Of a stretch of DNA of 56,034 bases, positions 1 to 56,034 are shown one piece after another (the stretch's first letter is position 1; every line of letters starts with the position of its first letter). This DNA comes from a virus. A program made the translations under genes and the position numbers. The stretch spans positions 1 to 56,034 of the IMG/VR virus record IMGVR_UViG_3300033233_000048. One strand, given 5' to 3'. The notes under the pieces are model-generated. The model was not told the origin of the DNA. It did not search any database and worked only from the letters and a program-made list of their open reading frames with translations.

Positions 1-127
1 GAGCCGACCGGGGGACCACAATGAAAGTCATTGTTTGTGGGGATCGAAACTGGATTAATCGAGACTTCATTTATTCCACTTTAGATAAGTATCCAATCAC
101 CGAGCTCATCGAAGGTGGAGCCAATGG
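1..127. repeat. Left copy of the 127-bp terminal direct repeat
   Basis: The first 127 bases are identical to bases 55908-56034. The repeat covers the end of one gene and the start of the DUF2493 gene, so it is not a specialised terminal repeat with its own content. A perfect overlap of 127, a common maximum assembly k-mer, suggests the assembler closed a circle. The molecule is therefore complete and either circular or circularly permuted. Confidence 0.95.
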
Positions 128-368
128 TGCCGATGCTTTCGCTGCTCAGTATGCTAAAGATCATGGTATAGTACATCATCAAATAATTGCCAAGTGGGAA
201 GAATTCGGTAAAGGTGCTGGCCCTATTCGCAATATGCAAATGTTAGCTATAAAACCAGATCTAGTCATTGCATTTCATAATAATATCAAACATTCTCGCG
301 GTACTGCGAATATCCTCAATAGAGCTAGACGAGCGAAAATACCTATACTCCTCTTCAAGACCAAATGA
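21..368 (+). CDS. DUF2493 / SLOG-family Rossmann-like protein
   Basis: This 115-residue protein has the layout of the DUF2493 (YspA-like) branch of the SLOG nucleotide-binding superfamily: an N-terminal strand with VCGDRNW, the GGANGADAFA glycine-rich loop near residue 32, and the conserved GKGAGPIRNMQM segment near residue 63. SLOG proteins bind nucleotides or nucleotide-derived ligands; the phage members have no agreed substrate. The ATG overlaps the stop of the upstream gene across the circular junction (ATGA), so it is the last well-supported member of an operon beginning around 54,450. The family call is firm, the biochemical role is not. Confidence 0.88.
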   Translation: MKVIVCGDRNWINRDFIYSTLDKYPITELIEGGANGADAFAAQYAKDHGIVHHQIIAKWEEFGKGAGPIRNMQMLAIKPDLVIAFHNNIKHSRGTANILNRARRAKIPILLFKTK

Positions 369-664
369 CTCGGACAATTACCGAATTAATCACGAGGCCA
401 CAGGGAGATGCAGCTGTGGCATCAGAGGCTTCTTTGGTAACTTGTTATAGACTGACCGGGGTGGGCGACTCGGAGATTCTTAGTTGGAAACTTAGTCAAG
501 ATTTATTGAGCATTCTTATGGCAAATAAACTGTCTAAACCCACAGGGGGACACTTTGCAGACAGTTATTGTCAGCTTCAGATCGGAGGGTGCCATATACT
601 GTCCCTCCGACCGATAATACCCTATAAGGGTTATCGGTCGGGGGGACAGTATTGGCCCGTCTGA
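365..664 (+). CDS. Hypothetical protein, doubtful
   Basis: A 99-residue reading frame starts in an ATGA overlap with the DUF2493 stop, the coupling typical of this operon. I recognise no family. Its last 20 or so codons are encoded by a 53-bp inverted repeat, which argues that the frame may be fortuitous there or that the gene ends in a structured element. An opposing frame on the other strand is no better. Treat as possible only. Confidence 0.35.
   Translation: MTRTITELITRPQGDAAVASEASLVTCYRLTGVGDSEILSWKLSQDLLSILMANKLSKPTGGHFADSYCQLQIGGCHILSLRPIIPYKGYRSGGQYWPV
598..650. repeat. Large inverted repeat / hairpin
   Basis: Arms 598-622 and 628-650 are complementary apart from a two-base insertion and one mismatch, around a TATAA loop, ending in ACTGTCCC and GGGACAGT. 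There is no T-run after the stem on either strand, so it is not a standard Rho-independent terminator. It could be an operator, an RNA processing hairpin or a replication structure. Confidence 0.75.
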
Positions 665-698
665 TGCTTTGATGAACTTTACTGTACGAGACAGTTAA

Positions 699-977
699 AT
701 GGGAAAGATCAAAGTATTCTTGACTAATGACCAATCAGCGGTGTCATCTCTTTCAGTTCCAGATTTCAGAAAAGTAATGATAAGAATCCCAACCGGTAAG
801 AAACCAATTAGCTCACCGCATATGTTCTATCGTCACCCGTGTGAAGAACATAACGAACTCGCCCCCACTGTGGTTCTGCCGGCGTTTACTTTTGATAAAG
901 AACAGCCTGAAGGAAATCCAGTGGGCCATGTAAAAATCTGTTTTCTATGTTGGGCTCTTCTAGAAAAACTTCCTTAA
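699..977 (+). CDS. Hypothetical small protein with cysteine pairs
   Basis: A 92-residue product with no recognised family. The C-terminal part has HPCEEHNE and a late CFLC pair, compatible with one zinc site, a theme shared by many of its small neighbours. It lies 34 bases after the preceding doubtful frame, and its stop codon sits inside a CCTTAAGAGCCT repeat that recurs at 7680 and 8489. No strong Shine-Dalgarno is visible. Confidence 0.55.
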   Translation: MGKIKVFLTNDQSAVSSLSVPDFRKVMIRIPTGKKPISSPHMFYRHPCEEHNELAPTVVLPAFTFDKEQPEGNPVGHVKICFLCWALLEKLP

Positions 978-983
978 GAGCCT
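972..983. repeat. CCTTAAGAGCCT repeat, copy 1
   Basis: First of three exact copies (also 7680-7691 and 8489-8500). Here it contains the TAA stop of the gene at 699-977. Two CTCAGCATC words follow at about 1022 and 1045, the same word that follows the other copies. The non-coding stretch 978-1276 otherwise holds two promoters and nothing else I can name. Confidence 0.6.
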
Positions 984-1132
984 ATTTCAAGTCGGCGATT
1001 TTTGTCAATAGCCGAGTAAATCCTCAGCATCCAGAACTAATCACTCAGCATCATCTTGGGATCCCGGCAATCAAAATGGGTTCTAAAATTTCCCAATGAG
1101 AAGGGGGCTAGGGAAAAGCCCTAAGCTTCCTG

Positions 1133-1161
1133 TTGACAAACCGACTAGGTTGTGATAGACG
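1133..1161 (+). promoter_or_regulatory. Degenerate class I promoter-like element
   Basis: TTGACA at 1133 is followed by the AACCGACT extension found in the other class I promoters, but 17 bases on there is only TAGACG instead of TATAAT. The intact -35 block with a poor -10 suggests a decayed promoter or a regulator site that has kept its protein-binding half. Confidence 0.4.
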
Positions 1162-1204
1162 CGTGGACAATATTAGACAATATAAAAGAGACTTCAGCTT
1201 CTTA

Positions 1205-1233
1205 TTGACAATCCTTGTAAGATGTGATATAAT
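1205..1233 (+). promoter_or_regulatory. Sigma-70-type promoter
   Basis: TTGACA (1205-1210) and TATAAT (1228-1233) are both perfect consensus with a 17-base spacer. Transcription would begin near 1240, about 37 bases before the start codon at 1277, which has its own GGAGG. The promoter lies inside a longer open frame and so decides against the upstream start of that frame. Confidence 0.9.
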
Positions 1234-1276
1234 CATAGTAATGGTCAGACTAGGGACTAGGATATGGAGGTGGCAG

Positions 1277-1498
1277 ATGAAACGACCAAACTGGGCTAAC
1301 TGGTCAGACTTCCAGAAATCACTCGAGAATCTCCACCCAGACCTCAAGCGGATGATCATCGCCCGTCATGTTAGAGTAGATTCACTCTCCCTTCCAATCA
1401 ATATCGGGGAATCCTCAAGTAATCCGCTGGTGGTATCAGGGAGATCTTTTCGCGAGGATCTGAAAGGTGCCTCAATGCATGGCAGTAGATCTAACTAG
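1277..1498 (+). CDS. Hypothetical small protein
   Basis: The frame is open from 1133, but the consensus promoter at 1205-1233 and the GGAGG at 1266-1270 place the real start at ATG 1277, giving 73 residues. No family is recognised; the N-terminal half is Trp- and basic-rich. It contains RHVRVDS, and HVRVD recurs in the gene at 3302, which may be coincidental. It is the first gene of its own transcription unit and is followed by a structured non-coding stretch. Confidence 0.6.
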   Translation: MKRPNWANWSDFQKSLENLHPDLKRMIIARHVRVDSLSLPINIGESSSNPLVVSGRSFREDLKGASMHGSRSN

Positions 1499-1520
1499 GC
1501 CGTCGCCAGCACTTCAACTA

Positions 1521-1597
1521 TGGGGCGCTACACCTGGAACACGGATCGATCGCTCTGGTGTTCTGTCAGTACTGCCCGCGAAAGTCGGGCCGCCCCA
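1521..1597 (+). other. Candidate structured RNA (three-way junction)
   Basis: TGGGGCG (1521-1527) pairs with CGCCCCA (1591-1597). Inside it, GAACAC (1537-1542) can pair with GTGTTC (1558-1563), and GCCCG (1574-1578) with CGGGC (1586-1590), which abuts the closing helix. It lies between a gene end and the next promoter (1611) and lacks a T-run, so it could end or stabilise the upstream transcript or be an independent element. Confidence 0.4.
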
Positions 1598-1610
1598 CTT
1601 CACCTTCCTG

Positions 1611-1639
1611 TTGACAAACTGACTGAGATGATATATAAT
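1611..1639 (+). promoter_or_regulatory. Class I promoter
   Basis: TTGACA (1611-1616) is followed by AACTGACT, and TATAAT (1634-1639) follows after 17 bases. It matches the copies at 5921, 6894 and 51682. A short TGGTC/GACCA inverted repeat (1648-1667) lies at the predicted 5' end of the transcript. It drives the long run of overlapping small genes from 1691 to RuvB. Confidence 0.9.
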
Positions 1640-1690
1640 CTTAGTAATGGTCAAACAAGACGGACCACGCAAGGGATCAGGAGGTACTAG

Positions 1691-2011
1691 TTGAGTAGGC
1701 CAGCAGCCCTACGGTACACCTCTAACCCATTTGTCCAGAAGAGGAGAGAAACAGGAAGCAAGAAACTCGGATTAGATTTTGAGAGGCTTCACCCTTCTGA
1801 CAATCTCGTCAAGGACCACTTGGAGAACTCAAGGCGGCAACAGTTTCTCAGTGGTGAACTCCAACGAGCTGAACGGGAAGGCAAATACTCGAAGTCGAGG
1901 AAGATGAGGAGACTTCTCAATCAAGCACTGGAAGAAGCCCTGTGGCTTCGTTCTACTTGGTGTCAGACTTGCCTCAATGTTCTTCACAACTGCTCTTGCA
2001 AGGAGAACTAG
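1691..2011 (+). CDS. Hypothetical protein with C-terminal Cys cluster
   Basis: A 106-residue product that starts at TTG 1691, chosen because CAGGAGG lies just upstream at good spacing and no ATG is usable. The middle is basic and probably helical, and the C-terminus has CQTC followed by CSC, compatible with a zinc knuckle. It is the first gene after the class I promoter at 1611. No family is recognised. Confidence 0.65.
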   Translation: MSRPAALRYTSNPFVQKRRETGSKKLGLDFERLHPSDNLVKDHLENSRRQQFLSGELQRAEREGKYSKSRKMRRLLNQALEEALWLRSTWCQTCLNVLHNCSCKEN

Positions 2012-2203
2012 ATGAAATATGCGGTTTACTATTTGAATCACGATGATCCAAGTTCGGCTGTTATCATTCCATTTGATGAGCTTGAGTTCTATGAAGCGTG
2101 GGAGAAAGACAAGATTGTAGAACATCTTAGTGATGAAACTCCTGGTTATAGGGTAGAAGTGGGTTCTATCGTTCATGTTGGTTTCTCTCTATTGGTAGAT
2201 TAG
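2012..2203 (+). CDS. Hypothetical protein
   Basis: A 63-residue product whose ATG follows the previous stop directly (TAG-ATG), a spacing typical of translational coupling. It is acidic, with a predicted mixed alpha/beta composition and a hydrophobic C-terminus. No family or catalytic motif is recognised. Confidence 0.6.
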   Translation: MKYAVYYLNHDDPSSAVIIPFDELEFYEAWEKDKIVEHLSDETPGYRVEVGSIVHVGFSLLVD

Positions 2204-2212
2204 GGGAGAACA

Positions 2213-2548
2213 ATGGCAGTAGAACTGGATGAACTAAAACCTTCTCGTGATCTGGGCCCTTGCAGCCACTGTGGTAACCCGGCCCAGAAGATCTCGAGTG
2301 GAACTCCAGAATGTTGGAAGTGTTGGAACTGGCGAAAGATTGATAGCTCGGCTGCTAAGTATTGGGTGAAGGGGATTGATTCTCTCTTCAACAATGAATA
2401 TGGGGCCGGACCAGATCCTAATGACTGGGAACAATGGGGTCGGTGGGGAATGAGAGAGTCAATGATATTGGCACTACATACGCTTCGGGCAGTAGGACAG
2501 GCGTATGAGGAGATGATCGCCAATCCGCGACCATGGAGGAAGAAGTGA
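2213..2548 (+). CDS. Zinc-ribbon small protein
   Basis: A 111-residue product with an N-terminal four-cysteine ribbon, CSHC near residue 17 and CWKC near residue 34, followed by a Trp-rich helical region. A GGGGAGAA Shine-Dalgarno precedes the start. The ribbon suggests nucleic-acid or protein binding; the rest matches nothing I know. It overlaps the next gene by 16 bases. Confidence 0.65.
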   Translation: MAVELDELKPSRDLGPCSHCGNPAQKISSGTPECWKCWNWRKIDSSAAKYWVKGIDSLFNNEYGAGPDPNDWEQWGRWGMRESMILALHTLRAVGQAYEEMIANPRPWRKK

Positions 2549-2733
2549 GTGTGGAACAACAACACTCAAGGATCGCCGAGGCACCAAGTCAAGGGTGGGT
2601 GGTCTGGCTCTCCACAGATGCTTTTGAGTTAGTCAAGCAACTACTTGAGTCTGTGGCAGAAGATGAGAATCCAGGCTTTCGTTCTAAGGAAAATAGGAAG
2701 ATGGCCGAAGATATCTTAGAGGGGATTTACTGA
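2533..2733 (+). CDS. Hypothetical protein
   Basis: A 66-residue acidic product overlapping both neighbours. The annotated ATG has no ribosome-binding site, whereas GTG 2551 lies about 7 bases after GGAGGAAG, so the true start may be 2551 (60 residues). It is probably mostly helical. No family is recognised. Confidence 0.55.
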   Translation: MEEEVSVEQQHSRIAEAPSQGWVVWLSTDAFELVKQLLESVAEDENPGFRSKENRKMAEDILEGIY

Positions 2734-2945
2734 TGGCTACGATTAACTCACGAGCAATTGTGGATGAACTAATCAAGGGGAATGGTATCTATCCCGGTGA
2801 TCATATTAGAGTAGTGAAGATCGTGGAATACACTAATGATTGGGGAGGACAATGTTACGGTTTGATTTATGCCGATGAACCATGGGATAACTACCATGAG
2901 AGTCAGTTTGTTCATAATCCCAAGACAATCTGGGAGTTCATCTAA
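2733..2945 (+). CDS. Hypothetical protein
   Basis: A 70-residue product coupled to the gene before it by a one-base overlap of stop and start (TGATG). The composition, alternating hydrophobic stretches with WGGQCYGLIY near the middle, suggests a small beta-barrel domain. No family is recognised. Confidence 0.6.
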   Translation: MATINSRAIVDELIKGNGIYPGDHIRVVKIVEYTNDWGGQCYGLIYADEPWDNYHESQFVHNPKTIWEFI

Positions 2946-3107
2946 ATGAGAACACAAACTGACTACACAGAGCAGAAGAACCGGTGTGCCAACTGTGGGC
3001 ATCGGCTAGTGATGCATACTCCAAAGTGTACAGTTGAGAATGGGGACGCTTATGATCCTGCTAAGTTTATGCCTTGTCTTTGTAAGAAGGCTGTGAAGAA
3101 TGGCTAG
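2946..3107 (+). CDS. Mini zinc-ribbon protein (53 aa)
   Basis: A 53-residue frame starting at ATG 2946, directly after the stop at 2943-2945. It encodes CANC near residue 14, a Cys-Thr near residue 28 and CLC near residue 44, the pattern of a small treble-clef or zinc ribbon, and ends with a basic tail. It is one of a series of tiny Cys-rich proteins in this operon. Its end overlaps the next start by 8 bases. Confidence 0.6.
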   Translation: MRTQTDYTEQKNRCANCGHRLVMHTPKCTVENGDAYDPAKFMPCLCKKAVKNG

Positions 3108-3309
3108 GGTACCAGAGATTCAACTGGCTGATGCACTTCTGGCAATCGAACCGGCGAAGGTGGCTGGTGGTAGTAAATCTCGTCGGGATTGGCTGGGAAT
3201 TGTTCTTGATGTTCAGGCATACTTGTTAGAGGGGGAATGGGCGGCTGATAAGTTTATTGATCGGCTCTTGGGAGAGAAGAAGATAGAAAGGACGGTAATT
3301 GGTGGCTAG
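3100..3309 (+). CDS. Hypothetical protein
   Basis: A 69-residue product, probably helical, overlapping the ends of both neighbouring genes by a few bases. No recognisable motif. Its place in an unbroken run of overlapping frames supports it being translated. Confidence 0.6.
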   Translation: MARVPEIQLADALLAIEPAKVAGGSKSRRDWLGIVLDVQAYLLEGEWAADKFIDRLLGEKKIERTVIGG

Positions 3310-3559
3310 TGATGACAAGTGGGTTGTTCATCTTGGGGATGGCACTTGGGTTGAACTCGATGAGCTTCCTACTGTTGTTCTTCTTACCAAAGATCAGTTA
3401 GAAGAGATTGAAGATTTAGAGGATTTTCCTTTGGATTGTAAACCATTCACTCATATTCATATCAAGGATTTAGTAGAACAGTCTCATTGGGCTGATCATG
3501 TTAGAGTAGATAAGGCGGTGGGATCACATGACACAGGGGATCTACATCCGAGGCAGTAG
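3302..3559 (+). CDS. Hypothetical acidic protein
   Basis: An 85-residue product. GTG 3302 is chosen over TTG 3299 because it is better spaced from the AAAGGA at about 3287. It is acidic with the short run EEIEDLED. The segment HVRVDKA resembles HVRVDS in the protein at 1277. No family is recognised. Confidence 0.55.
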   Translation: MASDDKWVVHLGDGTWVELDELPTVVLLTKDQLEEIEDLEDFPLDCKPFTHIHIKDLVEQSHWADHVRVDKAVGSHDTGDLHPRQ

Positions 3560-3773
3560 GCCAAAGTCGAAGAAAGAGATCAAAGAGGCGGTGGTTGAGA
3601 ACCCCCATAATGTGAATATTGAGGCAACCTCATTCTTTGGTAATGAGTACGATGGGTGCGTTGCCGATCTTCCAGATGACACTAGGATCTATTTCGTTGG
3701 GCCTGATCCTTATACGAGACGTAACTTCTACGGTCAGATCATCAAGAAAGATGGGAAGGTGAGAGTGGTATGA
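3528..3773 (+). CDS. Small conserved phage protein (actinophage-type)
   Basis: An 81-residue product beginning with IYIRGSRPKSKKEIKEAV and containing FFGNEYDG and VGPDPYTRRNFYG. I recall these segments from a short protein family common in mycobacteriophages and other actinophages, whose function is unknown. It is one of few hints about phage affinity, though small genes like this move widely. It overlaps the preceding gene by 32 bases. Confidence 0.75.
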   Translation: MTQGIYIRGSRPKSKKEIKEAVVENPHNVNIEATSFFGNEYDGCVADLPDDTRIYFVGPDPYTRRNFYGQIIKKDGKVRVV

Positions 3774-3919
3774 GTAAACGCCCACGCTGCTTCTTCTGTG
3801 GGATTGGTATTTCACAGAAACATCAGATCAAGGGGATCAAGACATCTGAAGAACGATTACTTCATGCAATCTTCAATCGTCAAGTTTGTCAGGGTTGCTA
3901 TAGGAAGGGGAAACTGTGA
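3770..3919 (+). CDS. Mini zinc-ribbon protein (49 aa)
   Basis: A 49-residue frame starting in an ATGA overlap with the stop at 3773. CFFC (residues 7-10) and CQGC (40-43) form a clear four-cysteine zinc site on a basic scaffold of 49 residues. Probably a nucleic-acid or host-protein binding factor; the target cannot be read from sequence. Confidence 0.65.
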   Translation: MSKRPRCFFCGIGISQKHQIKGIKTSEERLLHAIFNRQVCQGCYRKGKL

Positions 3920-4113
3920 ATGCAGAAGTTGTAACACGACACTTCGGGGATTGTTGGGACATCGACGTCAGTGGTGAGCTGTACTACATTGACTTCAAAG
4001 GGAAGAGGGTTGTTGGTCCAGATGGTATGGAGTACAACATTGATGTTTGGCAAGAAGAGTGGGGAGTAAATCTCTCAGAGTTGGATTTCTATGATGCAAG
4101 ACTATCTCGATAA
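3916..4113 (+). CDS. Hypothetical protein
   Basis: A 65-residue product starting at GTG 3916, which overlaps the previous TGA (GTGA). The GGGG run 8-11 bases before the start may serve as a weak ribosome-binding site. Repeated short strand-like segments and WQEEWG suggest a small beta domain. No family is recognised. Confidence 0.6.
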   Translation: MNAEVVTRHFGDCWDIDVSGELYYIDFKGKRVVGPDGMEYNIDVWQEEWGVNLSELDFYDARLSR

Positions 4114-4348
4114 GGCTCGATTGGGGAAAGCAGATCTTCATCTTTGCAATAATCCCGATTGTGGGGCATTTGCTGATGATCAACATGTACCTCTGCTGAC
4201 AGAATCAGCATCTCTGGCTGAACAAGCTAAACATGAGTATGACCGACTTCCAGAAGAGGAGAAGAAGGAGGTAAAAAGAAAGTGGGATGAAATGTCAGAA
4301 GAGGAACGTCAGGAAATCAGGGATGAAGTGGAGTTCGATCTTCTATGA
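4091..4348 (+). CDS. Hypothetical acidic protein
   Basis: An 85-residue product. After a short N-terminus with CNNPDC it becomes a strongly charged helix rich in Glu and Lys (KKEVKRKWDEMSEEERQEI), probably coiled coil. ATG 4094 is an equally possible start. No family is recognised. Confidence 0.6.
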   Translation: MMQDYLDKARLGKADLHLCNNPDCGAFADDQHVPLLTESASLAEQAKHEYDRLPEEEKKEVKRKWDEMSEEERQEIRDEVEFDLL

Positions 4349-4512
4349 AACGCCAGTGGTGGTGGTTCTGGCATGTGTATCGTTGGAGAGTTCTAGCTGC
4401 TATTTTTGGATCAATCAATCACTCCATAGAGAGATTCCATGATAGGTGGCACCAGACTAAGAAAGAATGGTGTGAGATGTGTAAGTTGAGAGAGAATGAT
4501 TATGAGTGGTAG
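4345..4512 (+). CDS. Hypothetical Trp-rich mini protein (55 aa)
   Basis: A 55-residue frame starting in an ATGA overlap. It opens with RQWWWFWH, followed by a short hydrophobic segment (VLAAIFGSI), then a basic helix and a CEMC pair. The Trp cluster next to a short hydrophobic stretch suggests a peripheral membrane peptide; the CEMC could bind metal. Function unknown. Confidence 0.5.
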   Translation: MKRQWWWFWHVYRWRVLAAIFGSINHSIERFHDRWHQTKKEWCEMCKLRENDYEW

Positions 4513-4786
4513 GAAAGGATACAAGGCAGTTCTGTTCTCACCAGATGGTGATTGGGTAGTTGATCACAGATATCAGACTGTGGAACAGGTTCTAGAAGCG
4601 GTTGATAATCAAGGAAGTAGATGGATTTTCTATCCATTCCCTGTAGTTATACGTGATAGAAGTCAGCTCACTACACATAGACAGCGTATAGTGAGTGCTC
4701 CAGGATTGTCTTGGTTCGTTGGAAAATCAATCAATACTCTTAGTAGACATCTCCAGGAACATGGGTGGGAGTATCTCCACGACTAG
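4496..4786 (+). CDS. Hypothetical protein
   Basis: A 96-residue product; ATG 4496 and in-frame ATG 4502 are both possible. It has an N-terminal KAVLFSPDGDW segment and no catalytic motif I recognise. It lies immediately upstream of the RuvB-like ATPase gene. Confidence 0.55.
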   Translation: MIMSGRKGYKAVLFSPDGDWVVDHRYQTVEQVLEAVDNQGSRWIFYPFPVVIRDRSQLTTHRQRIVSAPGLSWFVGKSINTLSRHLQEHGWEYLHD

Positions 4787-4800
4787 AAGGGTTGGCCTCT

Positions 4801-5763
4801 GTGAAACAAGATCAACTCAGACCGACTCGACTCATCGAGTACATTGGGCAAGATCAAATCAAAGATCAACTTGGAGCGGCACTGGCTTCAGCAAAGGCTA
4901 GAGATACGGCACTACCGCATGTTCTTCTGAGTGGTCCACCTGGATTGGGGAAGACAACACTCGCAATGATCATCGCCAATGAAATGGGATGGACGATGAT
5001 TGACTTGATTGGATCGACGGCTGGTAATCCAACAGCGTTGACGAAGAAGATCATGCGAATCAAGCCAGAGACTATGTTCTTTATTGATGAGATTCATGCT
5101 TTGAGGAAACCAGTTCAGGAGATTCTATATCCAGTTCTTGAAGATAATCGGGTACTTTTTCGTATAGGATCAGCATCCGCTGAAGTAGATCTACCGCCAG
5201 TAACTATCATGGGCGCAACTACAGATCTAGGTAAACTGACTCAACCATTCATTGACAGATTTCAACTTCAGTTTGAGTTGTCATTCTATCATGTGGATGA
5301 ACTAATAGAACTGGGAGTTATAAGCTCCGGGAAACTGGGGCTGAATCTGCCAGAAGAGGCTATTGAGGTAATCGCTGAGAGAAGTCGTGGAACTCCGCGA
5401 TACGTCAATAACTATCTCAAATGGGTTCGTGATTTCAAGATCTTTGAGAAGGTAGAAACTGTCGATCGCAAGTTCGTTCAACATGTAATGAGGAGAAAAC
5501 TAAGGATTGACAATCTTGGCCTTAGACCATTAGATCGTAACTATCTGAGAACGTTGGCTGACTCACCTACTCCTGTGGGAGTAGAGGCGATAGGATCAAA
5601 ACTGAGACAAGCTGTAGTGACATTGGAGAACACGGTAGAGCCGTTCTTGCTTTATGCGGGATTAGCAGTGAGGATAAGAAATGGACGAGCAATCACAGAA
5701 GCCGGAAGAGCCCACCTTGACTCCCTCCATCGGAGTAGTTCGAGAAATCCTTCTCGAGCCTAA
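4801..5763 (+). CDS. ruvB: RuvB-like branch-migration AAA+ ATPase
   Basis: A 320-residue protein close in length and layout to bacterial RuvB (about 336). It begins with LRPTRLIEYIGQ, then Walker A GPPGLGKTT (45-53), Walker B FFIDEIHAL (D96-E97), sensor 1 GATTD (138-142), arginine finger DRF near 153, sensor 2 RGTPR, and a C-terminal winged helix (GVEAIGSKLR). RuvB drives Holliday junction migration with RuvA and RuvC, neither of which is seen here; the phage has endonuclease VII instead. GTG 4801 is preferred over ATG 4765, since it gives the RuvB N-terminus and avoids the overlap. Family assignment is strong; the partner is unknown. Confidence 0.9.
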   Translation: MKQDQLRPTRLIEYIGQDQIKDQLGAALASAKARDTALPHVLLSGPPGLGKTTLAMIIANEMGWTMIDLIGSTAGNPTALTKKIMRIKPETMFFIDEIHALRKPVQEILYPVLEDNRVLFRIGSASAEVDLPPVTIMGATTDLGKLTQPFIDRFQLQFELSFYHVDELIELGVISSGKLGLNLPEEAIEVIAERSRGTPRYVNNYLKWVRDFKIFEKVETVDRKFVQHVMRRKLRIDNLGLRPLDRNYLRTLADSPTPVGVEAIGSKLRQAVVTLENTVEPFLLYAGLAVRIRNGRAITEAGRAHLDSLHRSSSRNPSRA

Positions 5764-5912
5764 CTGGGAGAACACTGCCATGTGGCTTGAGGTTTCATGA
5801 CTTCGAGAAGACTGCCAGAGAACCCATTATCAGTTTCATTGAGCAGATTCGTTACTTATCACTCACTGATCCTGAGGCGGTGGAACGGATTATTCAAAGG
5901 TTGGGTCGATAA
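5681..5912 (+). pseudogene. Frameshifted small gene, no recognised family
   Basis: ATG 5681 has a good AGGATAAGAA leader and encodes 39 residues ending at TGA 5798-5800. The +1 frame then stays open to TAA 5910-5912 and encodes a natural-looking helical sequence (EPIISFIEQIRYLS). Joined, they give about 76 residues. Upstream, the second frame has no start with a ribosome site. A one-base insertion, or less likely a programmed +1 shift at TCA-TGA-C, explains this. The start overlaps the end of ruvB by 83 bases. Confidence 0.5.
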
Positions 5913-5920
5913 ACTTTCAT

Positions 5921-5949
5921 TTGACAAACCGACTTTGAGATTATATAAT
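5921..5949 (+). promoter_or_regulatory. Class I promoter
   Basis: TTGACA (5921-5926) with the AACCGACT extension, 17-base spacer and TATAAT (5944-5949). GTCAGGG at 5956-5962 can pair with CCCTGAC at 6015-6021 in the leader. It drives the genes from 6048. Confidence 0.92.
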
Positions 5950-6047
5950 AGAAGAGTCAGGGCAGGACAATATGGCCGTGGTTGAGGCAGATACCCTGAA
6001 CTGTTTTTGTTCTTCCCTGACATTTAGATCTAATGGAGGTTTAGCTG

Positions 6048-6272
6048 ATGGGAGAAGTAAAAGCACTTCTCAGTAAAGCCACATGGACGGTAGAACGAAC
6101 TGCCCTCTTAGAGGAAGTCATCTTAGATAATGAGGCGGTTAGATTTAGAGTTCAAGTGTCAGATGAAGGACGGCGGCCATTCATCTCACGCTGGTTCAAT
6201 GACCCAGTTCCGGCGGCTGACTTCATTGATAAGATAAAAGGAGGACACTTCAATGCCGAGGATGACCGCTAG
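6048..6272 (+). CDS. Hypothetical protein
   Basis: A 74-residue product, first of a three-gene unit behind the class I promoter at 5921, with GGAGG at about 6033-6037. The sequence RPFISRWFNDPVPAADFI looks like a small alpha/beta fold. No family is recognised. It overlaps the next gene by 20 bases. Confidence 0.65.
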   Translation: MGEVKALLSKATWTVERTALLEEVILDNEAVRFRVQVSDEGRRPFISRWFNDPVPAADFIDKIKGGHFNAEDDR

Positions 6273-6537
6273 GCCGGTTGTAGAAGAAGCTAAGAGAGAT
6301 CCAAGATTGGAAAAGGTAGCGGGGTTTGGAAGATCTATCGCCCAGCCACCATTGCAGCTACCTGTGGATGATCACAAAGGATTCAAAGCTGATCATAACG
6401 CAATATTGCGATCAAAGAAACATAAGTTGATAAGGAGGTATGCTGAGCAGAGGATTAGTAGGGCACTTCGACTGGGAATGTCCATCTCAAAGGATCTGTT
6501 AGAACTAGCTAAGTTCAAGAAGAAGGTGGGGCAATAG
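6253..6537 (+). CDS. Hypothetical basic protein
   Basis: A 94-residue basic product with a proline-rich stretch (IAQPPLQLPVDDHK) followed by a positively charged helical C-terminal half (RSKKHKLIRRYAEQRISRAL). The charge suggests nucleic-acid contact. It is preceded by AAAGGAGG. Function unknown. Confidence 0.65.
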   Translation: MPRMTARPVVEEAKRDPRLEKVAGFGRSIAQPPLQLPVDDHKGFKADHNAILRSKKHKLIRRYAEQRISRALRLGMSISKDLLELAKFKKKVGQ

Positions 6538-6539
6538 TC

Positions 6540-6866
6540 ATGGCGACAGAAGAGGTTCAGGTGGAAGAGAAGACTCCTGTTCCTTACAAATGGAGGGTTG
6601 ATACGGAACAGGGAATGCAGAGCGCTAGTTTCGAAATGGACGCCGGTACTGATATCGTACCGAAACATCTTGATGTCCAAGAAACTATCGCTATGGCATT
6701 GGGGGTTCGGGCCAATCAAGTCATTGTGGTGAACGTGAGCTTGATCTCTGACGGTTATTCATGGTTCGAAGCGGCTTCTGTGTCGTTCACTTTGGGTGGA
6801 GAACCTAAGGGCGGACTGATCATGAAGATCTCAGGACGTCGGATCAGGAAGACCGATTCTTACTAA
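6540..6866 (+). CDS. Hypothetical protein
   Basis: A 108-residue product with an acidic N-terminus, alternating strands and a C-terminal GGEPKGGLIMKISGRRIRK. It is likely a small beta-rich domain. No family is recognised. It ends the unit begun at 5921, and the next promoter follows within 30 bases. Confidence 0.65.
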   Translation: MATEEVQVEEKTPVPYKWRVDTEQGMQSASFEMDAGTDIVPKHLDVQETIAMALGVRANQVIVVNVSLISDGYSWFEAASVSFTLGGEPKGGLIMKISGRRIRKTDSY

Positions 6867-6893
6867 AAGGGGTGGGAATAAGTTTCAAACTCC

Positions 6894-6923
6894 TTGACAA
6901 ACCGACTCAGGATCTTATATAAT
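6894..6923 (+). promoter_or_regulatory. Class I promoter
   Basis: TTGACA (6894-6899) with AACCGACT, then TATAAT (6918-6923) at 18 bases. At the predicted transcript start GTCAAG (6934-6939) and CTTGAC (6950-6955) form a short hairpin. It serves the HTH protein at 6977. Confidence 0.9.
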
Positions 6924-6976
6924 GCAATGGACGGTCAAGACAACAAGTTCTTGACAACACACAGGAGGTTCTAGTA

Positions 6977-7429
6977 ATGCCGAAGAAGGCAGCAGTGGCA
7001 GTTGCCGACGATGAGATCGAGGAGCTCGATGAGGTTGAGGCGACTGCTGAGGCTTCAACGGAGGCGGCTCCGAAGAAGGCTCGCGCCAAGAAGGAGAAGC
7101 CTGCTCGTGCTGGAATGAGCACGAAGGAAGCGGCTGAGTCCCTTGGGATCACGCCGGTTCGTCTTCGTCGAATCCTTCGCACAGAGGATGGTGGGTTCCC
7201 AGATAAGGAATACACTCGCTACGATCTGAGCAACGAGATCGTGGAACACGTCAGAGGACTCCTCGCAAGTGGGGCCGCTGAGAAGGCTGCACGACCGCGC
7301 AAGGCGAAGACAGAGAAGGTCGAGAACGCGGCCGAGGAAGTCTCGGATGAGCTTGAGGACCTTGAGGATATCGAGGAGTCCGATGAGGACGAACTCGAGC
7401 TTGAGGATGAGGACGAGGAAGAGAGTTAG
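6977..7429 (+). CDS. DNA-binding protein with HTH and acidic tail
   Basis: A 150-residue protein in three parts: a low-complexity Ala/Glu/Lys N-terminus (1-46), a helix-turn-helix of the excisionase/MerR type (about 47-85, STKEAAESLGITPVRLRRIL), and a linker leading to a highly acidic C-terminal tail (about 115-150). The layout suggests a DNA-binding regulator or chromosome-organising protein whose tail recruits partners or mimics DNA. It stands alone behind its own class I promoter with AGGAGG, and its codon use is more GC-rich than its neighbours, as for a highly expressed gene. It is followed by a structured leader and a strong terminator. Confidence 0.75.
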   Translation: MPKKAAVAVADDEIEELDEVEATAEASTEAAPKKARAKKEKPARAGMSTKEAAESLGITPVRLRRILRTEDGGFPDKEYTRYDLSNEIVEHVRGLLASGAAEKAARPRKAKTEKVENAAEEVSDELEDLEDIEESDEDELELEDEDEEES

Positions 7430-7445
7430 TCTTCAACTGGCGAAG

Positions 7446-7571
7446 GTGTAACTAGGATTAGGGTTATTGCCCGGTACTGACGAGTACGTTCTAGGTTACA
7501 TGGTTGATTGTTTCACTTCGTGGAATAATCAACCGCAGAGAATGGTTTATTAGGGACGTTCTGCCAGTAGA
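7446..7571 (+). ncRNA. Candidate structured non-coding RNA
   Basis: The 416-base gap 7430-7845 holds several helices before the terminator. TGTAAC-TAG near 7447 can pair with CTA-GTTACA near 7491; GTACT/AGTAC closes a small loop within it; and GTTGATT (7503-7509) pairs with AATCAAC (7527-7533) with further pairs down to a TTC loop. With the terminator this looks like the 3' end of a stable RNA or a processed leader. No known RNA family was recognised. Confidence 0.4.
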
Positions 7572-7575
7572 TCGG

Positions 7576-7634
7576 GAAGAGGTAGAGCTAGGAATCCACT
7601 GACCAGTGGTGACTTAGTTCTACCTCTTCTTTTT
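7576..7634 (+). terminator. Rho-independent terminator
   Basis: GAAGAGGTAGA (7576-7586) pairs with TCTACCTCTTC (7619-7629). The stem continues inward through CTAG and CCACT/AGTGG, and a run of five T follows directly. It ends the transcript of the HTH gene at 6977 or the RNA candidate before it. Confidence 0.9.
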
Positions 7635-7679
7635 GTGTGTGAAAAACCGCAGCAACTGAGCTCTGTGGAATAAAAAGCT

Positions 7680-7705
7680 CCTTAAGAGCCTCAGGATCAG
7701 CATCC
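7680..7705. repeat. CCTTAAGAGCCTCAG repeat, copy 2
   Basis: CCTTAAGAGCCTCAG followed by GATCAGCATCC, matching copy 3 at 8489 apart from an inserted stretch. Between the terminator and the promoter at 7771 I see no other feature. Confidence 0.6.
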
Positions 7706-7770
7706 GAATTCGTCTCAATCTTGGATGTTAAAGGTAGTCTCGCTCTGTCAACCACAACATCAAGATCATA

Positions 7771-7799
7771 TTGACAAGCCCATAAAGATGTGATATTAT
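7771..7799 (+). promoter_or_regulatory. Sigma-70-type promoter
   Basis: TTGACA (7771-7776), 17-base spacer and TATTAT (7794-7799). The spacer shares AAGATGTGATAT with the promoter at 1205, and both lack the AACCGACT extension. It drives the pair of small genes at 7846 and 8075. Confidence 0.85.
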
Positions 7800-7845
7800 A
7801 TGACTATGGGACCAGACACGACAAAGGGAATGAGGAGGTTGGACA

Positions 7846-8088
7846 ATGACCAAGGTTGGTACCGAATGGGATGCTTACCTCCGTCTCATCGCAACTAATC
7901 CCTCTTGGACAATAACTACTAAATGGGGTAGTTATCCCCTCAGCTTTCTAAACTTCCGTCAATATTTGGTCAATGCCTATGGTCGCCTCCAAGTTCATAG
8001 CCGAGCAGAGGCTCTTGCCGCCACTGAGGGGGCAGTTTTAGAACAGCCGCCCAGAAAGCCTAGGGGGGGTCGTTATGAACGAGGATGA
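7846..8088 (+). CDS. Hypothetical protein
   Basis: An 80-residue product behind its own promoter with GAGGAGG. It contains aromatic-rich segments (PSWTITTKWGSYPLSF) and a basic C-terminus (PPRKPRGGRYERG). No family is recognised. It overlaps the next gene by 14 bases. Confidence 0.6.
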   Translation: MTKVGTEWDAYLRLIATNPSWTITTKWGSYPLSFLNFRQYLVNAYGRLQVHSRAEALAATEGAVLEQPPRKPRGGRYERG

Positions 8089-8281
8089 TGTTTATCTACA
8101 TCAAGAACTCGAAATCGCCGAGAGGTTTGGGAAGAAAGCCTCTGAATCAGCTAACTATGGCTGTGGAGTGTATGAAGGGAAGGATTACCTCCAAGTATCT
8201 ACCAAGATCTATGGCAAAGGCATCCTCACAACCACCTTGAGTGATGGTAAGATGAAGGATGTCTGGGAAGACTTCGACTGA
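8075..8281 (+). CDS. Hypothetical protein
   Basis: A 68-residue product whose RBS lies within the end of the preceding gene (AGGGGGGG). It has a mixed alpha/beta composition with no known motif. It is the last gene before the repeat-rich non-coding stretch. Confidence 0.55.
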   Translation: MNEDDVYLHQELEIAERFGKKASESANYGCGVYEGKDYLQVSTKIYGKGILTTTLSDGKMKDVWEDFD

Positions 8282-8305
8282 GATCACCACCTTCCAACAC
8301 CATCT

Positions 8306-8510
8306 ATCAGCATCACACCTCCGCCAACCTCCAAAGTGGCTGTGGTTGATGTTGTTTTGTTGTAGTTTGATGATAGATGCTGAGGTTTCGGCCTCAACAA
8401 CAGCATCAATCATCAGCATCGATCTTTCATAAATATTCCTTTATAGGTAGGAAAGATTGATTGATGCTGAGGTTCCCGAGCAACATCACCTTAAGAGCCT
8501 CAGCATCACA
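8306..8510. repeat. Iteron-like field of AGCATC words
   Basis: Between 8282 and 8520 the word CTCAGCATC or close forms occurs at least six times in both orientations: ATCAGCATCAC 8306-8316, GATGCTGAGG 8376-8385, CAGCATC 8401-8407, CATCAGCATC 8411-8420, TTGATGCTGAGG 8461-8472 and CCTCAGCATCAC near 8499-8510. The pairs 8376/8407 and 8461/8510 are also inverted repeats. Copy 3 of CCTTAAGAGCCT (8489-8500) lies here. No coding frame is credible. Confidence 0.75.
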
Positions 8511-8529
8511 TCAACTTTTCCGAGGTAGA

Positions 8530-8660
8530 CCATTTGTTCGATATGCTATATTGATATATATAGATATGTCTATTAGAACAAACGTTCGGGCGTTTTGCAA
8601 GGTCTATTGCAAGGTCGGACGGTCAGTCTTGACCTTGCAATCGGTCCTGACCTAGACCCG
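8530..8660. other. Candidate replication origin: AT-rich stretch with repeats
   Basis: Next to the iteron-like field is a run of almost pure A/T at 8539-8573. It is followed by three copies of TTGCAAGGTC, direct at 8595-8604 and 8607-8616 and inverted at 8631-8640. An iteron array beside an easily melted stretch is the usual layout of a replication origin. From about 8600 the composition switches to GC-rich. The remaining non-coding sequence to 8807 shows nothing else. Confidence 0.45.
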
Positions 8661-8807
8661 CGAGAGACAGCGCGGACGGTCGAGGCAGGGAACGCGGTCC
8701 AGTGACGCGGCGCGGTGCCAGAGGGTAGGGTCCGGCCAGTATCGGCCCCATTGCGCGCGTACGTCCGGCGCGAGTCTGGACGTTTCTAGACCTAGGAGAC
8801 TCCCCCA

Positions 8808-9188
8808 ATGGCTGAAACATTCACGGCGCGCGTGACCGCCCTAGCGGTCACTAGCGCGCTCCGCAAGGTCGGACTCGACCGCAAGGTGGACGCGAAGCGC
8901 GTCCGCGCCTACGTGCGGGATACGATGCCAGCGTACGATGATGGCCTCTACACGGCGCACCTCTACAGCGCCGCGCTACGGGACCGCATCGTTGCAGGCA
9001 TGGTCAAGCGGTACCAAGCAGGTCGGCCCGCCAGCGCGTCACTCGGGCGTGCGTCTAAGGTCGCTACAGAGGCGGCCGTCGAGGCGCAGACTCGCAAGAC
9101 GCACAAGACCGGCCCGAAGGTCGAACGGACGGCACCGAACGGGACGCCCGTTCGCGTCATCACCCGGGACACTTCCGCCGATGCGTAG
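8808..9188 (+). CDS. Hypothetical protein in GC-rich island
   Basis: A 126-residue basic product with an AGGAGA leader. It is Ala/Arg-rich and mostly helical, with a long low-complexity C-terminal part. Codon use is strongly G/C-ending, unlike flanking genes, and defines a GC-rich island of about 8600-9560 together with two more genes. No family is recognised. It is probably a recent acquisition. Confidence 0.6.
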   Translation: MAETFTARVTALAVTSALRKVGLDRKVDAKRVRAYVRDTMPAYDDGLYTAHLYSAALRDRIVAGMVKRYQAGRPASASLGRASKVATEAAVEAQTRKTHKTGPKVERTAPNGTPVRVITRDTSADA

Positions 9189-9306
9189 TCCCGTACTTAC
9201 ACGTTGCCGCTACTGCGGCAGCGTCCGCTACATCGTGGCCCGATGGGCCGACCGCGTGGTCATCATGTGCGCATGGTGCGACCGCCGCACAGTGCGCCAT
9301 GCATAA
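9181..9306 (+). CDS. Mini zinc-ribbon protein (41 aa)
   Basis: A 41-residue frame starting at ATG 9181, overlapping the previous stop. CRYC (residues 9-12) and CAWC (30-33) make a compact four-cysteine zinc site with a basic surround. It keeps the GC-rich codon use of the island. It overlaps the next gene by 8 bases. Confidence 0.55.
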   Translation: MRSPVLTRCRYCGSVRYIVARWADRVVIMCAWCDRRTVRHA

Positions 9307-9496
9307 CATGGCTCGACCCCTCACAAACGCTGAACTAGCAGAACGCGTGCGCAATGCGCGGTCGCGGCGGGATTGGCCCACCGCCCGCGAGTACGGCGCG
9401 CTCATGACGCCGGACCCTTCGGACGATGTGACCGACCCGGACGCCTGGCCCGAATGGTGCCCGACTTGCGGGGAACGTCACCCGTGCGAGTGTTAG
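9299..9496 (+). CDS. Small protein with C-terminal zinc knuckle
   Basis: A 65-residue product ending in CPTCGERHPCEC, a clear metal-binding cluster. The N-terminal half is helical (TNAELAERVRNARSRRDWP). ATG 9308 is an alternative start. It is the last gene of the GC-rich island and is followed by a perfect inverted repeat. Confidence 0.6.
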   Translation: MHNMARPLTNAELAERVRNARSRRDWPTAREYGALMTPDPSDDVTDPDAWPEWCPTCGERHPCEC

Positions 9497-9511
9497 CACC
9501 TTAGACCCCCT

Positions 9512-9554
9512 GACCGGGATAGACCGACGGACCGCCCGCCAGTCTATCCCGGTC
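9512..9554 (+). terminator. Inverted repeat, probable transcript end
   Basis: GACCGGGATAGAC (9512-9524) and GTCTATCCCGGTC (9542-9554) are a perfect 13-bp inverted repeat directly after the last gene of the GC-rich island. There is no T-run, so termination would be imperfect or Rho-assisted. A smaller GGCC/GGCC helix follows. The rest of 9497-10101 holds no gene, only the repeats and promoter listed below. Confidence 0.6.
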
Positions 9555-9785
9555 GGCCCCAAAAGGCCCAGCCGGTGTTGCAGGTTTAGAAGATGTATGA
9601 TGTTTTTCTAAGATCTGATTCAACTTGGCGCCACCCATAGACCTGGCTGTGGCAGAAGTCATGGAGTGAGCTGCTCGAGGCTCGTAGCCATCCTGTAACC
9701 CAGGTGGCAACATTTACTCACTACGGCTTCATGTATGATTATGACTTAGAAACTTAAGAGTGATGCTGATGCTCTAAACAACCAT

Positions 9786-9816
9786 AACCCTGTACAGGGA
9801 AACTGATGATCTATGA
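9786..9816. repeat. 31-bp direct repeat with palindrome, copy 1
   Basis: Contains the perfect palindrome CCCTGTACAGGG (9788-9799) followed by ACTGATGATCT. It is nearly identical to copy 2 at 9880-9910, 94 bases away. The pair sits in the non-coding stretch upstream of the terminase genes and before the promoter at 9942, fitting a terminase recognition site or an operator for late genes. Confidence 0.8.
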
Positions 9817-9879
9817 AAAAATGGGCATAGTTTGATTTATTTCTTATCTCTTCCCCTAAATTGGTCATCAATCTCTATT

Positions 9880-9910
9880 AACCCTGTACAGGGTTACTGA
9901 TGATCTTTGA
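9880..9910. repeat. 31-bp direct repeat with palindrome, copy 2
   Basis: Second copy, with CCCTGTACAGGG at 9882-9893 and the same downstream ACTGATGATCT. It differs from copy 1 at only a few bases. Such long conservation outside coding sequence, next to the packaging genes, implies protein binding. Confidence 0.8.
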
Positions 9911-9941
9911 TGTATTCAGGTGAGGAGAAGGGAGAGCCTCC

Positions 9942-9970
9942 TTGACATATGATTTAAGATAGTATAAGAT
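9942..9970 (+). promoter_or_regulatory. Candidate late promoter
   Basis: TTGACA (9942-9947) with a weaker -10, TAAGAT (9965-9970) at 17 bases. A consensus -35 with a poor -10 just downstream of the 31-bp repeats would suit an activated promoter for the packaging and structural genes. The leader of about 130 bases to the first start codon is non-coding. Confidence 0.6.
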
Positions 9971-10101
9971 AGGAGAGTAGTTGAGGTTTCTAGTCTCACT
10001 AGAGCCCCAGTTCACTCATAACCCTCTGGTCTTCCAGGGGGAGGAGTTAAGAACCAAAACCTCCCGACTACAGGGTTCGTTTCTCTTAGGAGATCGTACC
10101 C

Positions 10102-10743
10102 TTGGAAGCACCATACATCATAATCAAGGGGAAAGATTATTATACATCTCTTCCCTATGATGCTTTCAGGGAAACCCTCGATTGCCATCATTCCCATCTC
10201 TACATCCTCAAAAATTATGAGGATCAACCACTTTTTTGTGGGCTCTGTTTCTACCGAGAAGGCTGGGAGAGTGAGCTTCCTACCAGAGTTCACCTGTTCA
10301 AGACACTTGCAGAGAATGGTAATCCAGAAACTTCACCTAAGTTCATAGCCCATATGTTTCTGGTAATGGGCTTAGAACCTCCGCCAGGAATTCTTCCGCT
10401 CCATAAGTTCCAGAAACTACGGTCCCCTCGCGCGCGTGAGCAATATACCAAGCCATCATGGGGGCTCTTCCCCATCGCATCATCCCTGTGGAAGCTGATG
10501 GGATATCAACCTCCACTGGCGATTGTTCTTGTTCGCGGAGCGGGTGGGCGCTCAGAACCACAGATAGCTGATGAATTGAACTTATCTATCCTCGATGTTC
10601 ATATAAGAATGGCGAAGGCAATTCGTACCGCGATGGGGTATCTTCCAAATGGCCGACATTATCGTTCTAGATCCAGCGGAACGAACATCACCCAAAGTGA
10701 GACGAAATCTAGAAGCGACGAACCGCGGTATGAAAGTGCTTAA
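10102..10743 (+). CDS. Hypothetical protein with C-terminal sigma-like HTH
   Basis: A 213-residue product starting at TTG 10102, supported by TAGGAGA at good spacing. The N-terminal part has CHHSH and CGLC near residues 28-49, a possible metal site. The part around residues 145-185 (EPQIADELNLSILDVHIRMAKAIR) resembles the region 4 helix-turn-helix of sigma factors. As the first gene of the late operon, directly upstream of the terminase small subunit, it could be a late regulator or part of the packaging machinery. No full-length family is recognised. Confidence 0.6.
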   Translation: MEAPYIIIKGKDYYTSLPYDAFRETLDCHHSHLYILKNYEDQPLFCGLCFYREGWESELPTRVHLFKTLAENGNPETSPKFIAHMFLVMGLEPPPGILPLHKFQKLRSPRAREQYTKPSWGLFPIASSLWKLMGYQPPLAIVLVRGAGGRSEPQIADELNLSILDVHIRMAKAIRTAMGYLPNGRHYRSRSSGTNITQSETKSRSDEPRYESA

Positions 10744-11266
10744 TCCTCGCGGAGCGAAAACCGTAGAAGAAGTCGAATCGGGGATGATTAAACGAAATCC
10801 TCGGATTCGCTATTCCGGTATGAAAGCCAGGATGGAGATGGCGGCTCAGGTTCTGGCTGTGGGAGGAACTCAGAGGCTTGCTGCTAAGTACGCAGGATGT
10901 AGCGAGCGCCAGATTAAGAAGTATTATACAGACCCCGATTTTCGTGTTCGCATTGAAGAGTTGAGAACAGTCCTCGCTTCGAAGGTTAAGGGTCGTATTT
11001 TTAGAGAACTGAGCCGTCGTACGACTAGTGATAAGATCAAGCAGATGGAGTTGCTTGATATGCTCCGCATCCTGGACCGGATAACGGTTGGCGGCAAGGG
11101 AATGGCGATCAACGTGTCTGGAGATGTTAATGTCGGCGACACCAACTATTATGAAGCGATTCTTGCCTCGCTCTTCAATCCTAACTCCGGACCGGATGGC
11201 GGCGATTTTCCGGTCTACGAACCTGATCGCATTCGATTATCAAGCGGAAGTCCACCAGTCGAATAA
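10649..11266 (+). CDS. Terminase small subunit (probable)
   Basis: A 205-residue protein with a helix-turn-helix near residues 73-95 (GTQRLAAKYAGCSERQIKKY), a helical middle likely to mediate oligomerisation, and a C-terminal strand region. This, and its position directly before the large terminase, fit a TerS that recognises the packaging site. It overlaps the preceding frame by 95 bases and the terminase by about 70. Confidence 0.7.
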   Translation: MADIIVLDPAERTSPKVRRNLEATNRGMKVLNPRGAKTVEEVESGMIKRNPRIRYSGMKARMEMAAQVLAVGGTQRLAAKYAGCSERQIKKYYTDPDFRVRIEELRTVLASKVKGRIFRELSRRTTSDKIKQMELLDMLRILDRITVGGKGMAINVSGDVNVGDTNYYEAILASLFNPNSGPDGGDFPVYEPDRIRLSSGSPPVE

Positions 11267-12557
11267 GAGATTTAGGGTTGTCAATGGGGGGCGACGGATC
11301 GGGAAATCCCAATTGGGGGGTCGAGAAGCATTCGCGCAATGCGTGATTCCCGGGTCTATGGTCTGGGTTGTTGGACCTTCTATGGACCTGGCGGAGAAGG
11401 AATTCCGAGTAGTCTGGCAACTGACTGTGGATCAGGGCTATATCCCTATTCGTCGTAAGTCAGAACGAGAAACTTTTATTCAGTTCGAAAATGGCTCCAT
11501 GATTGAATGTCGATCTGAAGAGAACCCAGATCAGCTGATTGGAGAAGGTCTTGATCTTGTCATTCTTGCAGAAGCTGCAAGACTCAAGGAACGCACATGG
11601 CATCAATACATCAGACCCGCTCTTGCGGATCGCCAGGGCCGTGCTCTATTTACCAGCACTCCTCGAGGCTTTAACTGGTTCCATAACTTCTACAACAAGG
11701 GTCAAGAATCGGGGAACCCGGACCACAGTTGGTGGCAAAGTTGGACGATCCCATCTAGAATGAATCCTCTTCTTCCTGCGGGGGAGATTGAGGAGGCAAG
11801 GAAGAATACGACGCCGGAGGCCTTCGCACAAGAATGGGAGGCTAAGTTCATCGCATATGGTGGTTTGGTATTCCCAGAGTTCGATGAAACGGTCCACGTT
11901 CGTTCTCTTCAATATAATCCTCTTCTTCGTACTTCTCTTTGGGTGGATCCTGGTTCTGCTGCCCCCTATGCCTGCCTCCTAGTTCAGATCTCATCTGATG
12001 AACATGTCACAGTTCTCGATGAGATTTACGTAACACAGAGAACTACTGCTCAGATCATTCGGATAGCAGAAGAGAAGTGGCGACCTTACCTTCTTAATGA
12101 GTGGGGGAACCCACGAGATGAGATCGACGTTGTCGTAGATCGGGCTGCCGCTGAAGCAGTTGCAACGTGGAGACTCAGAGGCTATCGAACTCGAAATGAG
12201 AAACCTATCAGTATCCCCCGTGGGATTGAAGTTCACCATATGTTTTTGAGGGATCCACTCAGAAGCACTACTGATGTAATCGTTCCTCGAGTTCTCTATG
12301 ATCCTAAATGTGTCAATGCCATCAGAGAGCATGGCCTCTATCACTATCCTGATACGATCAGACAGAGAGTAGAGACGAATCCGTCCGAACGCCCTGTGGA
12401 TGTAGATAATCATACTATTGATGCAATGAGATATGGTTATTATAACTACTTCCCAGAATTATTCAATGAAGAAAGAGGGGCAACCACCATTGAATACGCT
12501 TCTTGGGATGAATTCATTCCAGATCTCCGAGAAAGAGTTAGACTCGGTTATGATTGA
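11196..12557 (+). CDS. terL: Terminase large subunit
   Basis: A 453-residue packaging motor when read from ATG 11196; the frame is open from 11088 but the earlier part lies deep in TerS. Walker A is NGGRRIGKS (residues 30-38). The Walker B/catalytic region is LVILAEAA, with E126 present but Ala where Asp is usual. The C-terminal RNase H-like nuclease shows LWVDPG, VVVDRAAAEA and VDVDNHTIDAMRY acidic motifs. It cuts and translocates DNA into the procapsid with TerS and the portal. Family call firm; start uncertain, as no clear RBS is visible. Confidence 0.92.
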   Translation: MAAIFRSTNLIAFDYQAEVHQSNKRFRVVNGGRRIGKSQLGGREAFAQCVIPGSMVWVVGPSMDLAEKEFRVVWQLTVDQGYIPIRRKSERETFIQFENGSMIECRSEENPDQLIGEGLDLVILAEAARLKERTWHQYIRPALADRQGRALFTSTPRGFNWFHNFYNKGQESGNPDHSWWQSWTIPSRMNPLLPAGEIEEARKNTTPEAFAQEWEAKFIAYGGLVFPEFDETVHVRSLQYNPLLRTSLWVDPGSAAPYACLLVQISSDEHVTVLDEIYVTQRTTAQIIRIAEEKWRPYLLNEWGNPRDEIDVVVDRAAAEAVATWRLRGYRTRNEKPISIPRGIEVHHMFLRDPLRSTTDVIVPRVLYDPKCVNAIREHGLYHYPDTIRQRVETNPSERPVDVDNHTIDAMRYGYYNYFPELFNEERGATTIEYASWDEFIPDLRERVRLGYD

Positions 12558-12565
12558 GTTCTCCT

Positions 12566-12784
12566 ATGAGTGAAACACACACTTCTGGGAATGGTGGTGA
12601 ATCAGCGGTAACAGTGAAACAGATGGTACTCATCCATGATAAAGAGATTGATGTACTTAAGGCTTGGCGTAATGAATTAATTGGCGCTTTTAAACTCATG
12701 CGAATAGCTTTGGGAACGTCGATCCTTTCTGCGATTATTTCGATTGTTGCTCTAGCTGTGATGTTAGGGACAGGGAAACCATGA
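12566..12784 (+). CDS. Small membrane protein, possible holin partner
   Basis: A 72-residue product with a charged helix (HDKEIDVLKAWRNELIG) then one transmembrane segment near residues 47-68 (SILSAIISIVALAVML), ending in the cytoplasm-like GTGKP. This layout resembles XhlA-type lysis accessory proteins. It precedes a cysteine peptidase and a three-helix holin candidate, so it belongs to a lysis cassette. TTG 12554, overlapping the terL stop, is an alternative start. Confidence 0.6.
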   Translation: MSETHTSGNGGESAVTVKQMVLIHDKEIDVLKAWRNELIGAFKLMRIALGTSILSAIISIVALAVMLGTGKP

Positions 12785-12812
12785 GTTATCGGCAGCTACT
12801 TGGGATATTGAC

Positions 12813-13685
12813 GTGAGCTACCGCCTCCCCATCTTTCGACCTCAGCGCAAGGATCCGGTTGAGATACACGCCGACCACGAGAACAATAACTGTGTTATGA
12901 CCTCCGGTGCGATGGGACTCGACTACCACACAGGGGGACGATTGCAAGTTTGGGGTGGCGACCTTCGTCATCGGCAGACTGATCAGGTCAAGGGGACCGA
13001 CCTCAACGATCTCGCGACTGCATGGAAGAGCTACGGTGAGACGCTGGACATTCGCACTGGAAAGGGTTGGTCGGGCGTTGTTGCGGCACTCGACGAGGGC
13101 CGGTGCGTCATCCTGCTGGGCGATAGCGGCGATCTCCCAGCTTCCTGTGCGCAGAGTCAAGATACCGCACACGCCATCCTCATCCACCCCGACCGTGACG
13201 CAACCGGGAAGCGCCGCTACGCCGATCCCTGGTGTTCTCCGCCGGGCTGGAAGTGGGCCACAGATGCCGCCCTGAAGCGCTACGCCGCCCCGCTCGGCGT
13301 ACAGTTCGCCGTCACCGCAGCACAGGAGGATTCCGTGGCCGTCGTCGTCCTCACCCCGCTCATCCCCGTCCGCACCTTCCGCGTTGCCGCCGGGGCGACG
13401 GTGCGCGGCTTCCGGCCCGACAGACCGACCCCGGTGAAGTCGGCCCAGTTCGCGTCGGCGAAGGCGGACGCGACCGCGGTCATCACTCAAACCCCGTCCA
13501 CCCTCGTCCCGCATGGCAGCTTCGTGCGGGCCATCAGCGGCCCCCTCGCGGGGCTCTACATCCCAGCTAGTGAAGTAACACTAGATCCAGCGCCTCCGAC
13601 GGCCGATTGTGCCGCGGCGATCAAAGCAGCGGAGTTACCGCTGTTGAATAAGATTGCGGCTGCAAGAGCCGCGCTTGATAAGTAG
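12813..13685 (+). CDS. Papain/C39-like cysteine peptidase, candidate endolysin
   Basis: A 290-residue GC-rich gene. The first 165 residues look like a papain-fold peptidase: NNNCVM (C27), DTAHAILIH (H120) and YADPW (D138). A linker and a small beta domain (about 175-245) follow, possibly for wall binding. Flanked by a one-helix membrane protein and a holin candidate, it is best read as the endolysin. GTG 12813 has no Shine-Dalgarno; it overlaps the stop of an 11-codon frame (12781-12816) that itself overlaps the preceding stop, so reinitiation is likely. It was probably acquired from a GC-rich source. Confidence 0.65.
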   Translation: MSYRLPIFRPQRKDPVEIHADHENNNCVMTSGAMGLDYHTGGRLQVWGGDLRHRQTDQVKGTDLNDLATAWKSYGETLDIRTGKGWSGVVAALDEGRCVILLGDSGDLPASCAQSQDTAHAILIHPDRDATGKRRYADPWCSPPGWKWATDAALKRYAAPLGVQFAVTAAQEDSVAVVVLTPLIPVRTFRVAAGATVRGFRPDRPTPVKSAQFASAKADATAVITQTPSTLVPHGSFVRAISGPLAGLYIPASEVTLDPAPPTADCAAAIKAAELPLLNKIAAARAALDK

Positions 13686-13702
13686 GAAGGGAGAACAGCA
13701 CA

Positions 13703-13996
13703 ATGGATCTCACTCTCGCAAACGTCCTCACTGCTGGTGGGGCAGTCGCTACTGCGGCGCTCATCACTGGCCTCATCGAGATCTTTAAGAAGCTTCTGCC
13801 AATTATCGGTGCAAGAAAATGGGAGCCATGGTTGGCGTTCGTCTTCAGCCTCGTCATCGTTGTGTTGGCTTTCGCGAGCAGCGCCACAACGCAGACGCTT
13901 GAAACAGCGTTCTGGGCGTTCCTCGCCTGGTACGGCATCGCCACGATCAGCATGGGTATTCATGATCAAGTAACATCAGTCCGCTCAACAGGATAA
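13703..13996 (+). CDS. Holin candidate
   Basis: A 97-residue protein with three predicted transmembrane segments (about 8-27, 41-61 and 68-87) and a short polar tail. It has AGGAAGGGAG upstream and directly follows the peptidase gene. Size, topology and position match class I holins, which open the membrane to release endolysin. No specific holin family is recognised. Confidence 0.7.
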   Translation: MDLTLANVLTAGGAVATAALITGLIEIFKKLLPIIGARKWEPWLAFVFSLVIVVLAFASSATTQTLETAFWAFLAWYGIATISMGIHDQVTSVRSTG

Positions 13997-14008
13997 GAAT
14001 ATATTAGT

Positions 14009-14110
14009 ATGATTGTTGAGGGTCGAGCTGAAGGGGTACGTTGGTCATTCGCAACTCGTGAATTGAGACCAGAAGAAGACCCATATGAAGAATGGGCCGA
14101 ATGTCATTGA
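14009..14110 (+). CDS. Possible 33-aa peptide upstream of portal
   Basis: An ATG after AGGATAAG opens a 33-residue acidic frame that overlaps the portal start in another phase. It may be a coupling leader or fortuitous. No motif. Confidence 0.25.
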   Translation: MIVEGRAEGVRWSFATRELRPEEDPYEEWAECH

Positions 14111-15863
14111 AGGATTCATGATGAATCAGGTCCAAGAAGTCATTGCGAAAGTTATCGGACTTGATGACGAATTCAGTTCGATGCGTGGTGAGATGGATAC
14201 CATGGTAGAAACTATGGAACATCTCGCTTCTGATAATGTGTTACTACAACGACAGATTGAAGACCTAGACTATCTCAATCTGTTTGATATGAATCAAATC
14301 AACGAAGTCCTTCCTTTGGGAGATAGGAAGAAGACCTTGGCCCGTCTCCGGCGGCTTCGCCATGACAATCCACTCGCCAAGCAGGCTGTGAAACTGATTA
14401 CACGTTTCACACTTGGCAAGGGCGTTCAATGGGTTTTGGCGAGGCCGTCCGGAGATTCAGCTGATTCACAGAGAGAATCCCCCCCTGTGGTTGAGGCTGT
14501 GATTGATGAACGAGTTGATCCCCTCAGAATTATTATCTCATCATTCTGGAATGACAATGACAATCAATTAGCTGTGACATCTCACTCAGCAATGAAGACT
14601 ATGTTGGATGAGACAGTTACAGACGGTGAAAAGTTCTACGCTTGCTTTGAAAGTAAAGCTGCCCCTTATATCAGAATGAGTGAAGTTCCCCTAGAAGAAA
14701 TTGATGCAATTATCTACGATACTAATAACAAACTTCGCCCAGTTTACTATCGTCGCCAATTCCAAGAACTGGAGTACGATGGCAGTAGCGAACAACTCAG
14801 ACCTAAAGGACAACCGAAGATTCGGTATTATCTAGATTATCGAATTACTGATGAAATGCTATCAGAAGTCACAAAAGGCATCAAGATCCCAAAGAGTAAG
14901 ATCGATCCAGATGCTAGAATCTTCCATAGTATGATCAATGAGATTCAAACGAAGAATGGGAAGCGTGGACTCTCAGAACTTTACTCATCTCGTGAATGGT
15001 TCAGAGTCTTCCGTGAGTTTATGGAAGGCCGAGCAGCAATCAATGCTGCAGCCCAAGCAATCTCCTATGTTAGGAAGATCAAGGGTGGACCCACCTCTGT
15101 GGCTTCATTCTCTGGTAAGTTTGGTGGTTTAGATGTCGGAGATAGTACAGCTAATCAAAGTAGTGAAGTTCGTAAACTGACGAAGCCGATACAAGGCGCA
15201 GTTTATGATACCAACCCGGCGGTTGATATTGATTGGATGAAGACAGATACTGGCGCTGTAAACGCTAAGGAAGATGCGAGAATGCTTCTGATGTCAGCCG
15301 GAGCTGGCGTTGGGACTATGATTCATTACTTCGGTGAAGGTGGAGACGCGAACCTGGCTACTGCTCAATCAATGGAACTGCCAATGGTGAAGTCTTATGA
15401 AGACTGGCAGCAGTTCATTGAAGACTTCTATACTAAGTTGCTCTTCTATGTACTTCAAGTCGCTAATGATGAAGAATCGGCTAAGGAAGATATCACTAGA
15501 GTTGGGTTTAACTTCCCACCGATCATTAGTCAAGATGTTGTGAAACATACGACGGCTTGGGCTCAGATTGTTCGTGATATTGCTCCGAATAACATGTCAG
15601 TTAAGAGGCAAGCAATTCAGAGTGTTCTTACTGTCATGGGTGTTCCAAACATTGATGGCCTCATGCCTGGGATTGAGGGGGAGATGGTAAAGGCTGAAGC
15701 ACTCCGCGTGCAACAGCAACAAGATATGGCCGCAGCTTTTGCATCAGTTCCTCCTAGTGGGAATGGGCCAGTGAAGATTCCAACAAGTGGAGAGAGTCCA
15801 GATTTCAAGCGAATCGCAGCTGGTAAGCCCGAGAGGGTAAGTAATGGTCCGAAGCCAGTATGA
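14085..15863 (+). CDS. Portal protein
   Basis: A 592-residue protein with portal features: DYLNLFDMNQ leading to RLRRLRHDNPLAKQAVKLIT, typical of the wing/stem of lambda- or SPP1-type portals, then a clip and crown, and DANLATAQSMELPM late in the protein. An N-terminal coiled coil (about 15-60) is unusual. Portals form the dodecameric gate through which TerL packs DNA and to which the neck attaches. It is followed by a MuF-like protein and protease, as usual. Confidence 0.85.
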   Translation: MKNGPNVIEGFMMNQVQEVIAKVIGLDDEFSSMRGEMDTMVETMEHLASDNVLLQRQIEDLDYLNLFDMNQINEVLPLGDRKKTLARLRRLRHDNPLAKQAVKLITRFTLGKGVQWVLARPSGDSADSQRESPPVVEAVIDERVDPLRIIISSFWNDNDNQLAVTSHSAMKTMLDETVTDGEKFYACFESKAAPYIRMSEVPLEEIDAIIYDTNNKLRPVYYRRQFQELEYDGSSEQLRPKGQPKIRYYLDYRITDEMLSEVTKGIKIPKSKIDPDARIFHSMINEIQTKNGKRGLSELYSSREWFRVFREFMEGRAAINAAAQAISYVRKIKGGPTSVASFSGKFGGLDVGDSTANQSSEVRKLTKPIQGAVYDTNPAVDIDWMKTDTGAVNAKEDARMLLMSAGAGVGTMIHYFGEGGDANLATAQSMELPMVKSYEDWQQFIEDFYTKLLFYVLQVANDEESAKEDITRVGFNFPPIISQDVVKHTTAWAQIVRDIAPNNMSVKRQAIQSVLTVMGVPNIDGLMPGIEGEMVKAEALRVQQQQDMAAAFASVPPSGNGPVKIPTSGESPDFKRIAAGKPERVSNGPKPV

Positions 15864-16590
15864 TGATAGTTTCGCGGCGTATCGACGACCTAATGCGCCA
15901 TTCCTACAGTCTACAAGCGATTCCTTTGGACGAGTTGACGGAAGAGCTATTGGAAGATCTTTCTTGGCTGTTGGAAAACGACTCAATTCAATTCTCATAC
16001 GTCTCACTACTGATCTTAGATCCGGTACTATTAGTATTTCGGGATTCACTCTCAGAGCCAGAGCTTTTATTAGAGCAGCTTATTTCTCAGCCTATTCACT
16101 AGGCGCGATATCTATTTTTCCATTCTATACTCTTACTGACAGAGATGTAATGATACTTGATGGTGAGTTAGATGGAGAAACAGGATTTCTGCAAGAATTT
16201 GCTCGTGATATTGCTGGCCACCGACTTTTCCTTGATCCTACTATTCGCACTCGTCTTTATCTCCTCGCCTTGAGGGGTATCTTCGAACGTGGTCGGATAG
16301 AGGCCATGCCGAATGTTCCTTATAGATGGCGACTGGGACCCACAGAACACTGTGATAGATGCTTGACAGTAGCATTGAGTGGACCTTATCAACGTACTAG
16401 GAATAGTGGACTGGGTCTTCTAATTTTACCAGGTTCTCCAGGTGATGGATCTGTTTGTTTAGGGCTTACCCGTTGTGGATGTAGGATTGAACTAGAAAGT
16501 GGGATTCCACTACCGAATGAAGAACTTGCTGATAGATTGAGAGGGTTGTTATTGGAGGCTATGGATGGGATTGGCCCCACTACTGACTGA
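15844..16590 (+). CDS. MuF-like minor head protein
   Basis: A 248-residue protein overlapping the portal end by 20 bases. The C-terminal part has WRLGPTEHCDRC near residue 163 and DGSVCLGLTRCGCRIEL near 200, the Cys-containing strand pattern of MuF/SPP1 gp7 C-terminal domains. These proteins are packaged minor head components, sometimes carrying effectors; no toxin domain is visible. Position between portal and protease supports the call. Confidence 0.75.
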   Translation: MVRSQYDDSFAAYRRPNAPFLQSTSDSFGRVDGRAIGRSFLAVGKRLNSILIRLTTDLRSGTISISGFTLRARAFIRAAYFSAYSLGAISIFPFYTLTDRDVMILDGELDGETGFLQEFARDIAGHRLFLDPTIRTRLYLLALRGIFERGRIEAMPNVPYRWRLGPTEHCDRCLTVALSGPYQRTRNSGLGLLILPGSPGDGSVCLGLTRCGCRIELESGIPLPNEELADRLRGLLLEAMDGIGPTTD

Positions 16591-16792
16591 GATTGTTGTC
16601 AGTAAAGAACATCTACCTCTTCGTAGGAAATTTCTTGAAGCTACTGGCTATGGTTCTGATGATCTTTTATCATTGAACTATATCACCAAGATTTTCTTAA
16701 CGAGGAATGGCGGCGAATATCGAGTGAGAGATGACGATTCAATTGAACATCTGGGTGGTCCTCCGCCGGATGTTGAAGATCGCATCTTCTAG
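16565..16792 (+). CDS. Small tandem paralogue A
   Basis: A 75-residue protein. KFLEATGYGSDDLL and FLTRNGGEYRV align with KFLKASGYSSRDVD and ILTTNGGKYVY of the next gene, so the two are tandem duplicates. GGAGG lies 6 bases before the start. The position among head genes suggests a small virion or assembly factor, but no family is known to me. Confidence 0.6.
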   Translation: MGLAPLLTEIVVSKEHLPLRRKFLEATGYGSDDLLSLNYITKIFLTRNGGEYRVRDDDSIEHLGGPPPDVEDRIF

Positions 16793-16805
16793 AGAGGTTG
16801 AGATA

Positions 16806-17012
16806 ATGGCCGAGGTTCAGACTAAGAAGCAACCTACACTTCTTGATAAGTTTCTTAAGGCTTCTGGATACAGTTCGAGGGATGTCGATAAGGTCGATGA
16901 ACTTCGTCGTGTTATCCTAACCACTAACGGTGGGAAGTACGTTTATTCTCGACAAGGAGTGCTTCGTACACTCTCTGGCCCATCATATCCGAAGGAGGTC
17001 GCTGAAGAATAA
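16806..17012 (+). CDS. Small tandem paralogue B
   Basis: A 68-residue protein. The frame is open from 16731, but ATG 16806 gives the start that aligns with paralogue A and avoids overlapping it. Shares the K-F-L-x-A-x-G-Y and T-x-N-G-G-x-Y motifs with A; the C-terminal ends differ. It is coupled to the protease gene by a one-base overlap. Confidence 0.6.
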   Translation: MAEVQTKKQPTLLDKFLKASGYSSRDVDKVDELRRVILTTNGGKYVYSRQGVLRTLSGPSYPKEVAEE

Positions 17013-18163
17013 TGCCTTTCGCAGACTACAAAGATTTCGCTGATTGTGTTAAGAAGAATTCCGATAAGAAAGATCCACAAGCCTATTGTGCAACAATCGA
17101 ACGAGCTGTACATGGGAAAGAATCGTTGGTTTCGGAAGTCATTGATGCGAAAGAAGCCCAGTTCTCGACTGATGAGACAACGGGTCGGATGACTGGTCGA
17201 GTTAAGATCATCCAAGCCGGGCGCGCTAAGAACCCAAGGAATTATCGTTCTAGCGCACTTCGTAAGGCAGCGAAGGAGGGTATCTATAACGGACTCCGTA
17301 TGTTCGTAAACCACAGTGATAAGCCGCCACTCAAGCGTTCGCTTAGTGAGCTGGTCTCTGCTGTGGAATCTACCGAGTATGATCCAAAGACAGATTCGAT
17401 CTATGGTAATATCGAATACTTCAACAAAGAGTTTTTCGACTATGCTCAACGAGCGAAGAACTATATGGGTGTTTCGGCTAGCCATAGGATCCGTGTTAAT
17501 TACGTCCAAGAAGGCAGCCGAATGATCGAAGATGTTCAGGAGATTGTTGGCGCCCATTCAGTAGACTGGGTTGTTTTCCCGTCAGCTGGGGGCGAAGTCA
17601 TTTCGTTTGCCAGAGAAAGTGAAGGAGCAGATGACGTGGAGTGGAGTGAAGTAACACTTGATCAGTTGAAGCAAAATGCGCCTCAGATTCTTGAGGAGTA
17701 TAAGACTTCGCTGGCACGGGAATCGGCCGACCCAGATCCGCCTGATGATGGCGAGAAGATCACAAAGGCCGAAGTTGGTAGGATTGTCGCTGAACAAGTT
17801 GCTAGTATTCAATCGAAGATGATTGAAGATGCAACTAAGAAGGAAGTGACAGTTAAGAAGATTCGAGATTTCGTTTCGAAGTCTGGACTTCCTAGTCGAA
17901 CACAAAATCGACTTATCTCTCAGTTCTTAGGAACTACTTCATTCGTTGAGGAAGACGTGAAGGAGGCTGTCGAGGAAGCGAAGGCTGAACTCAAAGAAGC
18001 AGGTGCTGGACCTAGAATCGTCGGTATGGGACCGTCTGGTTCTACTGGTGATGAAAGTCCTCGAAAGATCATTTCCGCAAAGGAGTCAGTTGAAACATAT
18101 TTTGGTTTCAACAAGAAGAAGGAACAGGCCACTACTACCACCGCTACTCCGAAGGAGAGCTAA
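17012..18163 (+). CDS. Prohead protease fused to scaffold-like region
   Basis: A 383-residue protein. Residues 1-35 form a small Cys-containing motif (FADCVKKNSDKKDPQAYC) often attached to head proteins. Residues 60-205 resemble a prohead serine protease: FVNHSD (H101) and YMGVSASHRI (S155 or S157) are candidate catalytic residues. Residues 210-383 are charged and coiled-coil rich, fitting a scaffold that is later degraded. It would mature the capsid made by the gene at 18587. Confidence 0.8.
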   Translation: MPFADYKDFADCVKKNSDKKDPQAYCATIERAVHGKESLVSEVIDAKEAQFSTDETTGRMTGRVKIIQAGRAKNPRNYRSSALRKAAKEGIYNGLRMFVNHSDKPPLKRSLSELVSAVESTEYDPKTDSIYGNIEYFNKEFFDYAQRAKNYMGVSASHRIRVNYVQEGSRMIEDVQEIVGAHSVDWVVFPSAGGEVISFARESEGADDVEWSEVTLDQLKQNAPQILEEYKTSLARESADPDPPDDGEKITKAEVGRIVAEQVASIQSKMIEDATKKEVTVKKIRDFVSKSGLPSRTQNRLISQFLGTTSFVEEDVKEAVEEAKAELKEAGAGPRIVGMGPSGSTGDESPRKIISAKESVETYFGFNKKKEQATTTTATPKES

Positions 18164-18166
18164 ACG

Positions 18167-18565
18167 ATGGCCCGAACATTCGTTAACGCCGGGCGTCGCC
18201 GGCAGTTCACTTCAGCCGCCCTCCATAAGGCCGGCGATCTCGTCTATACCGATGGATTCTTTGGAGTCGTCCAAGACGATGTAAAGACCGTTGGTGATCA
18301 GACAATGCATATTCTTGATGGCGTTTGGGATCTTCCCTTCGTCAACAACGCTGCAGCTATCTCTATCGCAGCCGGTGCAAAGGTTTGGGCTGCACCTAGC
18401 GTTATTGCCACATCACTGACTCTGTATCCTGGCATCTCAGTTCCGTCAGGCGCTGCCGCGGTCGGCCGTCTGTGGTCAACTTATGCTTCTGGTGCAAGTT
18501 ATGCTCGAGTTGCTCTCTTCGGTGCTGAGAACCAGTACGCAGCGACGACACTGGCTCTCACGTAA
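18167..18565 (+). CDS. DUF2190-like capsid decoration protein
   Basis: A 132-residue protein with the pattern of the DUF2190 family: KAGDLVYTDGFFGVVQDD, then DQTMHILDGVWDLP and a hydrophobic beta-rich C-terminus. Members sit between protease and major capsid and are thought to stabilise capsids. Here it lies exactly in that place. Confidence 0.75.
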   Translation: MARTFVNAGRRRQFTSAALHKAGDLVYTDGFFGVVQDDVKTVGDQTMHILDGVWDLPFVNNAAAISIAAGAKVWAAPSVIATSLTLYPGISVPSGAAAVGRLWSTYASGASYARVALFGAENQYAATTLALT

Positions 18566-18586
18566 GTAATAGGAGGTTAAGTAGAA

Positions 18587-19627
18587 GTGCCAGCCAACTC
18601 AATGGGTTTGCCTGACGGCAAGCACGTTCGTTTGTATGACGCTTATATTGAAGCTCGGGAACAAGCAGAGTCTGGTGTTCTCGATGCTGAAGAGGCGATG
18701 TCAACGAGCGACTTTGCTACTTATCTAGCGAAGTTCATTCGTCATACTTTTCTTGCCAGATTCAATGAGATTCAAGGAGTTTGGAGCCAGTATACTCGTC
18801 AGCTTGATCTCGAAGATTTTGACGATTATACGAGCTCACGATTCGGTCGTTTTACTGATATTCCGGAGAAGGCTCATAACTCTGAATATAATGAGTTTGC
18901 AGTTCGTGAATTCAACGCCGAGACGGTTCGACTGAAGACTTGGGGGGCGGCTTTCAGTCTCACTCGTCAGCTCATCATCTCTGACCGACTCAATAAAGTT
19001 GCTGAGTTCCCGAATCTTCTAGCAGAAGCTCTTGCTCGTACGGTGAGTAAGAGGGCAGCTATCAATGCTCTCCAGAGTAATCCTACAATGTATGATGCTA
19101 ATGCTCTGGTTAGTAATGCTCATGGTAATCGAGTTACTACGGCCCTAGCCGCTACGACTACCGGCCGTGATGATCTGATAACTCTAGATCTGAAGTTCGA
19201 CGACCAGACAGATGATGAAGGCTATAGCATCATCGTTCCTGGTGATCGAACACTTTTGATTCCAACTGAGCTCCGCTTCGTGGCTAAGGCAATCAATGAG
19301 AATGAACTACTTCCGAATGGTGCTAGTGCCCTTGAGGCGAACACTGTTCGTGGGATGTTCAGTAATATCATCATTGAGCCTTTCTTCACAGATGCAGACA
19401 ATTACTTCGTTCTGGCTGATCCCACAGGTCCACTTAGTCCGCTTGCATATCTCACATTGAACGGTCAGACACAACCTTTTGTTGGTCTGAAGGATCCTGG
19501 AGTTCGAGCGGTACTTGGTGGAAATGACCCATATTCATTCGACTTCGACGAGATCAAGTACAAGCTGCGCCATGACTTCAACTTCAAACCGATCGAGTGG
19601 CGCGGTATCATCGGTGCTGTCGTTTAA
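18587..19627 (+). CDS. Major capsid protein
   Basis: A 346-residue protein starting at GTG 18587 with AGGAGG upstream. The order after portal, protease and decoration gene, the length, and segments such as GAAFSLTRQLIISD, LFNPxx-like DRTLLIPTEL and the C-terminal HDFNFKPIEWRG fit the Mu gpT/HK97-fold group of capsid proteins. No separate N-terminal delta domain is visible, consistent with a separate scaffold in the protease gene. Confidence 0.85.
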   Translation: MPANSMGLPDGKHVRLYDAYIEAREQAESGVLDAEEAMSTSDFATYLAKFIRHTFLARFNEIQGVWSQYTRQLDLEDFDDYTSSRFGRFTDIPEKAHNSEYNEFAVREFNAETVRLKTWGAAFSLTRQLIISDRLNKVAEFPNLLAEALARTVSKRAAINALQSNPTMYDANALVSNAHGNRVTTALAATTTGRDDLITLDLKFDDQTDDEGYSIIVPGDRTLLIPTELRFVAKAINENELLPNGASALEANTVRGMFSNIIIEPFFTDADNYFVLADPTGPLSPLAYLTLNGQTQPFVGLKDPGVRAVLGGNDPYSFDFDEIKYKLRHDFNFKPIEWRGIIGAVV

Positions 19628-19639
19628 GAAGGAGTTCTG

Positions 19640-20050
19640 ATGACAGCAACTACCGTACGTACTCCAGCTCCATATGCTCAGAATATCTTTCTAGATGCTT
19701 CTATTGGAGTTTCAGGGAATTCAGGAGTATTAACTGGGTTCGATACTGCTGCTCAGCTCAGAGCTAGACTTCTAGTTACTGGGATCGGTGGCAGTTTACC
19801 TTACCTGGGAGTTGTACTCGAGGAGACTCTTGATGATCCATCTGGAGCGAGTGTCTACTGGGGTTCTTTAGGAGTATTCCCAACGATTGGGCCAACGTTG
19901 GTTGCGGCTACTTGGGCGCTTCTCAACATCCCAGGTCCATTCTCTAAGAACCTCAGGTTCCGTCATGTGATCGGAGTAGGAGGCAGCGGCGCATCGCCGG
20001 CCTTCGTTTTCCGAGTGGATGCTATTTCTAAGTCGGGTCCCTATTCTTAA
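19640..20050 (+). CDS. Probable virion protein
   Basis: A 136-residue protein, small, Gly/Ser/Thr-rich and beta-dominated, coded 12 bases after the major capsid gene. These traits fit a head decoration or head fibre protein. No family is recognised. Confidence 0.55.
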   Translation: MTATTVRTPAPYAQNIFLDASIGVSGNSGVLTGFDTAAQLRARLLVTGIGGSLPYLGVVLEETLDDPSGASVYWGSLGVFPTIGPTLVAATWALLNIPGPFSKNLRFRHVIGVGGSGASPAFVFRVDAISKSGPYS

Positions 20051-20067
20051 CGGGTAGGACTAACTTC

Positions 20068-20082
20068 GTGACCAGTGGTCAC
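20068..20082. promoter_or_regulatory. 15-bp palindrome, possible operator
   Basis: GTGACCAGTGGTCAC is a perfect palindrome about one central base, lying between the virion gene and the glycosyltransferase fusion, 20 bases before its start. The loop is too short for an RNA hairpin, so protein binding is more likely. Confidence 0.4.
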
Positions 20083-20101
20083 TAGAAAGGAACTAGGCGG
20101 T

Positions 20102-23071
20102 ATGTCTTTCAAGATTTCCCTCGGTATGATTGTTCGTAACGAGGGTAGAACTCTCAGGCAGTGTTTAGAGTCGGTGGCTCCCTTCGTAGACGAGATCGTG
20201 ATCGGTCTAGGAGGGGAGTCCACCGATGATACTGAATCAATAGCACGAGAGTTCACAGATAAGATCATTTCCATCGAATGGAAAGATGATTTCAGTGATG
20301 CTAGAAATCAGGTTCTTGATGCAGTCACCGGTGATTATTTTTTCTGGGTTGATGGTGATGATGAGGTCATTGGGGCAGAGAATCTTAGAAAATTAACTAC
20401 TCATAATCCTAATGTAGATGGTTTCTACATGGGATATGATTATGGTAGGGATGAAGCTGGAAACTGCTCATGTTACTTAGTTCGTGAACGACTAGTCAGA
20501 CTCCATGATGAACTTCCAGATCGCGGTTGGCGTTGGATTGGGAAAGTTCATGAAGTGATGGTAGCCCGAGGTTTCAAGGAAGTCTCACTACCTGTGGATA
20601 ATGTTCTTATCAAACATCACAAACCACCGAACAAGCATGACATCAACCGGAACATTGATATCTTGTATTCTCAGCTTGAGGAACAAGAGCCGAATCCAGA
20701 CCCTAGAATTCTTGGTTATCTGTGTACTGAGAATGCAGGTCGTGGTAATTTCAAAGAAGCAATTCTTCACGGGCAACGATTCATCAAGTTGTCAGGTTGG
20801 TTAGAAGAACGATACCAAATGCAGCATCGAATTGCTGATATGTATCGAGTTACCAAACAGTTTGAAAAAGCAATAGATGCCGATATGGATGCTATTCAAA
20901 TGGTTCCAGATTGGCCTGATGCTTGGTTCGGATTAGCGGAAACATATAATGCTGTTGAGAATTACAAAGCAGTAGTTGAATACACTAAGGCGGGGGCGAT
21001 CAAATCTGCTCCAAACACGATGCTAATCATCAACCCTTTAGACTATAACTTCTTTCCTGTTCTGATTCTTGCTGGGGCATATGCTCATCTCGGTGACTTC
21101 GAGATGGCACTCGCTAATTATGAGAAAGCATACGCTATTCGTCAAGACGAAACAATTGCCTATCAGATCAATCTTCTGAAGAAGGAGATTAATCTTCAAG
21201 GTGTTACTCAAGCTTTCTTGATGCTCAGAGAACATCTCGGTCGTAATGATGAATGGCTCAAAGTTCGTAAACTATTTGATGTAGTACCTAAGCATCTTGA
21301 ACAACACCCACAGGTTCATGATGCATGGCAACGCTCAATGATACAAACTGATCATGTTCTAGATCCACAAATTATGATCGATTTCTATACTGAGAATCCC
21401 CATTGGACTCCTGTAGATGAAGAACAGATCAAAGACCCCGGGTGGTTAGTATATCCACGGATGAAATTCGCCTTAGATACAGCTCGTAAGATTCATGCAA
21501 AAACTATAGTGGATTGGGGATGTTCAGATGGATTCATCGCCCTCCCGCTTGCGAGAGAAACAAGAGCCCACGTTACCGGATTCGACCTCGACCCGCGATG
21601 TGTTGATCTGGCAACGGTACGAGCTAAGGAATGGGGAGTGGACGCTCGTTTCGAGGTCGGTAACGTGGACCAGATCGGAGGATGGGAAGGTTCAAAAGCT
21701 GACCTTGCTGTAGTTTTTGAGCTACTGGAACACGTTGTTGATCCAGCTAGAACACTTGAAGGAATTGAGAAGACAGCTAATCGAATCATTATGACAACCC
21801 CATACCTCTCATGGGAAGATGGGAATATTCCACAGTGGGATCGTGTTGAACCTAAAGGTCATCTTCGTATCTTCGATCAATATGATCTTGAGAGGATCTT
21901 AACTCCGCGTGGTCGTATTTGGAATCTATATCGAGAACCTTGGGCAAAAACTGGCTGGCTCTTCACTGAGTATATTCCCGGTGAACGTCATGATAAGAAT
22001 ATCATGATTGGAGCAATGGGTGCTCCTGAACCCTGGAACCCAAGGATCATTGATACTAGTGGACTTGGTGGTTCAGAAACAGCAGTTGTTCGATTAGCAG
22101 AAGCATTCGCACGACAAGGCCACAGGCCGGTAGTTTACTCTAATATTGATGAACCTGGTTACTATGAGGGTGCTTGTTACCGAGATGCTTCTCACTTCAG
22201 GACTGAGATAGAGTCTGATCTTTACATCGCTTGGAGAGCACCAGAACAAGCTGATTGGGAGATAAATACTAAACAGCTGGTTCTGTGGATGCATGATACT
22301 GATGCAGGGGATCGACTGACTCCAACTCGGGCGCGGAAGTTCGATTCAATAGTGATTCTGACTGAGTGGCATAAGCAGTTCATGTTAGAAAAGTATCCAT
22401 TTTTGAAACCAGATAAACTCATTGTTATTGGGAATGGGATTGATCTTTCACGGTTTGAAGGAAAAGTTAAGAGAGATCCTAAGCGAGTTATTTATTCGTC
22501 TTCACCAGACCGCGGTCTGGATATTATCCTAGAAGGAATCTGGCCGAAAGTGATAGCGGCTGTCCCTGATGCTGAATTACATGTTTACTACGGATGGAAT
22601 AACTTCGATAAGTTCGCTCCGATGTATCCACATCTTCAGGAATTCAAGAATAAAGTCCAAGGTTTATTCTTGGAATCGAAGAATGTGGTTCAACATGGAA
22701 GAGTTTCTCAGAAAGAACTGGCTGAAGCTTTTCAGAAGTCTTCAGTTTGGCTCTATCCAACTTACTTCTCTGAGACTTATTGTATTACGGCGATTGAGGC
22801 TCAACTTGGAGGGGCACTGCCAATTACTAATGAACTCGCCGGTCTAAAAGAAACAGTAGTATCTGGTGATATAATCCCTGGTGATGTAAGAAATTCAGAA
22901 GTTCAAGAACTTTACGCAAGAGCAGTGATTCAAACATTGAATACACCTCTAAAAGATCGGGGTACAATGCATAAGAGGATCTTAGAAAATGCTCCTGCGC
23001 AAAGTTGGGATTGGGTCGCCAACCTGTGGCGTCATTACTTCCTTCAGGAAGGAGAAGTAACTCGTGGCTAA
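20102..23071 (+). CDS. GT2 - TPR - methyltransferase - GT4 fusion enzyme
   Basis: A 989-residue multidomain protein. Residues 1-230 are a family 2 glycosyltransferase (GMIVRNEGRTL, FFWVDGDDEV nucleotide-sugar motif). About 235-400 are TPR-like helices. About 455-600 form a SAM-dependent methyltransferase (IVDWGCSDGF motif I near 468, GFDLDP). About 650-985 are a GT-B glycosyltransferase (GGSETAVVRLAEAFARQGH near 656, then a late E-x7-E type segment, YFSETYCITAIEAQLGG). ATG 20102 is chosen for its AAAGGA. Placed among head and tail genes, it may glycosylate virion proteins, or modified bases. Substrate unknown. Confidence 0.85.
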   Translation: MSFKISLGMIVRNEGRTLRQCLESVAPFVDEIVIGLGGESTDDTESIAREFTDKIISIEWKDDFSDARNQVLDAVTGDYFFWVDGDDEVIGAENLRKLTTHNPNVDGFYMGYDYGRDEAGNCSCYLVRERLVRLHDELPDRGWRWIGKVHEVMVARGFKEVSLPVDNVLIKHHKPPNKHDINRNIDILYSQLEEQEPNPDPRILGYLCTENAGRGNFKEAILHGQRFIKLSGWLEERYQMQHRIADMYRVTKQFEKAIDADMDAIQMVPDWPDAWFGLAETYNAVENYKAVVEYTKAGAIKSAPNTMLIINPLDYNFFPVLILAGAYAHLGDFEMALANYEKAYAIRQDETIAYQINLLKKEINLQGVTQAFLMLREHLGRNDEWLKVRKLFDVVPKHLEQHPQVHDAWQRSMIQTDHVLDPQIMIDFYTENPHWTPVDEEQIKDPGWLVYPRMKFALDTARKIHAKTIVDWGCSDGFIALPLARETRAHVTGFDLDPRCVDLATVRAKEWGVDARFEVGNVDQIGGWEGSKADLAVVFELLEHVVDPARTLEGIEKTANRIIMTTPYLSWEDGNIPQWDRVEPKGHLRIFDQYDLERILTPRGRIWNLYREPWAKTGWLFTEYIPGERHDKNIMIGAMGAPEPWNPRIIDTSGLGGSETAVVRLAEAFARQGHRPVVYSNIDEPGYYEGACYRDASHFRTEIESDLYIAWRAPEQADWEINTKQLVLWMHDTDAGDRLTPTRARKFDSIVILTEWHKQFMLEKYPFLKPDKLIVIGNGIDLSRFEGKVKRDPKRVIYSSSPDRGLDIILEGIWPKVIAAVPDAELHVYYGWNNFDKFAPMYPHLQEFKNKVQGLFLESKNVVQHGRVSQKELAEAFQKSSVWLYPTYFSETYCITAIEAQLGGALPITNELAGLKETVVSGDIIPGDVRNSEVQELYARAVIQTLNTPLKDRGTMHKRILENAPAQSWDWVANLWRHYFLQEGEVTRG

Positions 23072-23489
23072 TGTTCTTTATGATAAAGGAAGGAATGCTT
23101 TCCTTCAAGGTTCGATCAACTGGGCTGTTGATAATATCAAACAACAGTTTGTTTCAATTTCAAACCAGCCAACTGCCTATGTATTCAATGCATCGTTAGA
23201 TGAGTTCTTTGCCTCTGTGCCTACTGGGGCTAGAGTTAATACATCAGCAAGTTTGAATTCTAAAACAGCGACTTCTGGTATTGCAGATGCCGCTGATCAG
23301 ATTTCATCTGGTGTTTCTGGTCCAACGATCGGTGCAATCGTTATTTACAAGGTAACTGCTACTGCTTCAGCTACAGATCAGCCACTGATTGCTTACATTG
23401 ATACTGCTACTGGAATGCCAGTTGGCCCTAACGGTGGAGACATCACAACTCAATGGGACAATACAACGAATAAGATCTTCAAGCTGTAG
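23064..23489 (+). CDS. Probable virion/head fibre protein
   Basis: A 141-residue Ser/Thr/Ala-rich, beta-rich protein starting at GTG 23064 within the end of the fusion enzyme, with GGAGAA upstream. The composition resembles structural proteins, and its position next to the glycosyltransferase makes it a candidate glycan acceptor (inference). No family is recognised. Confidence 0.55.
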   Translation: MANVLYDKGRNAFLQGSINWAVDNIKQQFVSISNQPTAYVFNASLDEFFASVPTGARVNTSASLNSKTATSGIADAADQISSGVSGPTIGAIVIYKVTATASATDQPLIAYIDTATGMPVGPNGGDITTQWDNTTNKIFKL

Positions 23490-23496
23490 GTTAAAG

Positions 23497-23946
23497 ATGG
23501 CTCTCTACGACTTCTCCATCGACGGCCTCGCCCTCGTCGCGGCGACGGCGAAGACCGTCCTCGAACTCGGCACGGCCTCGACCGACCGGGCCAAGATCGT
23601 CCGATGGTGGGTCGAGTTCGACGGCGCGACGAGCATGGCCGTTCCCGTCAAGGTCGAGGTCGGCCGCTTCAGCGCGGCCGTGACGACGGCCACCACCGGC
23701 ACGGCCAACAAACAGGATAACGCCGACGCCACGCCCACCACGGTCGTCAAGCACTCGACCACGACCGAGGGTGCGGGCACCGCCGAAGCCGGGCTCGAAA
23801 TCCACCGCATCCACCCGCAGGGCGGCCTCGTCATGCAGACCCCGCTCGGCAACGAGAAGACCCTCGCCGTCTCGACGTTCTGGCGTATCCGCTGCACCGC
23901 TGCTGCGGGCGTCAACGTGACGGCGGGTGTCGAATGGTCGGAATGA
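23497..23946 (+). CDS. Hypothetical virion protein in GC-rich island
   Basis: A 149-residue beta-rich, Ala/Thr-rich protein. Codon use switches to strongly GC-rich at its start codon, beginning an island that runs to about 25,260. The frame extends upstream to 23389, but ATG 23497 is at the composition boundary and after the previous stop. No family is recognised. Confidence 0.6.
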   Translation: MALYDFSIDGLALVAATAKTVLELGTASTDRAKIVRWWVEFDGATSMAVPVKVEVGRFSAAVTTATTGTANKQDNADATPTTVVKHSTTTEGAGTAEAGLEIHRIHPQGGLVMQTPLGNEKTLAVSTFWRIRCTAAAGVNVTAGVEWSE

Positions 23947-24515
23947 CCGTGCGTCGCGTCCTCGCCGCACTCGTCACGGCCCTGCTCCTCGCGACTCCCG
24001 TTCTCGCAGCGCCGGCGCCGACCGGCTTGGTCCAACTATGGGACTGGTGGACGAAAGGTTACGAGTCCTCGCTGGTCATCTCGCGCACGCCGCCCCACTG
24101 CTTCGTCACCGACGACTGGAGCCTGCAACTGTGGAGCGGTACGCTCGGCCCGGGCCAGACATTCGAGGCGCGTGTCGATTTCTGCTACCGGGCCGATGTC
24201 GTGCTGCTTCGGGAGATCAGCGATAACCACGAGTCGATGATCGTCAATGCGGACGGTCGGGGCAATCTGCGGCTCGAAGTCGTGAGCGCCCTGTTCACGT
24301 CCGGCTATGAGACTGCGGAAACGACGAACAGCCGGGACTATTGGCAAGGCTGCGGCCTGTTCGAATACCGCCAGCAGGATGCCGCGGGCTGGTATGCCGG
24401 GCCGGTATTCGTCCGCCTGACGAACGTCGGGTCGCGCACGGCGCGCGACGTGTCGCTGCTCGCCGAAGTCAGTCTCGACGCTTCGGGGTTCCGCGCTCGC
24501 TGCGCGGGGAGCTGA
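23943..24515 (+). CDS. Secreted protein with signal peptide
   Basis: A 190-residue protein beginning with basic MTVRRVL, a hydrophobic core (AALVTALLLATP) and an AAPAPT cleavage-like site, a clear Sec signal. The mature part is beta-rich with several cysteines (CFVTDDW, VDFCYRA, GCGLFEY, RARCAG), likely disulphide bonded outside the cell. Phage structural genes rarely encode Sec signals, so it may act on the host surface. It starts in an ATGA overlap. Confidence 0.6.
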   Translation: MTVRRVLAALVTALLLATPVLAAPAPTGLVQLWDWWTKGYESSLVISRTPPHCFVTDDWSLQLWSGTLGPGQTFEARVDFCYRADVVLLREISDNHESMIVNADGRGNLRLEVVSALFTSGYETAETTNSRDYWQGCGLFEYRQQDAAGWYAGPVFVRLTNVGSRTARDVSLLAEVSLDASGFRARCAGS

Positions 24516-24520
24516 GCCAG

Positions 24521-25312
24521 ATGGCGATTGCTTTCGTCCATAACCTCGGGACCGCCCAGACCAAGGTTGGCGCGCTGACACTGGTCATCACGACTTCGGC
24601 CGCAGCCAGCGCTGGCAATACGATCATCGTTCGCGCGGTTGGAGTCGACGCGATTCCGAATGCAAGTGTTACCGATACCGCGGGCAACACCTACGTGCTC
24701 GATACCGACAACTCAGGCGCCAACCCCCGAAACGACATCTGGCGGGCCGACAACGTGGCCGCCCTCGCCAGCGGTAGCTCGATCACGGTCACATACAGCA
24801 CCACGTTCTCCGCCGCAGCCGCAGCGGCCGATGAGTTCAGCGGGGTCACGGCCACGAGCCCGAAGGATGTCAGCGGGGTCGGATCAGGCTCCTCGACCAC
24901 GCCCTCGGCGACGGCCGATCCCGTCGCGACGAACGACCTGATCTTCGGCCACGTTTCCGTCAATGGGCCGACCGGCGACACCTATACCGAGGACACCGAC
25001 AGTACCGGCGGCGATACCTGGCACACGCTCACCCGGATCGGAACGTCAGGTGCCGGGGCGACGAGCAACGTCACCAGCAATGGGGCTTACAAGATCGCCA
25101 CGGACGGCTCGGCACAGACGTATAACCCGACGCTCGGCACGTCCCGGGCTTGGCGCGATACGGTGACGAGCGAGACAGCCGCTGCCGCCGCAGACGCCCG
25201 CCCCGCCCCCATCCGTGTCGCATCGCAGGCGGTGACCCGCGCCGCTGTCTGGTGCAAGGATCATTCTGGGCTATGGGTTCCAAAGCGACGACTTTGGGTT
25301 CCTGGTGGATAA
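24521..25312 (+). CDS. Beta-rich putative adhesin / tail surface protein
   Basis: A 263-residue Ala/Ser/Thr/Gly-rich protein with repeated strand patterns, a jelly-roll or Ig-like surface domain by composition. Its frame is open from 24341, but ATG 24521 follows the previous stop and has GGGGAG nearby. The last 20 residues return to the AT-rich codon use of the core genome, marking the right junction of the island. Confidence 0.5.
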   Translation: MAIAFVHNLGTAQTKVGALTLVITTSAAASAGNTIIVRAVGVDAIPNASVTDTAGNTYVLDTDNSGANPRNDIWRADNVAALASGSSITVTYSTTFSAAAAAADEFSGVTATSPKDVSGVGSGSSTTPSATADPVATNDLIFGHVSVNGPTGDTYTEDTDSTGGDTWHTLTRIGTSGAGATSNVTSNGAYKIATDGSAQTYNPTLGTSRAWRDTVTSETAAAAADARPAPIRVASQAVTRAAVWCKDHSGLWVPKRRLWVPGG

Positions 25313-25318
25313 TAAGTA

Positions 25319-27124
25319 ATGGCTAGAATCGGGCGAAGTTTTCCACAAAGTACAAGACTGCGACTGGCGCCGAAAGATACTGGGACAACCATTGTTCCGA
25401 CTTCTATTTCATCTCAAGAAGCGATTGGAACACCAGCATTTATTCTCACCAATACTGGTATTTCACCGTCAGCTGTTGGTTCAACTGAGGCTGTTGGTTC
25501 TCATACTCTTAAAGCCACAAATGTTATTTCTCCATCTGCAATAATCTCAGGCGAAACCTTAGGAACACCTGCACTTATCCTCAGTGGAATTTCTATTCTA
25601 CCAACCGGCGTTATTTCTACAGAAGCTGTAGGAACTCCAACTCTAGTTCTCACTGGTATCAGTATTCTACCAACTGAGATTGTAACAGACGAAGCAGTTG
25701 GTGCTCATACTCTTAAAGCCACAGCTACTATCTCTCCTTCGTCTATTAGTTCTGCAGAAGCGGCTGGTTCATCGACTCTTATCGCAGTTGCTTTTATTAT
25801 TCCAACTGCCATCTCAAGCGATGAAGCAGTTGGTTCACCCACTCTTGCAATCCCTATTCAAACTATTCAACCAACGGCGATTGCTTCAGCGGAAGTAATA
25901 GGTACTCCTTCTCTCATCCTTGCTAATATTAACATTCTACCATCGTCAATTGTTTCAGCCGAAGCGGTTGGAACATCCTCTCTTATTCTAACCAACATCA
26001 ATATTCTACCAACTTCTATTATTTCAAGTGAAGCGGTTGGTTCTCATTTACTTAAAGCTACTAATTCAATCCTACCATCAGCTATCAATTCAGCTGAAGC
26101 CACTGGAACGCCCTCATTAGTTCTCAGTGGTATCAATATTCTACCAACTGGGGTATCAACTGCGGAAGTAGTAGGTACTCCTAATCTTCTGGCAATCAAC
26201 ACAATTTTGCCAGTTGCTATAGCAAGTAATGAGGCATTAAGCGCCCCATCTCTAATTCTTGCTAACATCAATATTCTACCCACAGCAGTCTCATCTGCTG
26301 AGGCAATAGGCGCTCACGTTCTCAAGGCTACAGCAGTCATCTTACCAACTGCTATCAATTCAGCAGAGGTTTTTGGTTCTCTCAGATTCGACCCCCTGTG
26401 GCCTACTCCTATCTCATCAGATGAGCAGTTAGGAACTCCAACTTTAGTTGCTGGACAGCCTGGCGCTGTAAACATTCTACCAACGTCAGTTTTATCTGAA
26501 GAGGGAACTGGAACACCTTCCTTATTAGCTGGTGGAGTTAGTGTTCAAATATCAGCTATAGGATCAGCCGAAGCAGTTAGCACTCCGAGCTTAATTGCTA
26601 CAGCTAAGATTCTTCCAGTAGTTATCAATACTGAAGAATCTGTTTCCCAACCGGTTCTCTACAGTTCAGCGACTATTAGTCCCGCCTCTATTAATCCACA
26701 AGAGGTACTGGGTACTCCGTCTATCATCGTCGGGGCATCTATAATTCAACCAAGTGGAGTTAATAGCGCTGAAATTAGTGGCAATCCAATACTTGTACCA
26801 GGACAAGTTTCTGTTCTTCCAAATAGTATTACTGCAAGTGAACTATTTGGATTACCAATTCTTATCCCTACTAACACAATCATTGTAGAATCTGCTGCTT
26901 CAGCAGAAGCATTTGGTTTCCCGGTTCTATCACTCGGTGTTACTCGAATCATCGTGAACGGAATTCCATCAGATGAATCCTTCGGTACTCCGACACTTCC
27001 AGTTCTTATTGCAGGTTGGCGGTGGATAAATCGCAGTCCTGCCTGGAGAACTACTAAATCTAGAGGATGGAGTGAAGCGCAAGATTCTCTTGTCAAGACT
27101 CGAAGAAATGAAGGCGATAGCTAA
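25319..27124 (+). CDS. 24-repeat fibre-like protein (S-x-E-A-x-G-T-P repeats)
   Basis: A 601-residue protein made almost wholly of 24 tandem repeats of about 22-24 residues, each with the shape I-x-P-x-x-I-x-S-x-E-A-x-G-T-P-x-L, e.g. SAEAVGTS, STEAVGTP, SDESFGTP. Hydrophobic and Gly-Thr-Pro positions are strictly spaced, which suggests a beta-solenoid or fibre. Similar SAEAFG repeats occur in tail-region proteins of other phages. A unique C-terminal basic region (residues 565-601) may attach to the virion. It is coupled to the next gene. Confidence 0.7.
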   Translation: MARIGRSFPQSTRLRLAPKDTGTTIVPTSISSQEAIGTPAFILTNTGISPSAVGSTEAVGSHTLKATNVISPSAIISGETLGTPALILSGISILPTGVISTEAVGTPTLVLTGISILPTEIVTDEAVGAHTLKATATISPSSISSAEAAGSSTLIAVAFIIPTAISSDEAVGSPTLAIPIQTIQPTAIASAEVIGTPSLILANINILPSSIVSAEAVGTSSLILTNINILPTSIISSEAVGSHLLKATNSILPSAINSAEATGTPSLVLSGINILPTGVSTAEVVGTPNLLAINTILPVAIASNEALSAPSLILANINILPTAVSSAEAIGAHVLKATAVILPTAINSAEVFGSLRFDPLWPTPISSDEQLGTPTLVAGQPGAVNILPTSVLSEEGTGTPSLLAGGVSVQISAIGSAEAVSTPSLIATAKILPVVINTEESVSQPVLYSSATISPASINPQEVLGTPSIIVGASIIQPSGVNSAEISGNPILVPGQVSVLPNSITASELFGLPILIPTNTIIVESAASAEAFGFPVLSLGVTRIIVNGIPSDESFGTPTLPVLIAGWRWINRSPAWRTTKSRGWSEAQDSLVKTRRNEGDS

Positions 27125-27717
27125 TGGCTCTCACTAGTATCCAAGCTGTTAGATTAAAGTCATCAGATAAATCTACTATCACTAAAGAAGAAGCAAAGGG
27201 CGATGGTACTAGTAAGTTCTTCAAACTTAGTCATGCGCCAATTCTGAACTCTCCTGATATTGAGGTCAGGAAGAACGATGTATTGCTAGTCAGTGGATAT
27301 ACTATTGATTATACAAATGGTATTGTAACATTCACAACTGCGCCGTTAGTAACTGATGAACTTGAGTTTACCTACTACTGGAGTATCTTCACCGACGCTG
27401 AAGTTCAGTATTTCTTGGATGAATCATCATCTGATATCACGATCGCCACAGCCAGGTTATTGCTTGCCATCGCAGCTGATGCTTCTAAGATTGCTCAACG
27501 ACAATCATTAGCTGGTGGTGGTGGACTTGGTGCTGTAACAATCGACACATCTGTCACCGCCAGAGAACTTAGAAATACAGCTGCTGCTCTTCTAGAACAG
27601 AAGAAACTCGAACAACAGGTTGCTCAACTTGAGCCAGCTGATGGACTCACCGAGCCTCTGTGGACTGAGTTTGGTTATCAGCAACAGCTTGAACAGCATA
27701 TCATTCGGGAGAGTTAG
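27124..27717 (+). CDS. Head-tail connector (adaptor) protein
   Basis: A 197-residue protein with a beta N-terminal half (about 20-85: SKFFKLSHAPILNSPDIEVR) and a helical C-terminal half (DITIATARLLLAIAADASKI), the arrangement of gp6-like adaptors. It starts a run of neck genes before the major tail protein. Function by position and fold pattern. Confidence 0.6.
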   Translation: MALTSIQAVRLKSSDKSTITKEEAKGDGTSKFFKLSHAPILNSPDIEVRKNDVLLVSGYTIDYTNGIVTFTTAPLVTDELEFTYYWSIFTDAEVQYFLDESSSDITIATARLLLAIAADASKIAQRQSLAGGGGLGAVTIDTSVTARELRNTAAALLEQKKLEQQVAQLEPADGLTEPLWTEFGYQQQLEQHIIRES

Positions 27718-28254
27718 ATGTATCAGGAGGAGGTGGCTGATCTCACTGCAGTACATCTACGGAGCCATATTGGTGCTCTCCTCAGTTCTGTTTCCACTAT
27801 CTATGCAGATAAGGTTAAACTTCAGAAACCTAAGAGTATAGAAACTGCAAATCTGGTAGGTGGAGTTTATAACGCGAATCCTGATGAAATGCCTGCTTAT
27901 GCAGTAGATATCATTAGTAAAGCTTTCTCTGGGGTATCACCGGAGGGGCTCTGGCTCTATTCCTATGATGGTCATATCGCTGGTGTTATCTCAGGCGGTA
28001 GTGAAGCTACTGTTAATGCAATGATCAAACGACACGAACAAGCAGTAGAAATGTTCGTGAAGAGTCATCAGCATTTACATCAAACTGGTAGCACTCTTGG
28101 TAATGATTTCAAAATCATCGAATTGGGATTCTCTGGTGCCGCTTTCTCGGGAGCCGAACAAGTGAATGCAGCCAATGATCGGGAACTCTGGATTGCTGGA
28201 TTCAGGATTGATCTAGTCTGGATTGTTAGTGAAGATGGCCCCGGAGATTACTGA
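27718..28254 (+). CDS. Probable neck/tail completion protein
   Basis: A 178-residue protein directly following the adaptor, which ends TAG-ATG. Hydrophobic strands alternate with Gly-rich loops. The late position (adaptor, this, gp10-like, major tail protein) fits a stopper or tail terminator. No family is recognised. Confidence 0.55.
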   Translation: MYQEEVADLTAVHLRSHIGALLSSVSTIYADKVKLQKPKSIETANLVGGVYNANPDEMPAYAVDIISKAFSGVSPEGLWLYSYDGHIAGVISGGSEATVNAMIKRHEQAVEMFVKSHQHLHQTGSTLGNDFKIIELGFSGAAFSGAEQVNAANDRELWIAGFRIDLVWIVSEDGPGDY

Positions 28255-28874
28255 TGCCAATTATAGGACTTCAGTTTAGAATTGAAGGCGCCAAAAATGC
28301 AGCTGGTAAAGTTCAAGCATTCAATGCTGAAGCTCTCAAGGTAGTTCGTGAGAAAGCTAAGGAACGCGCAAGACAGACTGTCTTCCAGTTCAAGACTCAG
28401 ATGGCTCGTGAATATACAAGTGCTTGGGCTACAGGGATGCTCGCTCAAGGAGTCACTTATCGTACCTTCGTCAGGGGTGATGGGATTGAGGTAAAGTTCT
28501 ATATCGGTGAGAGGAGAGAACTGAGATACATTACAGCTGCTTTGGGCGGTCACTTTCGCCGATTCCCTGTAGGTCCTTTCATCATTCGTCCAATTCCGCC
28601 TAAGAAAGTACTCGCGATTAGGTTTCCTAATTCTGCTGCTCGTCAATTCATTAGAGGTCCAATAGGTGGTAGACTAGCTGGAGCTAAACCTACAAGAGGT
28701 GATGAAGATTATCCTCATGGTATCATCAGAATTAGGCAAGTTCTTTGGGGTAGACGAACAGGAGGGTTTTCACGGGACGTGATTAGTGAAGTAGCAGAAC
28801 AAGAAAGTATCTTATTTGTTCAAGATATGGCAGCAGCGGTTAAGAACGCTGCTGTCAAAGTAACAACTCCATAG
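28254..28874 (+). CDS. HK97 gp10-like tail completion protein
   Basis: A 206-residue basic protein in the gene position of HK97 gp10/tail terminator proteins: N-terminal helix with many Lys/Arg (KVVREKAKERARQTVFQF) then strands. It overlaps the previous stop by one base. Likely caps the tail tube before joining the neck. Confidence 0.55.
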   Translation: MPIIGLQFRIEGAKNAAGKVQAFNAEALKVVREKAKERARQTVFQFKTQMAREYTSAWATGMLAQGVTYRTFVRGDGIEVKFYIGERRELRYITAALGGHFRRFPVGPFIIRPIPPKKVLAIRFPNSAARQFIRGPIGGRLAGAKPTRGDEDYPHGIIRIRQVLWGRRTGGFSRDVISEVAEQESILFVQDMAAAVKNAAVKVTTP

Positions 28875-28884
28875 GAGGAAACAA

Positions 28885-29511
28885 GTGACTCAAAGGCAGA
28901 TCCTCGAGAACTCAATTGATCTGCTCAAAACACTCAGAGGACCAGCTAAGATTCTTTGGGCAGCATCTGCAGTTGGATTCCCGACATTGATCGAGAATGT
29001 CATTAATCCGAGTACAGGAGCTCCTGGAGCTAGCTGGATTCCATTCGGATTGACACGCGGCGGTGTCAATGTCAGTAAGAACTTAGATATTGCAATTCGT
29101 GATGATGTTGATCAACTCCTTGGAGCTTATGATCAAGATATCGTTGGCCGAGCTTATGTTATCACCTCTCAGTTGGCTGAAGTTATGGGCGACACCACTC
29201 AGCTGGCTGTGGGGATGGATATGGGAGTTGCGAGTGTTGTTGGCACTCTCGCTACGCAGACATTCAGACCGCTGGATGATTCAGATAATAAGACTGAAGA
29301 ACGACGTTGGGCTATCGTATTCCCAAAGGCAACTAATGGTAAGGTTCTCGCATTCGTCTTCCGTCGAGCTGCCATCGCAGGTGGTGAGAAGGTCTTCAGA
29401 TTTGACAAGAATGATCCGGCGAGTCCCCCGCTTGAGATCAGAGCCTTCCCTGAGATTGCTACAACAATCGCACCAGAGCTAGCGTTCGGTGCTCTCTTTG
29501 ATCACGGGTAG
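28885..29511 (+). CDS. Major tail protein
   Basis: A 208-residue protein with AGGAGG upstream, located directly before the frameshifted chaperone, the canonical place of the tail-tube subunit. Sequence features such as WIPFGLTRGGVNVS and DQLLGAYDQDIVG match the beta-barrel tube fold seen in phage major tail proteins. It should assemble the tube around the tape measure. Confidence 0.75.
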   Translation: MTQRQILENSIDLLKTLRGPAKILWAASAVGFPTLIENVINPSTGAPGASWIPFGLTRGGVNVSKNLDIAIRDDVDQLLGAYDQDIVGRAYVITSQLAEVMGDTTQLAVGMDMGVASVVGTLATQTFRPLDDSDNKTEERRWAIVFPKATNGKVLAFVFRRAAIAGGEKVFRFDKNDPASPPLEIRAFPEIATTIAPELAFGALFDHG

Positions 29512-29516
29512 AAGAA

Positions 29517-30047
29517 ATGGATAACAGGCGGCAAGCTTTCCGGCGTGAACCTATCGTAATAGAACTAGATCCCAATTTCTCACTCCCTGTGGATCCTATT
29601 CCGTGGGAACAGAGAACTGATTTTGGTAATGAAGTCGTAAGACAGCATGTTCAGATTCTTAATGAGGCCGTGAAGATCTATGTAGATGAGGACACTGGAC
29701 TTCCACAGCTAGAAGCAAAACTGACTCAGAAGTTCAGTAATCCTTTAGAACTATTTCGTTCTGGTCTACCTGAAGAGACATTCAATCTCTTGAAGGATCT
29801 ACCACTCTACCACAATCAGGTGGTAGAGATTCTTTTGGCGATCTGTGATATCAATGATCTTCCACAACTCAAACCGATGCTTGACCCAAACTCCCAGACC
29901 CCGACGCCACTTGGTGGGATTCTTTCTACTCTGATCGCGCCGGGGGCAGATATTCCGAAGACAGGATCTGGGGAAGACTCCTTACCTCAGGTCTCAGAAG
30001 AGACACCATCAGAACTCTTACCTACCCCGAGCTTAGTTCAATCTTAG
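29517..30047 (+). CDS. Tail assembly chaperone, short form (gpG-like)
   Basis: A 176-residue product of the unshifted frame. The N-terminal 125 residues are mostly helical with acidic residues; after the slippery site the short form continues into an acidic, Pro/Ser-rich tail. Such chaperones coat the tape measure and recruit tail subunits. It lies in the standard place between major tail protein and tape measure. Confidence 0.85.
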   Translation: MDNRRQAFRREPIVIELDPNFSLPVDPIPWEQRTDFGNEVVRQHVQILNEAVKIYVDEDTGLPQLEAKLTQKFSNPLELFRSGLPEETFNLLKDLPLYHNQVVEILLAICDINDLPQLKPMLDPNSQTPTPLGGILSTLIAPGADIPKTGSGEDSLPQVSEETPSELLPTPSLVQS

Positions 30048-30211
30048 AAGAAATTGAACTAACAGTCTGGGCTGATAGGAACTGGCATCTAGCACTCAAG
30101 ACTACTAACCCTATAGAATCGTTCAGAGAACTTCAAGAGACTCTTGAGAAAGAAGAGAATCATGTCTCGATTGATGATCTACCAAACAAAGACTGGTTGA
30201 GACAGACGTGA
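29517..30211 (+). CDS. Tail assembly chaperone, -1 frameshift form (gpGT-like)
   Basis: A canonical slippery heptamer C-CCA-AAC lies at 29885-29891. In the -1 frame the last upstream stop is TGA 29882-29884, immediately before the heptamer, and the frame is then open to TGA 30209-30211. A shift there gives a 231-residue fusion whose extension contains TYPELSSILEEIEL and ends exactly at the tape measure start (GTGA). This matches lambda G/GT, where a small share of ribosomes shift. The fraction shifted cannot be read from sequence. Confidence 0.88.
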
Positions 30212-32619
30212 GTTTCCCTTCTACTGCTGGTAATCCACGGCTGGGTCAATCTCCAGCAGCTCTTACTTCCCTCGGTGCGGTTGGTGGCCCCCGAGGTGCA
30301 GGTGCTGGCGCTCTTAGAATTCTGGTAGAATTCGCTACTGTTTATGATAAGGAAGCAAGCGAGAGATTACAGAATGATCTACGTCAATTAGATCATGCTG
30401 CGAATAATTCAGCCATTGCTGAAGAAAAACGACAGAACAAATTACTTCAAGTTCGCGGTAAACTGGCCGAGTCTGAAGCTTTATTCAGAGGAAAACTCGA
30501 TACTGCTGGTCGTTCAGAACTTAAAAGAATCGAATCTCTAGCTTCGAGTCGTAGTAAAGCAAACAAAGCAGAAGCCGCGGCTGCTTTGGTGCAATTCAAC
30601 GCTGCTCAGAAAAGTGCCGGATTCACTGATAATGAGTTGAAAATTCTTGGACAGCGTACTGGGTTAAGAAAACGGGAACTTCAGCTTATTGCTCAACAAG
30701 CAGCAGCTGAAGAAGGTCAACACAGAAGGGCTAAATCTAGGTTAGCCGTAGAAGAACAAATCAATAAAGTTCAAGTAGGTAGAGCTTCGCTTGGAGCAAA
30801 ACTTGGTGGTCTTGCTCTTGGCCTCGTCGGTGGGGCGATTGGTGCCGGGCTTATTGGCGGTGCTTTCGCTCTTGCTGGGGCTGGTATTGATCTACTTAGT
30901 CAGAAAGTTCAGGATATTCTTGATCCAGCCCGTCATGCCAAGGAAGCTTTAGTCGATGTAGCTAAAGCTGTAGATAAGATTGCCCAGTCTGAAGGTATCT
31001 CAATCTTAAAGGCGGCTGGTAAGTATCTTGAACAGATAGGATTGCAAGCAGACAATGCAACAAGAGCTCTGCTGGCTAAGTCTGTTCTAGATCAACAAAC
31101 TTTAGATTTACTTAAACAACAGAATATTGCAGCTGAAATTTTCCTTCATTCTAAAGCTCTTGAGAAACAACTAAGGGATGAAGCTAGGGAAGCAATCATC
31201 AAAGAAGCTAAGGCTCTAGGAACTTATCAAGAGATTGTTAATCCTAAGGCACCAAGACGTTCAGTTCAAATTCTCATTGATGGATTAACTCTTGAAGCAG
31301 CTGTTACTAATAGAGTTGGTCAATCAATGGATTATGCGGCTGGAGCTGCTGATCGTTTAAGTGCTGCACAACAAGCATTAGCACTTGGTGCTGCCAGAGC
31401 TTCTCTTGGTCAAGAACTTCTTGCGAACGCGATTCAACGGCTCACTGAATCTCAAACGGCCCCGCTCCAAGCACAGATAGATGCTCTTTCAATCGAACCA
31501 AGTGCTAGAACTAAGCAACTTGAAGCAGCACTTGAACGTGCTTCAGGGGGTGGAACTTCTACTCAACTTCGCAACATTGCCGAAGAACGCGCCCTTATTC
31601 TTCTTAGACAACGATTACGTCTCTTAGGTGCTGCAGTTGATCTCGAGAAGTATAGTGGTAAATTCTTACTCGAAGCAATAAATGCTAAGATCAATGCACT
31701 CCAAAAAGAAGGCCAAGCTCAAGAGCGATTGAATCAGTTGCTTGACCTCCAGTTCCGCATGTCTCAGACGATCAAACGCCAACAAGGTGAGTCTATTGCT
31801 GACTTCCTTGGTCGTCGAGCACAAGAGAATAGACACCTTCTCGCTGAACAAGCTAACTTAGAACGACAACAAAAGATTGATAGTCTTGAGCTGCTGCGTG
31901 ATAAAGTCCAAGATGAAGTAGCTCTGGCAGAGAACGCCGAACAGAGAAAGAATGTTATAGCCGCAGCTGGTGCTACTGCTAGACAGAAACTTCTTCAGAA
32001 GGAACTTGAAGCTTCTAAGAAACATGACAAAGAAGTATATGAGGCGCAGAAGAAGGCTCTCGAAGATCAGAAAGCAGCTATAAAGGAAGCTGGTAACGAA
32101 TCACTCAGATTACTTTCAGAGTCTGAATTAGAAAAAACTAAGATCACTCTCATTGCTGCATTCAACGCACAACAGCTCGCTAGAGTTCAAGGTCGTATTC
32201 AAGGATATACTACAGCGAAAGCAATATTGGAAGCAATGGCAGAAGCTTTCATACTTCCTGATTTCATGGTTAGACCTCTTCTTGATAAGATAGATGCATT
32301 ATTGAATACTTACAGACAGAAAAGTAATCTCTTTAATCAGCCACCTATTCCTGGGGTGGGTATTCGACCATTCGCCCATGGTGGAGTTTTCCAGCTCAAC
32401 AACGCCTCTACTCAATTCGGTTCTAACATCAGAACTGGTGAGCAAGGAACAGAACTCGGCGTGGTTCTTTCACATCGAGTAGCTGCTATTTTACAGAAAC
32501 AGAAAGGTGGTCCTAATCAAATTGGGCCATTCAATCTCTATGGATCACAAGATCCACTCCGTGATAAGTATGCTTTTAAGCGCCTCGTGAAAGAAGCTGT
32601 TTCGGAGGCTCTTGCATGA
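30208..32619 (+). CDS. Tape measure protein
   Basis: An 803-residue helical protein, starting at GTG in overlap with the frameshift stop. It has long coiled coils, a Gly/Ala-rich hydrophobic segment near residues 200-235 (GGAIGAGLIGGAFALAG) that could cross the membrane during injection, and repeated Gln/Ala-rich helices. At about 0.15 nm per residue it predicts a tail near 120 nm. No peptidase or lysozyme domain is seen. Confidence 0.88.
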   Translation: MSFPSTAGNPRLGQSPAALTSLGAVGGPRGAGAGALRILVEFATVYDKEASERLQNDLRQLDHAANNSAIAEEKRQNKLLQVRGKLAESEALFRGKLDTAGRSELKRIESLASSRSKANKAEAAAALVQFNAAQKSAGFTDNELKILGQRTGLRKRELQLIAQQAAAEEGQHRRAKSRLAVEEQINKVQVGRASLGAKLGGLALGLVGGAIGAGLIGGAFALAGAGIDLLSQKVQDILDPARHAKEALVDVAKAVDKIAQSEGISILKAAGKYLEQIGLQADNATRALLAKSVLDQQTLDLLKQQNIAAEIFLHSKALEKQLRDEAREAIIKEAKALGTYQEIVNPKAPRRSVQILIDGLTLEAAVTNRVGQSMDYAAGAADRLSAAQQALALGAARASLGQELLANAIQRLTESQTAPLQAQIDALSIEPSARTKQLEAALERASGGGTSTQLRNIAEERALILLRQRLRLLGAAVDLEKYSGKFLLEAINAKINALQKEGQAQERLNQLLDLQFRMSQTIKRQQGESIADFLGRRAQENRHLLAEQANLERQQKIDSLELLRDKVQDEVALAENAEQRKNVIAAAGATARQKLLQKELEASKKHDKEVYEAQKKALEDQKAAIKEAGNESLRLLSESELEKTKITLIAAFNAQQLARVQGRIQGYTTAKAILEAMAEAFILPDFMVRPLLDKIDALLNTYRQKSNLFNQPPIPGVGIRPFAHGGVFQLNNASTQFGSNIRTGEQGTELGVVLSHRVAAILQKQKGGPNQIGPFNLYGSQDPLRDKYAFKRLVKEAVSEALA

Positions 32620-33056
32620 ACCCGAATCTGGTTGTTCTTTCCCATGCCACTTACGTTGGAGCTTCTGGAGCTACTGCAGCTGCTACGCATTCTTTCTTCA
32701 CTAAGGACTATAAACCGCCCGCCGAAGAACGCTTCGTGGGAGTAGATGAGGTTAAGAATCAGAATGGTAAATTCAAATATGTATATGACAACGGCCCAGG
32801 TTTCAGGATTTGGTCGCCTTTCTCTGTGGTATGTGAAGAGAAATTCACTGATTTAGGTAGTGCCCAAACACAATACGATAATCTGCGTAAGTTCTGGAAT
32901 CATCCTGGCTTACTGGGGATGAAAGCTCCTGATGGAATATACACTATCCATTGGACGGCTAATCCAATGGAAAAGAATTTCCGAGTCTTCCCAGTAGTCG
33001 CCGGTGCTACATCTATCGAGTATGAAGTAGTTGTCCAGTTTGAGGAAGCATCATGA
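32616..33056 (+). CDS. Distal tail-like minor tail protein
   Basis: A 146-residue protein following the tape measure in an ATGA overlap. Mixed strands and a WNHPGLLGMKAPDGIYTIHW core fit a small tail-tip or distal tail protein; no family is firmly recognised. Confidence 0.55.
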   Translation: MNPNLVVLSHATYVGASGATAAATHSFFTKDYKPPAEERFVGVDEVKNQNGKFKYVYDNGPGFRIWSPFSVVCEEKFTDLGSAQTQYDNLRKFWNHPGLLGMKAPDGIYTIHWTANPMEKNFRVFPVVAGATSIEYEVVVQFEEAS

Positions 33057-33742
33057 GTGGTCAATCCAACTTCCCGACTTCTGTGGATGACGATACTTCA
33101 CTATTTGATGTAACGGATGGTACTAGTACTTTGATTGCTAGTCATCACAATAACATCAAAGAAGCAGTTAAGGCGATCGAGCAGAAAGTCGGCATTTATA
33201 GTACCGCAGCACCGACTACTATTGATTACCGCCTTGGTAATCCGACAGATAGCCACAGACATGATGGAGCATCTGGGCATGGACGCAAGATAGATCCAAC
33301 GAACATCGTAGTTCCATCCGGTGGTTTTCCGTCTGGATTATCACTATATGACCACTTCCTTGACACTCAGATCCATAACCCATCCGGTGGTCGGAGATTC
33401 ACAGAAACGATCCATCTGCATGGCAGCGCAGTAGTTGGATCTAATGTGGCAGCCCCTGTGACTTTTGGCCGTTCGATGCAGATTGAAAATATCTCTGGTG
33501 TTCTTCGTCGTGGTCCTAGCGGTGCAACAACCGCATTTGATCTCATGATTGGCCCGACTTCAATTTATCAAGCATCACAACTATTCAGACCGATCTTTCC
33601 AGCAGGTGTAACATATTACGGTAATGCTAGTCCGAATCTCATTACTTATCCATCTGGTGGAATTATTACTTTAGATGTTGATGCTGTTGGATCTAATGAT
33701 CCCGGTCAAGATCTAACAATTGCTTTCGTTTTCCGAGACTAA
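33053..33742 (+). CDS. Tail fibre/baseplate-associated protein
   Basis: A 229-residue protein. The N-terminal HHNNIKEAVKAIEQKVG segment is a trimer-forming helix seen in many phage fibres. A His/Gly-rich middle with paired GASGHG and HLHG leads to a beta-rich C-terminus. It overlaps the gene before it, and lies 1 base before the next start. Probably part of the adsorption apparatus. Confidence 0.55.
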   Translation: MSGQSNFPTSVDDDTSLFDVTDGTSTLIASHHNNIKEAVKAIEQKVGIYSTAAPTTIDYRLGNPTDSHRHDGASGHGRKIDPTNIVVPSGGFPSGLSLYDHFLDTQIHNPSGGRRFTETIHLHGSAVVGSNVAAPVTFGRSMQIENISGVLRRGPSGATTAFDLMIGPTSIYQASQLFRPIFPAGVTYYGNASPNLITYPSGGIITLDVDAVGSNDPGQDLTIAFVFRD

Positions 33743-33743
33743 G

Positions 33744-36323
33744 ATGCCGATTACTACTTACAATGATGGATCTAAATACGGTGATGCTGATGCGATTTAT
33801 GGACGAATCTCTACAGATTTAGTGGTTGCTCAAAACAGTCAAGCCAGAGAAACTGGTTTGAAAGTTACTGTGATAGATGATAGATCGAATGCTTGGGAAT
33901 ATTTCATCGGTACTGATCTTAACGCCCGTGAATTATTCATCTCGACTAATAAGAACCCGCCTGCTGATAATCAGGGATATTGGTCTTATCGCCTTGGGGC
34001 TTCTATGATAAAGCTCAGTGGCGGTAAAATCATCCGTATTCGTAATGGAGATGGGTCACTGGGTGATCGACAAGTCTATGTTCAAGAGATTACCGACCCA
34101 ACGGTAGCTTCTCAATGGACGAGTTGGAGTCTTCTTTACAGTGGTAATCATTACGGGATTGCACTTCAGGAAGCTACATCAACAACCTATGATGTTTTCT
34201 CAGCGAAGTCTGATGGACTTTATAAGAACAATTCTAAGAAATGGGATAAAACTGGACTTATCGCTATTTATCCAGTTGTTGGACAGAAAGACGCATTATT
34301 CGTTCTGAGAGTTTCAACTGATCCTATTGAAGGCCCTCCCTACAGAGATCTCGATCTATTCTACACTGACAATATAGAGGTAACTGCACCTACAGCGGAT
34401 CCTGTCAATTATAGATGGTACCGTAATAGCATCTCTGCGATGAAACTAAGTGATGGTAGAGTTGCTAGAGTTCAAGCGATGGGGCTGTACCAATCACCCC
34501 GTGTTAGAAACAATGGTGATTCAATTACTGTCGCTTTCAATAAGGACGTTTCTACTAATATTCCAAGTGAACCACGATTAATTAGAGGTTTAGCTGGTCA
34601 AGTCGGCCACAATACAATCACTTGGCCCAAGTTATTTCAACTTTCTGATGGGTTTTATTATCTATTCTATTCAGAAACTCATGCGGATAATGACTACGAT
34701 GCTATTTCTAACTTCTTAACATCTCCAGCATGGCAACGTTCCAAGAATCTGTTACATTGGTCAGAACCTGTACCAGCTCCAATTGGCGGTGGGTGGGGCT
34801 TCGCTGGGGTTGTTGAAGCAAGTGGGTATGTATGGTTCGCTGGGAATGGGTCTGTTTACCGCCGCCCATCTACTTCAGTCTCCTATGATATCAGTAACTA
34901 CGTACCACAACTTCAATTCGATATCCCCAGAGATAATCAACCTGGAAATGGTAGTTTCCCTGTGGCAAATCTCGCTGGAATTAATGATACTATCCTCGGT
35001 TTAACAGATCGAAAAGTCAAGATTGAAGTTGGTATCAAAACTGCTACTGGATTGTTTGAGTTCGCTCAATTCAACGATTGGTGGGTCAGGAATGTATCGC
35101 GGCAAATTGATGGGGAAGCTCAGAGACTACAACTTGAGTTCGGTGATCTCTGGTTCAGATTAGAGAATCTACTTCGAGATACTTACAACTTTGTCGGTAA
35201 ACTTGACTGGCAAGATTGGGCGGAGGGAAAACGGAACAAGAAGTTTAACTATTATGGGGCTGGTTCAGCTATAGAAACTGCTGATTTCCGTTTGAAAACT
35301 AGTGGACTCATTCTTTATACTGGCTGGAAAGGTCATAACCCATTAACTGAAATTCAATTCAATGCTACTATCAGTGGTGATACGCCGGCTTTAGTTTATA
35401 GATACAAAGATTCTAAGAATTACTACAAAGCTGAATTAGATGGAACTAATCTTAATCTCATTAGAAAACGAGATGATGTTGATTCAACCTTAGCTACTGT
35501 AGCTGTAACGGCTGATTCGACCCCTAATATTCGTGTAGAAGTTATCTGGGCAATTCATAAGATCTATCTGAATGGTGTTCTAAAGATTACACATACAGAA
35601 ACTGTACCGGGAGCCGATCCTGGTTATGTAGGTTTTAGAGGCACTAAAGCCTATACTATTTCTAACTTCTTACTCACCGATTGGGAAACCGCATATACCA
35701 CTGAGGATCTTATTAGAGTCGCTCTTGCGATGGGTGATTATCATGATGCGAAAGTTGCTGGCGGTGGAGATAGACAGCTTGCTATCATCTGGGGTCCACA
35801 GACGGATATTCCATCCGCTGCTGATGGGTTACGTTTCTCTCTAGAATCAGCGAAACTTCAAATGATCTGGCGTGATGGATTTATTGAGGTTGGTAAGTTC
35901 ACAGATAAATCTATCGTTAAAACAATTCAAGATCGGATCATTAGTACAGAACATTCCGAAAGTGCTGATCGTAGAATTAATGTGGCTGTTATAGACGGGA
36001 ATGAGCACAGTTGGATTGAACTAGACGATGCTGATCTAATTCTTCGTAGTCGTGCTTTGAATGGTTATTTCGATTTGCCTGAGTTACTTGATCAATCAGC
36101 AGTCACAGCTAGAGCCCAAGAAGAAATCAGGCGTGGAAAACTAGGATCAGCCCCTGGTGGTTCAGTTGTTCTATTTTTAGATCTTTGGCGAATGGACGCC
36201 GTAACTTGGATTGATAATATCGGTAATTCAAAAGATGTACGGATCGAGGGGATGGTAGTAGATGTTAATCAAAGTAGTGAACCTCATCAACGAATGAACA
36301 TTGATACGAGTTTATTAGCATGA
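33744..36323 (+). CDS. Large tail-tip protein with propeller and jelly-roll domains
   Basis: An 859-residue protein; ATG 33744 is chosen over the earlier in-frame start because it follows the preceding stop. Residues 1-400 show repeated strand blocks with Ser/Asp-containing turns and WSEPVPAPIGGGW, like a sialidase-type beta propeller. About 500-660 resemble a LamG/concanavalin jelly roll (LILYTGWKGH, YYKAELDGTNL). The C-terminal third (DRRINVAVIDGNE) fits a tail hub. It likely binds or processes host surface glycans. Confidence 0.6.
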   Translation: MPITTYNDGSKYGDADAIYGRISTDLVVAQNSQARETGLKVTVIDDRSNAWEYFIGTDLNARELFISTNKNPPADNQGYWSYRLGASMIKLSGGKIIRIRNGDGSLGDRQVYVQEITDPTVASQWTSWSLLYSGNHYGIALQEATSTTYDVFSAKSDGLYKNNSKKWDKTGLIAIYPVVGQKDALFVLRVSTDPIEGPPYRDLDLFYTDNIEVTAPTADPVNYRWYRNSISAMKLSDGRVARVQAMGLYQSPRVRNNGDSITVAFNKDVSTNIPSEPRLIRGLAGQVGHNTITWPKLFQLSDGFYYLFYSETHADNDYDAISNFLTSPAWQRSKNLLHWSEPVPAPIGGGWGFAGVVEASGYVWFAGNGSVYRRPSTSVSYDISNYVPQLQFDIPRDNQPGNGSFPVANLAGINDTILGLTDRKVKIEVGIKTATGLFEFAQFNDWWVRNVSRQIDGEAQRLQLEFGDLWFRLENLLRDTYNFVGKLDWQDWAEGKRNKKFNYYGAGSAIETADFRLKTSGLILYTGWKGHNPLTEIQFNATISGDTPALVYRYKDSKNYYKAELDGTNLNLIRKRDDVDSTLATVAVTADSTPNIRVEVIWAIHKIYLNGVLKITHTETVPGADPGYVGFRGTKAYTISNFLLTDWETAYTTEDLIRVALAMGDYHDAKVAGGGDRQLAIIWGPQTDIPSAADGLRFSLESAKLQMIWRDGFIEVGKFTDKSIVKTIQDRIISTEHSESADRRINVAVIDGNEHSWIELDDADLILRSRALNGYFDLPELLDQSAVTARAQEEIRRGKLGSAPGGSVVLFLDLWRMDAVTWIDNIGNSKDVRIEGMVVDVNQSSEPHQRMNIDTSLLA

Positions 36324-36592
36324 AGCGGATAGTTAACCCTAATAGAAGATTACAAGAGATCAGCCAGACTCAAAATAGACAACGAGCTCATAGAGGATAT
36401 CTAGTAGAAAACTATGATGGGATTGGACAATACATACTCGTGGCATTATCTCGAGGTTCTACTGCTTCAGCATATAAAGCTAGAATAGCTTCTGGGGATT
36501 TTGGAACTGGACAGGTTATACCAGTTGGAACTCCAGTGATCGTTACCAGTATCAGAGGTCAGATAGAAATCTTATCAATGGGCGCTAAATGA
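36320..36592 (+). CDS. Small tail protein, tandem paralogue 1
   Basis: A 90-residue protein coupled in an ATGA overlap. The segment RGYLVENYDGIGQYILVALS to GQIEIL is almost the same as in the next gene, so it is a stand-alone copy of that gene's first domain, perhaps an OB-like fold. Probably a baseplate or fibre base component. Confidence 0.6.
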   Translation: MKRIVNPNRRLQEISQTQNRQRAHRGYLVENYDGIGQYILVALSRGSTASAYKARIASGDFGTGQVIPVGTPVIVTSIRGQIEILSMGAK

Positions 36593-37476
36593 AGACTCGA
36601 AAATCTATTCCTGAACTCCTTAAATTACCACAAAGAATTCATAGGGGGTATTTGGCTGAAGCCTATGATGGGATCGGCCAATATGTGATGGTTACTTTGA
36701 CGAGGGGTTCTACCTCAGCGGCGTATAAGGCTAGAATTGCCGCCGGAGATTTCGGGGGTGGAAGAACTTTCCCAGTTGGAACTCCAGTACCAGTCTTCTC
36801 TATTCGTGGTCAATTAGAAATTCTACTTGGTAATCTACCAGGTTGTTTCCCTAATGCTCGTGGAAAGGTCATCGATTCATTCAGTCGAGTAGAATCTAAC
36901 GGCTTAGGAATTTCTAATTGGGGCTCTACATGGGATGGAACAGGAACTTATGACAATGCTAGATTAACAGCAGATGGTAATAATGCCGTCTTTGATCGAA
37001 GTTTACCTGGTTACGTTGATACTAATTTATGGTATGATGATACTGTTAATCCAAAACTTGGATGGCCTCTACCGCAAGATATCTATTGGTTCTTAGAACA
37101 TGAAGGTCCAATCGATCCAGCTTATGGGTTGAATCTGAGATTCAGTAATACAGTATATGTAAGTTTTTTTAATAGAGCTTTTAGTCCACCTTTCTTCCCA
37201 GGCGCGCAAGTTAACTGGCAAGATTCGAGTTTTAATACCCATACTTATGATGACCCATTCAACTGGTCAATAACAAAATGGGCTTTTAGAATACAGATAG
37301 AATTAGATCAAGTTTCTTACAAACGTTGGGATAGTAGTCTACCTGAACCAGATTGGATGTCAGTACTCTCCGCCACTGGGATAGGAGATGAGTTACCTTT
37401 GGATTGGGAATTCTCTAGTAATGCTAAAGTAGCCGGGGAGATCTGGAAATGTGATTGTATGCAACTGGCCCAATAG
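36589..37476 (+). CDS. Tail protein, paralogue 2 fused to a carbohydrate-binding-like domain
   Basis: A 295-residue protein. Residues 1-85 are a paralogue of the preceding protein (RGYLAEAYDGIGQYVMVTLT). Residues 90-295 form a jelly-roll-like domain with FSRVESNGLGISNWGSTWDG and several Trp/Tyr pairs, typical of LamG or carbohydrate-binding folds. It is the last gene of the rightward structural operon and may be a receptor-binding protein. Confidence 0.6.
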   Translation: MKTRKSIPELLKLPQRIHRGYLAEAYDGIGQYVMVTLTRGSTSAAYKARIAAGDFGGGRTFPVGTPVPVFSIRGQLEILLGNLPGCFPNARGKVIDSFSRVESNGLGISNWGSTWDGTGTYDNARLTADGNNAVFDRSLPGYVDTNLWYDDTVNPKLGWPLPQDIYWFLEHEGPIDPAYGLNLRFSNTVYVSFFNRAFSPPFFPGAQVNWQDSSFNTHTYDDPFNWSITKWAFRIQIELDQVSYKRWDSSLPEPDWMSVLSATGIGDELPLDWEFSSNAKVAGEIWKCDCMQLAQ

Positions 37477-37487
37477 AATATCATAAT

Positions 37488-37817
37488 TTATGACCGAGGA
37501 AGCCGGACCTCCTGGACCTCCTCGATCCGGTCGAGTTCTGCCTCGGCTTGCTCGACTGTATGGATCAAGGCCACAACGCCGCCTGTGGCCTTGATCCTCT
37601 CCAAGTAATAAAGTTGCAGGCGAGTAGGTTTGCCAACTGCATCTCGTTTCACCTCGAATGCGCAGAAATGGCCGTGATAACACCCGAGAATATCGGGTAA
37701 TCCAGCCACCATGAATGGTGAACCATGCAACTTTATCCAGAAACCCCCCCTAGAACGAAGTCGTTCAAGTATCTTCTTGACGACTGTTCGTTCTAGAGGG
37801 GGTTTTCTGGTGTTCAC
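37488..37817 (-). CDS. VRR-NUC nuclease
   Basis: A 109-residue PD-(D/E)XK nuclease of the VRR-NUC family: HGSPFMVAGLPD (D42), AFEVKRD (E55, K57) and Q68 in TRLQLYY. Such phage enzymes cut branched or ends of DNA. GTG 37817 is used; it starts 5 bases after the tRNA and has no Shine-Dalgarno. Codons for about residues 4-26 also form the large inverted repeat at 37741-37806. It is the last gene of the leftward region, converging on the tail genes. Confidence 0.8.
   Translation of the reverse strand: MNTRKPPLERTVVKKILERLRSRGGFWIKLHGSPFMVAGLPDILGCYHGHFCAFEVKRDAVGKPTRLQLYYLERIKATGGVVALIHTVEQAEAELDRIEEVQEVRLPRS
37741..37806. repeat. Long inverted repeat inside the nuclease gene, possible bidirectional terminator
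   Basis: Arms 37741-37769 and 37776-37806 are complementary over about 28 bases with small bulges; the outer ends are A3C7 and G5T4. Read either way, a G/C-rich stem is followed by a short T-run, so it could end both the rightward tail operon and the leftward tRNA transcript. Its overlap with coding sequence is unusual. Confidence 0.65.
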
Positions 37818-37821
37818 TATA

Positions 37822-37905
37822 TGGTACCGGGAAAGGGATTCGAACCCTCACTCCTCGCGGAAACGGATTTTAAGTCCGCCGTGTCTGCCATTCCACCATC
37901 CCGGC
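37822..37905 (-). tRNA. tRNA-Leu (anticodon UAA)
   Basis: Read on the minus strand it gives a 7-bp acceptor (GCCGGGA with TCCCGGT), a D arm with GGTGGAATGGC, an anticodon stem GGACT/AATCC around CTTAAAA (anticodon TAA), a long variable arm typical of Leu tRNAs, a T arm GTTCGAATCC and an encoded CCA. It would help translate TTA codons, common in the AT-rich core genome. It lies 5 bases before the nuclease start. Confidence 0.95.
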
Positions 37906-38002
37906 ATTGTTCACTGGCGATCCCGGCTGTCCCTGATTTTCTACGGGCAATCTTGAGACGTCTCTCATATATCCTACGGGGGCACCTAGCAATGGGCTTC
38001 GT

Positions 38003-38016
38003 GATACCATGGTATC
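38003..38016. promoter_or_regulatory. 14-bp perfect palindrome, possible operator
   Basis: GATACCATGGTATC is a perfect palindrome in the 145-base gap between the SSB-like gene and the tRNA. It could be an operator for the tRNA and nuclease; no convincing promoter is visible nearby. Confidence 0.35.
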
Positions 38017-38050
38017 CTCTCAGCTTATGACTAGTAGGACCAGCTCTTAA

Positions 38051-38569
38051 CTAAAGATCGTCTAAATCGAGTTCCTCAAGATTCTCATCCTCGGTATCAG
38101 AATCAGTTTCTTCTGTGGTTTCTTTGTTCTCTTCAGTTACCTGGAAGGCATCCTTCTTGAAAGTAGCTTGGATCTTCGACTTTGTCTTGCCCTCATATTC
38201 ATCATCATCAAGTGTAGCTCCGATAATCAATCCTTTCTGGACAATGGCAGCAATCGGGACTTCAACTTGAGACTTAGGAACCTTAACTCCAAGATCCTCA
38301 AGGAAGTTACGTAGATTCCACAGGGCTTCTGGCTTAAGGCTGGTAACGTGCCAGATTGATCCAGCGTTCTTGTATTTGTCAGGGGCGTGAATCGTCAAAC
38401 GCCAGTTCAAATACTTAGAAGTTGCACCTTCCTTAGTCTTCAGTTCGCAACCTACTACCTTTAGAAGATAATCTCCTGTAGGCACATGGGCGGCCTTTCC
38501 GCCTTCGCGTCGATCCTCGACGTCACTAAAATCTACTGTGAGTTTAGATGGTAACTTCGGCGCCGGCAT
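38051..38569 (-). CDS. DUF669/SSB-like single-strand DNA-binding protein
   Basis: A 172-residue protein with a beta-rich core (VPTGDYLLKVVGCEL, KYLNWRLTI) and an acidic tail ending EELDLDDL, as in phage gp2.5 and bacterial SSBs, where the tail recruits partners. ATG 38569 is preferred because GGAGA precedes it; ATG 38581 lies in that ribosome site. It is in a block with Sak4-like ATPase and nuclease genes, fitting ssDNA coating in replication and recombination. Confidence 0.7.
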   Translation of the reverse strand: MPAPKLPSKLTVDFSDVEDRREGGKAAHVPTGDYLLKVVGCELKTKEGATSKYLNWRLTIHAPDKYKNAGSIWHVTSLKPEALWNLRNFLEDLGVKVPKSQVEVPIAAIVQKGLIIGATLDDDEYEGKTKSKIQATFKKDAFQVTEENKETTEETDSDTEDENLEELDLDDL

Positions 38570-39362
38570 TGTTTTCTCCATAGATCCGATCGATGAATGA
38601 TTGGAGAGTTGGATTTCGTTCTATTGGTCTTAACTCCTCAAAACGATTACCAGATACATACTTCGGACGTGATCCAAGTAATATCCGTCGTTCCATGACC
38701 TTCTTTCCTTTGATCTCTACCTCACTTACGTAGATTCTACCAACAATATTAGTAGCTGAAAGGAGAACTGACCTCGGCGCCGGGGAGAGTTCTGGATGTG
38801 TCTCAATAAGTGTGTTACCCTCTTCATCTTCATCTGTAGTAGTCTTCTCTTGAGCATTGAAGATGATATGATACGGAAGGTTTCGGAACTTGATAATGGC
38901 ATCTTTCATAATTTCACCATTCTTCAAATAAACCCTCCTATCTGGAGTTAATGGATCACGAGACATATCTCGATCGAAATCATCCTTCAAGACCCATTTG
39001 ATACCAATTGACATCAACATTGTGATAGTATCAATGACGATTACTTGATAATCATGTTTGCCGCCACGAAGGAACCAGTAGATAGGATCAAGGTCTTCCC
39101 ATCTAGTTACTTCATAGACCTCCACATTCGGCCGCTTGCGAACTGAGGCGTAGCCCTTTTCATTGCAATCGATTATAAGTGTCTTCAAACTAGAAGAACA
39201 AGAGAAAACTGTCTTTCCTACTTTATTCCTTCCATAAAGACACATCTTGATGTATGGATCAACTTCCTTGGCTGATTTGATCTTACCTTGAGCGGTCGTT
39301 GCAGACTCATCCCTTTGCGTCTTCGTCGTCACTGACTTCGACGGTGTTAGAGTTACTGCCAA
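38544..39362 (-). CDS. Sak4-like RecA-fold ATPase
   Basis: A 272-residue protein with P-loop GRNKVGKT (44-51), a Walker B-like VIVIDTITML and a RecA core of reduced length. This is the layout of Sak4/AAA_24 single-strand annealing or recombination ATPases of phages. TTG 39362 is chosen since GGAGAGGAGG precedes it by 6 bases; the earlier TTG 39380 lies inside that site. It overlaps the SSB-like gene by 26 bases, a pairing also known in other phages. Confidence 0.78.
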   Translation of the reverse strand: MAVTLTPSKSVTTKTQRDESATTAQGKIKSAKEVDPYIKMCLYGRNKVGKTVFSCSSSLKTLIIDCNEKGYASVRKRPNVEVYEVTRWEDLDPIYWFLRGGKHDYQVIVIDTITMLMSIGIKWVLKDDFDRDMSRDPLTPDRRVYLKNGEIMKDAIIKFRNLPYHIIFNAQEKTTTDEDEEGNTLIETHPELSPAPRSVLLSATNIVGRIYVSEVEIKGKKVMERRILLGSRPKYVSGNRFEELRPIERNPTLQSFIDRIYGENNAGAEVTI

Positions 39363-40338
39363 CGTAATCCTCCTCTCCAATAATGAAATTAGTTTCCCGC
39401 ATCATAGTCGTGTCAAACCCATTAAGTTCGGCTCGGCAGAGATCATGATAAGGGCATTGAGTACTACATTCCCTTGTGATAGTCCTAGTGAATCGCTTAG
39501 TCGCCTGGGCCCTCTTCACCACAGACAAGGCGTCCAGTAGGACCTCTCGTGTAACGTGAGATTCTCTTGGGAGCCGGTAACGGCGAAGGAATGGTGATCT
39601 CTTTGACAATGGACGAAGTACATCCAGGAAGTCAGCTGGATTGAAGTTATTCGTCTTAAGAAACTTGAGAAGTGTAGGATAATCTGTCGCTACTTTACGT
39701 TTACTCAATGCTCCATCTTGGTTAAGTTTAGGAATAGACGGTGGTTTACTCCCAACATAATTGTAGATTACTCCGGCGATTTTAATTTTGAATTGAATCT
39801 CAACTGCCCACGGGTATAACATTAGTTGAGGATCCATCGCGTGATATGACGTCGGTTGTGGAATAACACTGGCTGACTTGTGATCTACTACCCAGAGTAG
39901 ACCATTTTCATCCTCAACAATGAGATCAAGTCTGCCCTTGAAAACGAACCTCTTTCCATTGACAACAAGAGGAGTTTCTACTTCAAGAAGCTGTTCTACC
40001 ATATATGGCTTCCAGCCATCATTCCGATAGTACCAGGCATACGATCGCATGATCCGCTCAACTGCCTGTGGTAGTGGACCAAACTTCTTGCTTAATAGTT
40101 GTTTCTCTTCATCAAAGAGTTTGTTCCAATCAGCTACATACTCGTTGTGACCAATCTTCCAATCACTTTGTGCGTAGTATGTTTCTAGTGCCTTATGAAT
40201 CCAAGACCCCGTATAGAGTGGTCTTGCTCGTTGTTTAGATTGTAGTAGTTGAACATACTTGTATTCATAAGATTTGGGGCAGCGATTGAAAGTTTTAATC
40301 CTTGACTGATTGAAAGTAATCCTTTCTAATTCAATCAT
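39307..40338 (-). CDS. Cas4/RecB-like PD-(D/E)XK exonuclease
   Basis: A 343-residue protein with FNRCPKSYEYKY at the N-terminus (first Cys), GRLDLIVED and VVDHKSAS active-site motifs, and a C-terminal CSTQCPYHDLC cluster, so four cysteines for an iron-sulphur cluster as in Cas4 and AddB nucleases. It probably makes 3' overhangs for the Sak4/SSB-like pair. ATG 40338 overlaps the end of the endonuclease VII gene. Confidence 0.82.
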   Translation of the reverse strand: MIELERITFNQSRIKTFNRCPKSYEYKYVQLLQSKQRARPLYTGSWIHKALETYYAQSDWKIGHNEYVADWNKLFDEEKQLLSKKFGPLPQAVERIMRSYAWYYRNDGWKPYMVEQLLEVETPLVVNGKRFVFKGRLDLIVEDENGLLWVVDHKSASVIPQPTSYHAMDPQLMLYPWAVEIQFKIKIAGVIYNYVGSKPPSIPKLNQDGALSKRKVATDYPTLLKFLKTNNFNPADFLDVLRPLSKRSPFLRRYRLPRESHVTREVLLDALSVVKRAQATKRFTRTITRECSTQCPYHDLCRAELNGFDTTMMRETNFIIGEEDYVGSNSNTVEVSDDEDAKG

Positions 40339-40756
40339 CTAACCACTTCCTGAGATATGCTGTTAATGCTTCCGCAAGTTCTGGATCATCTGACAGGAAA
40401 CCAATTGCTAGATTGCAATCTTGGCAAATGATACCACGTGATCGATTTGTCTGGTGATTATGATCTTGAGATAAAGCTTTCAATCTTCCACTGCCATTAG
40501 CTCGTCTGCTTTCTAATTTCTTACAGACTGCACAAACTCCACCTTGAAGCTGAAGAGTACTCTGATACTGTTCAACTGAAATACCTAGTTTATAAAGCCT
40601 TCTTTTAAGTCTCTGTTCTGGTTGTTTAATAAAAGCTTGGTGTCTACGCTTCTTTATCTTCAGTCCACAATCGTCGCAATATCTCTGAGCATTAGATTGA
40701 GGAAAGTACGTAGTACTGCATTCTTGACAAATTCCTAGTTCTGCTATCGCCGCCAA
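40331..40756 (-). CDS. Recombination endonuclease VII (HNH fold)
   Basis: A 141-residue protein with two parts: an N-terminal zinc ribbon (C10, C13, C27, C30) and the endonuclease VII core (GGVCAVCKK C75/C78, QDHNHQTN D98-H101, CQDCN C111/C114). T4 gp49 of this family cuts Holliday junctions and branched DNA before packaging. TTG 40756 is used with AGGAG upstream. It is the first gene behind the promoter at 40789. Confidence 0.9.
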   Translation of the reverse strand: MAAIAELGICQECSTTYFPQSNAQRYCDDCGLKIKKRRHQAFIKQPEQRLKRRLYKLGISVEQYQSTLQLQGGVCAVCKKLESRRANGSGRLKALSQDHNHQTNRSRGIICQDCNLAIGFLSDDPELAEALTAYLRKWLDD

Positions 40757-40788
40757 GGATATCTCCTGGTCTATTTTGCCTTCATTAT

Positions 40789-40817
40789 ATTATACCAAAC
40801 TGCTAAACCTTTGTCAA
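40789..40817 (-). promoter_or_regulatory. Class II promoter (leftward)
   Basis: On the minus strand TTGACA (40817-40812), 17-base spacer and TATAAT (40794-40789). The -35 is flanked as CCTTGACAAAGGTTT, shared with the divergent pair at 49351-49435. It should give extra transcription of the recombination genes. Confidence 0.9.
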
Positions 40818-40942
40818 GGTTCATACTTCCTGCATCCACAAACAGAACACCCAGTCTTCGTCGGTACTCCTATCTGCTTTCTCTCTGTATGCAAGTTCTT
40901 AGGATGACCGCACCACAGACAGTGGCCTCTGCCATGACTCAT
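40814..40942 (-). CDS. Mini zinc-ribbon protein (42 aa)
   Basis: A 42-residue frame starting in an ATGA overlap with the polymerase stop. It encodes CLWC (residues 8-11) and CSVCGC (32-37), a typical four-cysteine site. Its stop overlaps the -35 of the class II promoter. Function unknown. Confidence 0.55.
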   Translation of the reverse strand: MSHGRGHCLWCGHPKNLHTERKQIGVPTKTGCSVCGCRKYEP

Positions 40943-43350
40943 TTCTCACCCCAATGTTGAGATATAACTACTTCTGCTTCGATCGGAATTGTCGGTGAGA
41001 ATCCGAACAATCGCTTCAATGGCAGATTCTCCATCACCTGTTTAACTAACGTAGCTACTTCTTCTACAACATCTTCACGGGCTTCGAGTAGGACGGAGTC
41101 GTGTACATTCCCGATAATCCTGGCGGATCTTCGATCAGTAAGACGACTCGAGAGGATGACCATTGAGAGGATGGTGAGATCTGATGCGAAACCTTGAACA
41201 GGAGCATTGATAGCTTCTCTCTCAGCTTCCCCCTGAACCCCCTCATCTGTGGATAAAATGGTAGGAAGATGACGAATCCGTCCAATGGGACTTTGAACGA
41301 ATTGAAGGTTTCGAACGAGGCGCCGTTGACGATCATGCCAGGCCGGTAATCCTCGATATTGGTCAAAGAATGCTTGACGATAGGCTTTTGCTTCATCATC
41401 ACTTACCTTAATCTGGAATTTCTCATCGGCATAAGTTCTGAATTTTTTCCAGCCCATCCCATAAAGGAAGCCGAAGTTAACAGCCTTCGCCATCTTCCTT
41501 TCTTCCTTGGTGACTTCTGCCGGAGGCTTGTTCAGGACTTTAACTGCTGTTTCAAGGTGTGGATCACCGCCTGTAGTGAATGCATGCGTGAGTGCTGAGT
41601 CCCTGGAAAACATAGCAGCAATGCGGAGTTCGACTTGAGAAAAGTCAGCCTCAATGAATTTCCATCCTGGTCGACTCCCGATGATACTTCGAATGTATAT
41701 ATCCCTGGGCACCTGTTGCATATCTGATGATAAACGCCCGGTGACAGTTCCGGAGAGATTATAAGAGGTGTAAAGTCGTGGCTTGCGAGCAACTCCAATT
41801 CGAGCAAGCCAGTTTCGAGTATAGGTTGATTCATACTTCTGCCATTTTCTTAACTCCATTAATAGATCAACTGCTTCGTGTTTCTTTCGAAGCTGGAGGA
41901 GTACTGACTCCGCTGTGGAAGGTCTTCCAGATTTTGGTGATACAACGATAACTGGTAGTTTCAGATATTCAAAGAAAAACCAACCGAGGAAAACAACTGA
42001 ACGTAAGTTAGCGATTCCCTTCTTCTCTTCTGGTACAAATGAAAGAATCTTATCTTCAGTCTCTGCAATTATCTGTTTAATCTCAGTATGACGTTGACGA
42101 AGTCGTTCCATGTCCACAGGAAAACCGTTAGTTTCTAGATCAATGAACGCTCGACACGCCGGCATCATTAGTTTCGTGAAAAGACGGTGAAGTCTTGGTT
42201 GTTTCTTTAACTCTTCTCTGAACAGATGGTATAAACGGAGAGTGTAATCGGCATCTTTTCCATTGTAGATAGCGAGCCGAGTAAGTCCCGTAACAGAATT
42301 AAAACTGACCCCAGTTTCGTAATCATCAGCGCCAAGATAAGTTCTGGCAAGAGGTTTAAGTCCTCCAGGTCGATTTTCATCGAGGAGATGTGCGGCAAGT
42401 TTCGTGTCAAAGTGAGCATAGAGTTCTACTCCTTTAGCTGCCATCCATTGACAATCAAACTTGATGTTATGTCCAACCATTCGTTTCCCAGCCAGAGCCA
42501 CACTGAGTGCTTCGTAAACCCGATCAATGGGGATATCCCATTCAATTTCTGGGTGTTCAAGACCCACAACGTAAGATTTACCTGGTTCCCAGGAGAAGGC
42601 AGCGGTATGAATAACTCCGTCTGGTGCCCAAGGTTCAAGCCCTCCTCGGTCACGAGTCATCTCCTTTGTTCCAGTCTCAACATCGAATGAAATTGGTGTT
42701 TCCACAGAGGCTAATATTTGGCAGAACTTAGCTAGTCCCTTCGATGATCGGATAAGTGCAGTTTGAGTTTCCGGGCGCCGATCTTGTCCATTGACAAGGC
42801 GGACAAAGGACAGCAAGTCGGCCTTGAAGATGCCCTCATGCGCCGGATTTCTTAGGACGGCCGCTGGATGTATAGTAGCAAAGACTGTTCGCCCATTAAT
42901 CTGCTTAGCGATCCCTCGTTTAGACATAATTCCTGTGGAACCGGTTATCGCTTGGAGAGCGGCATTTCCCAGAAGAAGGATATATTGAGGATTAACAATA
43001 TCAAGTTCACGTTGCATGAAAGTTGCGCAAGTCTTGATCTCGGTCCTTGTCGGTGTCCGATTATCTGGCGGGCGACAGCGAACCGCATTGGTGATATAGA
43101 CAGAGGCTCTAGATAATCCGACTTCCGATAAAATCCTATCCAAATACTGGCCAGCGACCCCTGAAAATGGGCGTTCAATATCATCTTCCCGTGCACCTGG
43201 AGCCTCTCCAATCAACATGATCTTGTTTGGAACTGGGCCGTCACCTAGAAGACAGACAGTTCTTGCTTCTTTATGAAGTGAACAGAGAGTACAATTCTGA
43301 TCTCTGACTGGAAGCCAGACTAGTTCTCTTGCTTGTGGATTAAGTGTCAT
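40939..43350 (-). CDS. UDG (family 4) - DNA polymerase I fusion
   Basis: An 803-residue protein. Residues 1-200 are a family 4 uracil-DNA glycosylase: cysteines C20, C23, C92, C108 for the iron-sulphur cluster, GEAPGAREDD (48-57) and HPAAVLRNP (161-169). Then a 3'-5' exonuclease (FDVETG, D223/E225; GHNIKFDC). The palm follows with motif A FIEADFSQVELR near 570, motif B KMAKAVNFGFLYG near 621 and motif C GNVHDSVLLE near 748. It is the replicative polymerase; SPO1-like phages are known to carry a similar fusion. It lies next to dCMP deaminase. Confidence 0.93.
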   Translation of the reverse strand: MTLNPQARELVWLPVRDQNCTLCSLHKEARTVCLLGDGPVPNKIMLIGEAPGAREDDIERPFSGVAGQYLDRILSEVGLSRASVYITNAVRCRPPDNRTPTRTEIKTCATFMQRELDIVNPQYILLLGNAALQAITGSTGIMSKRGIAKQINGRTVFATIHPAAVLRNPAHEGIFKADLLSFVRLVNGQDRRPETQTALIRSSKGLAKFCQILASVETPISFDVETGTKEMTRDRGGLEPWAPDGVIHTAAFSWEPGKSYVVGLEHPEIEWDIPIDRVYEALSVALAGKRMVGHNIKFDCQWMAAKGVELYAHFDTKLAAHLLDENRPGGLKPLARTYLGADDYETGVSFNSVTGLTRLAIYNGKDADYTLRLYHLFREELKKQPRLHRLFTKLMMPACRAFIDLETNGFPVDMERLRQRHTEIKQIIAETEDKILSFVPEEKKGIANLRSVVFLGWFFFEYLKLPVIVVSPKSGRPSTAESVLLQLRKKHEAVDLLMELRKWQKYESTYTRNWLARIGVARKPRLYTSYNLSGTVTGRLSSDMQQVPRDIYIRSIIGSRPGWKFIEADFSQVELRIAAMFSRDSALTHAFTTGGDPHLETAVKVLNKPPAEVTKEERKMAKAVNFGFLYGMGWKKFRTYADEKFQIKVSDDEAKAYRQAFFDQYRGLPAWHDRQRRLVRNLQFVQSPIGRIRHLPTILSTDEGVQGEAEREAINAPVQGFASDLTILSMVILSSRLTDRRSARIIGNVHDSVLLEAREDVVEEVATLVKQVMENLPLKRLFGFSPTIPIEAEVVISQHWGEK

Positions 43351-43805
43351 ATTACTCTCACTTGTTCAGCTCCATCAGGAACAGGAATTTGCCAGATACC
43401 AATCCCGGCAGTGACGAGGAGTGCAAGTCCACTAGTATCTCTATATGGAGTTTCGAAATAAACTGCGATAATACCAGCATTAATAATGAGTTTAGCGCAT
43501 TCGAGACATGGTGAATGAGTACAGTAGAGTTTAGATCCATCAGTACTCGTTCCAGCCCTAGCAGCAAAAGAAATTGCATTCGCTTCGGCATGAACTGTTC
43601 TGGTGCATCCCCCATGATTACCAACTTCACATCCAACAGTTGTGCAATGAGGAAGTCCAGAAGGTGCTCCAACATATCCTGTTGAGATGATTCTTCCTTC
43701 TCTTGCAATTACAGCCCCTACTGAAGCCCGTTCACAGGTACCTCTGAGAGAGATGACTGTGGCAGTTCTCATTAACATTTCTTCTCTACTGATCCTAGAA
43801 GACAT
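43347..43805 (-). CDS. dCMP deaminase
   Basis: A 152-residue deoxycytidylate deaminase with VHAEANAI (H72, E74) and SPCLECAK (C100, C103) zinc-site motifs and an extra CTTVGCE site (C54, C59). It converts dCMP to dUMP. ATG 43805 is chosen since the longer frame extends over the TS-like gene. The product would feed dUMP to a synthase, though both neighbours lack the ThyA-type Asn. Confidence 0.9.
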   Translation of the reverse strand: MSSRISREEMLMRTATVISLRGTCERASVGAVIAREGRIISTGYVGAPSGLPHCTTVGCEVGNHGGCTRTVHAEANAISFAARAGTSTDGSKLYCTHSPCLECAKLIINAGIIAVYFETPYRDTSGLALLVTAGIGIWQIPVPDGAEQVRVI

Positions 43806-44493
43806 CAACCACATCTTTCTTATAAACGTGAAGAGAACCAATCCAATGCGTGAAAAATCCAGGTTGTATTTCTATAAGTTCTGCAATATATCGCTGCAGT
43901 TTGTGGGTAAGATACATATCATTCGCTAAGTGTGTGAAGTAATCTCCTGACCGCTGTAGATACGTGATATGGAGTTTTCTATTTCGCAAAGCGAACCAGT
44001 ACCCCAATGAACAAGGGACACGTCGTTGCCCGAGTTGTTCATTGTCCAACTCCCTCCACACTGGCATGAAAAGCTGGCGGGAATCTGGATGCTTCCGTAA
44101 TTCATCAACGATGGAAATGAGAGTTCCTTTCGAAGAATTCTGAAACTTTCGATATCTTTCTCCGTAAGTGTAACCGAAACCACGGTCTGCAAATTCCTGC
44201 CAGATTTCTGGCCTGAGACGCCAAGCGGATAGTGACTCATCATCCGGCCCCAATCCCTGTAATCTTTCTTCAAATTCAGCTTCGCACCAATCTACATTAG
44301 CAACGTTATACAGGTCAGTTAGATCTGGTTTGGTCACAGTATAGATCATATTCAGATATTCTTGGGTTTGATATTCTGGATCGTCCGCGATCTGTTTATC
44401 TTGCATCGTTTGTGGATGAACTTTCATACCGAGTTCAGCGATATCCCGTTTCAATTCATCAAGAGCCTCTGGGAAATTCCTATAGATTCTCAA
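43795..44493 (-). CDS. Thymidylate-synthase-fold enzyme, dCMP-type (hydroxymethylase-like)
   Basis: A 232-residue member of the ThyA superfamily. Catalytic Cys is C161 in RRVPCS; QRSGD (180-184) is the phosphate-binding motif; and HVY near the end matches the dUMP-binding H-x-Y. The distance from C161 to D192 is 31, the same as C146 to N177 in E. coli ThyA and C148 to D179 in T4 dCMP hydroxymethylase; Asp there is the cytosine-type residue. So dCMP hydroxymethylation or methylation is predicted. TTG 44493 has GGGGAGG upstream. Confidence 0.78.
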   Translation of the reverse strand: MRIYRNFPEALDELKRDIAELGMKVHPQTMQDKQIADDPEYQTQEYLNMIYTVTKPDLTDLYNVANVDWCEAEFEERLQGLGPDDESLSAWRLRPEIWQEFADRGFGYTYGERYRKFQNSSKGTLISIVDELRKHPDSRQLFMPVWRELDNEQLGQRRVPCSLGYWFALRNRKLHITYLQRSGDYFTHLANDMYLTHKLQRYIAELIEIQPGFFTHWIGSLHVYKKDVVDVF

Positions 44494-45371
44494 ATCGTCG
44501 CCTCCCCGATGTCAAGAATTCCAGACCCACGTTTACCTTCACCTGTTAAAACAAGAGTAGAAGCTTGTTGCGAAGTAAGTTTGCGATTAACTCTCCTATG
44601 TGTCGCCCACCCTTTTAGAACTAGATTCGCCACAGGGAAAGAACGGTACTCTCCAGCTTGTGCGTTCTCAAATTTCGTCTTCCATCTACGGGCAGCTCTC
44701 CATTTAATCTCTTCTTCTGGTCTATTCATATATTCATGATAGTATCTGACTGAATCACCGATTCTACCATCATGCTTCATAAATTCTTCGAGGCGTCCGA
44801 AGGTGTAGAGGGTAGCAACTGTTTCAACGGTTTTGATGATGAAGTTTGGGCAGTAGATCCGAAGCCTGATATCTTCCTGATCAATGCCCATACGTTCAGC
44901 AAGTTTGCGAGCGACGAAATCAGAAAGCGCGTAATCGGCGACTCCTGAGAAACCGAGTGACTGGGCTCGTGTATAGAGAGTGAGAGTTGCAGGTTTAGGC
45001 TGCCGTCTGAAGCTGAAGCCGAGTAGACAGTTACCCCATTGGTGGACCGCCTTCTGACCCCCGAAATTTGGCGGAACGATTCTGAATGTCCAGAGGGCAT
45101 CATAGGTTCTCACATTCATGGCATTGTTCACCCAGGCGTGTAGAGTTTCTGGGTCAACATATTGCCCGGTAAACTTCGTCCATTTCGTCGGCGTCAAACC
45201 AATCTTACCAAGATCAAAGTCGAAAACAGCTGACTTGGCTTCCATCTGATTACCGAAAGAGTGAATAATGTTACGTTGATAATAGTCAATGTAACCTGGT
45301 TTATCTTCGAGCATACCAAAGTATGCCCCTTCCCACATAGCTTTGATATCAGGAAATTCTTCGATAATCAT
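44490..45371 (-). CDS. Second thymidylate-synthase-fold enzyme, divergent
   Basis: A 293-residue protein. Although diverged, it keeps the TS core spacing: C115 in WGNCLLGF, R135 in LYTRAQ (20 on, as C146-R166 in ThyA) and D146 in GVADYAL (31 on, as Asn177). It thus seems a paralogue of the neighbour gene, again with Asp. The C-terminal 120 residues are basic with no known match. The two genes share a TTGA junction and could act together. Confidence 0.6.
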   Translation of the reverse strand: MIIEEFPDIKAMWEGAYFGMLEDKPGYIDYYQRNIIHSFGNQMEAKSAVFDFDLGKIGLTPTKWTKFTGQYVDPETLHAWVNNAMNVRTYDALWTFRIVPPNFGGQKAVHQWGNCLLGFSFRRQPKPATLTLYTRAQSLGFSGVADYALSDFVARKLAERMGIDQEDIRLRIYCPNFIIKTVETVATLYTFGRLEEFMKHDGRIGDSVRYYHEYMNRPEEEIKWRAARRWKTKFENAQAGEYRSFPVANLVLKGWATHRRVNRKLTSQQASTLVLTGEGKRGSGILDIGEATI

Positions 45372-45625
45372 CCGCGATCAGAGTCTAAATTAGCTTCACG
45401 ACGACGCTCATCTTCAATTCTATTACACTGCATCACCATCGAGTCAATGAATTCATTTGGTCTGATTACACCTGTCAGATAAAGTAAGTTGAGGATTACC
45501 GAAATCTCAGCTCGAAGTACAGTTGCTTCTCCATATTTTCCAACTAATTCATCTCGATTGACAGACTTCCGATACATCTCGCTCTGTGGCATTGGAACCC
45601 AAATCTTGCGTTTATCAATACTCAT
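45368..45625 (-). CDS. Hypothetical protein
   Basis: An 85-residue protein, probably helical, with a charged C-terminus (DERRREANLDSDRG). It is coupled to the TS-like gene by a short overlap and follows the dUTPase by TAG-ATG. Genomic context suggests nucleotide metabolism; sequence gives no function. Confidence 0.6.
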   Translation of the reverse strand: MSIDKRKIWVPMPQSEMYRKSVNRDELVGKYGEATVLRAEISVILNLLYLTGVIRPNEFIDSMVMQCNRIEDERRREANLDSDRG

Positions 45626-46069
45626 CTAGTAGTTACTCTCCTGTCGGAACTTATTGACTTCGGACTTCTTGAAGTAGAGTTTGTAAACCATCTCAGCGTC
45701 TAGTCCGACGATCAGGCAGAGTCTAACGAAAAAGTGGAGTGCATCCATCAACTCTTCGTAGAAGTGGGCTTGATCTGTCAAGACATGAGTTGTCTTCCAT
45801 GGCTTATTCTTCAAGCAGTTAGTTGCTTCGCTGATCTCTTCAATCATACGATAAGCGGCATCTTTGATATACCACTGAGAGACTGGATCATCCAGATCTA
45901 CATCAAGTCCCCTGTGGAGAGTATATCCATTAGCGATTTCAATTTCATCATACTTCCCCTCAAGTTCCTTCTGACGCTCAAAGATAGCTTCAAACATATC
46001 TCTAATACGGACAGGACCTGACCAAGTCTCAGGAGCTTCAGTTTTGATATCGTTAATGTTCACTGACAA
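45626..46069 (-). CDS. Dimeric dUTPase (MazG-like all-alpha)
   Basis: A 147-residue all-helical protein with E78-x-x-E81 and E106-x-x-D109, the EXXE-EXXD metal site of all-alpha NTP pyrophosphatases, plus KNKPWKTT and the C-terminal YFKKSEVNKFRQ of dimeric dUTPases. It hydrolyses dUTP to dUMP, keeping uracil out of DNA; this suits the UDG-polymerase. TTG 46069 or GTG 46063 may be the start. Confidence 0.82.
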   Translation of the reverse strand: MSVNINDIKTEAPETWSGPVRIRDMFEAIFERQKELEGKYDEIEIANGYTLHRGLDVDLDDPVSQWYIKDAAYRMIEEISEATNCLKNKPWKTTHVLTDQAHFYEELMDALHFFVRLCLIVGLDAEMVYKLYFKKSEVNKFRQESNY

Positions 46070-46266
46070 TTCCGACAGAGGTAATAATTGGATACTGTTT
46101 CTTGGAACTCAAGCGGATTATGAGATTTAACCGGTTCCATTCGACGACCACATTTAGTGATGGCTGCATCTTCAATGAATGATTCTACTAGATGCCAAAA
46201 AGTAATTTGGCGTCTCTTACTTCCATAAGCAGTAATCCGACAAACCCATTGTCCGATGTTTGGCAT
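46060..46266 (-). CDS. Hypothetical protein with C-terminal Cys
   Basis: A 68-residue protein when read from ATG 46266, coupled to the previous stop by TAATG; an earlier in-frame start would overlap the RlpA-like gene. It is basic in the middle (GSKRRQITFWH) with Cys residues late, ending CRNCQ, compatible with a zinc site. No family is recognised. Confidence 0.55.
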   Translation of the reverse strand: MPNIGQWVCRITAYGSKRRQITFWHLVESFIEDAAITKCGRRMEPVKSHNPLEFQETVSNYYLCRNCQ

Positions 46267-46631
46267 TATCTTCCTAACCTCCAGTAGATCGGCCCGGTAA
46301 AACAATGTTGGAGATATATGCAGAGGCCGCCCGACAGATCCCAAATCCGGCCTTCAACGTAGGGACCTCGATCGATAACAGGAACCGTTTTCTGTTCTCC
46401 TTTCCATCTGAAAGTAACGAGAGTTCCACACGGTAGCGTCCGATGCGCGACTCCGAAGATCCTTTTGGTATAGGCTTGTCCACAAGCGGTGTGATTTCCG
46501 TAGAATCCAGGACCATACCACGAGATTTCTTTATCGTAGTTCCATCCTTTCTCAACTGAATGCTGGCTGAAGATTGTTGTGATAATAAGTAAGAGATATG
46601 TTATCCATTTAGAGATTTCATCTAATATCAC
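46266..46631 (-). CDS. RlpA-like double-psi beta-barrel protein, exported
   Basis: A 121-residue protein with an N-terminal hydrophobic segment (about 8-22, ITYLLLIITTIF), then the RlpA-type barrel: SWYGPGFYGNHTACGQAY, then GTLVTFRWKG and VPVIDRGPYVEGRIWDLS, including the conserved D-R-G-P motif and final D-L-S. RlpA is a lytic transglycosylase for glycan strands. Sitting in a nucleotide operon is unusual; it may help lysis or loosen the wall. GTG 46631 is used. Confidence 0.8.
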   Translation of the reverse strand: MILDEISKWITYLLLIITTIFSQHSVEKGWNYDKEISWYGPGFYGNHTACGQAYTKRIFGVAHRTLPCGTLVTFRWKGEQKTVPVIDRGPYVEGRIWDLSGGLCIYLQHCFTGPIYWRLGR

Positions 46632-47157
46632 CCTTCAAGTATCCTCGTACGATTTCAAATAGTTCTAGTATGTTTGAGTTCCATTTATAGTGAATGAACC
46701 TCTTCCCATACCAATTCATTTCTGAAGACATCACTTCATCGTAAAGTTCCACGAGTTGAATGAATCGATCTTCAACTCCTTCCATCTGATCTTTAGTTTT
46801 GATACCAAGGCGTAATTCATCAGTCGTCGGACGAACATAGATCAATAAGGCGGAGGTTCTAAGAAACCACAGGATATTGTTGATGAGTGGTGGTTCAGCA
46901 GTAATACGGCCCCTAAGTACTGGCCCATAAACGAGTTCTGAATAAAAGAATCTGTCATGGATAGGAATTATATCCGATTCTTCTCGATCCATTTGTTGGG
47001 GCCACCATACACTGAAATCCTGTTCTGGACCAAGTTCATTACGAATCAGCTCTAATTGTGGAAATCCTCTCATCAACTTATGAACAAGAGTAGTTTTTCC
47101 GCTACCATCCACTCCTTCAACAATGATTCTTTTCTCTTGTCTAAGTGGGCTGATCAA
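46618..47157 (-). CDS. dNMP / thymidylate kinase-like enzyme
   Basis: A 179-residue P-loop kinase: EGVDGSGKTTL (14-24), HDRFFYSELVYGP (about 67-79) as the substrate/DR motif, and a late ED-rich lid region. The HDR-F-Y-S motif resembles thymidylate and deoxynucleoside kinases. With the TS-like enzymes it may phosphorylate a modified dCMP or dTMP. TTG 47157 has GGGAGG and its own promoter just upstream. Confidence 0.8.
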   Translation of the reverse strand: MISPLRQEKRIIVEGVDGSGKTTLVHKLMRGFPQLELIRNELGPEQDFSVWWPQQMDREESDIIPIHDRFFYSELVYGPVLRGRITAEPPLINNILWFLRTSALLIYVRPTTDELRLGIKTKDQMEGVEDRFIQLVELYDEVMSSEMNWYGKRFIHYKWNSNILELFEIVRGYLKGDIR

Positions 47158-47181
47158 AGTCTAACCTCCCTGTATTGGTAT

Positions 47182-47210
47182 ATTATAAGGCATCTTGGTA
47201 TCCCTGTAAA
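47182..47210 (-). promoter_or_regulatory. Leftward promoter for the kinase gene
   Basis: On the minus strand TTTACA (47210-47205), 17 bases, TATAAT (47187-47182). It lies inside the end of the helicase gene. It allows the kinase, RlpA-like and nucleotide genes to be made independently of the helicase. Confidence 0.82.
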
Positions 47211-47213
47211 GGG

Positions 47214-48692
47214 TCAGTTTTCAAGAAGAATATGGGGATTATGAAGTACAGCTTCTGCGATACTTCCCTTCTCTTTTAGTACTTTCAACACTACAGAATC
47301 TATAGTTCGTGGAGCCACGAGATGATAGTATGTAACTTTCCTAGTTTGACCGATACGATGAAGTCTGTCTTGCGCTTGCCAATAGTTTCCTGCATTATAG
47401 TCAAGACTGTAAAAGATACACACATCCGCCGGTGTAAGATCAATACCAAGGCTTCCCGCTTGAATTTGGCTAATGAATACTTTAAGACTACTATCTTCAT
47501 GGAATCTCTCTACTAAACTGTCTCTGTCCCGGGAGGGGACACTTCCAGACAGTATTGCATAGTCGATTTTACGCTCACCAAGTTTCTGTGCAATTCGATC
47601 AATATCCAATCTGAATCGAACAAAGATGACAACTTTGTGATCTTCTTCCAATAGATCGTCAACCAGATCCATGCAAGTATTAAGCTTAGAACTATCCAAG
47701 ATTCGAATTTGTCCTTCCACATCTTTAATGAACCCAGATGTAATCTGGGAAAGTCGAAGAAGTTTGACCAGAACGATTGCTGCGGTGGCATGAGTATCTT
47801 CAATCTCTACAATCATCTCTTCAGCCATCTTCTTATAGATTCCCTGTATTCTGTCTGGAAGTGTGATAGGGACAGTTTCAAACAGTTTAGGTGGGAGATC
47901 TAGACACTGTTCCTTCTTGATTCTGTATGAGTTTTCTCTGACTTTAGTGACAAGTTGTTTAAGATTACGGTAACCACGAAGTTGATATCTACCGAACCCA
48001 CCCCAGATCCCATAAGTGAATTTGAAATGGAACCAATTAGTTCCAAAAATTTCAGGCTTCATCGCACGGAACTGACCAAAGATATCTAGTGGTGATTTAG
48101 TGATCGCAGTTCCAGTCAGGAGCATCCGCATTCTTGCAGCTTGTCCAATACGAAATGCTGAACGACTCTGTTTAGAACTCGGACTCTTTAACCTGTGGGA
48201 CTCATCGAAAACAACAATATCTGGTTTCCAACGAATTAAGAGTTCTTCGATTGAAGGACCTCTAACAGGCGAGCGCCAGGTCCCTTCATAGTTGATAATA
48301 AGATAAGTGACATACTCATTGCTATGAGGATCTCGTTGGATTCTCCTGATGGCGGTAGCTCTACTCGAAGTAGAACCTTCGAGTCGGAAAATCCGAGTGG
48401 GCGCACCTGAATGTTGACGAATCTGTCTGGGCCACACTCCAAGAACAGAGAGTGGGGCAATAATGAGAACTCGTCTAACGTTATCATTGTAGAATCCGAT
48501 TCCTGCCCAATCAATTACAACTTTCGTCTTTCCTGTTCCCATCTCCATCAGGAGCCCACCACTCCCGTTCAAATCAAAAAGTTTCCGCAGGGCTTTCTTT
48601 TGATGGGAGAAAGGTTCAGTCTTATATGTATATTTAAGCTTATTCGGCCGCTCGAGGATCACGGTCCCCTTCTGTGTATGTTTGATTCTCAT
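47214..48692 (-). CDS. SNF2-type DEAD/DEAH helicase
   Basis: A 492-residue helicase. It has Q-like FSHQKKALRKLF, motif I MEMGTGKT, motif Ia LIIAPLSVLGVW, motif II VVFDESHRLK (DESH), motif III LLTGTAI, and C-terminal VIFVRFRLDI, GSLGIDLTPADVCIF and QDRLHRIGQTR, which define the SNF2 family (DRxHRxGQ). ATG 48692 avoids running over the zinc-ribbon gene before it. It likely remodels nucleoprotein at the replication fork or origin. Confidence 0.9.
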   Translation of the reverse strand: MRIKHTQKGTVILERPNKLKYTYKTEPFSHQKKALRKLFDLNGSGGLLMEMGTGKTKVVIDWAGIGFYNDNVRRVLIIAPLSVLGVWPRQIRQHSGAPTRIFRLEGSTSSRATAIRRIQRDPHSNEYVTYLIINYEGTWRSPVRGPSIEELLIRWKPDIVVFDESHRLKSPSSKQSRSAFRIGQAARMRMLLTGTAITKSPLDIFGQFRAMKPEIFGTNWFHFKFTYGIWGGFGRYQLRGYRNLKQLVTKVRENSYRIKKEQCLDLPPKLFETVPITLPDRIQGIYKKMAEEMIVEIEDTHATAAIVLVKLLRLSQITSGFIKDVEGQIRILDSSKLNTCMDLVDDLLEEDHKVVIFVRFRLDIDRIAQKLGERKIDYAILSGSVPSRDRDSLVERFHEDSSLKVFISQIQAGSLGIDLTPADVCIFYSLDYNAGNYWQAQDRLHRIGQTRKVTYYHLVAPRTIDSVVLKVLKEKGSIAEAVLHNPHILLEN

Positions 48693-48849
48693 TAAGGAAC
48701 TGTCGGCCACAGTATGGGATACCACCACTGGAAGATTTGTTGTGAATGAAACCCTGTTTAGTTTCTCCCTTTCCCCAAACCTTTTCTGGATCAGGGGGTT
48801 CTTTAACTTCTTGATCGCAATACAAACACCGTCGAATCTCATTTGCCAC
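48640..48849 (-). CDS. Small zinc-ribbon protein
   Basis: A 69-residue protein starting at GTG 48849, chosen for TTAGGAGAAG upstream. CLYC near residue 8 and PYCGRQ later form part of a zinc site. It overlaps the helicase start by 53 bases and the gene upstream by 11. Function unknown. Confidence 0.55.
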   Translation of the reverse strand: MANEIRRCLYCDQEVKEPPDPEKVWGKGETKQGFIHNKSSSGGIPYCGRQFLNENQTYTEGDRDPRAAE

Positions 48850-49264
48850 GTAATCTTCTCCTAATAACTTCTTCACTCTTGAGTTCAGCCCGACCCTCAA
48901 ACCTCAATACCATATCAAGATTATACTTCCTAACATAGTAGTTATGGATACTGATAGTACAGACAGGGCATCTCCATAGAATGGGGCTTCTAGTGCCATC
49001 AGAGCCTTCAATAGAAGTTTCTTGGAATTCCACCCACTTCAAACAGTAAGGGCACCAGAGCATTCCTAGCACTGGTGCTTGTCGTTTATCTTTCGGAGGA
49101 GCGAATGCCTTCCGTTGCGAAACTATACGAACTGACTTGGAGCCAGTTCTCTGCAGACGTTTCCCAAAATCTACAGCGCCTGAGTCTTTGGGAGAATCTC
49201 CTTCAAACTTCCGGACTAACTTCTTACCATCCTTGAACCAGATCACCTTCCACCCGTTGACCAT
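48839..49264 (-). CDS. Zinc-ribbon protein, first gene of leftward operon
   Basis: A 141-residue protein: an N-terminal strand region (NGWKVIWFKDGKK) followed by CPYC and CPVC near residues 71 and 99. ATG 49264 is chosen over ATG 49291 since GGAGG lies 5-9 bases before. It is the first gene behind the leftward member of the divergent promoter pair, so it should be expressed early and strongly. It may be a nucleic acid-binding regulator. Confidence 0.65.
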   Translation of the reverse strand: MVNGWKVIWFKDGKKLVRKFEGDSPKDSGAVDFGKRLQRTGSKSVRIVSQRKAFAPPKDKRQAPVLGMLWCPYCLKWVEFQETSIEGSDGTRSPILWRCPVCTISIHNYYVRKYNLDMVLRFEGRAELKSEEVIRRRLRGK

Positions 49265-49350
49265 CCAACCCTCCTGATGATGCGACCACACTCTGGGAGA
49301 GGATAGAACTCGGGGGGAGAGTACTACCCCGCGAGTGTGGTCGCAATACT

Positions 49351-49379
49351 ATAATATGACATCTTAGAACCTTTGTCAA
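49351..49379 (-). promoter_or_regulatory. Class II promoter, leftward member of the divergent pair
   Basis: On the minus strand TTGACA (49379-49374), 17-base spacer, TATTAT (49356-49351). Its -35 block CCTTGACAAAGGTT is the mirror image of the block in the rightward promoter at 49407, so a symmetric site of 14 bp flanks about 25 bases. It starts the replication/nucleotide operon. Confidence 0.92.
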
Positions 49380-49406
49380 GGTAGAGTTTCGACCAAATCT
49401 CACCCC

Positions 49407-49435
49407 TTGACAAAGGTTTTGAGACAATATATAAT
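49407..49435 (+). promoter_or_regulatory. Class II promoter, rightward member of the divergent pair
   Basis: TTGACA (49407-49412), 17 bases, TATAAT (49430-49435). Shares CCTTGACAAAGGTTT with the leftward copy and with 40812. It drives the HTH gene and primase-helicase. Confidence 0.93.
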
Positions 49436-49443
49436 AGAGTTTA

Positions 49444-49487
49444 GGACAAGGCGACGGGCATGGGCACAACATCTCATCGCCTTGTCC
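49444..49487 (+). promoter_or_regulatory. 5' leader hairpin
   Basis: GGACAAGGCGA (49444-49454) and TCGCCTTGTCC (49477-49487) are a perfect 11-bp inverted repeat starting at the predicted transcript start. The 258-base gap 49265-49522 contains this, the promoters and nothing else. The stem could protect the mRNA or act as a control element. Confidence 0.75.
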
Positions 49488-49522
49488 ACCGATGACTATA
49501 TGGTCCACGCACGAGGTAAGAA

Positions 49523-49741
49523 ATGGCGAAAATCTATTCAGCACGAAAGGCCGGCGTAATTCTCGGGATTCCACATCTTGAAGTTATTCGCCGAATCCAC
49601 AAGGGAGATATCAAGGCCAGGAAGCTCGACTGGAACTGGTTGATTACCGATGAGGCGATTGAAGAAGCCAAACAGAGTGACTGGTATAAGCGGCGGATCG
49701 AACGACAGGGACACCGAGAAGTTACTTCAGCTACCTCGTAA
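49523..49741 (+). CDS. Excisionase/MerR-like HTH protein
   Basis: A 72-residue winged-helix DNA-binding protein: SARKAGVILGIPHLEVIRRI and the wing KARKLDWNWLIT are the pattern of helix-turn-helix_17 excisionases. No integrase is present, so it likely serves as a transcriptional regulator, possibly of the class II promoters. AGGTAAG lies upstream. It is the first gene rightward of the divergent promoters. Confidence 0.8.
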   Translation: MAKIYSARKAGVILGIPHLEVIRRIHKGDIKARKLDWNWLITDEAIEEAKQSDWYKRRIERQGHREVTSATS

Positions 49742-49753
49742 TTCCATATTCTG

Positions 49754-51685
49754 ATGGAAGAACGGGTCGTGCGGCTGCTTTCCGCCGTGTGGGGTGGTCG
49801 ATCTGGGTATGTGTTCTTACCATATAAATCGCAAGATGACATTTGGCATGAAACACCTGGTATTCCATATAGTGGTTCTTTACCAAGGCTAAACATCACT
49901 CAACACGTAGACCAATACTTTTGTCCAGTAGTATTCAGCAAACCACATAGGAAGAAAGAATATGCCCTACCTGCGGATTTTCTCTGGGCAGATCTTGATC
50001 CTGTCCACCCAGATCAGTGTAGACTCCGCCCGTCTGTTGCTTGGGAATCAAGCCCAGGTCGGTATCAGGCTCTCTGGTTCCTTACTAATGAAGTCGCTCC
50101 AGAAGAAGCCGCTGCCCTCTCTAAACGGATCGCTTATGCTGATGGGGGAGACAAAGGCGGATGGGATCTTACCCAAGTTTTACGGCTCCCTGGAACCCAT
50201 AACTTTAAGTATGAAACTGCTCCAGAAGTTCGACTCCTTTGGGCCAAATCTAGATCATATGCCGTCGAAGAAATCAAAGGGGCGTATCCACCGGTCAATG
50301 GAGAAACACCTTCAGAAGTTAGTGAATCTTGGCCGGAAGTAGATGAATCAATCATTCAGTCGGCTATTTCATCATTGCCGATTGGATATCGTCGGCGTCT
50401 CATGCAAGATACCGCAGGCGCTGACCGTTCTTTAGAATTACAGAAGTTGACACGGGACTTGGTACGCTTCGGCGTAGCCCACGAGATCGTTCTTCTCATC
50501 ATCCAACGAAGTACTTGGAACAAATTTCATAACCGAGCTGATGAGAAACTACAACTTCAGAAACAATTATCATCTGCCATAGTTGCAGTCGAGGCAAGAG
50601 CTAAGAAACCCAAAGCAGAAGCTCCTCAGCTAGAACAGATTGAAGACATGAGAGTTCACCATTGGGCGGACTTCATGCAGATTCCTACTCATTTGAGGTG
50701 GTTAATTGATGACTCTTGGGTTGACGGGTCCGTGGGGTTTATTTCAGGAAGAAGTAAATCCTATAAGACTTGGATTGCGCTTGATCTTGCACTCTCTCTT
50801 GTGTCAGGGGTTCCATTCCTTGGTAGGTATTCAGTCAGGAAAACTGGTCCTGTATTACTCATCCAGGAAGAGGATCCGGCGTCTGTTCTTCAAGAACGTT
50901 TAAGACTGATTGGTAAAACTAAGGGAATGCTTCCCAAAGTAGTGGAAGCTCGTTCTGACTTCGTCAAGGTAGAGTATCCGGATTATCCACTTCATATCAT
51001 CAACTTGCAGAGCTTCAGTTTAGGTTCCACAGAGAAAGTGGCTCAGGTTAGAAAGTTAATAGCAGAGATCAATCCGGTGATGGTAATCCTCGACCCCCTG
51101 ATCGTAATGCTCGGTCAAGGGGTCGATGAGTATAAGGCGAATGAAGTTTCAGCCGTTCTCCAATCAGTTAAGATGTGGCGAGAAGAGTTCGGTTGTTCAG
51201 TTCTGATTGTGCATCACTGGAATAAAGGAAAAACTGAAGAGGGGGAACAATTCGCTCAACATATGTATGGATCATTCGCCTTCCACGCTTGGCTAGAGAG
51301 TGCTTTACATGTGATGCCAGTCATTGAGGAAGAACAAGAACGTATTGACACAGTGATTGTAGAGAGAGAATTCAAAGCTGCACCATCTGGACAGAGTTTG
51401 AAACTACGATTCGCTATTGATTCTGTGAAAGAATACAGTTACTCAGTTGTATTTGAAGATGACATTCGTGTTGGATCAAAAGAACAAGTCATCCTTGATA
51501 TGATTACTCAAGCCGGAGCCTCTACTACACCAGAGATCGTCGCAGCCACAGGGTTCAGACGCCCAGATGTGGTAGAGATGGCTGGAAGGCTCGTTAGGGC
51601 GAAACTCTTGATGGGACGGAAGGGCGGAGGTCGGAATAACCCAACAGTCTACTGGCTTCCTGATCAGAAAGCTCCATCTAGTTGA
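49754..51685 (+). CDS. Primase-helicase (AEP-like primase + RepA-type ATPase)
   Basis: A 643-residue protein. The N-terminal 190 residues resemble a RepB/AEP primase: FLWADLDPV (metal-binding D-x-D) and SSPGRYQALWFLT, followed by GGWDLTQVLRLPGTHNFKY. About 305-520 form a hexameric RepA/AAA_25 helicase with P-loop SGRSKSYKTW near 329-338 and Walker B MVILDPL near 443. The last 80 residues look like a winged helix. It is the phage replicative primase-helicase for the polymerase made leftward. Confidence 0.88.
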   Translation: MEERVVRLLSAVWGGRSGYVFLPYKSQDDIWHETPGIPYSGSLPRLNITQHVDQYFCPVVFSKPHRKKEYALPADFLWADLDPVHPDQCRLRPSVAWESSPGRYQALWFLTNEVAPEEAAALSKRIAYADGGDKGGWDLTQVLRLPGTHNFKYETAPEVRLLWAKSRSYAVEEIKGAYPPVNGETPSEVSESWPEVDESIIQSAISSLPIGYRRRLMQDTAGADRSLELQKLTRDLVRFGVAHEIVLLIIQRSTWNKFHNRADEKLQLQKQLSSAIVAVEARAKKPKAEAPQLEQIEDMRVHHWADFMQIPTHLRWLIDDSWVDGSVGFISGRSKSYKTWIALDLALSLVSGVPFLGRYSVRKTGPVLLIQEEDPASVLQERLRLIGKTKGMLPKVVEARSDFVKVEYPDYPLHIINLQSFSLGSTEKVAQVRKLIAEINPVMVILDPLIVMLGQGVDEYKANEVSAVLQSVKMWREEFGCSVLIVHHWNKGKTEEGEQFAQHMYGSFAFHAWLESALHVMPVIEEEQERIDTVIVEREFKAAPSGQSLKLRFAIDSVKEYSYSVVFEDDIRVGSKEQVILDMITQAGASTTPEIVAATGFRRPDVVEMAGRLVRAKLLMGRKGGGRNNPTVYWLPDQKAPSS

Positions 51686-51710
51686 CAAACCGACTGAGAT
51701 TATATATAAT
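51682..51710 (+). promoter_or_regulatory. Class I promoter
   Basis: TTGACA (51682-51687) with AACCGACT, 17 bases and TATAAT (51705-51710). It begins at the stop of the primase gene. A GACGG/CCGTC hairpin follows near 51721-51739. It serves the small-gene operon that continues round the junction. Confidence 0.92.
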
Positions 51711-51762
51711 AGAAAGACTGGACGGACGCATGGACCGTCAAAAGAAGAGAAGGAGAGGCGGT

Positions 51763-52047
51763 TTGTTAACAGCTATGATGGAACGACAAGTAGATGTTAA
51801 ATCTCTACTTAAATCAGTCAGAGAGATAGAAGATAAAACTGTCTTAATTGCAGTAGCTGGTAACAATGGATATGATGATGAGATAATTACTGCTCTTATT
51901 CTCGCTTTCGTAGAGAATGGAGAAGACCCAGAACGACAAATTGTTGTCCCTGACCTTCTGTGGGCTGGAGCTTTACTTGATCATCTTGATACTCAAGGAT
52001 TTGAGATAACGAGGAAAAAGCTTAAGAGGCCCGAGAATGACCGATGA
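51763..52047 (+). CDS. Hypothetical protein
   Basis: A 94-residue protein starting at TTG 51763, with AGGAG at 51751-51755. The frame is open further up but this would include the promoter. It is alpha/beta (TVLIAVAGNNGYDDEIITAL) without known motif. It begins the run of small early genes. Confidence 0.6.
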   Translation: MLTAMMERQVDVKSLLKSVREIEDKTVLIAVAGNNGYDDEIITALILAFVENGEDPERQIVVPDLLWAGALLDHLDTQGFEITRKKLKRPENDR

Positions 52048-52264
52048 ATTTGTCACTAAAGAAGAATTTACCAAGTTCCGCAGAATATTGATAAGACATC
52101 TCGACAAACGATTCGGCGAAGTATTCGAAAAGATGGCTGAGTACGATGATGCCGAAACACGAGTAGCTGATGAAGCCATGGAGAAAGCAGACCGAGCAGT
52201 TCGCCTTGGACGAAGAATTGAGAAGAAGTTGAATGAACATATGAGCGATCACACAGATGTCTGA
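52037..52264 (+). CDS. Coiled-coil small protein
   Basis: A 75-residue highly charged protein, predicted almost entirely helical with heptad-like spacing (FGEVFEKMAEYDDAETRVAD). It overlaps the previous gene by 11 bases and the next by 8. Function unknown. Confidence 0.6.
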   Translation: MTDEFVTKEEFTKFRRILIRHLDKRFGEVFEKMAEYDDAETRVADEAMEKADRAVRLGRRIEKKLNEHMSDHTDV

Positions 52265-52556
52265 AGGCCGATCTCTTCGAGGTCTCATAGAAGATCCAAG
52301 TACTCATCTTATTACTCGAATGCATATCGCGGTAGTAAGTAGTGCTTACCCAACTCAGAACTTGTTTGCTGCTAATATGGCAGGTTTCGAAGAGGGATTA
52401 GCATTAGCCCTCGCCAGCCCAATGCTCGCGAAGCGAATTCTTGGAGATTTTTTAAATCATCAACCTGAAGCTTTCACAACTGACCTGGCTCTCCAAATTG
52501 ACGATTATGTTAAACTCTGGGATGAAGAAAAGAATAGATCTAATGGACATATTTGA
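52257..52556 (+). CDS. Hypothetical protein
   Basis: A 99-residue helical protein with Ala/Leu-rich middle (FEEGLALALASPMLAKRIL). It overlaps both neighbours. No family is recognised. Confidence 0.6.
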   Translation: MSEGRSLRGLIEDPSTHLITRMHIAVVSSAYPTQNLFAANMAGFEEGLALALASPMLAKRILGDFLNHQPEAFTTDLALQIDDYVKLWDEEKNRSNGHI

Positions 52557-52638
52557 ACTCACAGAGGTAGTAGTTCTAGTGACTATTCTTTTAGTTCTTA
52601 TCATGATCATGAAGGATAACATCTCTAGCCATGAATGA
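52543..52638 (+). CDS. 31-aa single-span membrane micro-protein
   Basis: A 31-residue frame. Residues 8-23 (EVVVLVTILLVLIMIM) form one transmembrane helix, bracketed by an acidic N-terminus and KDNISSHE. Its ends overlap the genes on both sides by 14 and 8 bases, as others in this operon do. It may target a host membrane protein. Function unknown. Confidence 0.5.
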   Translation: MDIFELTEVVVLVTILLVLIMIMKDNISSHE

Positions 52639-52816
52639 TAAACTTGATACAAAGTATCGTGGAAGAACCTCAGAGGCTCCACTTCATACAGTTGGAGTAG
52701 ATACAGAAGTTTATCGCCTGATTCTGCAACGTCGGAATGAGCTACGGAATGATTTCTATCCAGAGAAGATAACTATGGGCCAGGCTTTGAGAAGCATGCT
52801 GAAGATGTCATGGTAG
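52631..52816 (+). CDS. Hypothetical protein
   Basis: A 61-residue protein; the second half (VDTEVYRLILQRRNELRND) looks like a ribbon-helix-helix or short helical module. Start overlaps the membrane micro-protein. No family recognised. Confidence 0.55.
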   Translation: MNDKLDTKYRGRTSEAPLHTVGVDTEVYRLILQRRNELRNDFYPEKITMGQALRSMLKMSW

Positions 52817-53490
52817 AGATAGATTACACTCAACTGTGGCAAGAAGAATATGGTCCACACGCGAGAGAAAGAGATCCAAGAGATAAAGATAGGAGGAATT
52901 ACTTGGGCGATGATCATGTGAACCCATTGATGAGGCCGACGGTTCAGAAACTTTACAATAAACTCTGGTCAATGAAGATTCTTCATGATCAGGATAACAG
53001 AGTTCATATCCTCCAACGCCTGGCTGTGGAGCTAGATCCGCCACATCTTGCAGAATTGATCTGGCAATTGCAAGGTCGGCTCTACTACAAGCTGGGTTAT
53101 ATCTCTACAGCTGAGGAAAAAGGATGGCCAGTACTCCACTTTGGAGATGCTAAATGGCCGTGGCAGTGGGGGGAAGAGCCTAAGCTTCCATTGGCGGAGC
53201 CCCTAGTTTCTGATGGCGGCGCCCATGTTGAAGTCATTGGAACAGATCTCACTGGATCAGTTGATCTAGAAGCTGGTATCAAGAATGGTTTACTCAATAT
53301 CATCAAGGAACATACTCCAATATTCGGCGCACAGAAAGTAGTTTGTTATTGTGATAAAGAATATCATGGGCGAGTAGAATGGGCTAATCATCTCCGAGTT
53401 AAGATTTGGAGTTACTTGGAAAATGAATCCATTGTCGGATTGGAAAGATCCGTGCCCGAGATGCGGACGACCGAAGTCAATCAAAGCTGA
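52810..53490 (+). CDS. Hypothetical protein
   Basis: A 226-residue protein, the largest of the small-gene block. It has a helical N-terminal half (PTVQKLYNKLWSMKILHDQ) and a Trp/Pro-rich middle (KWPWQWGEEPKLPLAEP). I recognise no family or active site. Start overlaps the previous gene by 7 bases. Confidence 0.6.
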   Translation: MVEIDYTQLWQEEYGPHARERDPRDKDRRNYLGDDHVNPLMRPTVQKLYNKLWSMKILHDQDNRVHILQRLAVELDPPHLAELIWQLQGRLYYKLGYISTAEEKGWPVLHFGDAKWPWQWGEEPKLPLAEPLVSDGGAHVEVIGTDLTGSVDLEAGIKNGLLNIIKEHTPIFGAQKVVCYCDKEYHGRVEWANHLRVKIWSYLENESIVGLERSVPEMRTTEVNQS

Positions 53491-53548
53491 TGTTTGTATC
53501 GTATGTTATAAGGAGAAGAGAAATGGTAGAACCTATCCAAAGTCGTGA
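53423..53548 (+). CDS. Mini zinc-ribbon protein (41 aa)
   Basis: A 41-residue frame overlapping the end of the gene before and the start of the next. CPRC (residues 11-14) and CIVC (25-28) form a tight zinc ribbon with many basic residues. One of the repeated mini zinc proteins. Confidence 0.6.
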   Translation: MNPLSDWKDPCPRCGRPKSIKADVCIVCYKEKRNGRTYPKS

Positions 53549-53834
53549 AGTTTTTGGAAATGTCTCTGCTTCATTAGGAGATGCACCAATTCATACAGCG
53601 AATGGTCATAAACAATGCGCCTATTACATTCCTCCACCTGAACTATCAGATGATCCAATTACTGAATCAAAGTGGCTACAGTGCCCACATGGACGAGAAG
53701 CTGATGGGGCTTTCTATTCCGAAGACTACATCAAAGAGTTGAAATTAGCCTGCCATAGACTACTTCATGAACTTGATACAAGTCGATCATTCACTACAAC
53801 AGCCGTTGAAGACGTTAGAAAGTTGACAGTCTAA
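53523..53834 (+). CDS. Hypothetical protein
   Basis: A 103-residue protein read from ATG 53523 with AAGGAGAAG upstream; the frame is open from 53490. It has CAYYIPPPELS and LQCPHG segments but no recognised family. Confidence 0.6.
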   Translation: MVEPIQSREVFGNVSASLGDAPIHTANGHKQCAYYIPPPELSDDPITESKWLQCPHGREADGAFYSEDYIKELKLACHRLLHELDTSRSFTTTAVEDVRKLTV

Positions 53835-54055
53835 TGGATACTAGAACTGGTGAGATTCGTCAACTCAAGAATGGTGAAGAACCAAAGGAAGATGAAGTCG
53901 AACTCACTAATGAACAACTAGAAGAAAGCATCAATCTAAGTCCACAGGAGAGAGTAGCCTGGTGGGCTGGAAGAGTACGGGGTAAGGATCGAAAAGCCGC
54001 TCATCGTGGTCAACATGCGAAAGCAAAGATGAAGAGACGAGCTAAGAAGAGATGA
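53834..54055 (+). CDS. Hypothetical protein with basic tail
   Basis: A 73-residue protein with an acidic N-terminal half and a strongly basic C-terminus (RGQHAKAKMKRRAKKR), which could bind nucleic acid. Coupled to its neighbours by one- and four-base overlaps. Confidence 0.6.
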   Translation: MDTRTGEIRQLKNGEEPKEDEVELTNEQLEESINLSPQERVAWWAGRVRGKDRKAAHRGQHAKAKMKRRAKKR

Positions 54056-54263
54056 ACAGACAGCTATTATCTCCGAAAGAATTAGCCGTTCTCGCCGCTT
54101 TTATGGGCGTCTGAGTGATCAAAGTGAAGTAGCCCATTCTCTCCATATGTCTCTACATACTGTGAAAAATCATCTATCTACTATCTATGCTAAACTGGGT
54201 GTTTATAAGAATATTGATGCTTTTCGAGTTGTTGGTTGGCTTAAAATCCCAGAAGAATTATAA
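54052..54263 (+). pseudogene. LuxR-type HTH gene broken by a frameshift
   Basis: ATG 54052, in an ATGA overlap, encodes LLSPKELAVLAAFMGV and stops at TGA 54112-54114. Continuing in the -1 frame from CTG 54111 gives LSDQSEVAHSLHMSLHTVKN then HLSTIYAKLGV, up to TAA 54261-54263. Joined, they make a complete LuxR/GerE DNA-binding domain of about 70 residues with the usual L-x-x-x-E-x-x-V-L and T-V-K-N-H. A missing base at 54111 restores one frame. It could be a real mutation, an assembly error or a programmed shift. Confidence 0.65.
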
Positions 54264-54436
54264 TGGCTGACTTCTGTATCTGTGATGCACAACTACAACC
54301 ACATGATCGTATGCCGTGGGTTTGTCCCCTTCCTGAAGACTTTTCATGGATCACTGCCAGCCGTGAACTCAGGCATGAAGCAGCTGAACGAATTCTGTTG
54401 AACGAACCAGAAGAGATGGAGAGAATTGATGGCTAG
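54263..54436 (+). CDS. Hypothetical small protein (57 aa)
   Basis: A 57-residue frame starting in a TAATG overlap with the broken LuxR gene. It contains CIC and a further Cys near residue 21, then a helical acidic half (SRELRHEAAERILLNEPEEM). No family is recognised. Confidence 0.5.
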   Translation: MADFCICDAQLQPHDRMPWVCPLPEDFSWITASRELRHEAAERILLNEPEEMERIDG

Positions 54437-54446
54437 AGCAGTATGA

Positions 54447-54833
54447 ATGAGTATTATGATGGCTATTATCATAGTTGATGAAAAATTACGTCAGCTCACA
54501 TTTCGTATCAATTCTGATGGACGAACTGTTAGATCTCAGGATTTGATCATTGATCGAGCTGATATAGAACGTGAAGCTATCGAGCGCCGAAATGCTGAAG
54601 CCGATGCGATCCTCGACCAGCCAGATGTTCAAGCAGCGATGAAAGCATTCATTGCCAAGAAGGAAGCGAAGTTAGTGGCTGAGGCTGTTGTTCGCGTCCT
54701 TCGCGAGCTGGCCGACGAGGTGGCGGGGCTTCATGATGATTACAACAAGACGGGCGAGTCCGGTTGGATTGGGCGTTCTGACGTGATTGGCCTCATCGCC
54801 GCGAAGGCCGAAGTCGAAGGAATGACGTTGTGA
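54447..54833 (+). CDS. Hypothetical protein sharing a repeat module
   Basis: A 128-residue protein. After about residue 49 there is an AEADAILDQPDVQAAMKAF module followed by AKKEAKLVAEAV that recurs in the next gene. Composition changes from AT-rich to GC-rich within this gene, near base 54,690, marking the left edge of the final GC-rich island. Function unknown. Confidence 0.6.
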   Translation: MSIMMAIIIVDEKLRQLTFRINSDGRTVRSQDLIIDRADIEREAIERRNAEADAILDQPDVQAAMKAFIAKKEAKLVAEAVVRVLRELADEVAGLHDDYNKTGESGWIGRSDVIGLIAAKAEVEGMTL

Positions 54834-54928
54834 CCGAAGCCGGGAAGCTGCTGATAGTTGGTGCCGGTCATGGCTCGCACCGACCGGGTTACACCTGCCT
54901 GGAGTGTGAGCGCCAAAAGGAGAGACTG

Positions 54929-55312
54929 ATGACTGATCCCATCGACCTGCTCGACGAAGCCTCGTGGCTCGACGGCGATGCTCCCACCGCCGTCGAAGAG
55001 GACCGGCCCGTGGCGCTTGCTGTTGACTTCAGCCGCACCGTGGGTGACCTTCGCCACCTCATCGCCCTGGCCCAAGACGCGGAGCAGCTGCGGGCGGCCG
55101 TCACTGCCATCGAGGCCGAGGCCGTCGCCAACCGAGACGCCGAGGCGGACGCCATCCTCGACCAGCCCGACATACAGGCGGCGATGAAGGCGTATTTCGC
55201 CAAGAAGGACGCAAAGCTTGTAGCCGAGGCCGTTGCCGCCGAGCGCGCCCGCATCGTGGGCGACCTTCGCCGCCTCCTCGCCCTGCGTATCATCAAAGGA
55301 GAGACACCATGA
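54929..55312 (+). CDS. Hypothetical protein, paralogous module
   Basis: A 127-residue protein when started at ATG 54929 with AAAGGAGAG; GTG 54830 in the same frame, overlapping the stop before, would add a 33-residue stretch with CLEC. It shares AEADAILDQPDIQAAMKAY and AKKDAKLVAEAV with the preceding protein. GC-rich codons. Probably helical; no family is recognised. Confidence 0.55.
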   Translation: MTDPIDLLDEASWLDGDAPTAVEEDRPVALAVDFSRTVGDLRHLIALAQDAEQLRAAVTAIEAEAVANRDAEADAILDQPDIQAAMKAYFAKKDAKLVAEAVAAERARIVGDLRRLLALRIIKGETP

Positions 55313-55662
55313 CCGATGACCGAGGCGCGGCGGCGCTAGTCAGGCTAATCCACAGGTTCTGGGATGACCTACCCAAAATCCAAGCCGACTACGAGGGCTG
55401 GCCTGCTGCCTTCGATAGCGCGCTCGCCGCTGCCATCCTTGGCGAGCACGGCGTGTTCCTGCCGGATGGCGCCGCGACGCGAGCCTTCACGACATGGTTG
55501 GAGTCCGATGAGCCGAGCGCGCAGGCCGAAGTCGAGCGGCTACGCGCAGCGCTGGAATACATCCGAGATGAGCTCGGTGTACCAGGCCCGGGCTATCCGA
55601 TGCCGATTGCGAACGCTGCAAACCGGGCTCGCGCCGCCCTCGCCCCGGAGCCGAAGCCATGA
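55309..55662 (+). CDS. Hypothetical protein in GC-rich island
   Basis: A 117-residue helical, Ala-rich protein with AAAGGAGAG upstream, overlapping the previous stop (ATGA). Contains VERLRAALEYIRDE, coiled coil-like. No family is recognised. Confidence 0.6.
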   Translation: MTDDRGAAALVRLIHRFWDDLPKIQADYEGWPAAFDSALAAAILGEHGVFLPDGAATRAFTTWLESDEPSAQAEVERLRAALEYIRDELGVPGPGYPMPIANAANRARAALAPEPKP

Positions 55663-55931
55663 GCGACGCCGAGCTGGAGGCCATTCGGACACGGCTCGCC
55701 AAGCACGATGATTGTTGGGTTTCTGCCGACGACATCCGTGATTGCCTGGGTGAGGCGCAACACGACCGCCGCATCCTCCTCGCCCGCCTCGATGCCACCG
55801 AGGTCCGCGAGCGGGCGCTGCGGGATTTCCTGTGGCGAGTATGGACGAGATGGCCGGTTGATGCATTGCCCGAGAAAATGCTGGTCGAGGCCGAAGCCCT
55901 CCTCGCCGAGCCGACCGGGGGACCACAATGA
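55659..55931 (+). CDS. Hypothetical protein in GC-rich island
   Basis: A 90-residue helical, charged protein in an ATGA overlap with both neighbours. Its stop overlaps the start of the DUF2493 gene at 55928, which is base 21 at the other end, proving an operon across the junction. The GC-rich island ends at its last codons. Confidence 0.6.
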   Translation: MSDAELEAIRTRLAKHDDCWVSADDIRDCLGEAQHDRRILLARLDATEVRERALRDFLWRVWTRWPVDALPEKMLVEAEALLAEPTGGPQ

Positions 55932-56034
55932 AAGTCATTGTTTGTGGGGATCGAAACTGGATTAATCGAGACTTCATTTATTCCACTTTAGATAAGTATC
56001 CAATCACCGAGCTCATCGAAGGTGGAGCCAATGG
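55908..56034. repeat. Right copy of the 127-bp terminal direct repeat
   Basis: Identical to bases 1-127, including the first 107 bases of the DUF2493 gene. It confirms closure; one copy should be removed to give the unique sequence of 55,907 bp. Confidence 0.95.

Follow-up and report, generated by a model that had tools for sequence, protein, structure and literature searches.

A Linked Pair of Thymidylate Synthase-Fold Proteins in a Phage Nucleotide Cassette as a Candidate Module for Cytosine-Nucleotide Modification

The Locus and Its Nucleotide Cassette

The stretch of DNA analyzed here as a whole, referred to as the window, is a 56-kb tailed-phage record of 56,034 nucleotides, in which the terminase, portal, capsid, and tail genes are encoded on the plus strand. 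The replication and nucleotide cassette is on the minus strand and contains two adjacent genes, P0001 and P0002, for which an initial annotation had suggested a thymidylate synthase (TS) fold and a role in the synthesis of a modified dCMP. The cassette starts with an SNF2 helicase, followed by a kinase, small ORFs, a dUTPase_2/MazG-type pyrophosphohydrolase, an 85-aa ORF, and P0002, and continues with P0001, a dCMP deaminase, a Pol A fused to a uracil-DNA glycosylase (UDG), an HNH/EndoVII-like ORF, a Cas4-like nuclease, and a Sak4-like AAA protein. The main features are as follows.

47214..48842, minus strand: SNF2-type helicase, first gene of the cassette (sequence motifs; 58 loci)
46618..47157, minus strand: dNMP (thymidylate-type) kinase, a kinase-like P-loop protein (phrog_761, thymidylate kinase, E 1.2e-17; 39 loci)
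45626..46069, minus strand: all-alpha dUTPase_2/MazG-type pyrophosphohydrolase, for dUTP or dCTP (PF08761 E 1.9e-9; phrog_12184 E 5.8e-33; 38 loci)
45368..45625, minus strand: 85-aa ORF between the pyrophosphohydrolase and P0002 (present in 9 cassette loci)
44490..45371, minus strand: P0002, divergent protein of predicted TS fold with a C-terminal helical extension (phrog_13667, unknown function, E 2.3e-24; no Pfam match)
43795..44493, minus strand: P0001, D-type TS homologue, candidate dCMP C5-modifying enzyme (PF00303 E 2.6e-19; phrog_160 E 5.8e-33)
43347..43841, minus strand: dCMP deaminase (PF00383 E 1.3e-21; phrog_174 E 3.7e-48; relatives in 49 compared loci)
40939..43350, minus strand: family A DNA polymerase with a fused N-terminal UDG domain (PF00476 E 7e-83; PF03167 E 3e-31; polymerase relative in 63 loci)

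The kinase, dCMP deaminase, and dUTPase noted initially beside the two genes were thus recovered with Pfam and PHROG profiles; the kinase is assigned by PHROG, its match to PF02223 (E 1.7e-4) being below the Pfam cut-off. The 85-aa ORF gave nothing above the Pfam cut-off and zero PHROG matches. The genes common across the compared loci are those for the polymerase, helicase, kinase, pyrophosphohydrolase, deaminase, and Cas4, and a helicase is annotated at the matching place in FF47, Huwbert, Mayweather, and Zuko. A megablast search of the window cassette against phages returned zero matches.

The cassette also contains a DPBB (RlpA-like) ORF (46266-46631, minus strand). Elsewhere in the window, the plus strand encodes a RuvB-like Holliday junction helicase (4765-5763), a 601-aa protein dominated by short SAEAVGTPTL...ILPT-type repeats (25319-27124), and two adjacent genes (36320-37476) with a paralogous N-terminal part (RGYL.E.YDGIGQY...) in common. 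A tRNA-Leu (TAA) gene (37822-37905, minus strand) lies between the structural and replication modules, adjoining a nuclease-like ORF (37488-37817).

The frames of P0001 and P0002 share 4 bases (TTGA), and a purine-rich stretch, GGGGAGGCG, lies upstream of the TTG start of P0001; the overlap suggests that the two genes are translationally coupled. The plus-strand frames at both genes are riddled with stops. For both proteins dN to close relatives is 0.13-0.39 while synonymous sites are near or at saturation, so that strong purifying selection acts on the pair.

P0001 Carries the Residues of a Cytosine-Acting TS

P0001 (232 aa) matches PF00303 with 69.8 bits against a cut-off of 24.3, placing it within the TS superfamily. 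The initial annotation had named C161, R181, and D192 in P0001 and C115, R135, and D146 in P0002, with spacings of 20 residues from Cys to Arg and 31 from Cys to Asp in both proteins; all of these were found at the positions it had given, on the minus strand, which it had left unspecified.

The family of P0001 includes 144 D-type sequences, that is, with Asp at the position of the TS residue Asn177, in all of which C161 and D192 co-occur; R181 is found in every readable one. Position 147 (S162 in P0001) is Ser or Thr in 144/144 of these, so that P0001 combines the two features of a cytosine-acting enzyme, Asp at 177 and a residue other than His at 147. R139 and S182 correspond to Arg126 and Ser167, and the pterin-contacting Asp is kept as D184 (Asp in 145 of the 148 readable family sequences, Glu in the others). 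Three residues before the catalytic Cys, R158 is Arg in 144/144 family sequences; the same position is occupied by the water-activating Asp in T4 gp42 and by Glu in AfhB. The C-terminus is short, ending 10 residues past the His207 equivalent (AfhB 14, T4 gp42 30, DLP4 TS 63).

Exchange of TS Asn177 to Asp switches the substrate from dUMP to dCMP, and Asp177 marks the TS genes of environmental phage contigs with modified cytosine, position 147 being the other top discriminating residue (PMC8670742). This position is Thr in T4 gp42, MilA, and AfhB. Arg126 and Ser167 were described as deoxyribose-type residues in the study of MilA (PMC5175136). Given the presence of Asp177, Ser/Thr147, R139, and S182, dCMP is probably the substrate of P0001.

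The same cassette could be read as an ordinary supply of dTTP, with the D-type TS making 5-methyl-dCMP, from which the adjacent deaminase would yield dTMP, or accepting dUMP. The deaminase, dUTPase, and kinase that share the cassette are equally suited to such a supply, and an N-to-D mutant TS methylates dCMP (PMC8670742). However, ThyX is encoded by 11 of the 36 contigs carrying the pair, and an extra N-type TS-like gene is found in four loci (L004 from Huwbert, L076, L094, and L111; unusual in L076 and L111), so that dTMP synthesis is not a likely role for genes that co-occur with these enzymes. Dihydrofolate reductase (DHFR) was found in 0/37 records with the pair, P0001 is without the long tail for hydride transfer, and P0002 would be left unexplained; taken together, we regard dTTP supply as very unlikely.

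The short tail and the lack of DHFR in the contigs also argue against methyl transfer by P0001 in general. As hosts encode their own DHFR, the DHFR argument is indirect. In DLP4 and PaMx28 the D-type TS has a DHFR gene close by; both phages are related to Xp12, in whose DNA 5-methylcytosine replaces all cytosine. A TS-like tail together with DHFR, which we chose as indirect marks of an Xp12-like dCMP methylase, is not found for P0001.

P0002 Is a Divergent Protein with a Predicted TS Fold

P0002 encodes 293 aa. As the spacing of Cys, Arg, and Asp could arise by chance in a single protein, the residues were tested on relatives. Searches with tblastn identified 85 phage records, mainly of Gordonia, Mycobacterium, and Streptomyces phages, always with less than 60% identity and annotated as "hypothetical protein" in nearly all matches listed. 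By profile and alignment P0002 matches phrog_13667 and the actinophage hypothetical proteins Mayweather gp54, FF47 gp45, Zuko gp75, Shrew gp74, and Huwbert gp65, a group without functional annotation for which a TS fold is proposed here. The protein is highly diverged, as claimed initially: it matches no Pfam family, and its relatives are often just 20-25% identical. Among the genomes of 84,980 bacterial and archaeal species, a search with one conserved pattern, of limited sensitivity, gave 2 loci only as candidates for a cellular origin, both on contigs of metagenome-assembled genomes.

Across 127-128 relatives, Y71 (124/124), C115 (126/126), R135 (127/127), and D146 (127/127) are invariant while most other columns vary. 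These correspond in order to TS Tyr94, Cys146, Arg166, and Asn177, the last being Asp here, and Cys, Arg, and Asp correspond in spacing as well; the equivalence to Tyr94 is by order only. As these equivalents are unvarying in 127 relatives, P0002 is not a decayed copy.

AlphaFold2 was run with the family alignments of both proteins. Structure prediction, which had been proposed as a check on the initial annotation, gave a TS fold for both, with AfhB and MilA as the closest structures. The model of P0001 (pLDDT 83.8, pTM 0.85) matches AfhB (9iqu, Z 21.2) and MilA (Z 20.4), which are tied. The model of P0002 (pLDDT 83.7, pTM 0.80) aligns in VIA-align with AfhB at Z 15.2 (3.6 A over 184 residues), with MilA at Z 14.4, and with TS at Z of about 11, and the Foldseek matches in the PDB include T4 dCMP hydroxymethylase, AfhB, MilA, and TS, all matches listed belonging to the TS superfamily. 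By its model P0002 thus has the TS fold, and the fold and the Cys/Arg/Asp spacing of both proteins agree with those of dCMP-modifying enzymes.

Profile comparisons gave no match of P0002 to Pfam or to PDB sequences, and profile-profile comparison of the P0001 and P0002 families (hhalign) gave a probability of 0.8%. These null results leave homology with TS possible, because the folds match; an iterated HMM of the P0002 family gave a weak match to AfhB (18.5 bits) in which the Arg-Asp segment is aligned. The proposed link to TS is thus drawn from the predicted fold and the invariant residues, with no secure profile link.

The C-terminal extension noted initially is present, with a length of about 100 aa (residues ~194-293) rather than 120; it is mostly helical in the model, with low confidence for the last ~35 residues, and contains a nearly invariant R229 (119/128). 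On the folate side, the position of Asp169 is mostly Tyr, Glu, or Ser, and the family alignment shows no clear equivalent of Asp169 or of His207/Tyr209, which makes catalysis by P0002 itself uncertain. This loss would fit a noncatalytic subunit, serving structure or regulation, in which the conserved residues just bind nucleotide; so would the predicted secondary structure, from which the TS segment that lies between helix 2 and the phosphate-binding strand is gone. Binding alone would not require the nucleophilic Cys, which is nevertheless without exception in the family, and we consider a noncatalytic P0002 unlikely.

P0002 Occurs Only with a D-Type TS

To assess the codistribution of the two genes, we combined scans of viral contigs (60 loci) with a scan using the P0001 family (80 loci, a few of them on contigs of the first set). 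Of about 118 loci with a P0002-like gene, every intact one also encodes a D-type TS next to it, the sole type of exception being a contig cut at the end of the P0002-like gene (L026). In the five phage genomes inspected among the tblastn matches, the cassette around the P0002 relative is the same, and a gene annotated "thymidylate synthase" follows directly or one gene downstream. Conversely, about two dozen loci encode a D-type TS of the P0001 subfamily with no detectable P0002-like neighbor, and a search for the Cys-Arg-Asp spacing motif beside these solo genes found no hidden partner. The linkage of P0002 to the D-type TS is thus strict and one-directional, and, as the solo genes show, enzymes of the P0001 type can work without P0002.

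Two P0002-like paralogues are encoded in L086, L087, and L099 and in the gut phages DP SC_2 and DP SC_6; in the latter two a D-type TS accompanies the paralogues, and DP SC_2 has a ThyX-like gene between its two P0002-like genes. The loci with two paralogues (L086, L087, L099, L007, L008, L089, L107, and L094) have them in tandem or on either side of the D-type TS. In L094 there are four TS-fold genes, one of them an N-type TS.

The solo D-type TS loci and the duplicated paralogues would suit a separation of the two activities, with P0001 alone modifying dCMP and P0002, catalytically separate, changing the modified dCMP further or working on DNA or triphosphate, which is one of the two forms of the module proposed below; the unvarying Tyr, Cys, Arg, and Asp of P0002 are likewise unlike those of a mere scaffold. 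The restriction of P0002 to the company of a D-type TS equally suits a heteromer, however, and its folate-side residues are mostly lost, and this separate second enzyme seems to us somewhat doubtful.

Among 36 contigs with the pair, 0 have a carbamoyltransferase, and in the contigs tested no dedicated sugar transferase is generally linked to it; the step that usually follows in cytosine hypermodification is therefore missing. As no other modification gene is constantly linked, P0002 is the best candidate for what sets phages with the pair apart from phages whose D-type TS is solo.

A 998-aa protein encoded among the structural genes of the window (20075-23071, plus strand) has GT2, TPR, methyltransferase, and GT4-like regions. 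It was considered as a linked glycosyltransferase and rejected: among the contigs tested, its counterparts, open frames of comparable length (~1000 aa), are confined to the clade of the window itself (G030-G032).

A Proposed Two-Component Module

TS-fold enzymes catalyze the first step of most known nucleotide-level pyrimidine modifications of phages, and the characterized ones are, to our knowledge, homodimers of one protein. On balance we slightly favor the view that P0001 and P0002 form, as a whole, the core of a phage two-component module for the modification of cytosine nucleotides. In this module Cys161 of P0001 would attack C6 of dCMP, the presumed substrate, with Arg181 and an Arg of the partner chain holding the phosphate; Asp192 would select and protonate the cytosine, and a group would join C5, most likely one containing oxygen (hydroxymethyl or hydroxy) rather than methyl. 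The neighboring kinase and the UDG-fused polymerase may bring what P0001 makes into DNA, and dCTP and dCMP would be drained by the pyrophosphohydrolase and the deaminase. P0002 would retain the core of covalent catalysis (Tyr, Cys, Arg, and Asp), with most folate-side residues lost, and would act only with the D-type TS, whether it joins that enzyme in a heteromer or follows it, acting on the product of P0001. Against this module stand the missing T4 hydroxymethylation signature of P0001, the missing transferases, the equal suitability of the deaminase, dUTPase, and kinase for a dTTP supply, and the lost folate-side residues of P0002.

The more specific proposal that the two proteins form a TS-fold system, as a heteromer or a two-step relay, making an undescribed cytosine modification, with P0002 as a catalytic family that is new to the TS superfamily and spread across many phages, is possible but tentative. 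The pathway to a modified dCMP suggested in the initial annotation is partly supported. The evidence bears out a TS fold for both proteins and the cytosine-type Asp, the linkage of P0002 is strict, and the separate ThyX or N-type TS genes in many of these phages fit a pathway acting on cytosine nucleotides better than dTMP synthesis. The open-access papers searched gave no description of a P0002-type TS-fold family with strict pairing. A second, constantly linked TS-fold family with a catalytic core would widen the TS superfamily and would predict modified DNA in a large number of cultured actinophages, Mycobacterium phage FF47 among them. Cytosine modification bears on restriction, Cas targeting, and phage engineering.

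Comparison with Known Systems

T4 gp42 and P0001 are alike in their TS fold, the Cys/Arg/Asp triad, and Asp in place of Asn, with Thr at position 147 in gp42. The pool enzymes of T4, gp56 (dCTPase) and gp1 (dNMP kinase), resemble the set encoded in the cassette of the window. T4 differs in having glucosyltransferases, and we know of no partner of the P0002 type in T4. Based on the ternary complex of gp42, Ser94-x-Tyr96 together with Asp145, three residues before the Cys, was proposed as a signature of hydroxymethylation (PMC6400193). P0001 differs from this signature, with Y108-T-Y110 (His or Tyr at 108 in the family) and R158; as the signature is absent, yet the pterin Asp D184 is kept, the product may be hydroxymethyl, hydroxy, or other.

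For P0001 as for P0002, the best structural match is AfhB (9iqu, 9iqc), a 5-hydroxy-dCMP synthase from RB69-like phages that is itself D-type with a short C-terminus. Synthesis of 5-hydroxy-dCMP by P0001 through flavin-dependent hydroxylation as in AfhB, and not folate-dependent hydroxymethylation, would accord with this rank among the structural matches of both models (within 1 Z of MilA), with the equally short C-terminus of P0001, and with the membership of 5-hodCMP synthase in the TS superfamily (PMC13390438). Set against these, P0001 keeps the pterin-contacting D184, which is Asn in AfhB, and a glycosyl cluster is not generally linked to the pair, and we regard an AfhB-like hydroxylation as quite improbable. 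Neither Pfam nor the family HMM identified a P0002-like gene among those tested in the immediate neighborhood of AfhB; the gene beside it, KAW3E185_00045, was rejected as P0002-like by family HMM comparison.

The CMP hydroxymethylase MilA (5jnh, 5b6d) likewise resembles both proteins in fold and has the cytosine-type Asp, and differs from P0001 in having Lys133'/Ala176 for ribose, where P0001 has Arg139/Ser182 for deoxyribose. The TS of Pamexvirus and Bosavirus (DLP4, PaMx28) are likewise D-type and encoded in a cassette with deaminase, pyrophosphohydrolase, helicase, polymerase, and Cas4. A 339-aa protein near the DLP4 TS was considered as P0002-like and rejected, and the nearby proteins tested are not P0002-like. 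Unlike P0001, the TS of DLP4 and PaMx28 have a full C-terminal tail and are accompanied by DHFR. Cytosine-type TS enzymes of phages are already known, and the surprising part of the present locus is the pairing with P0002.
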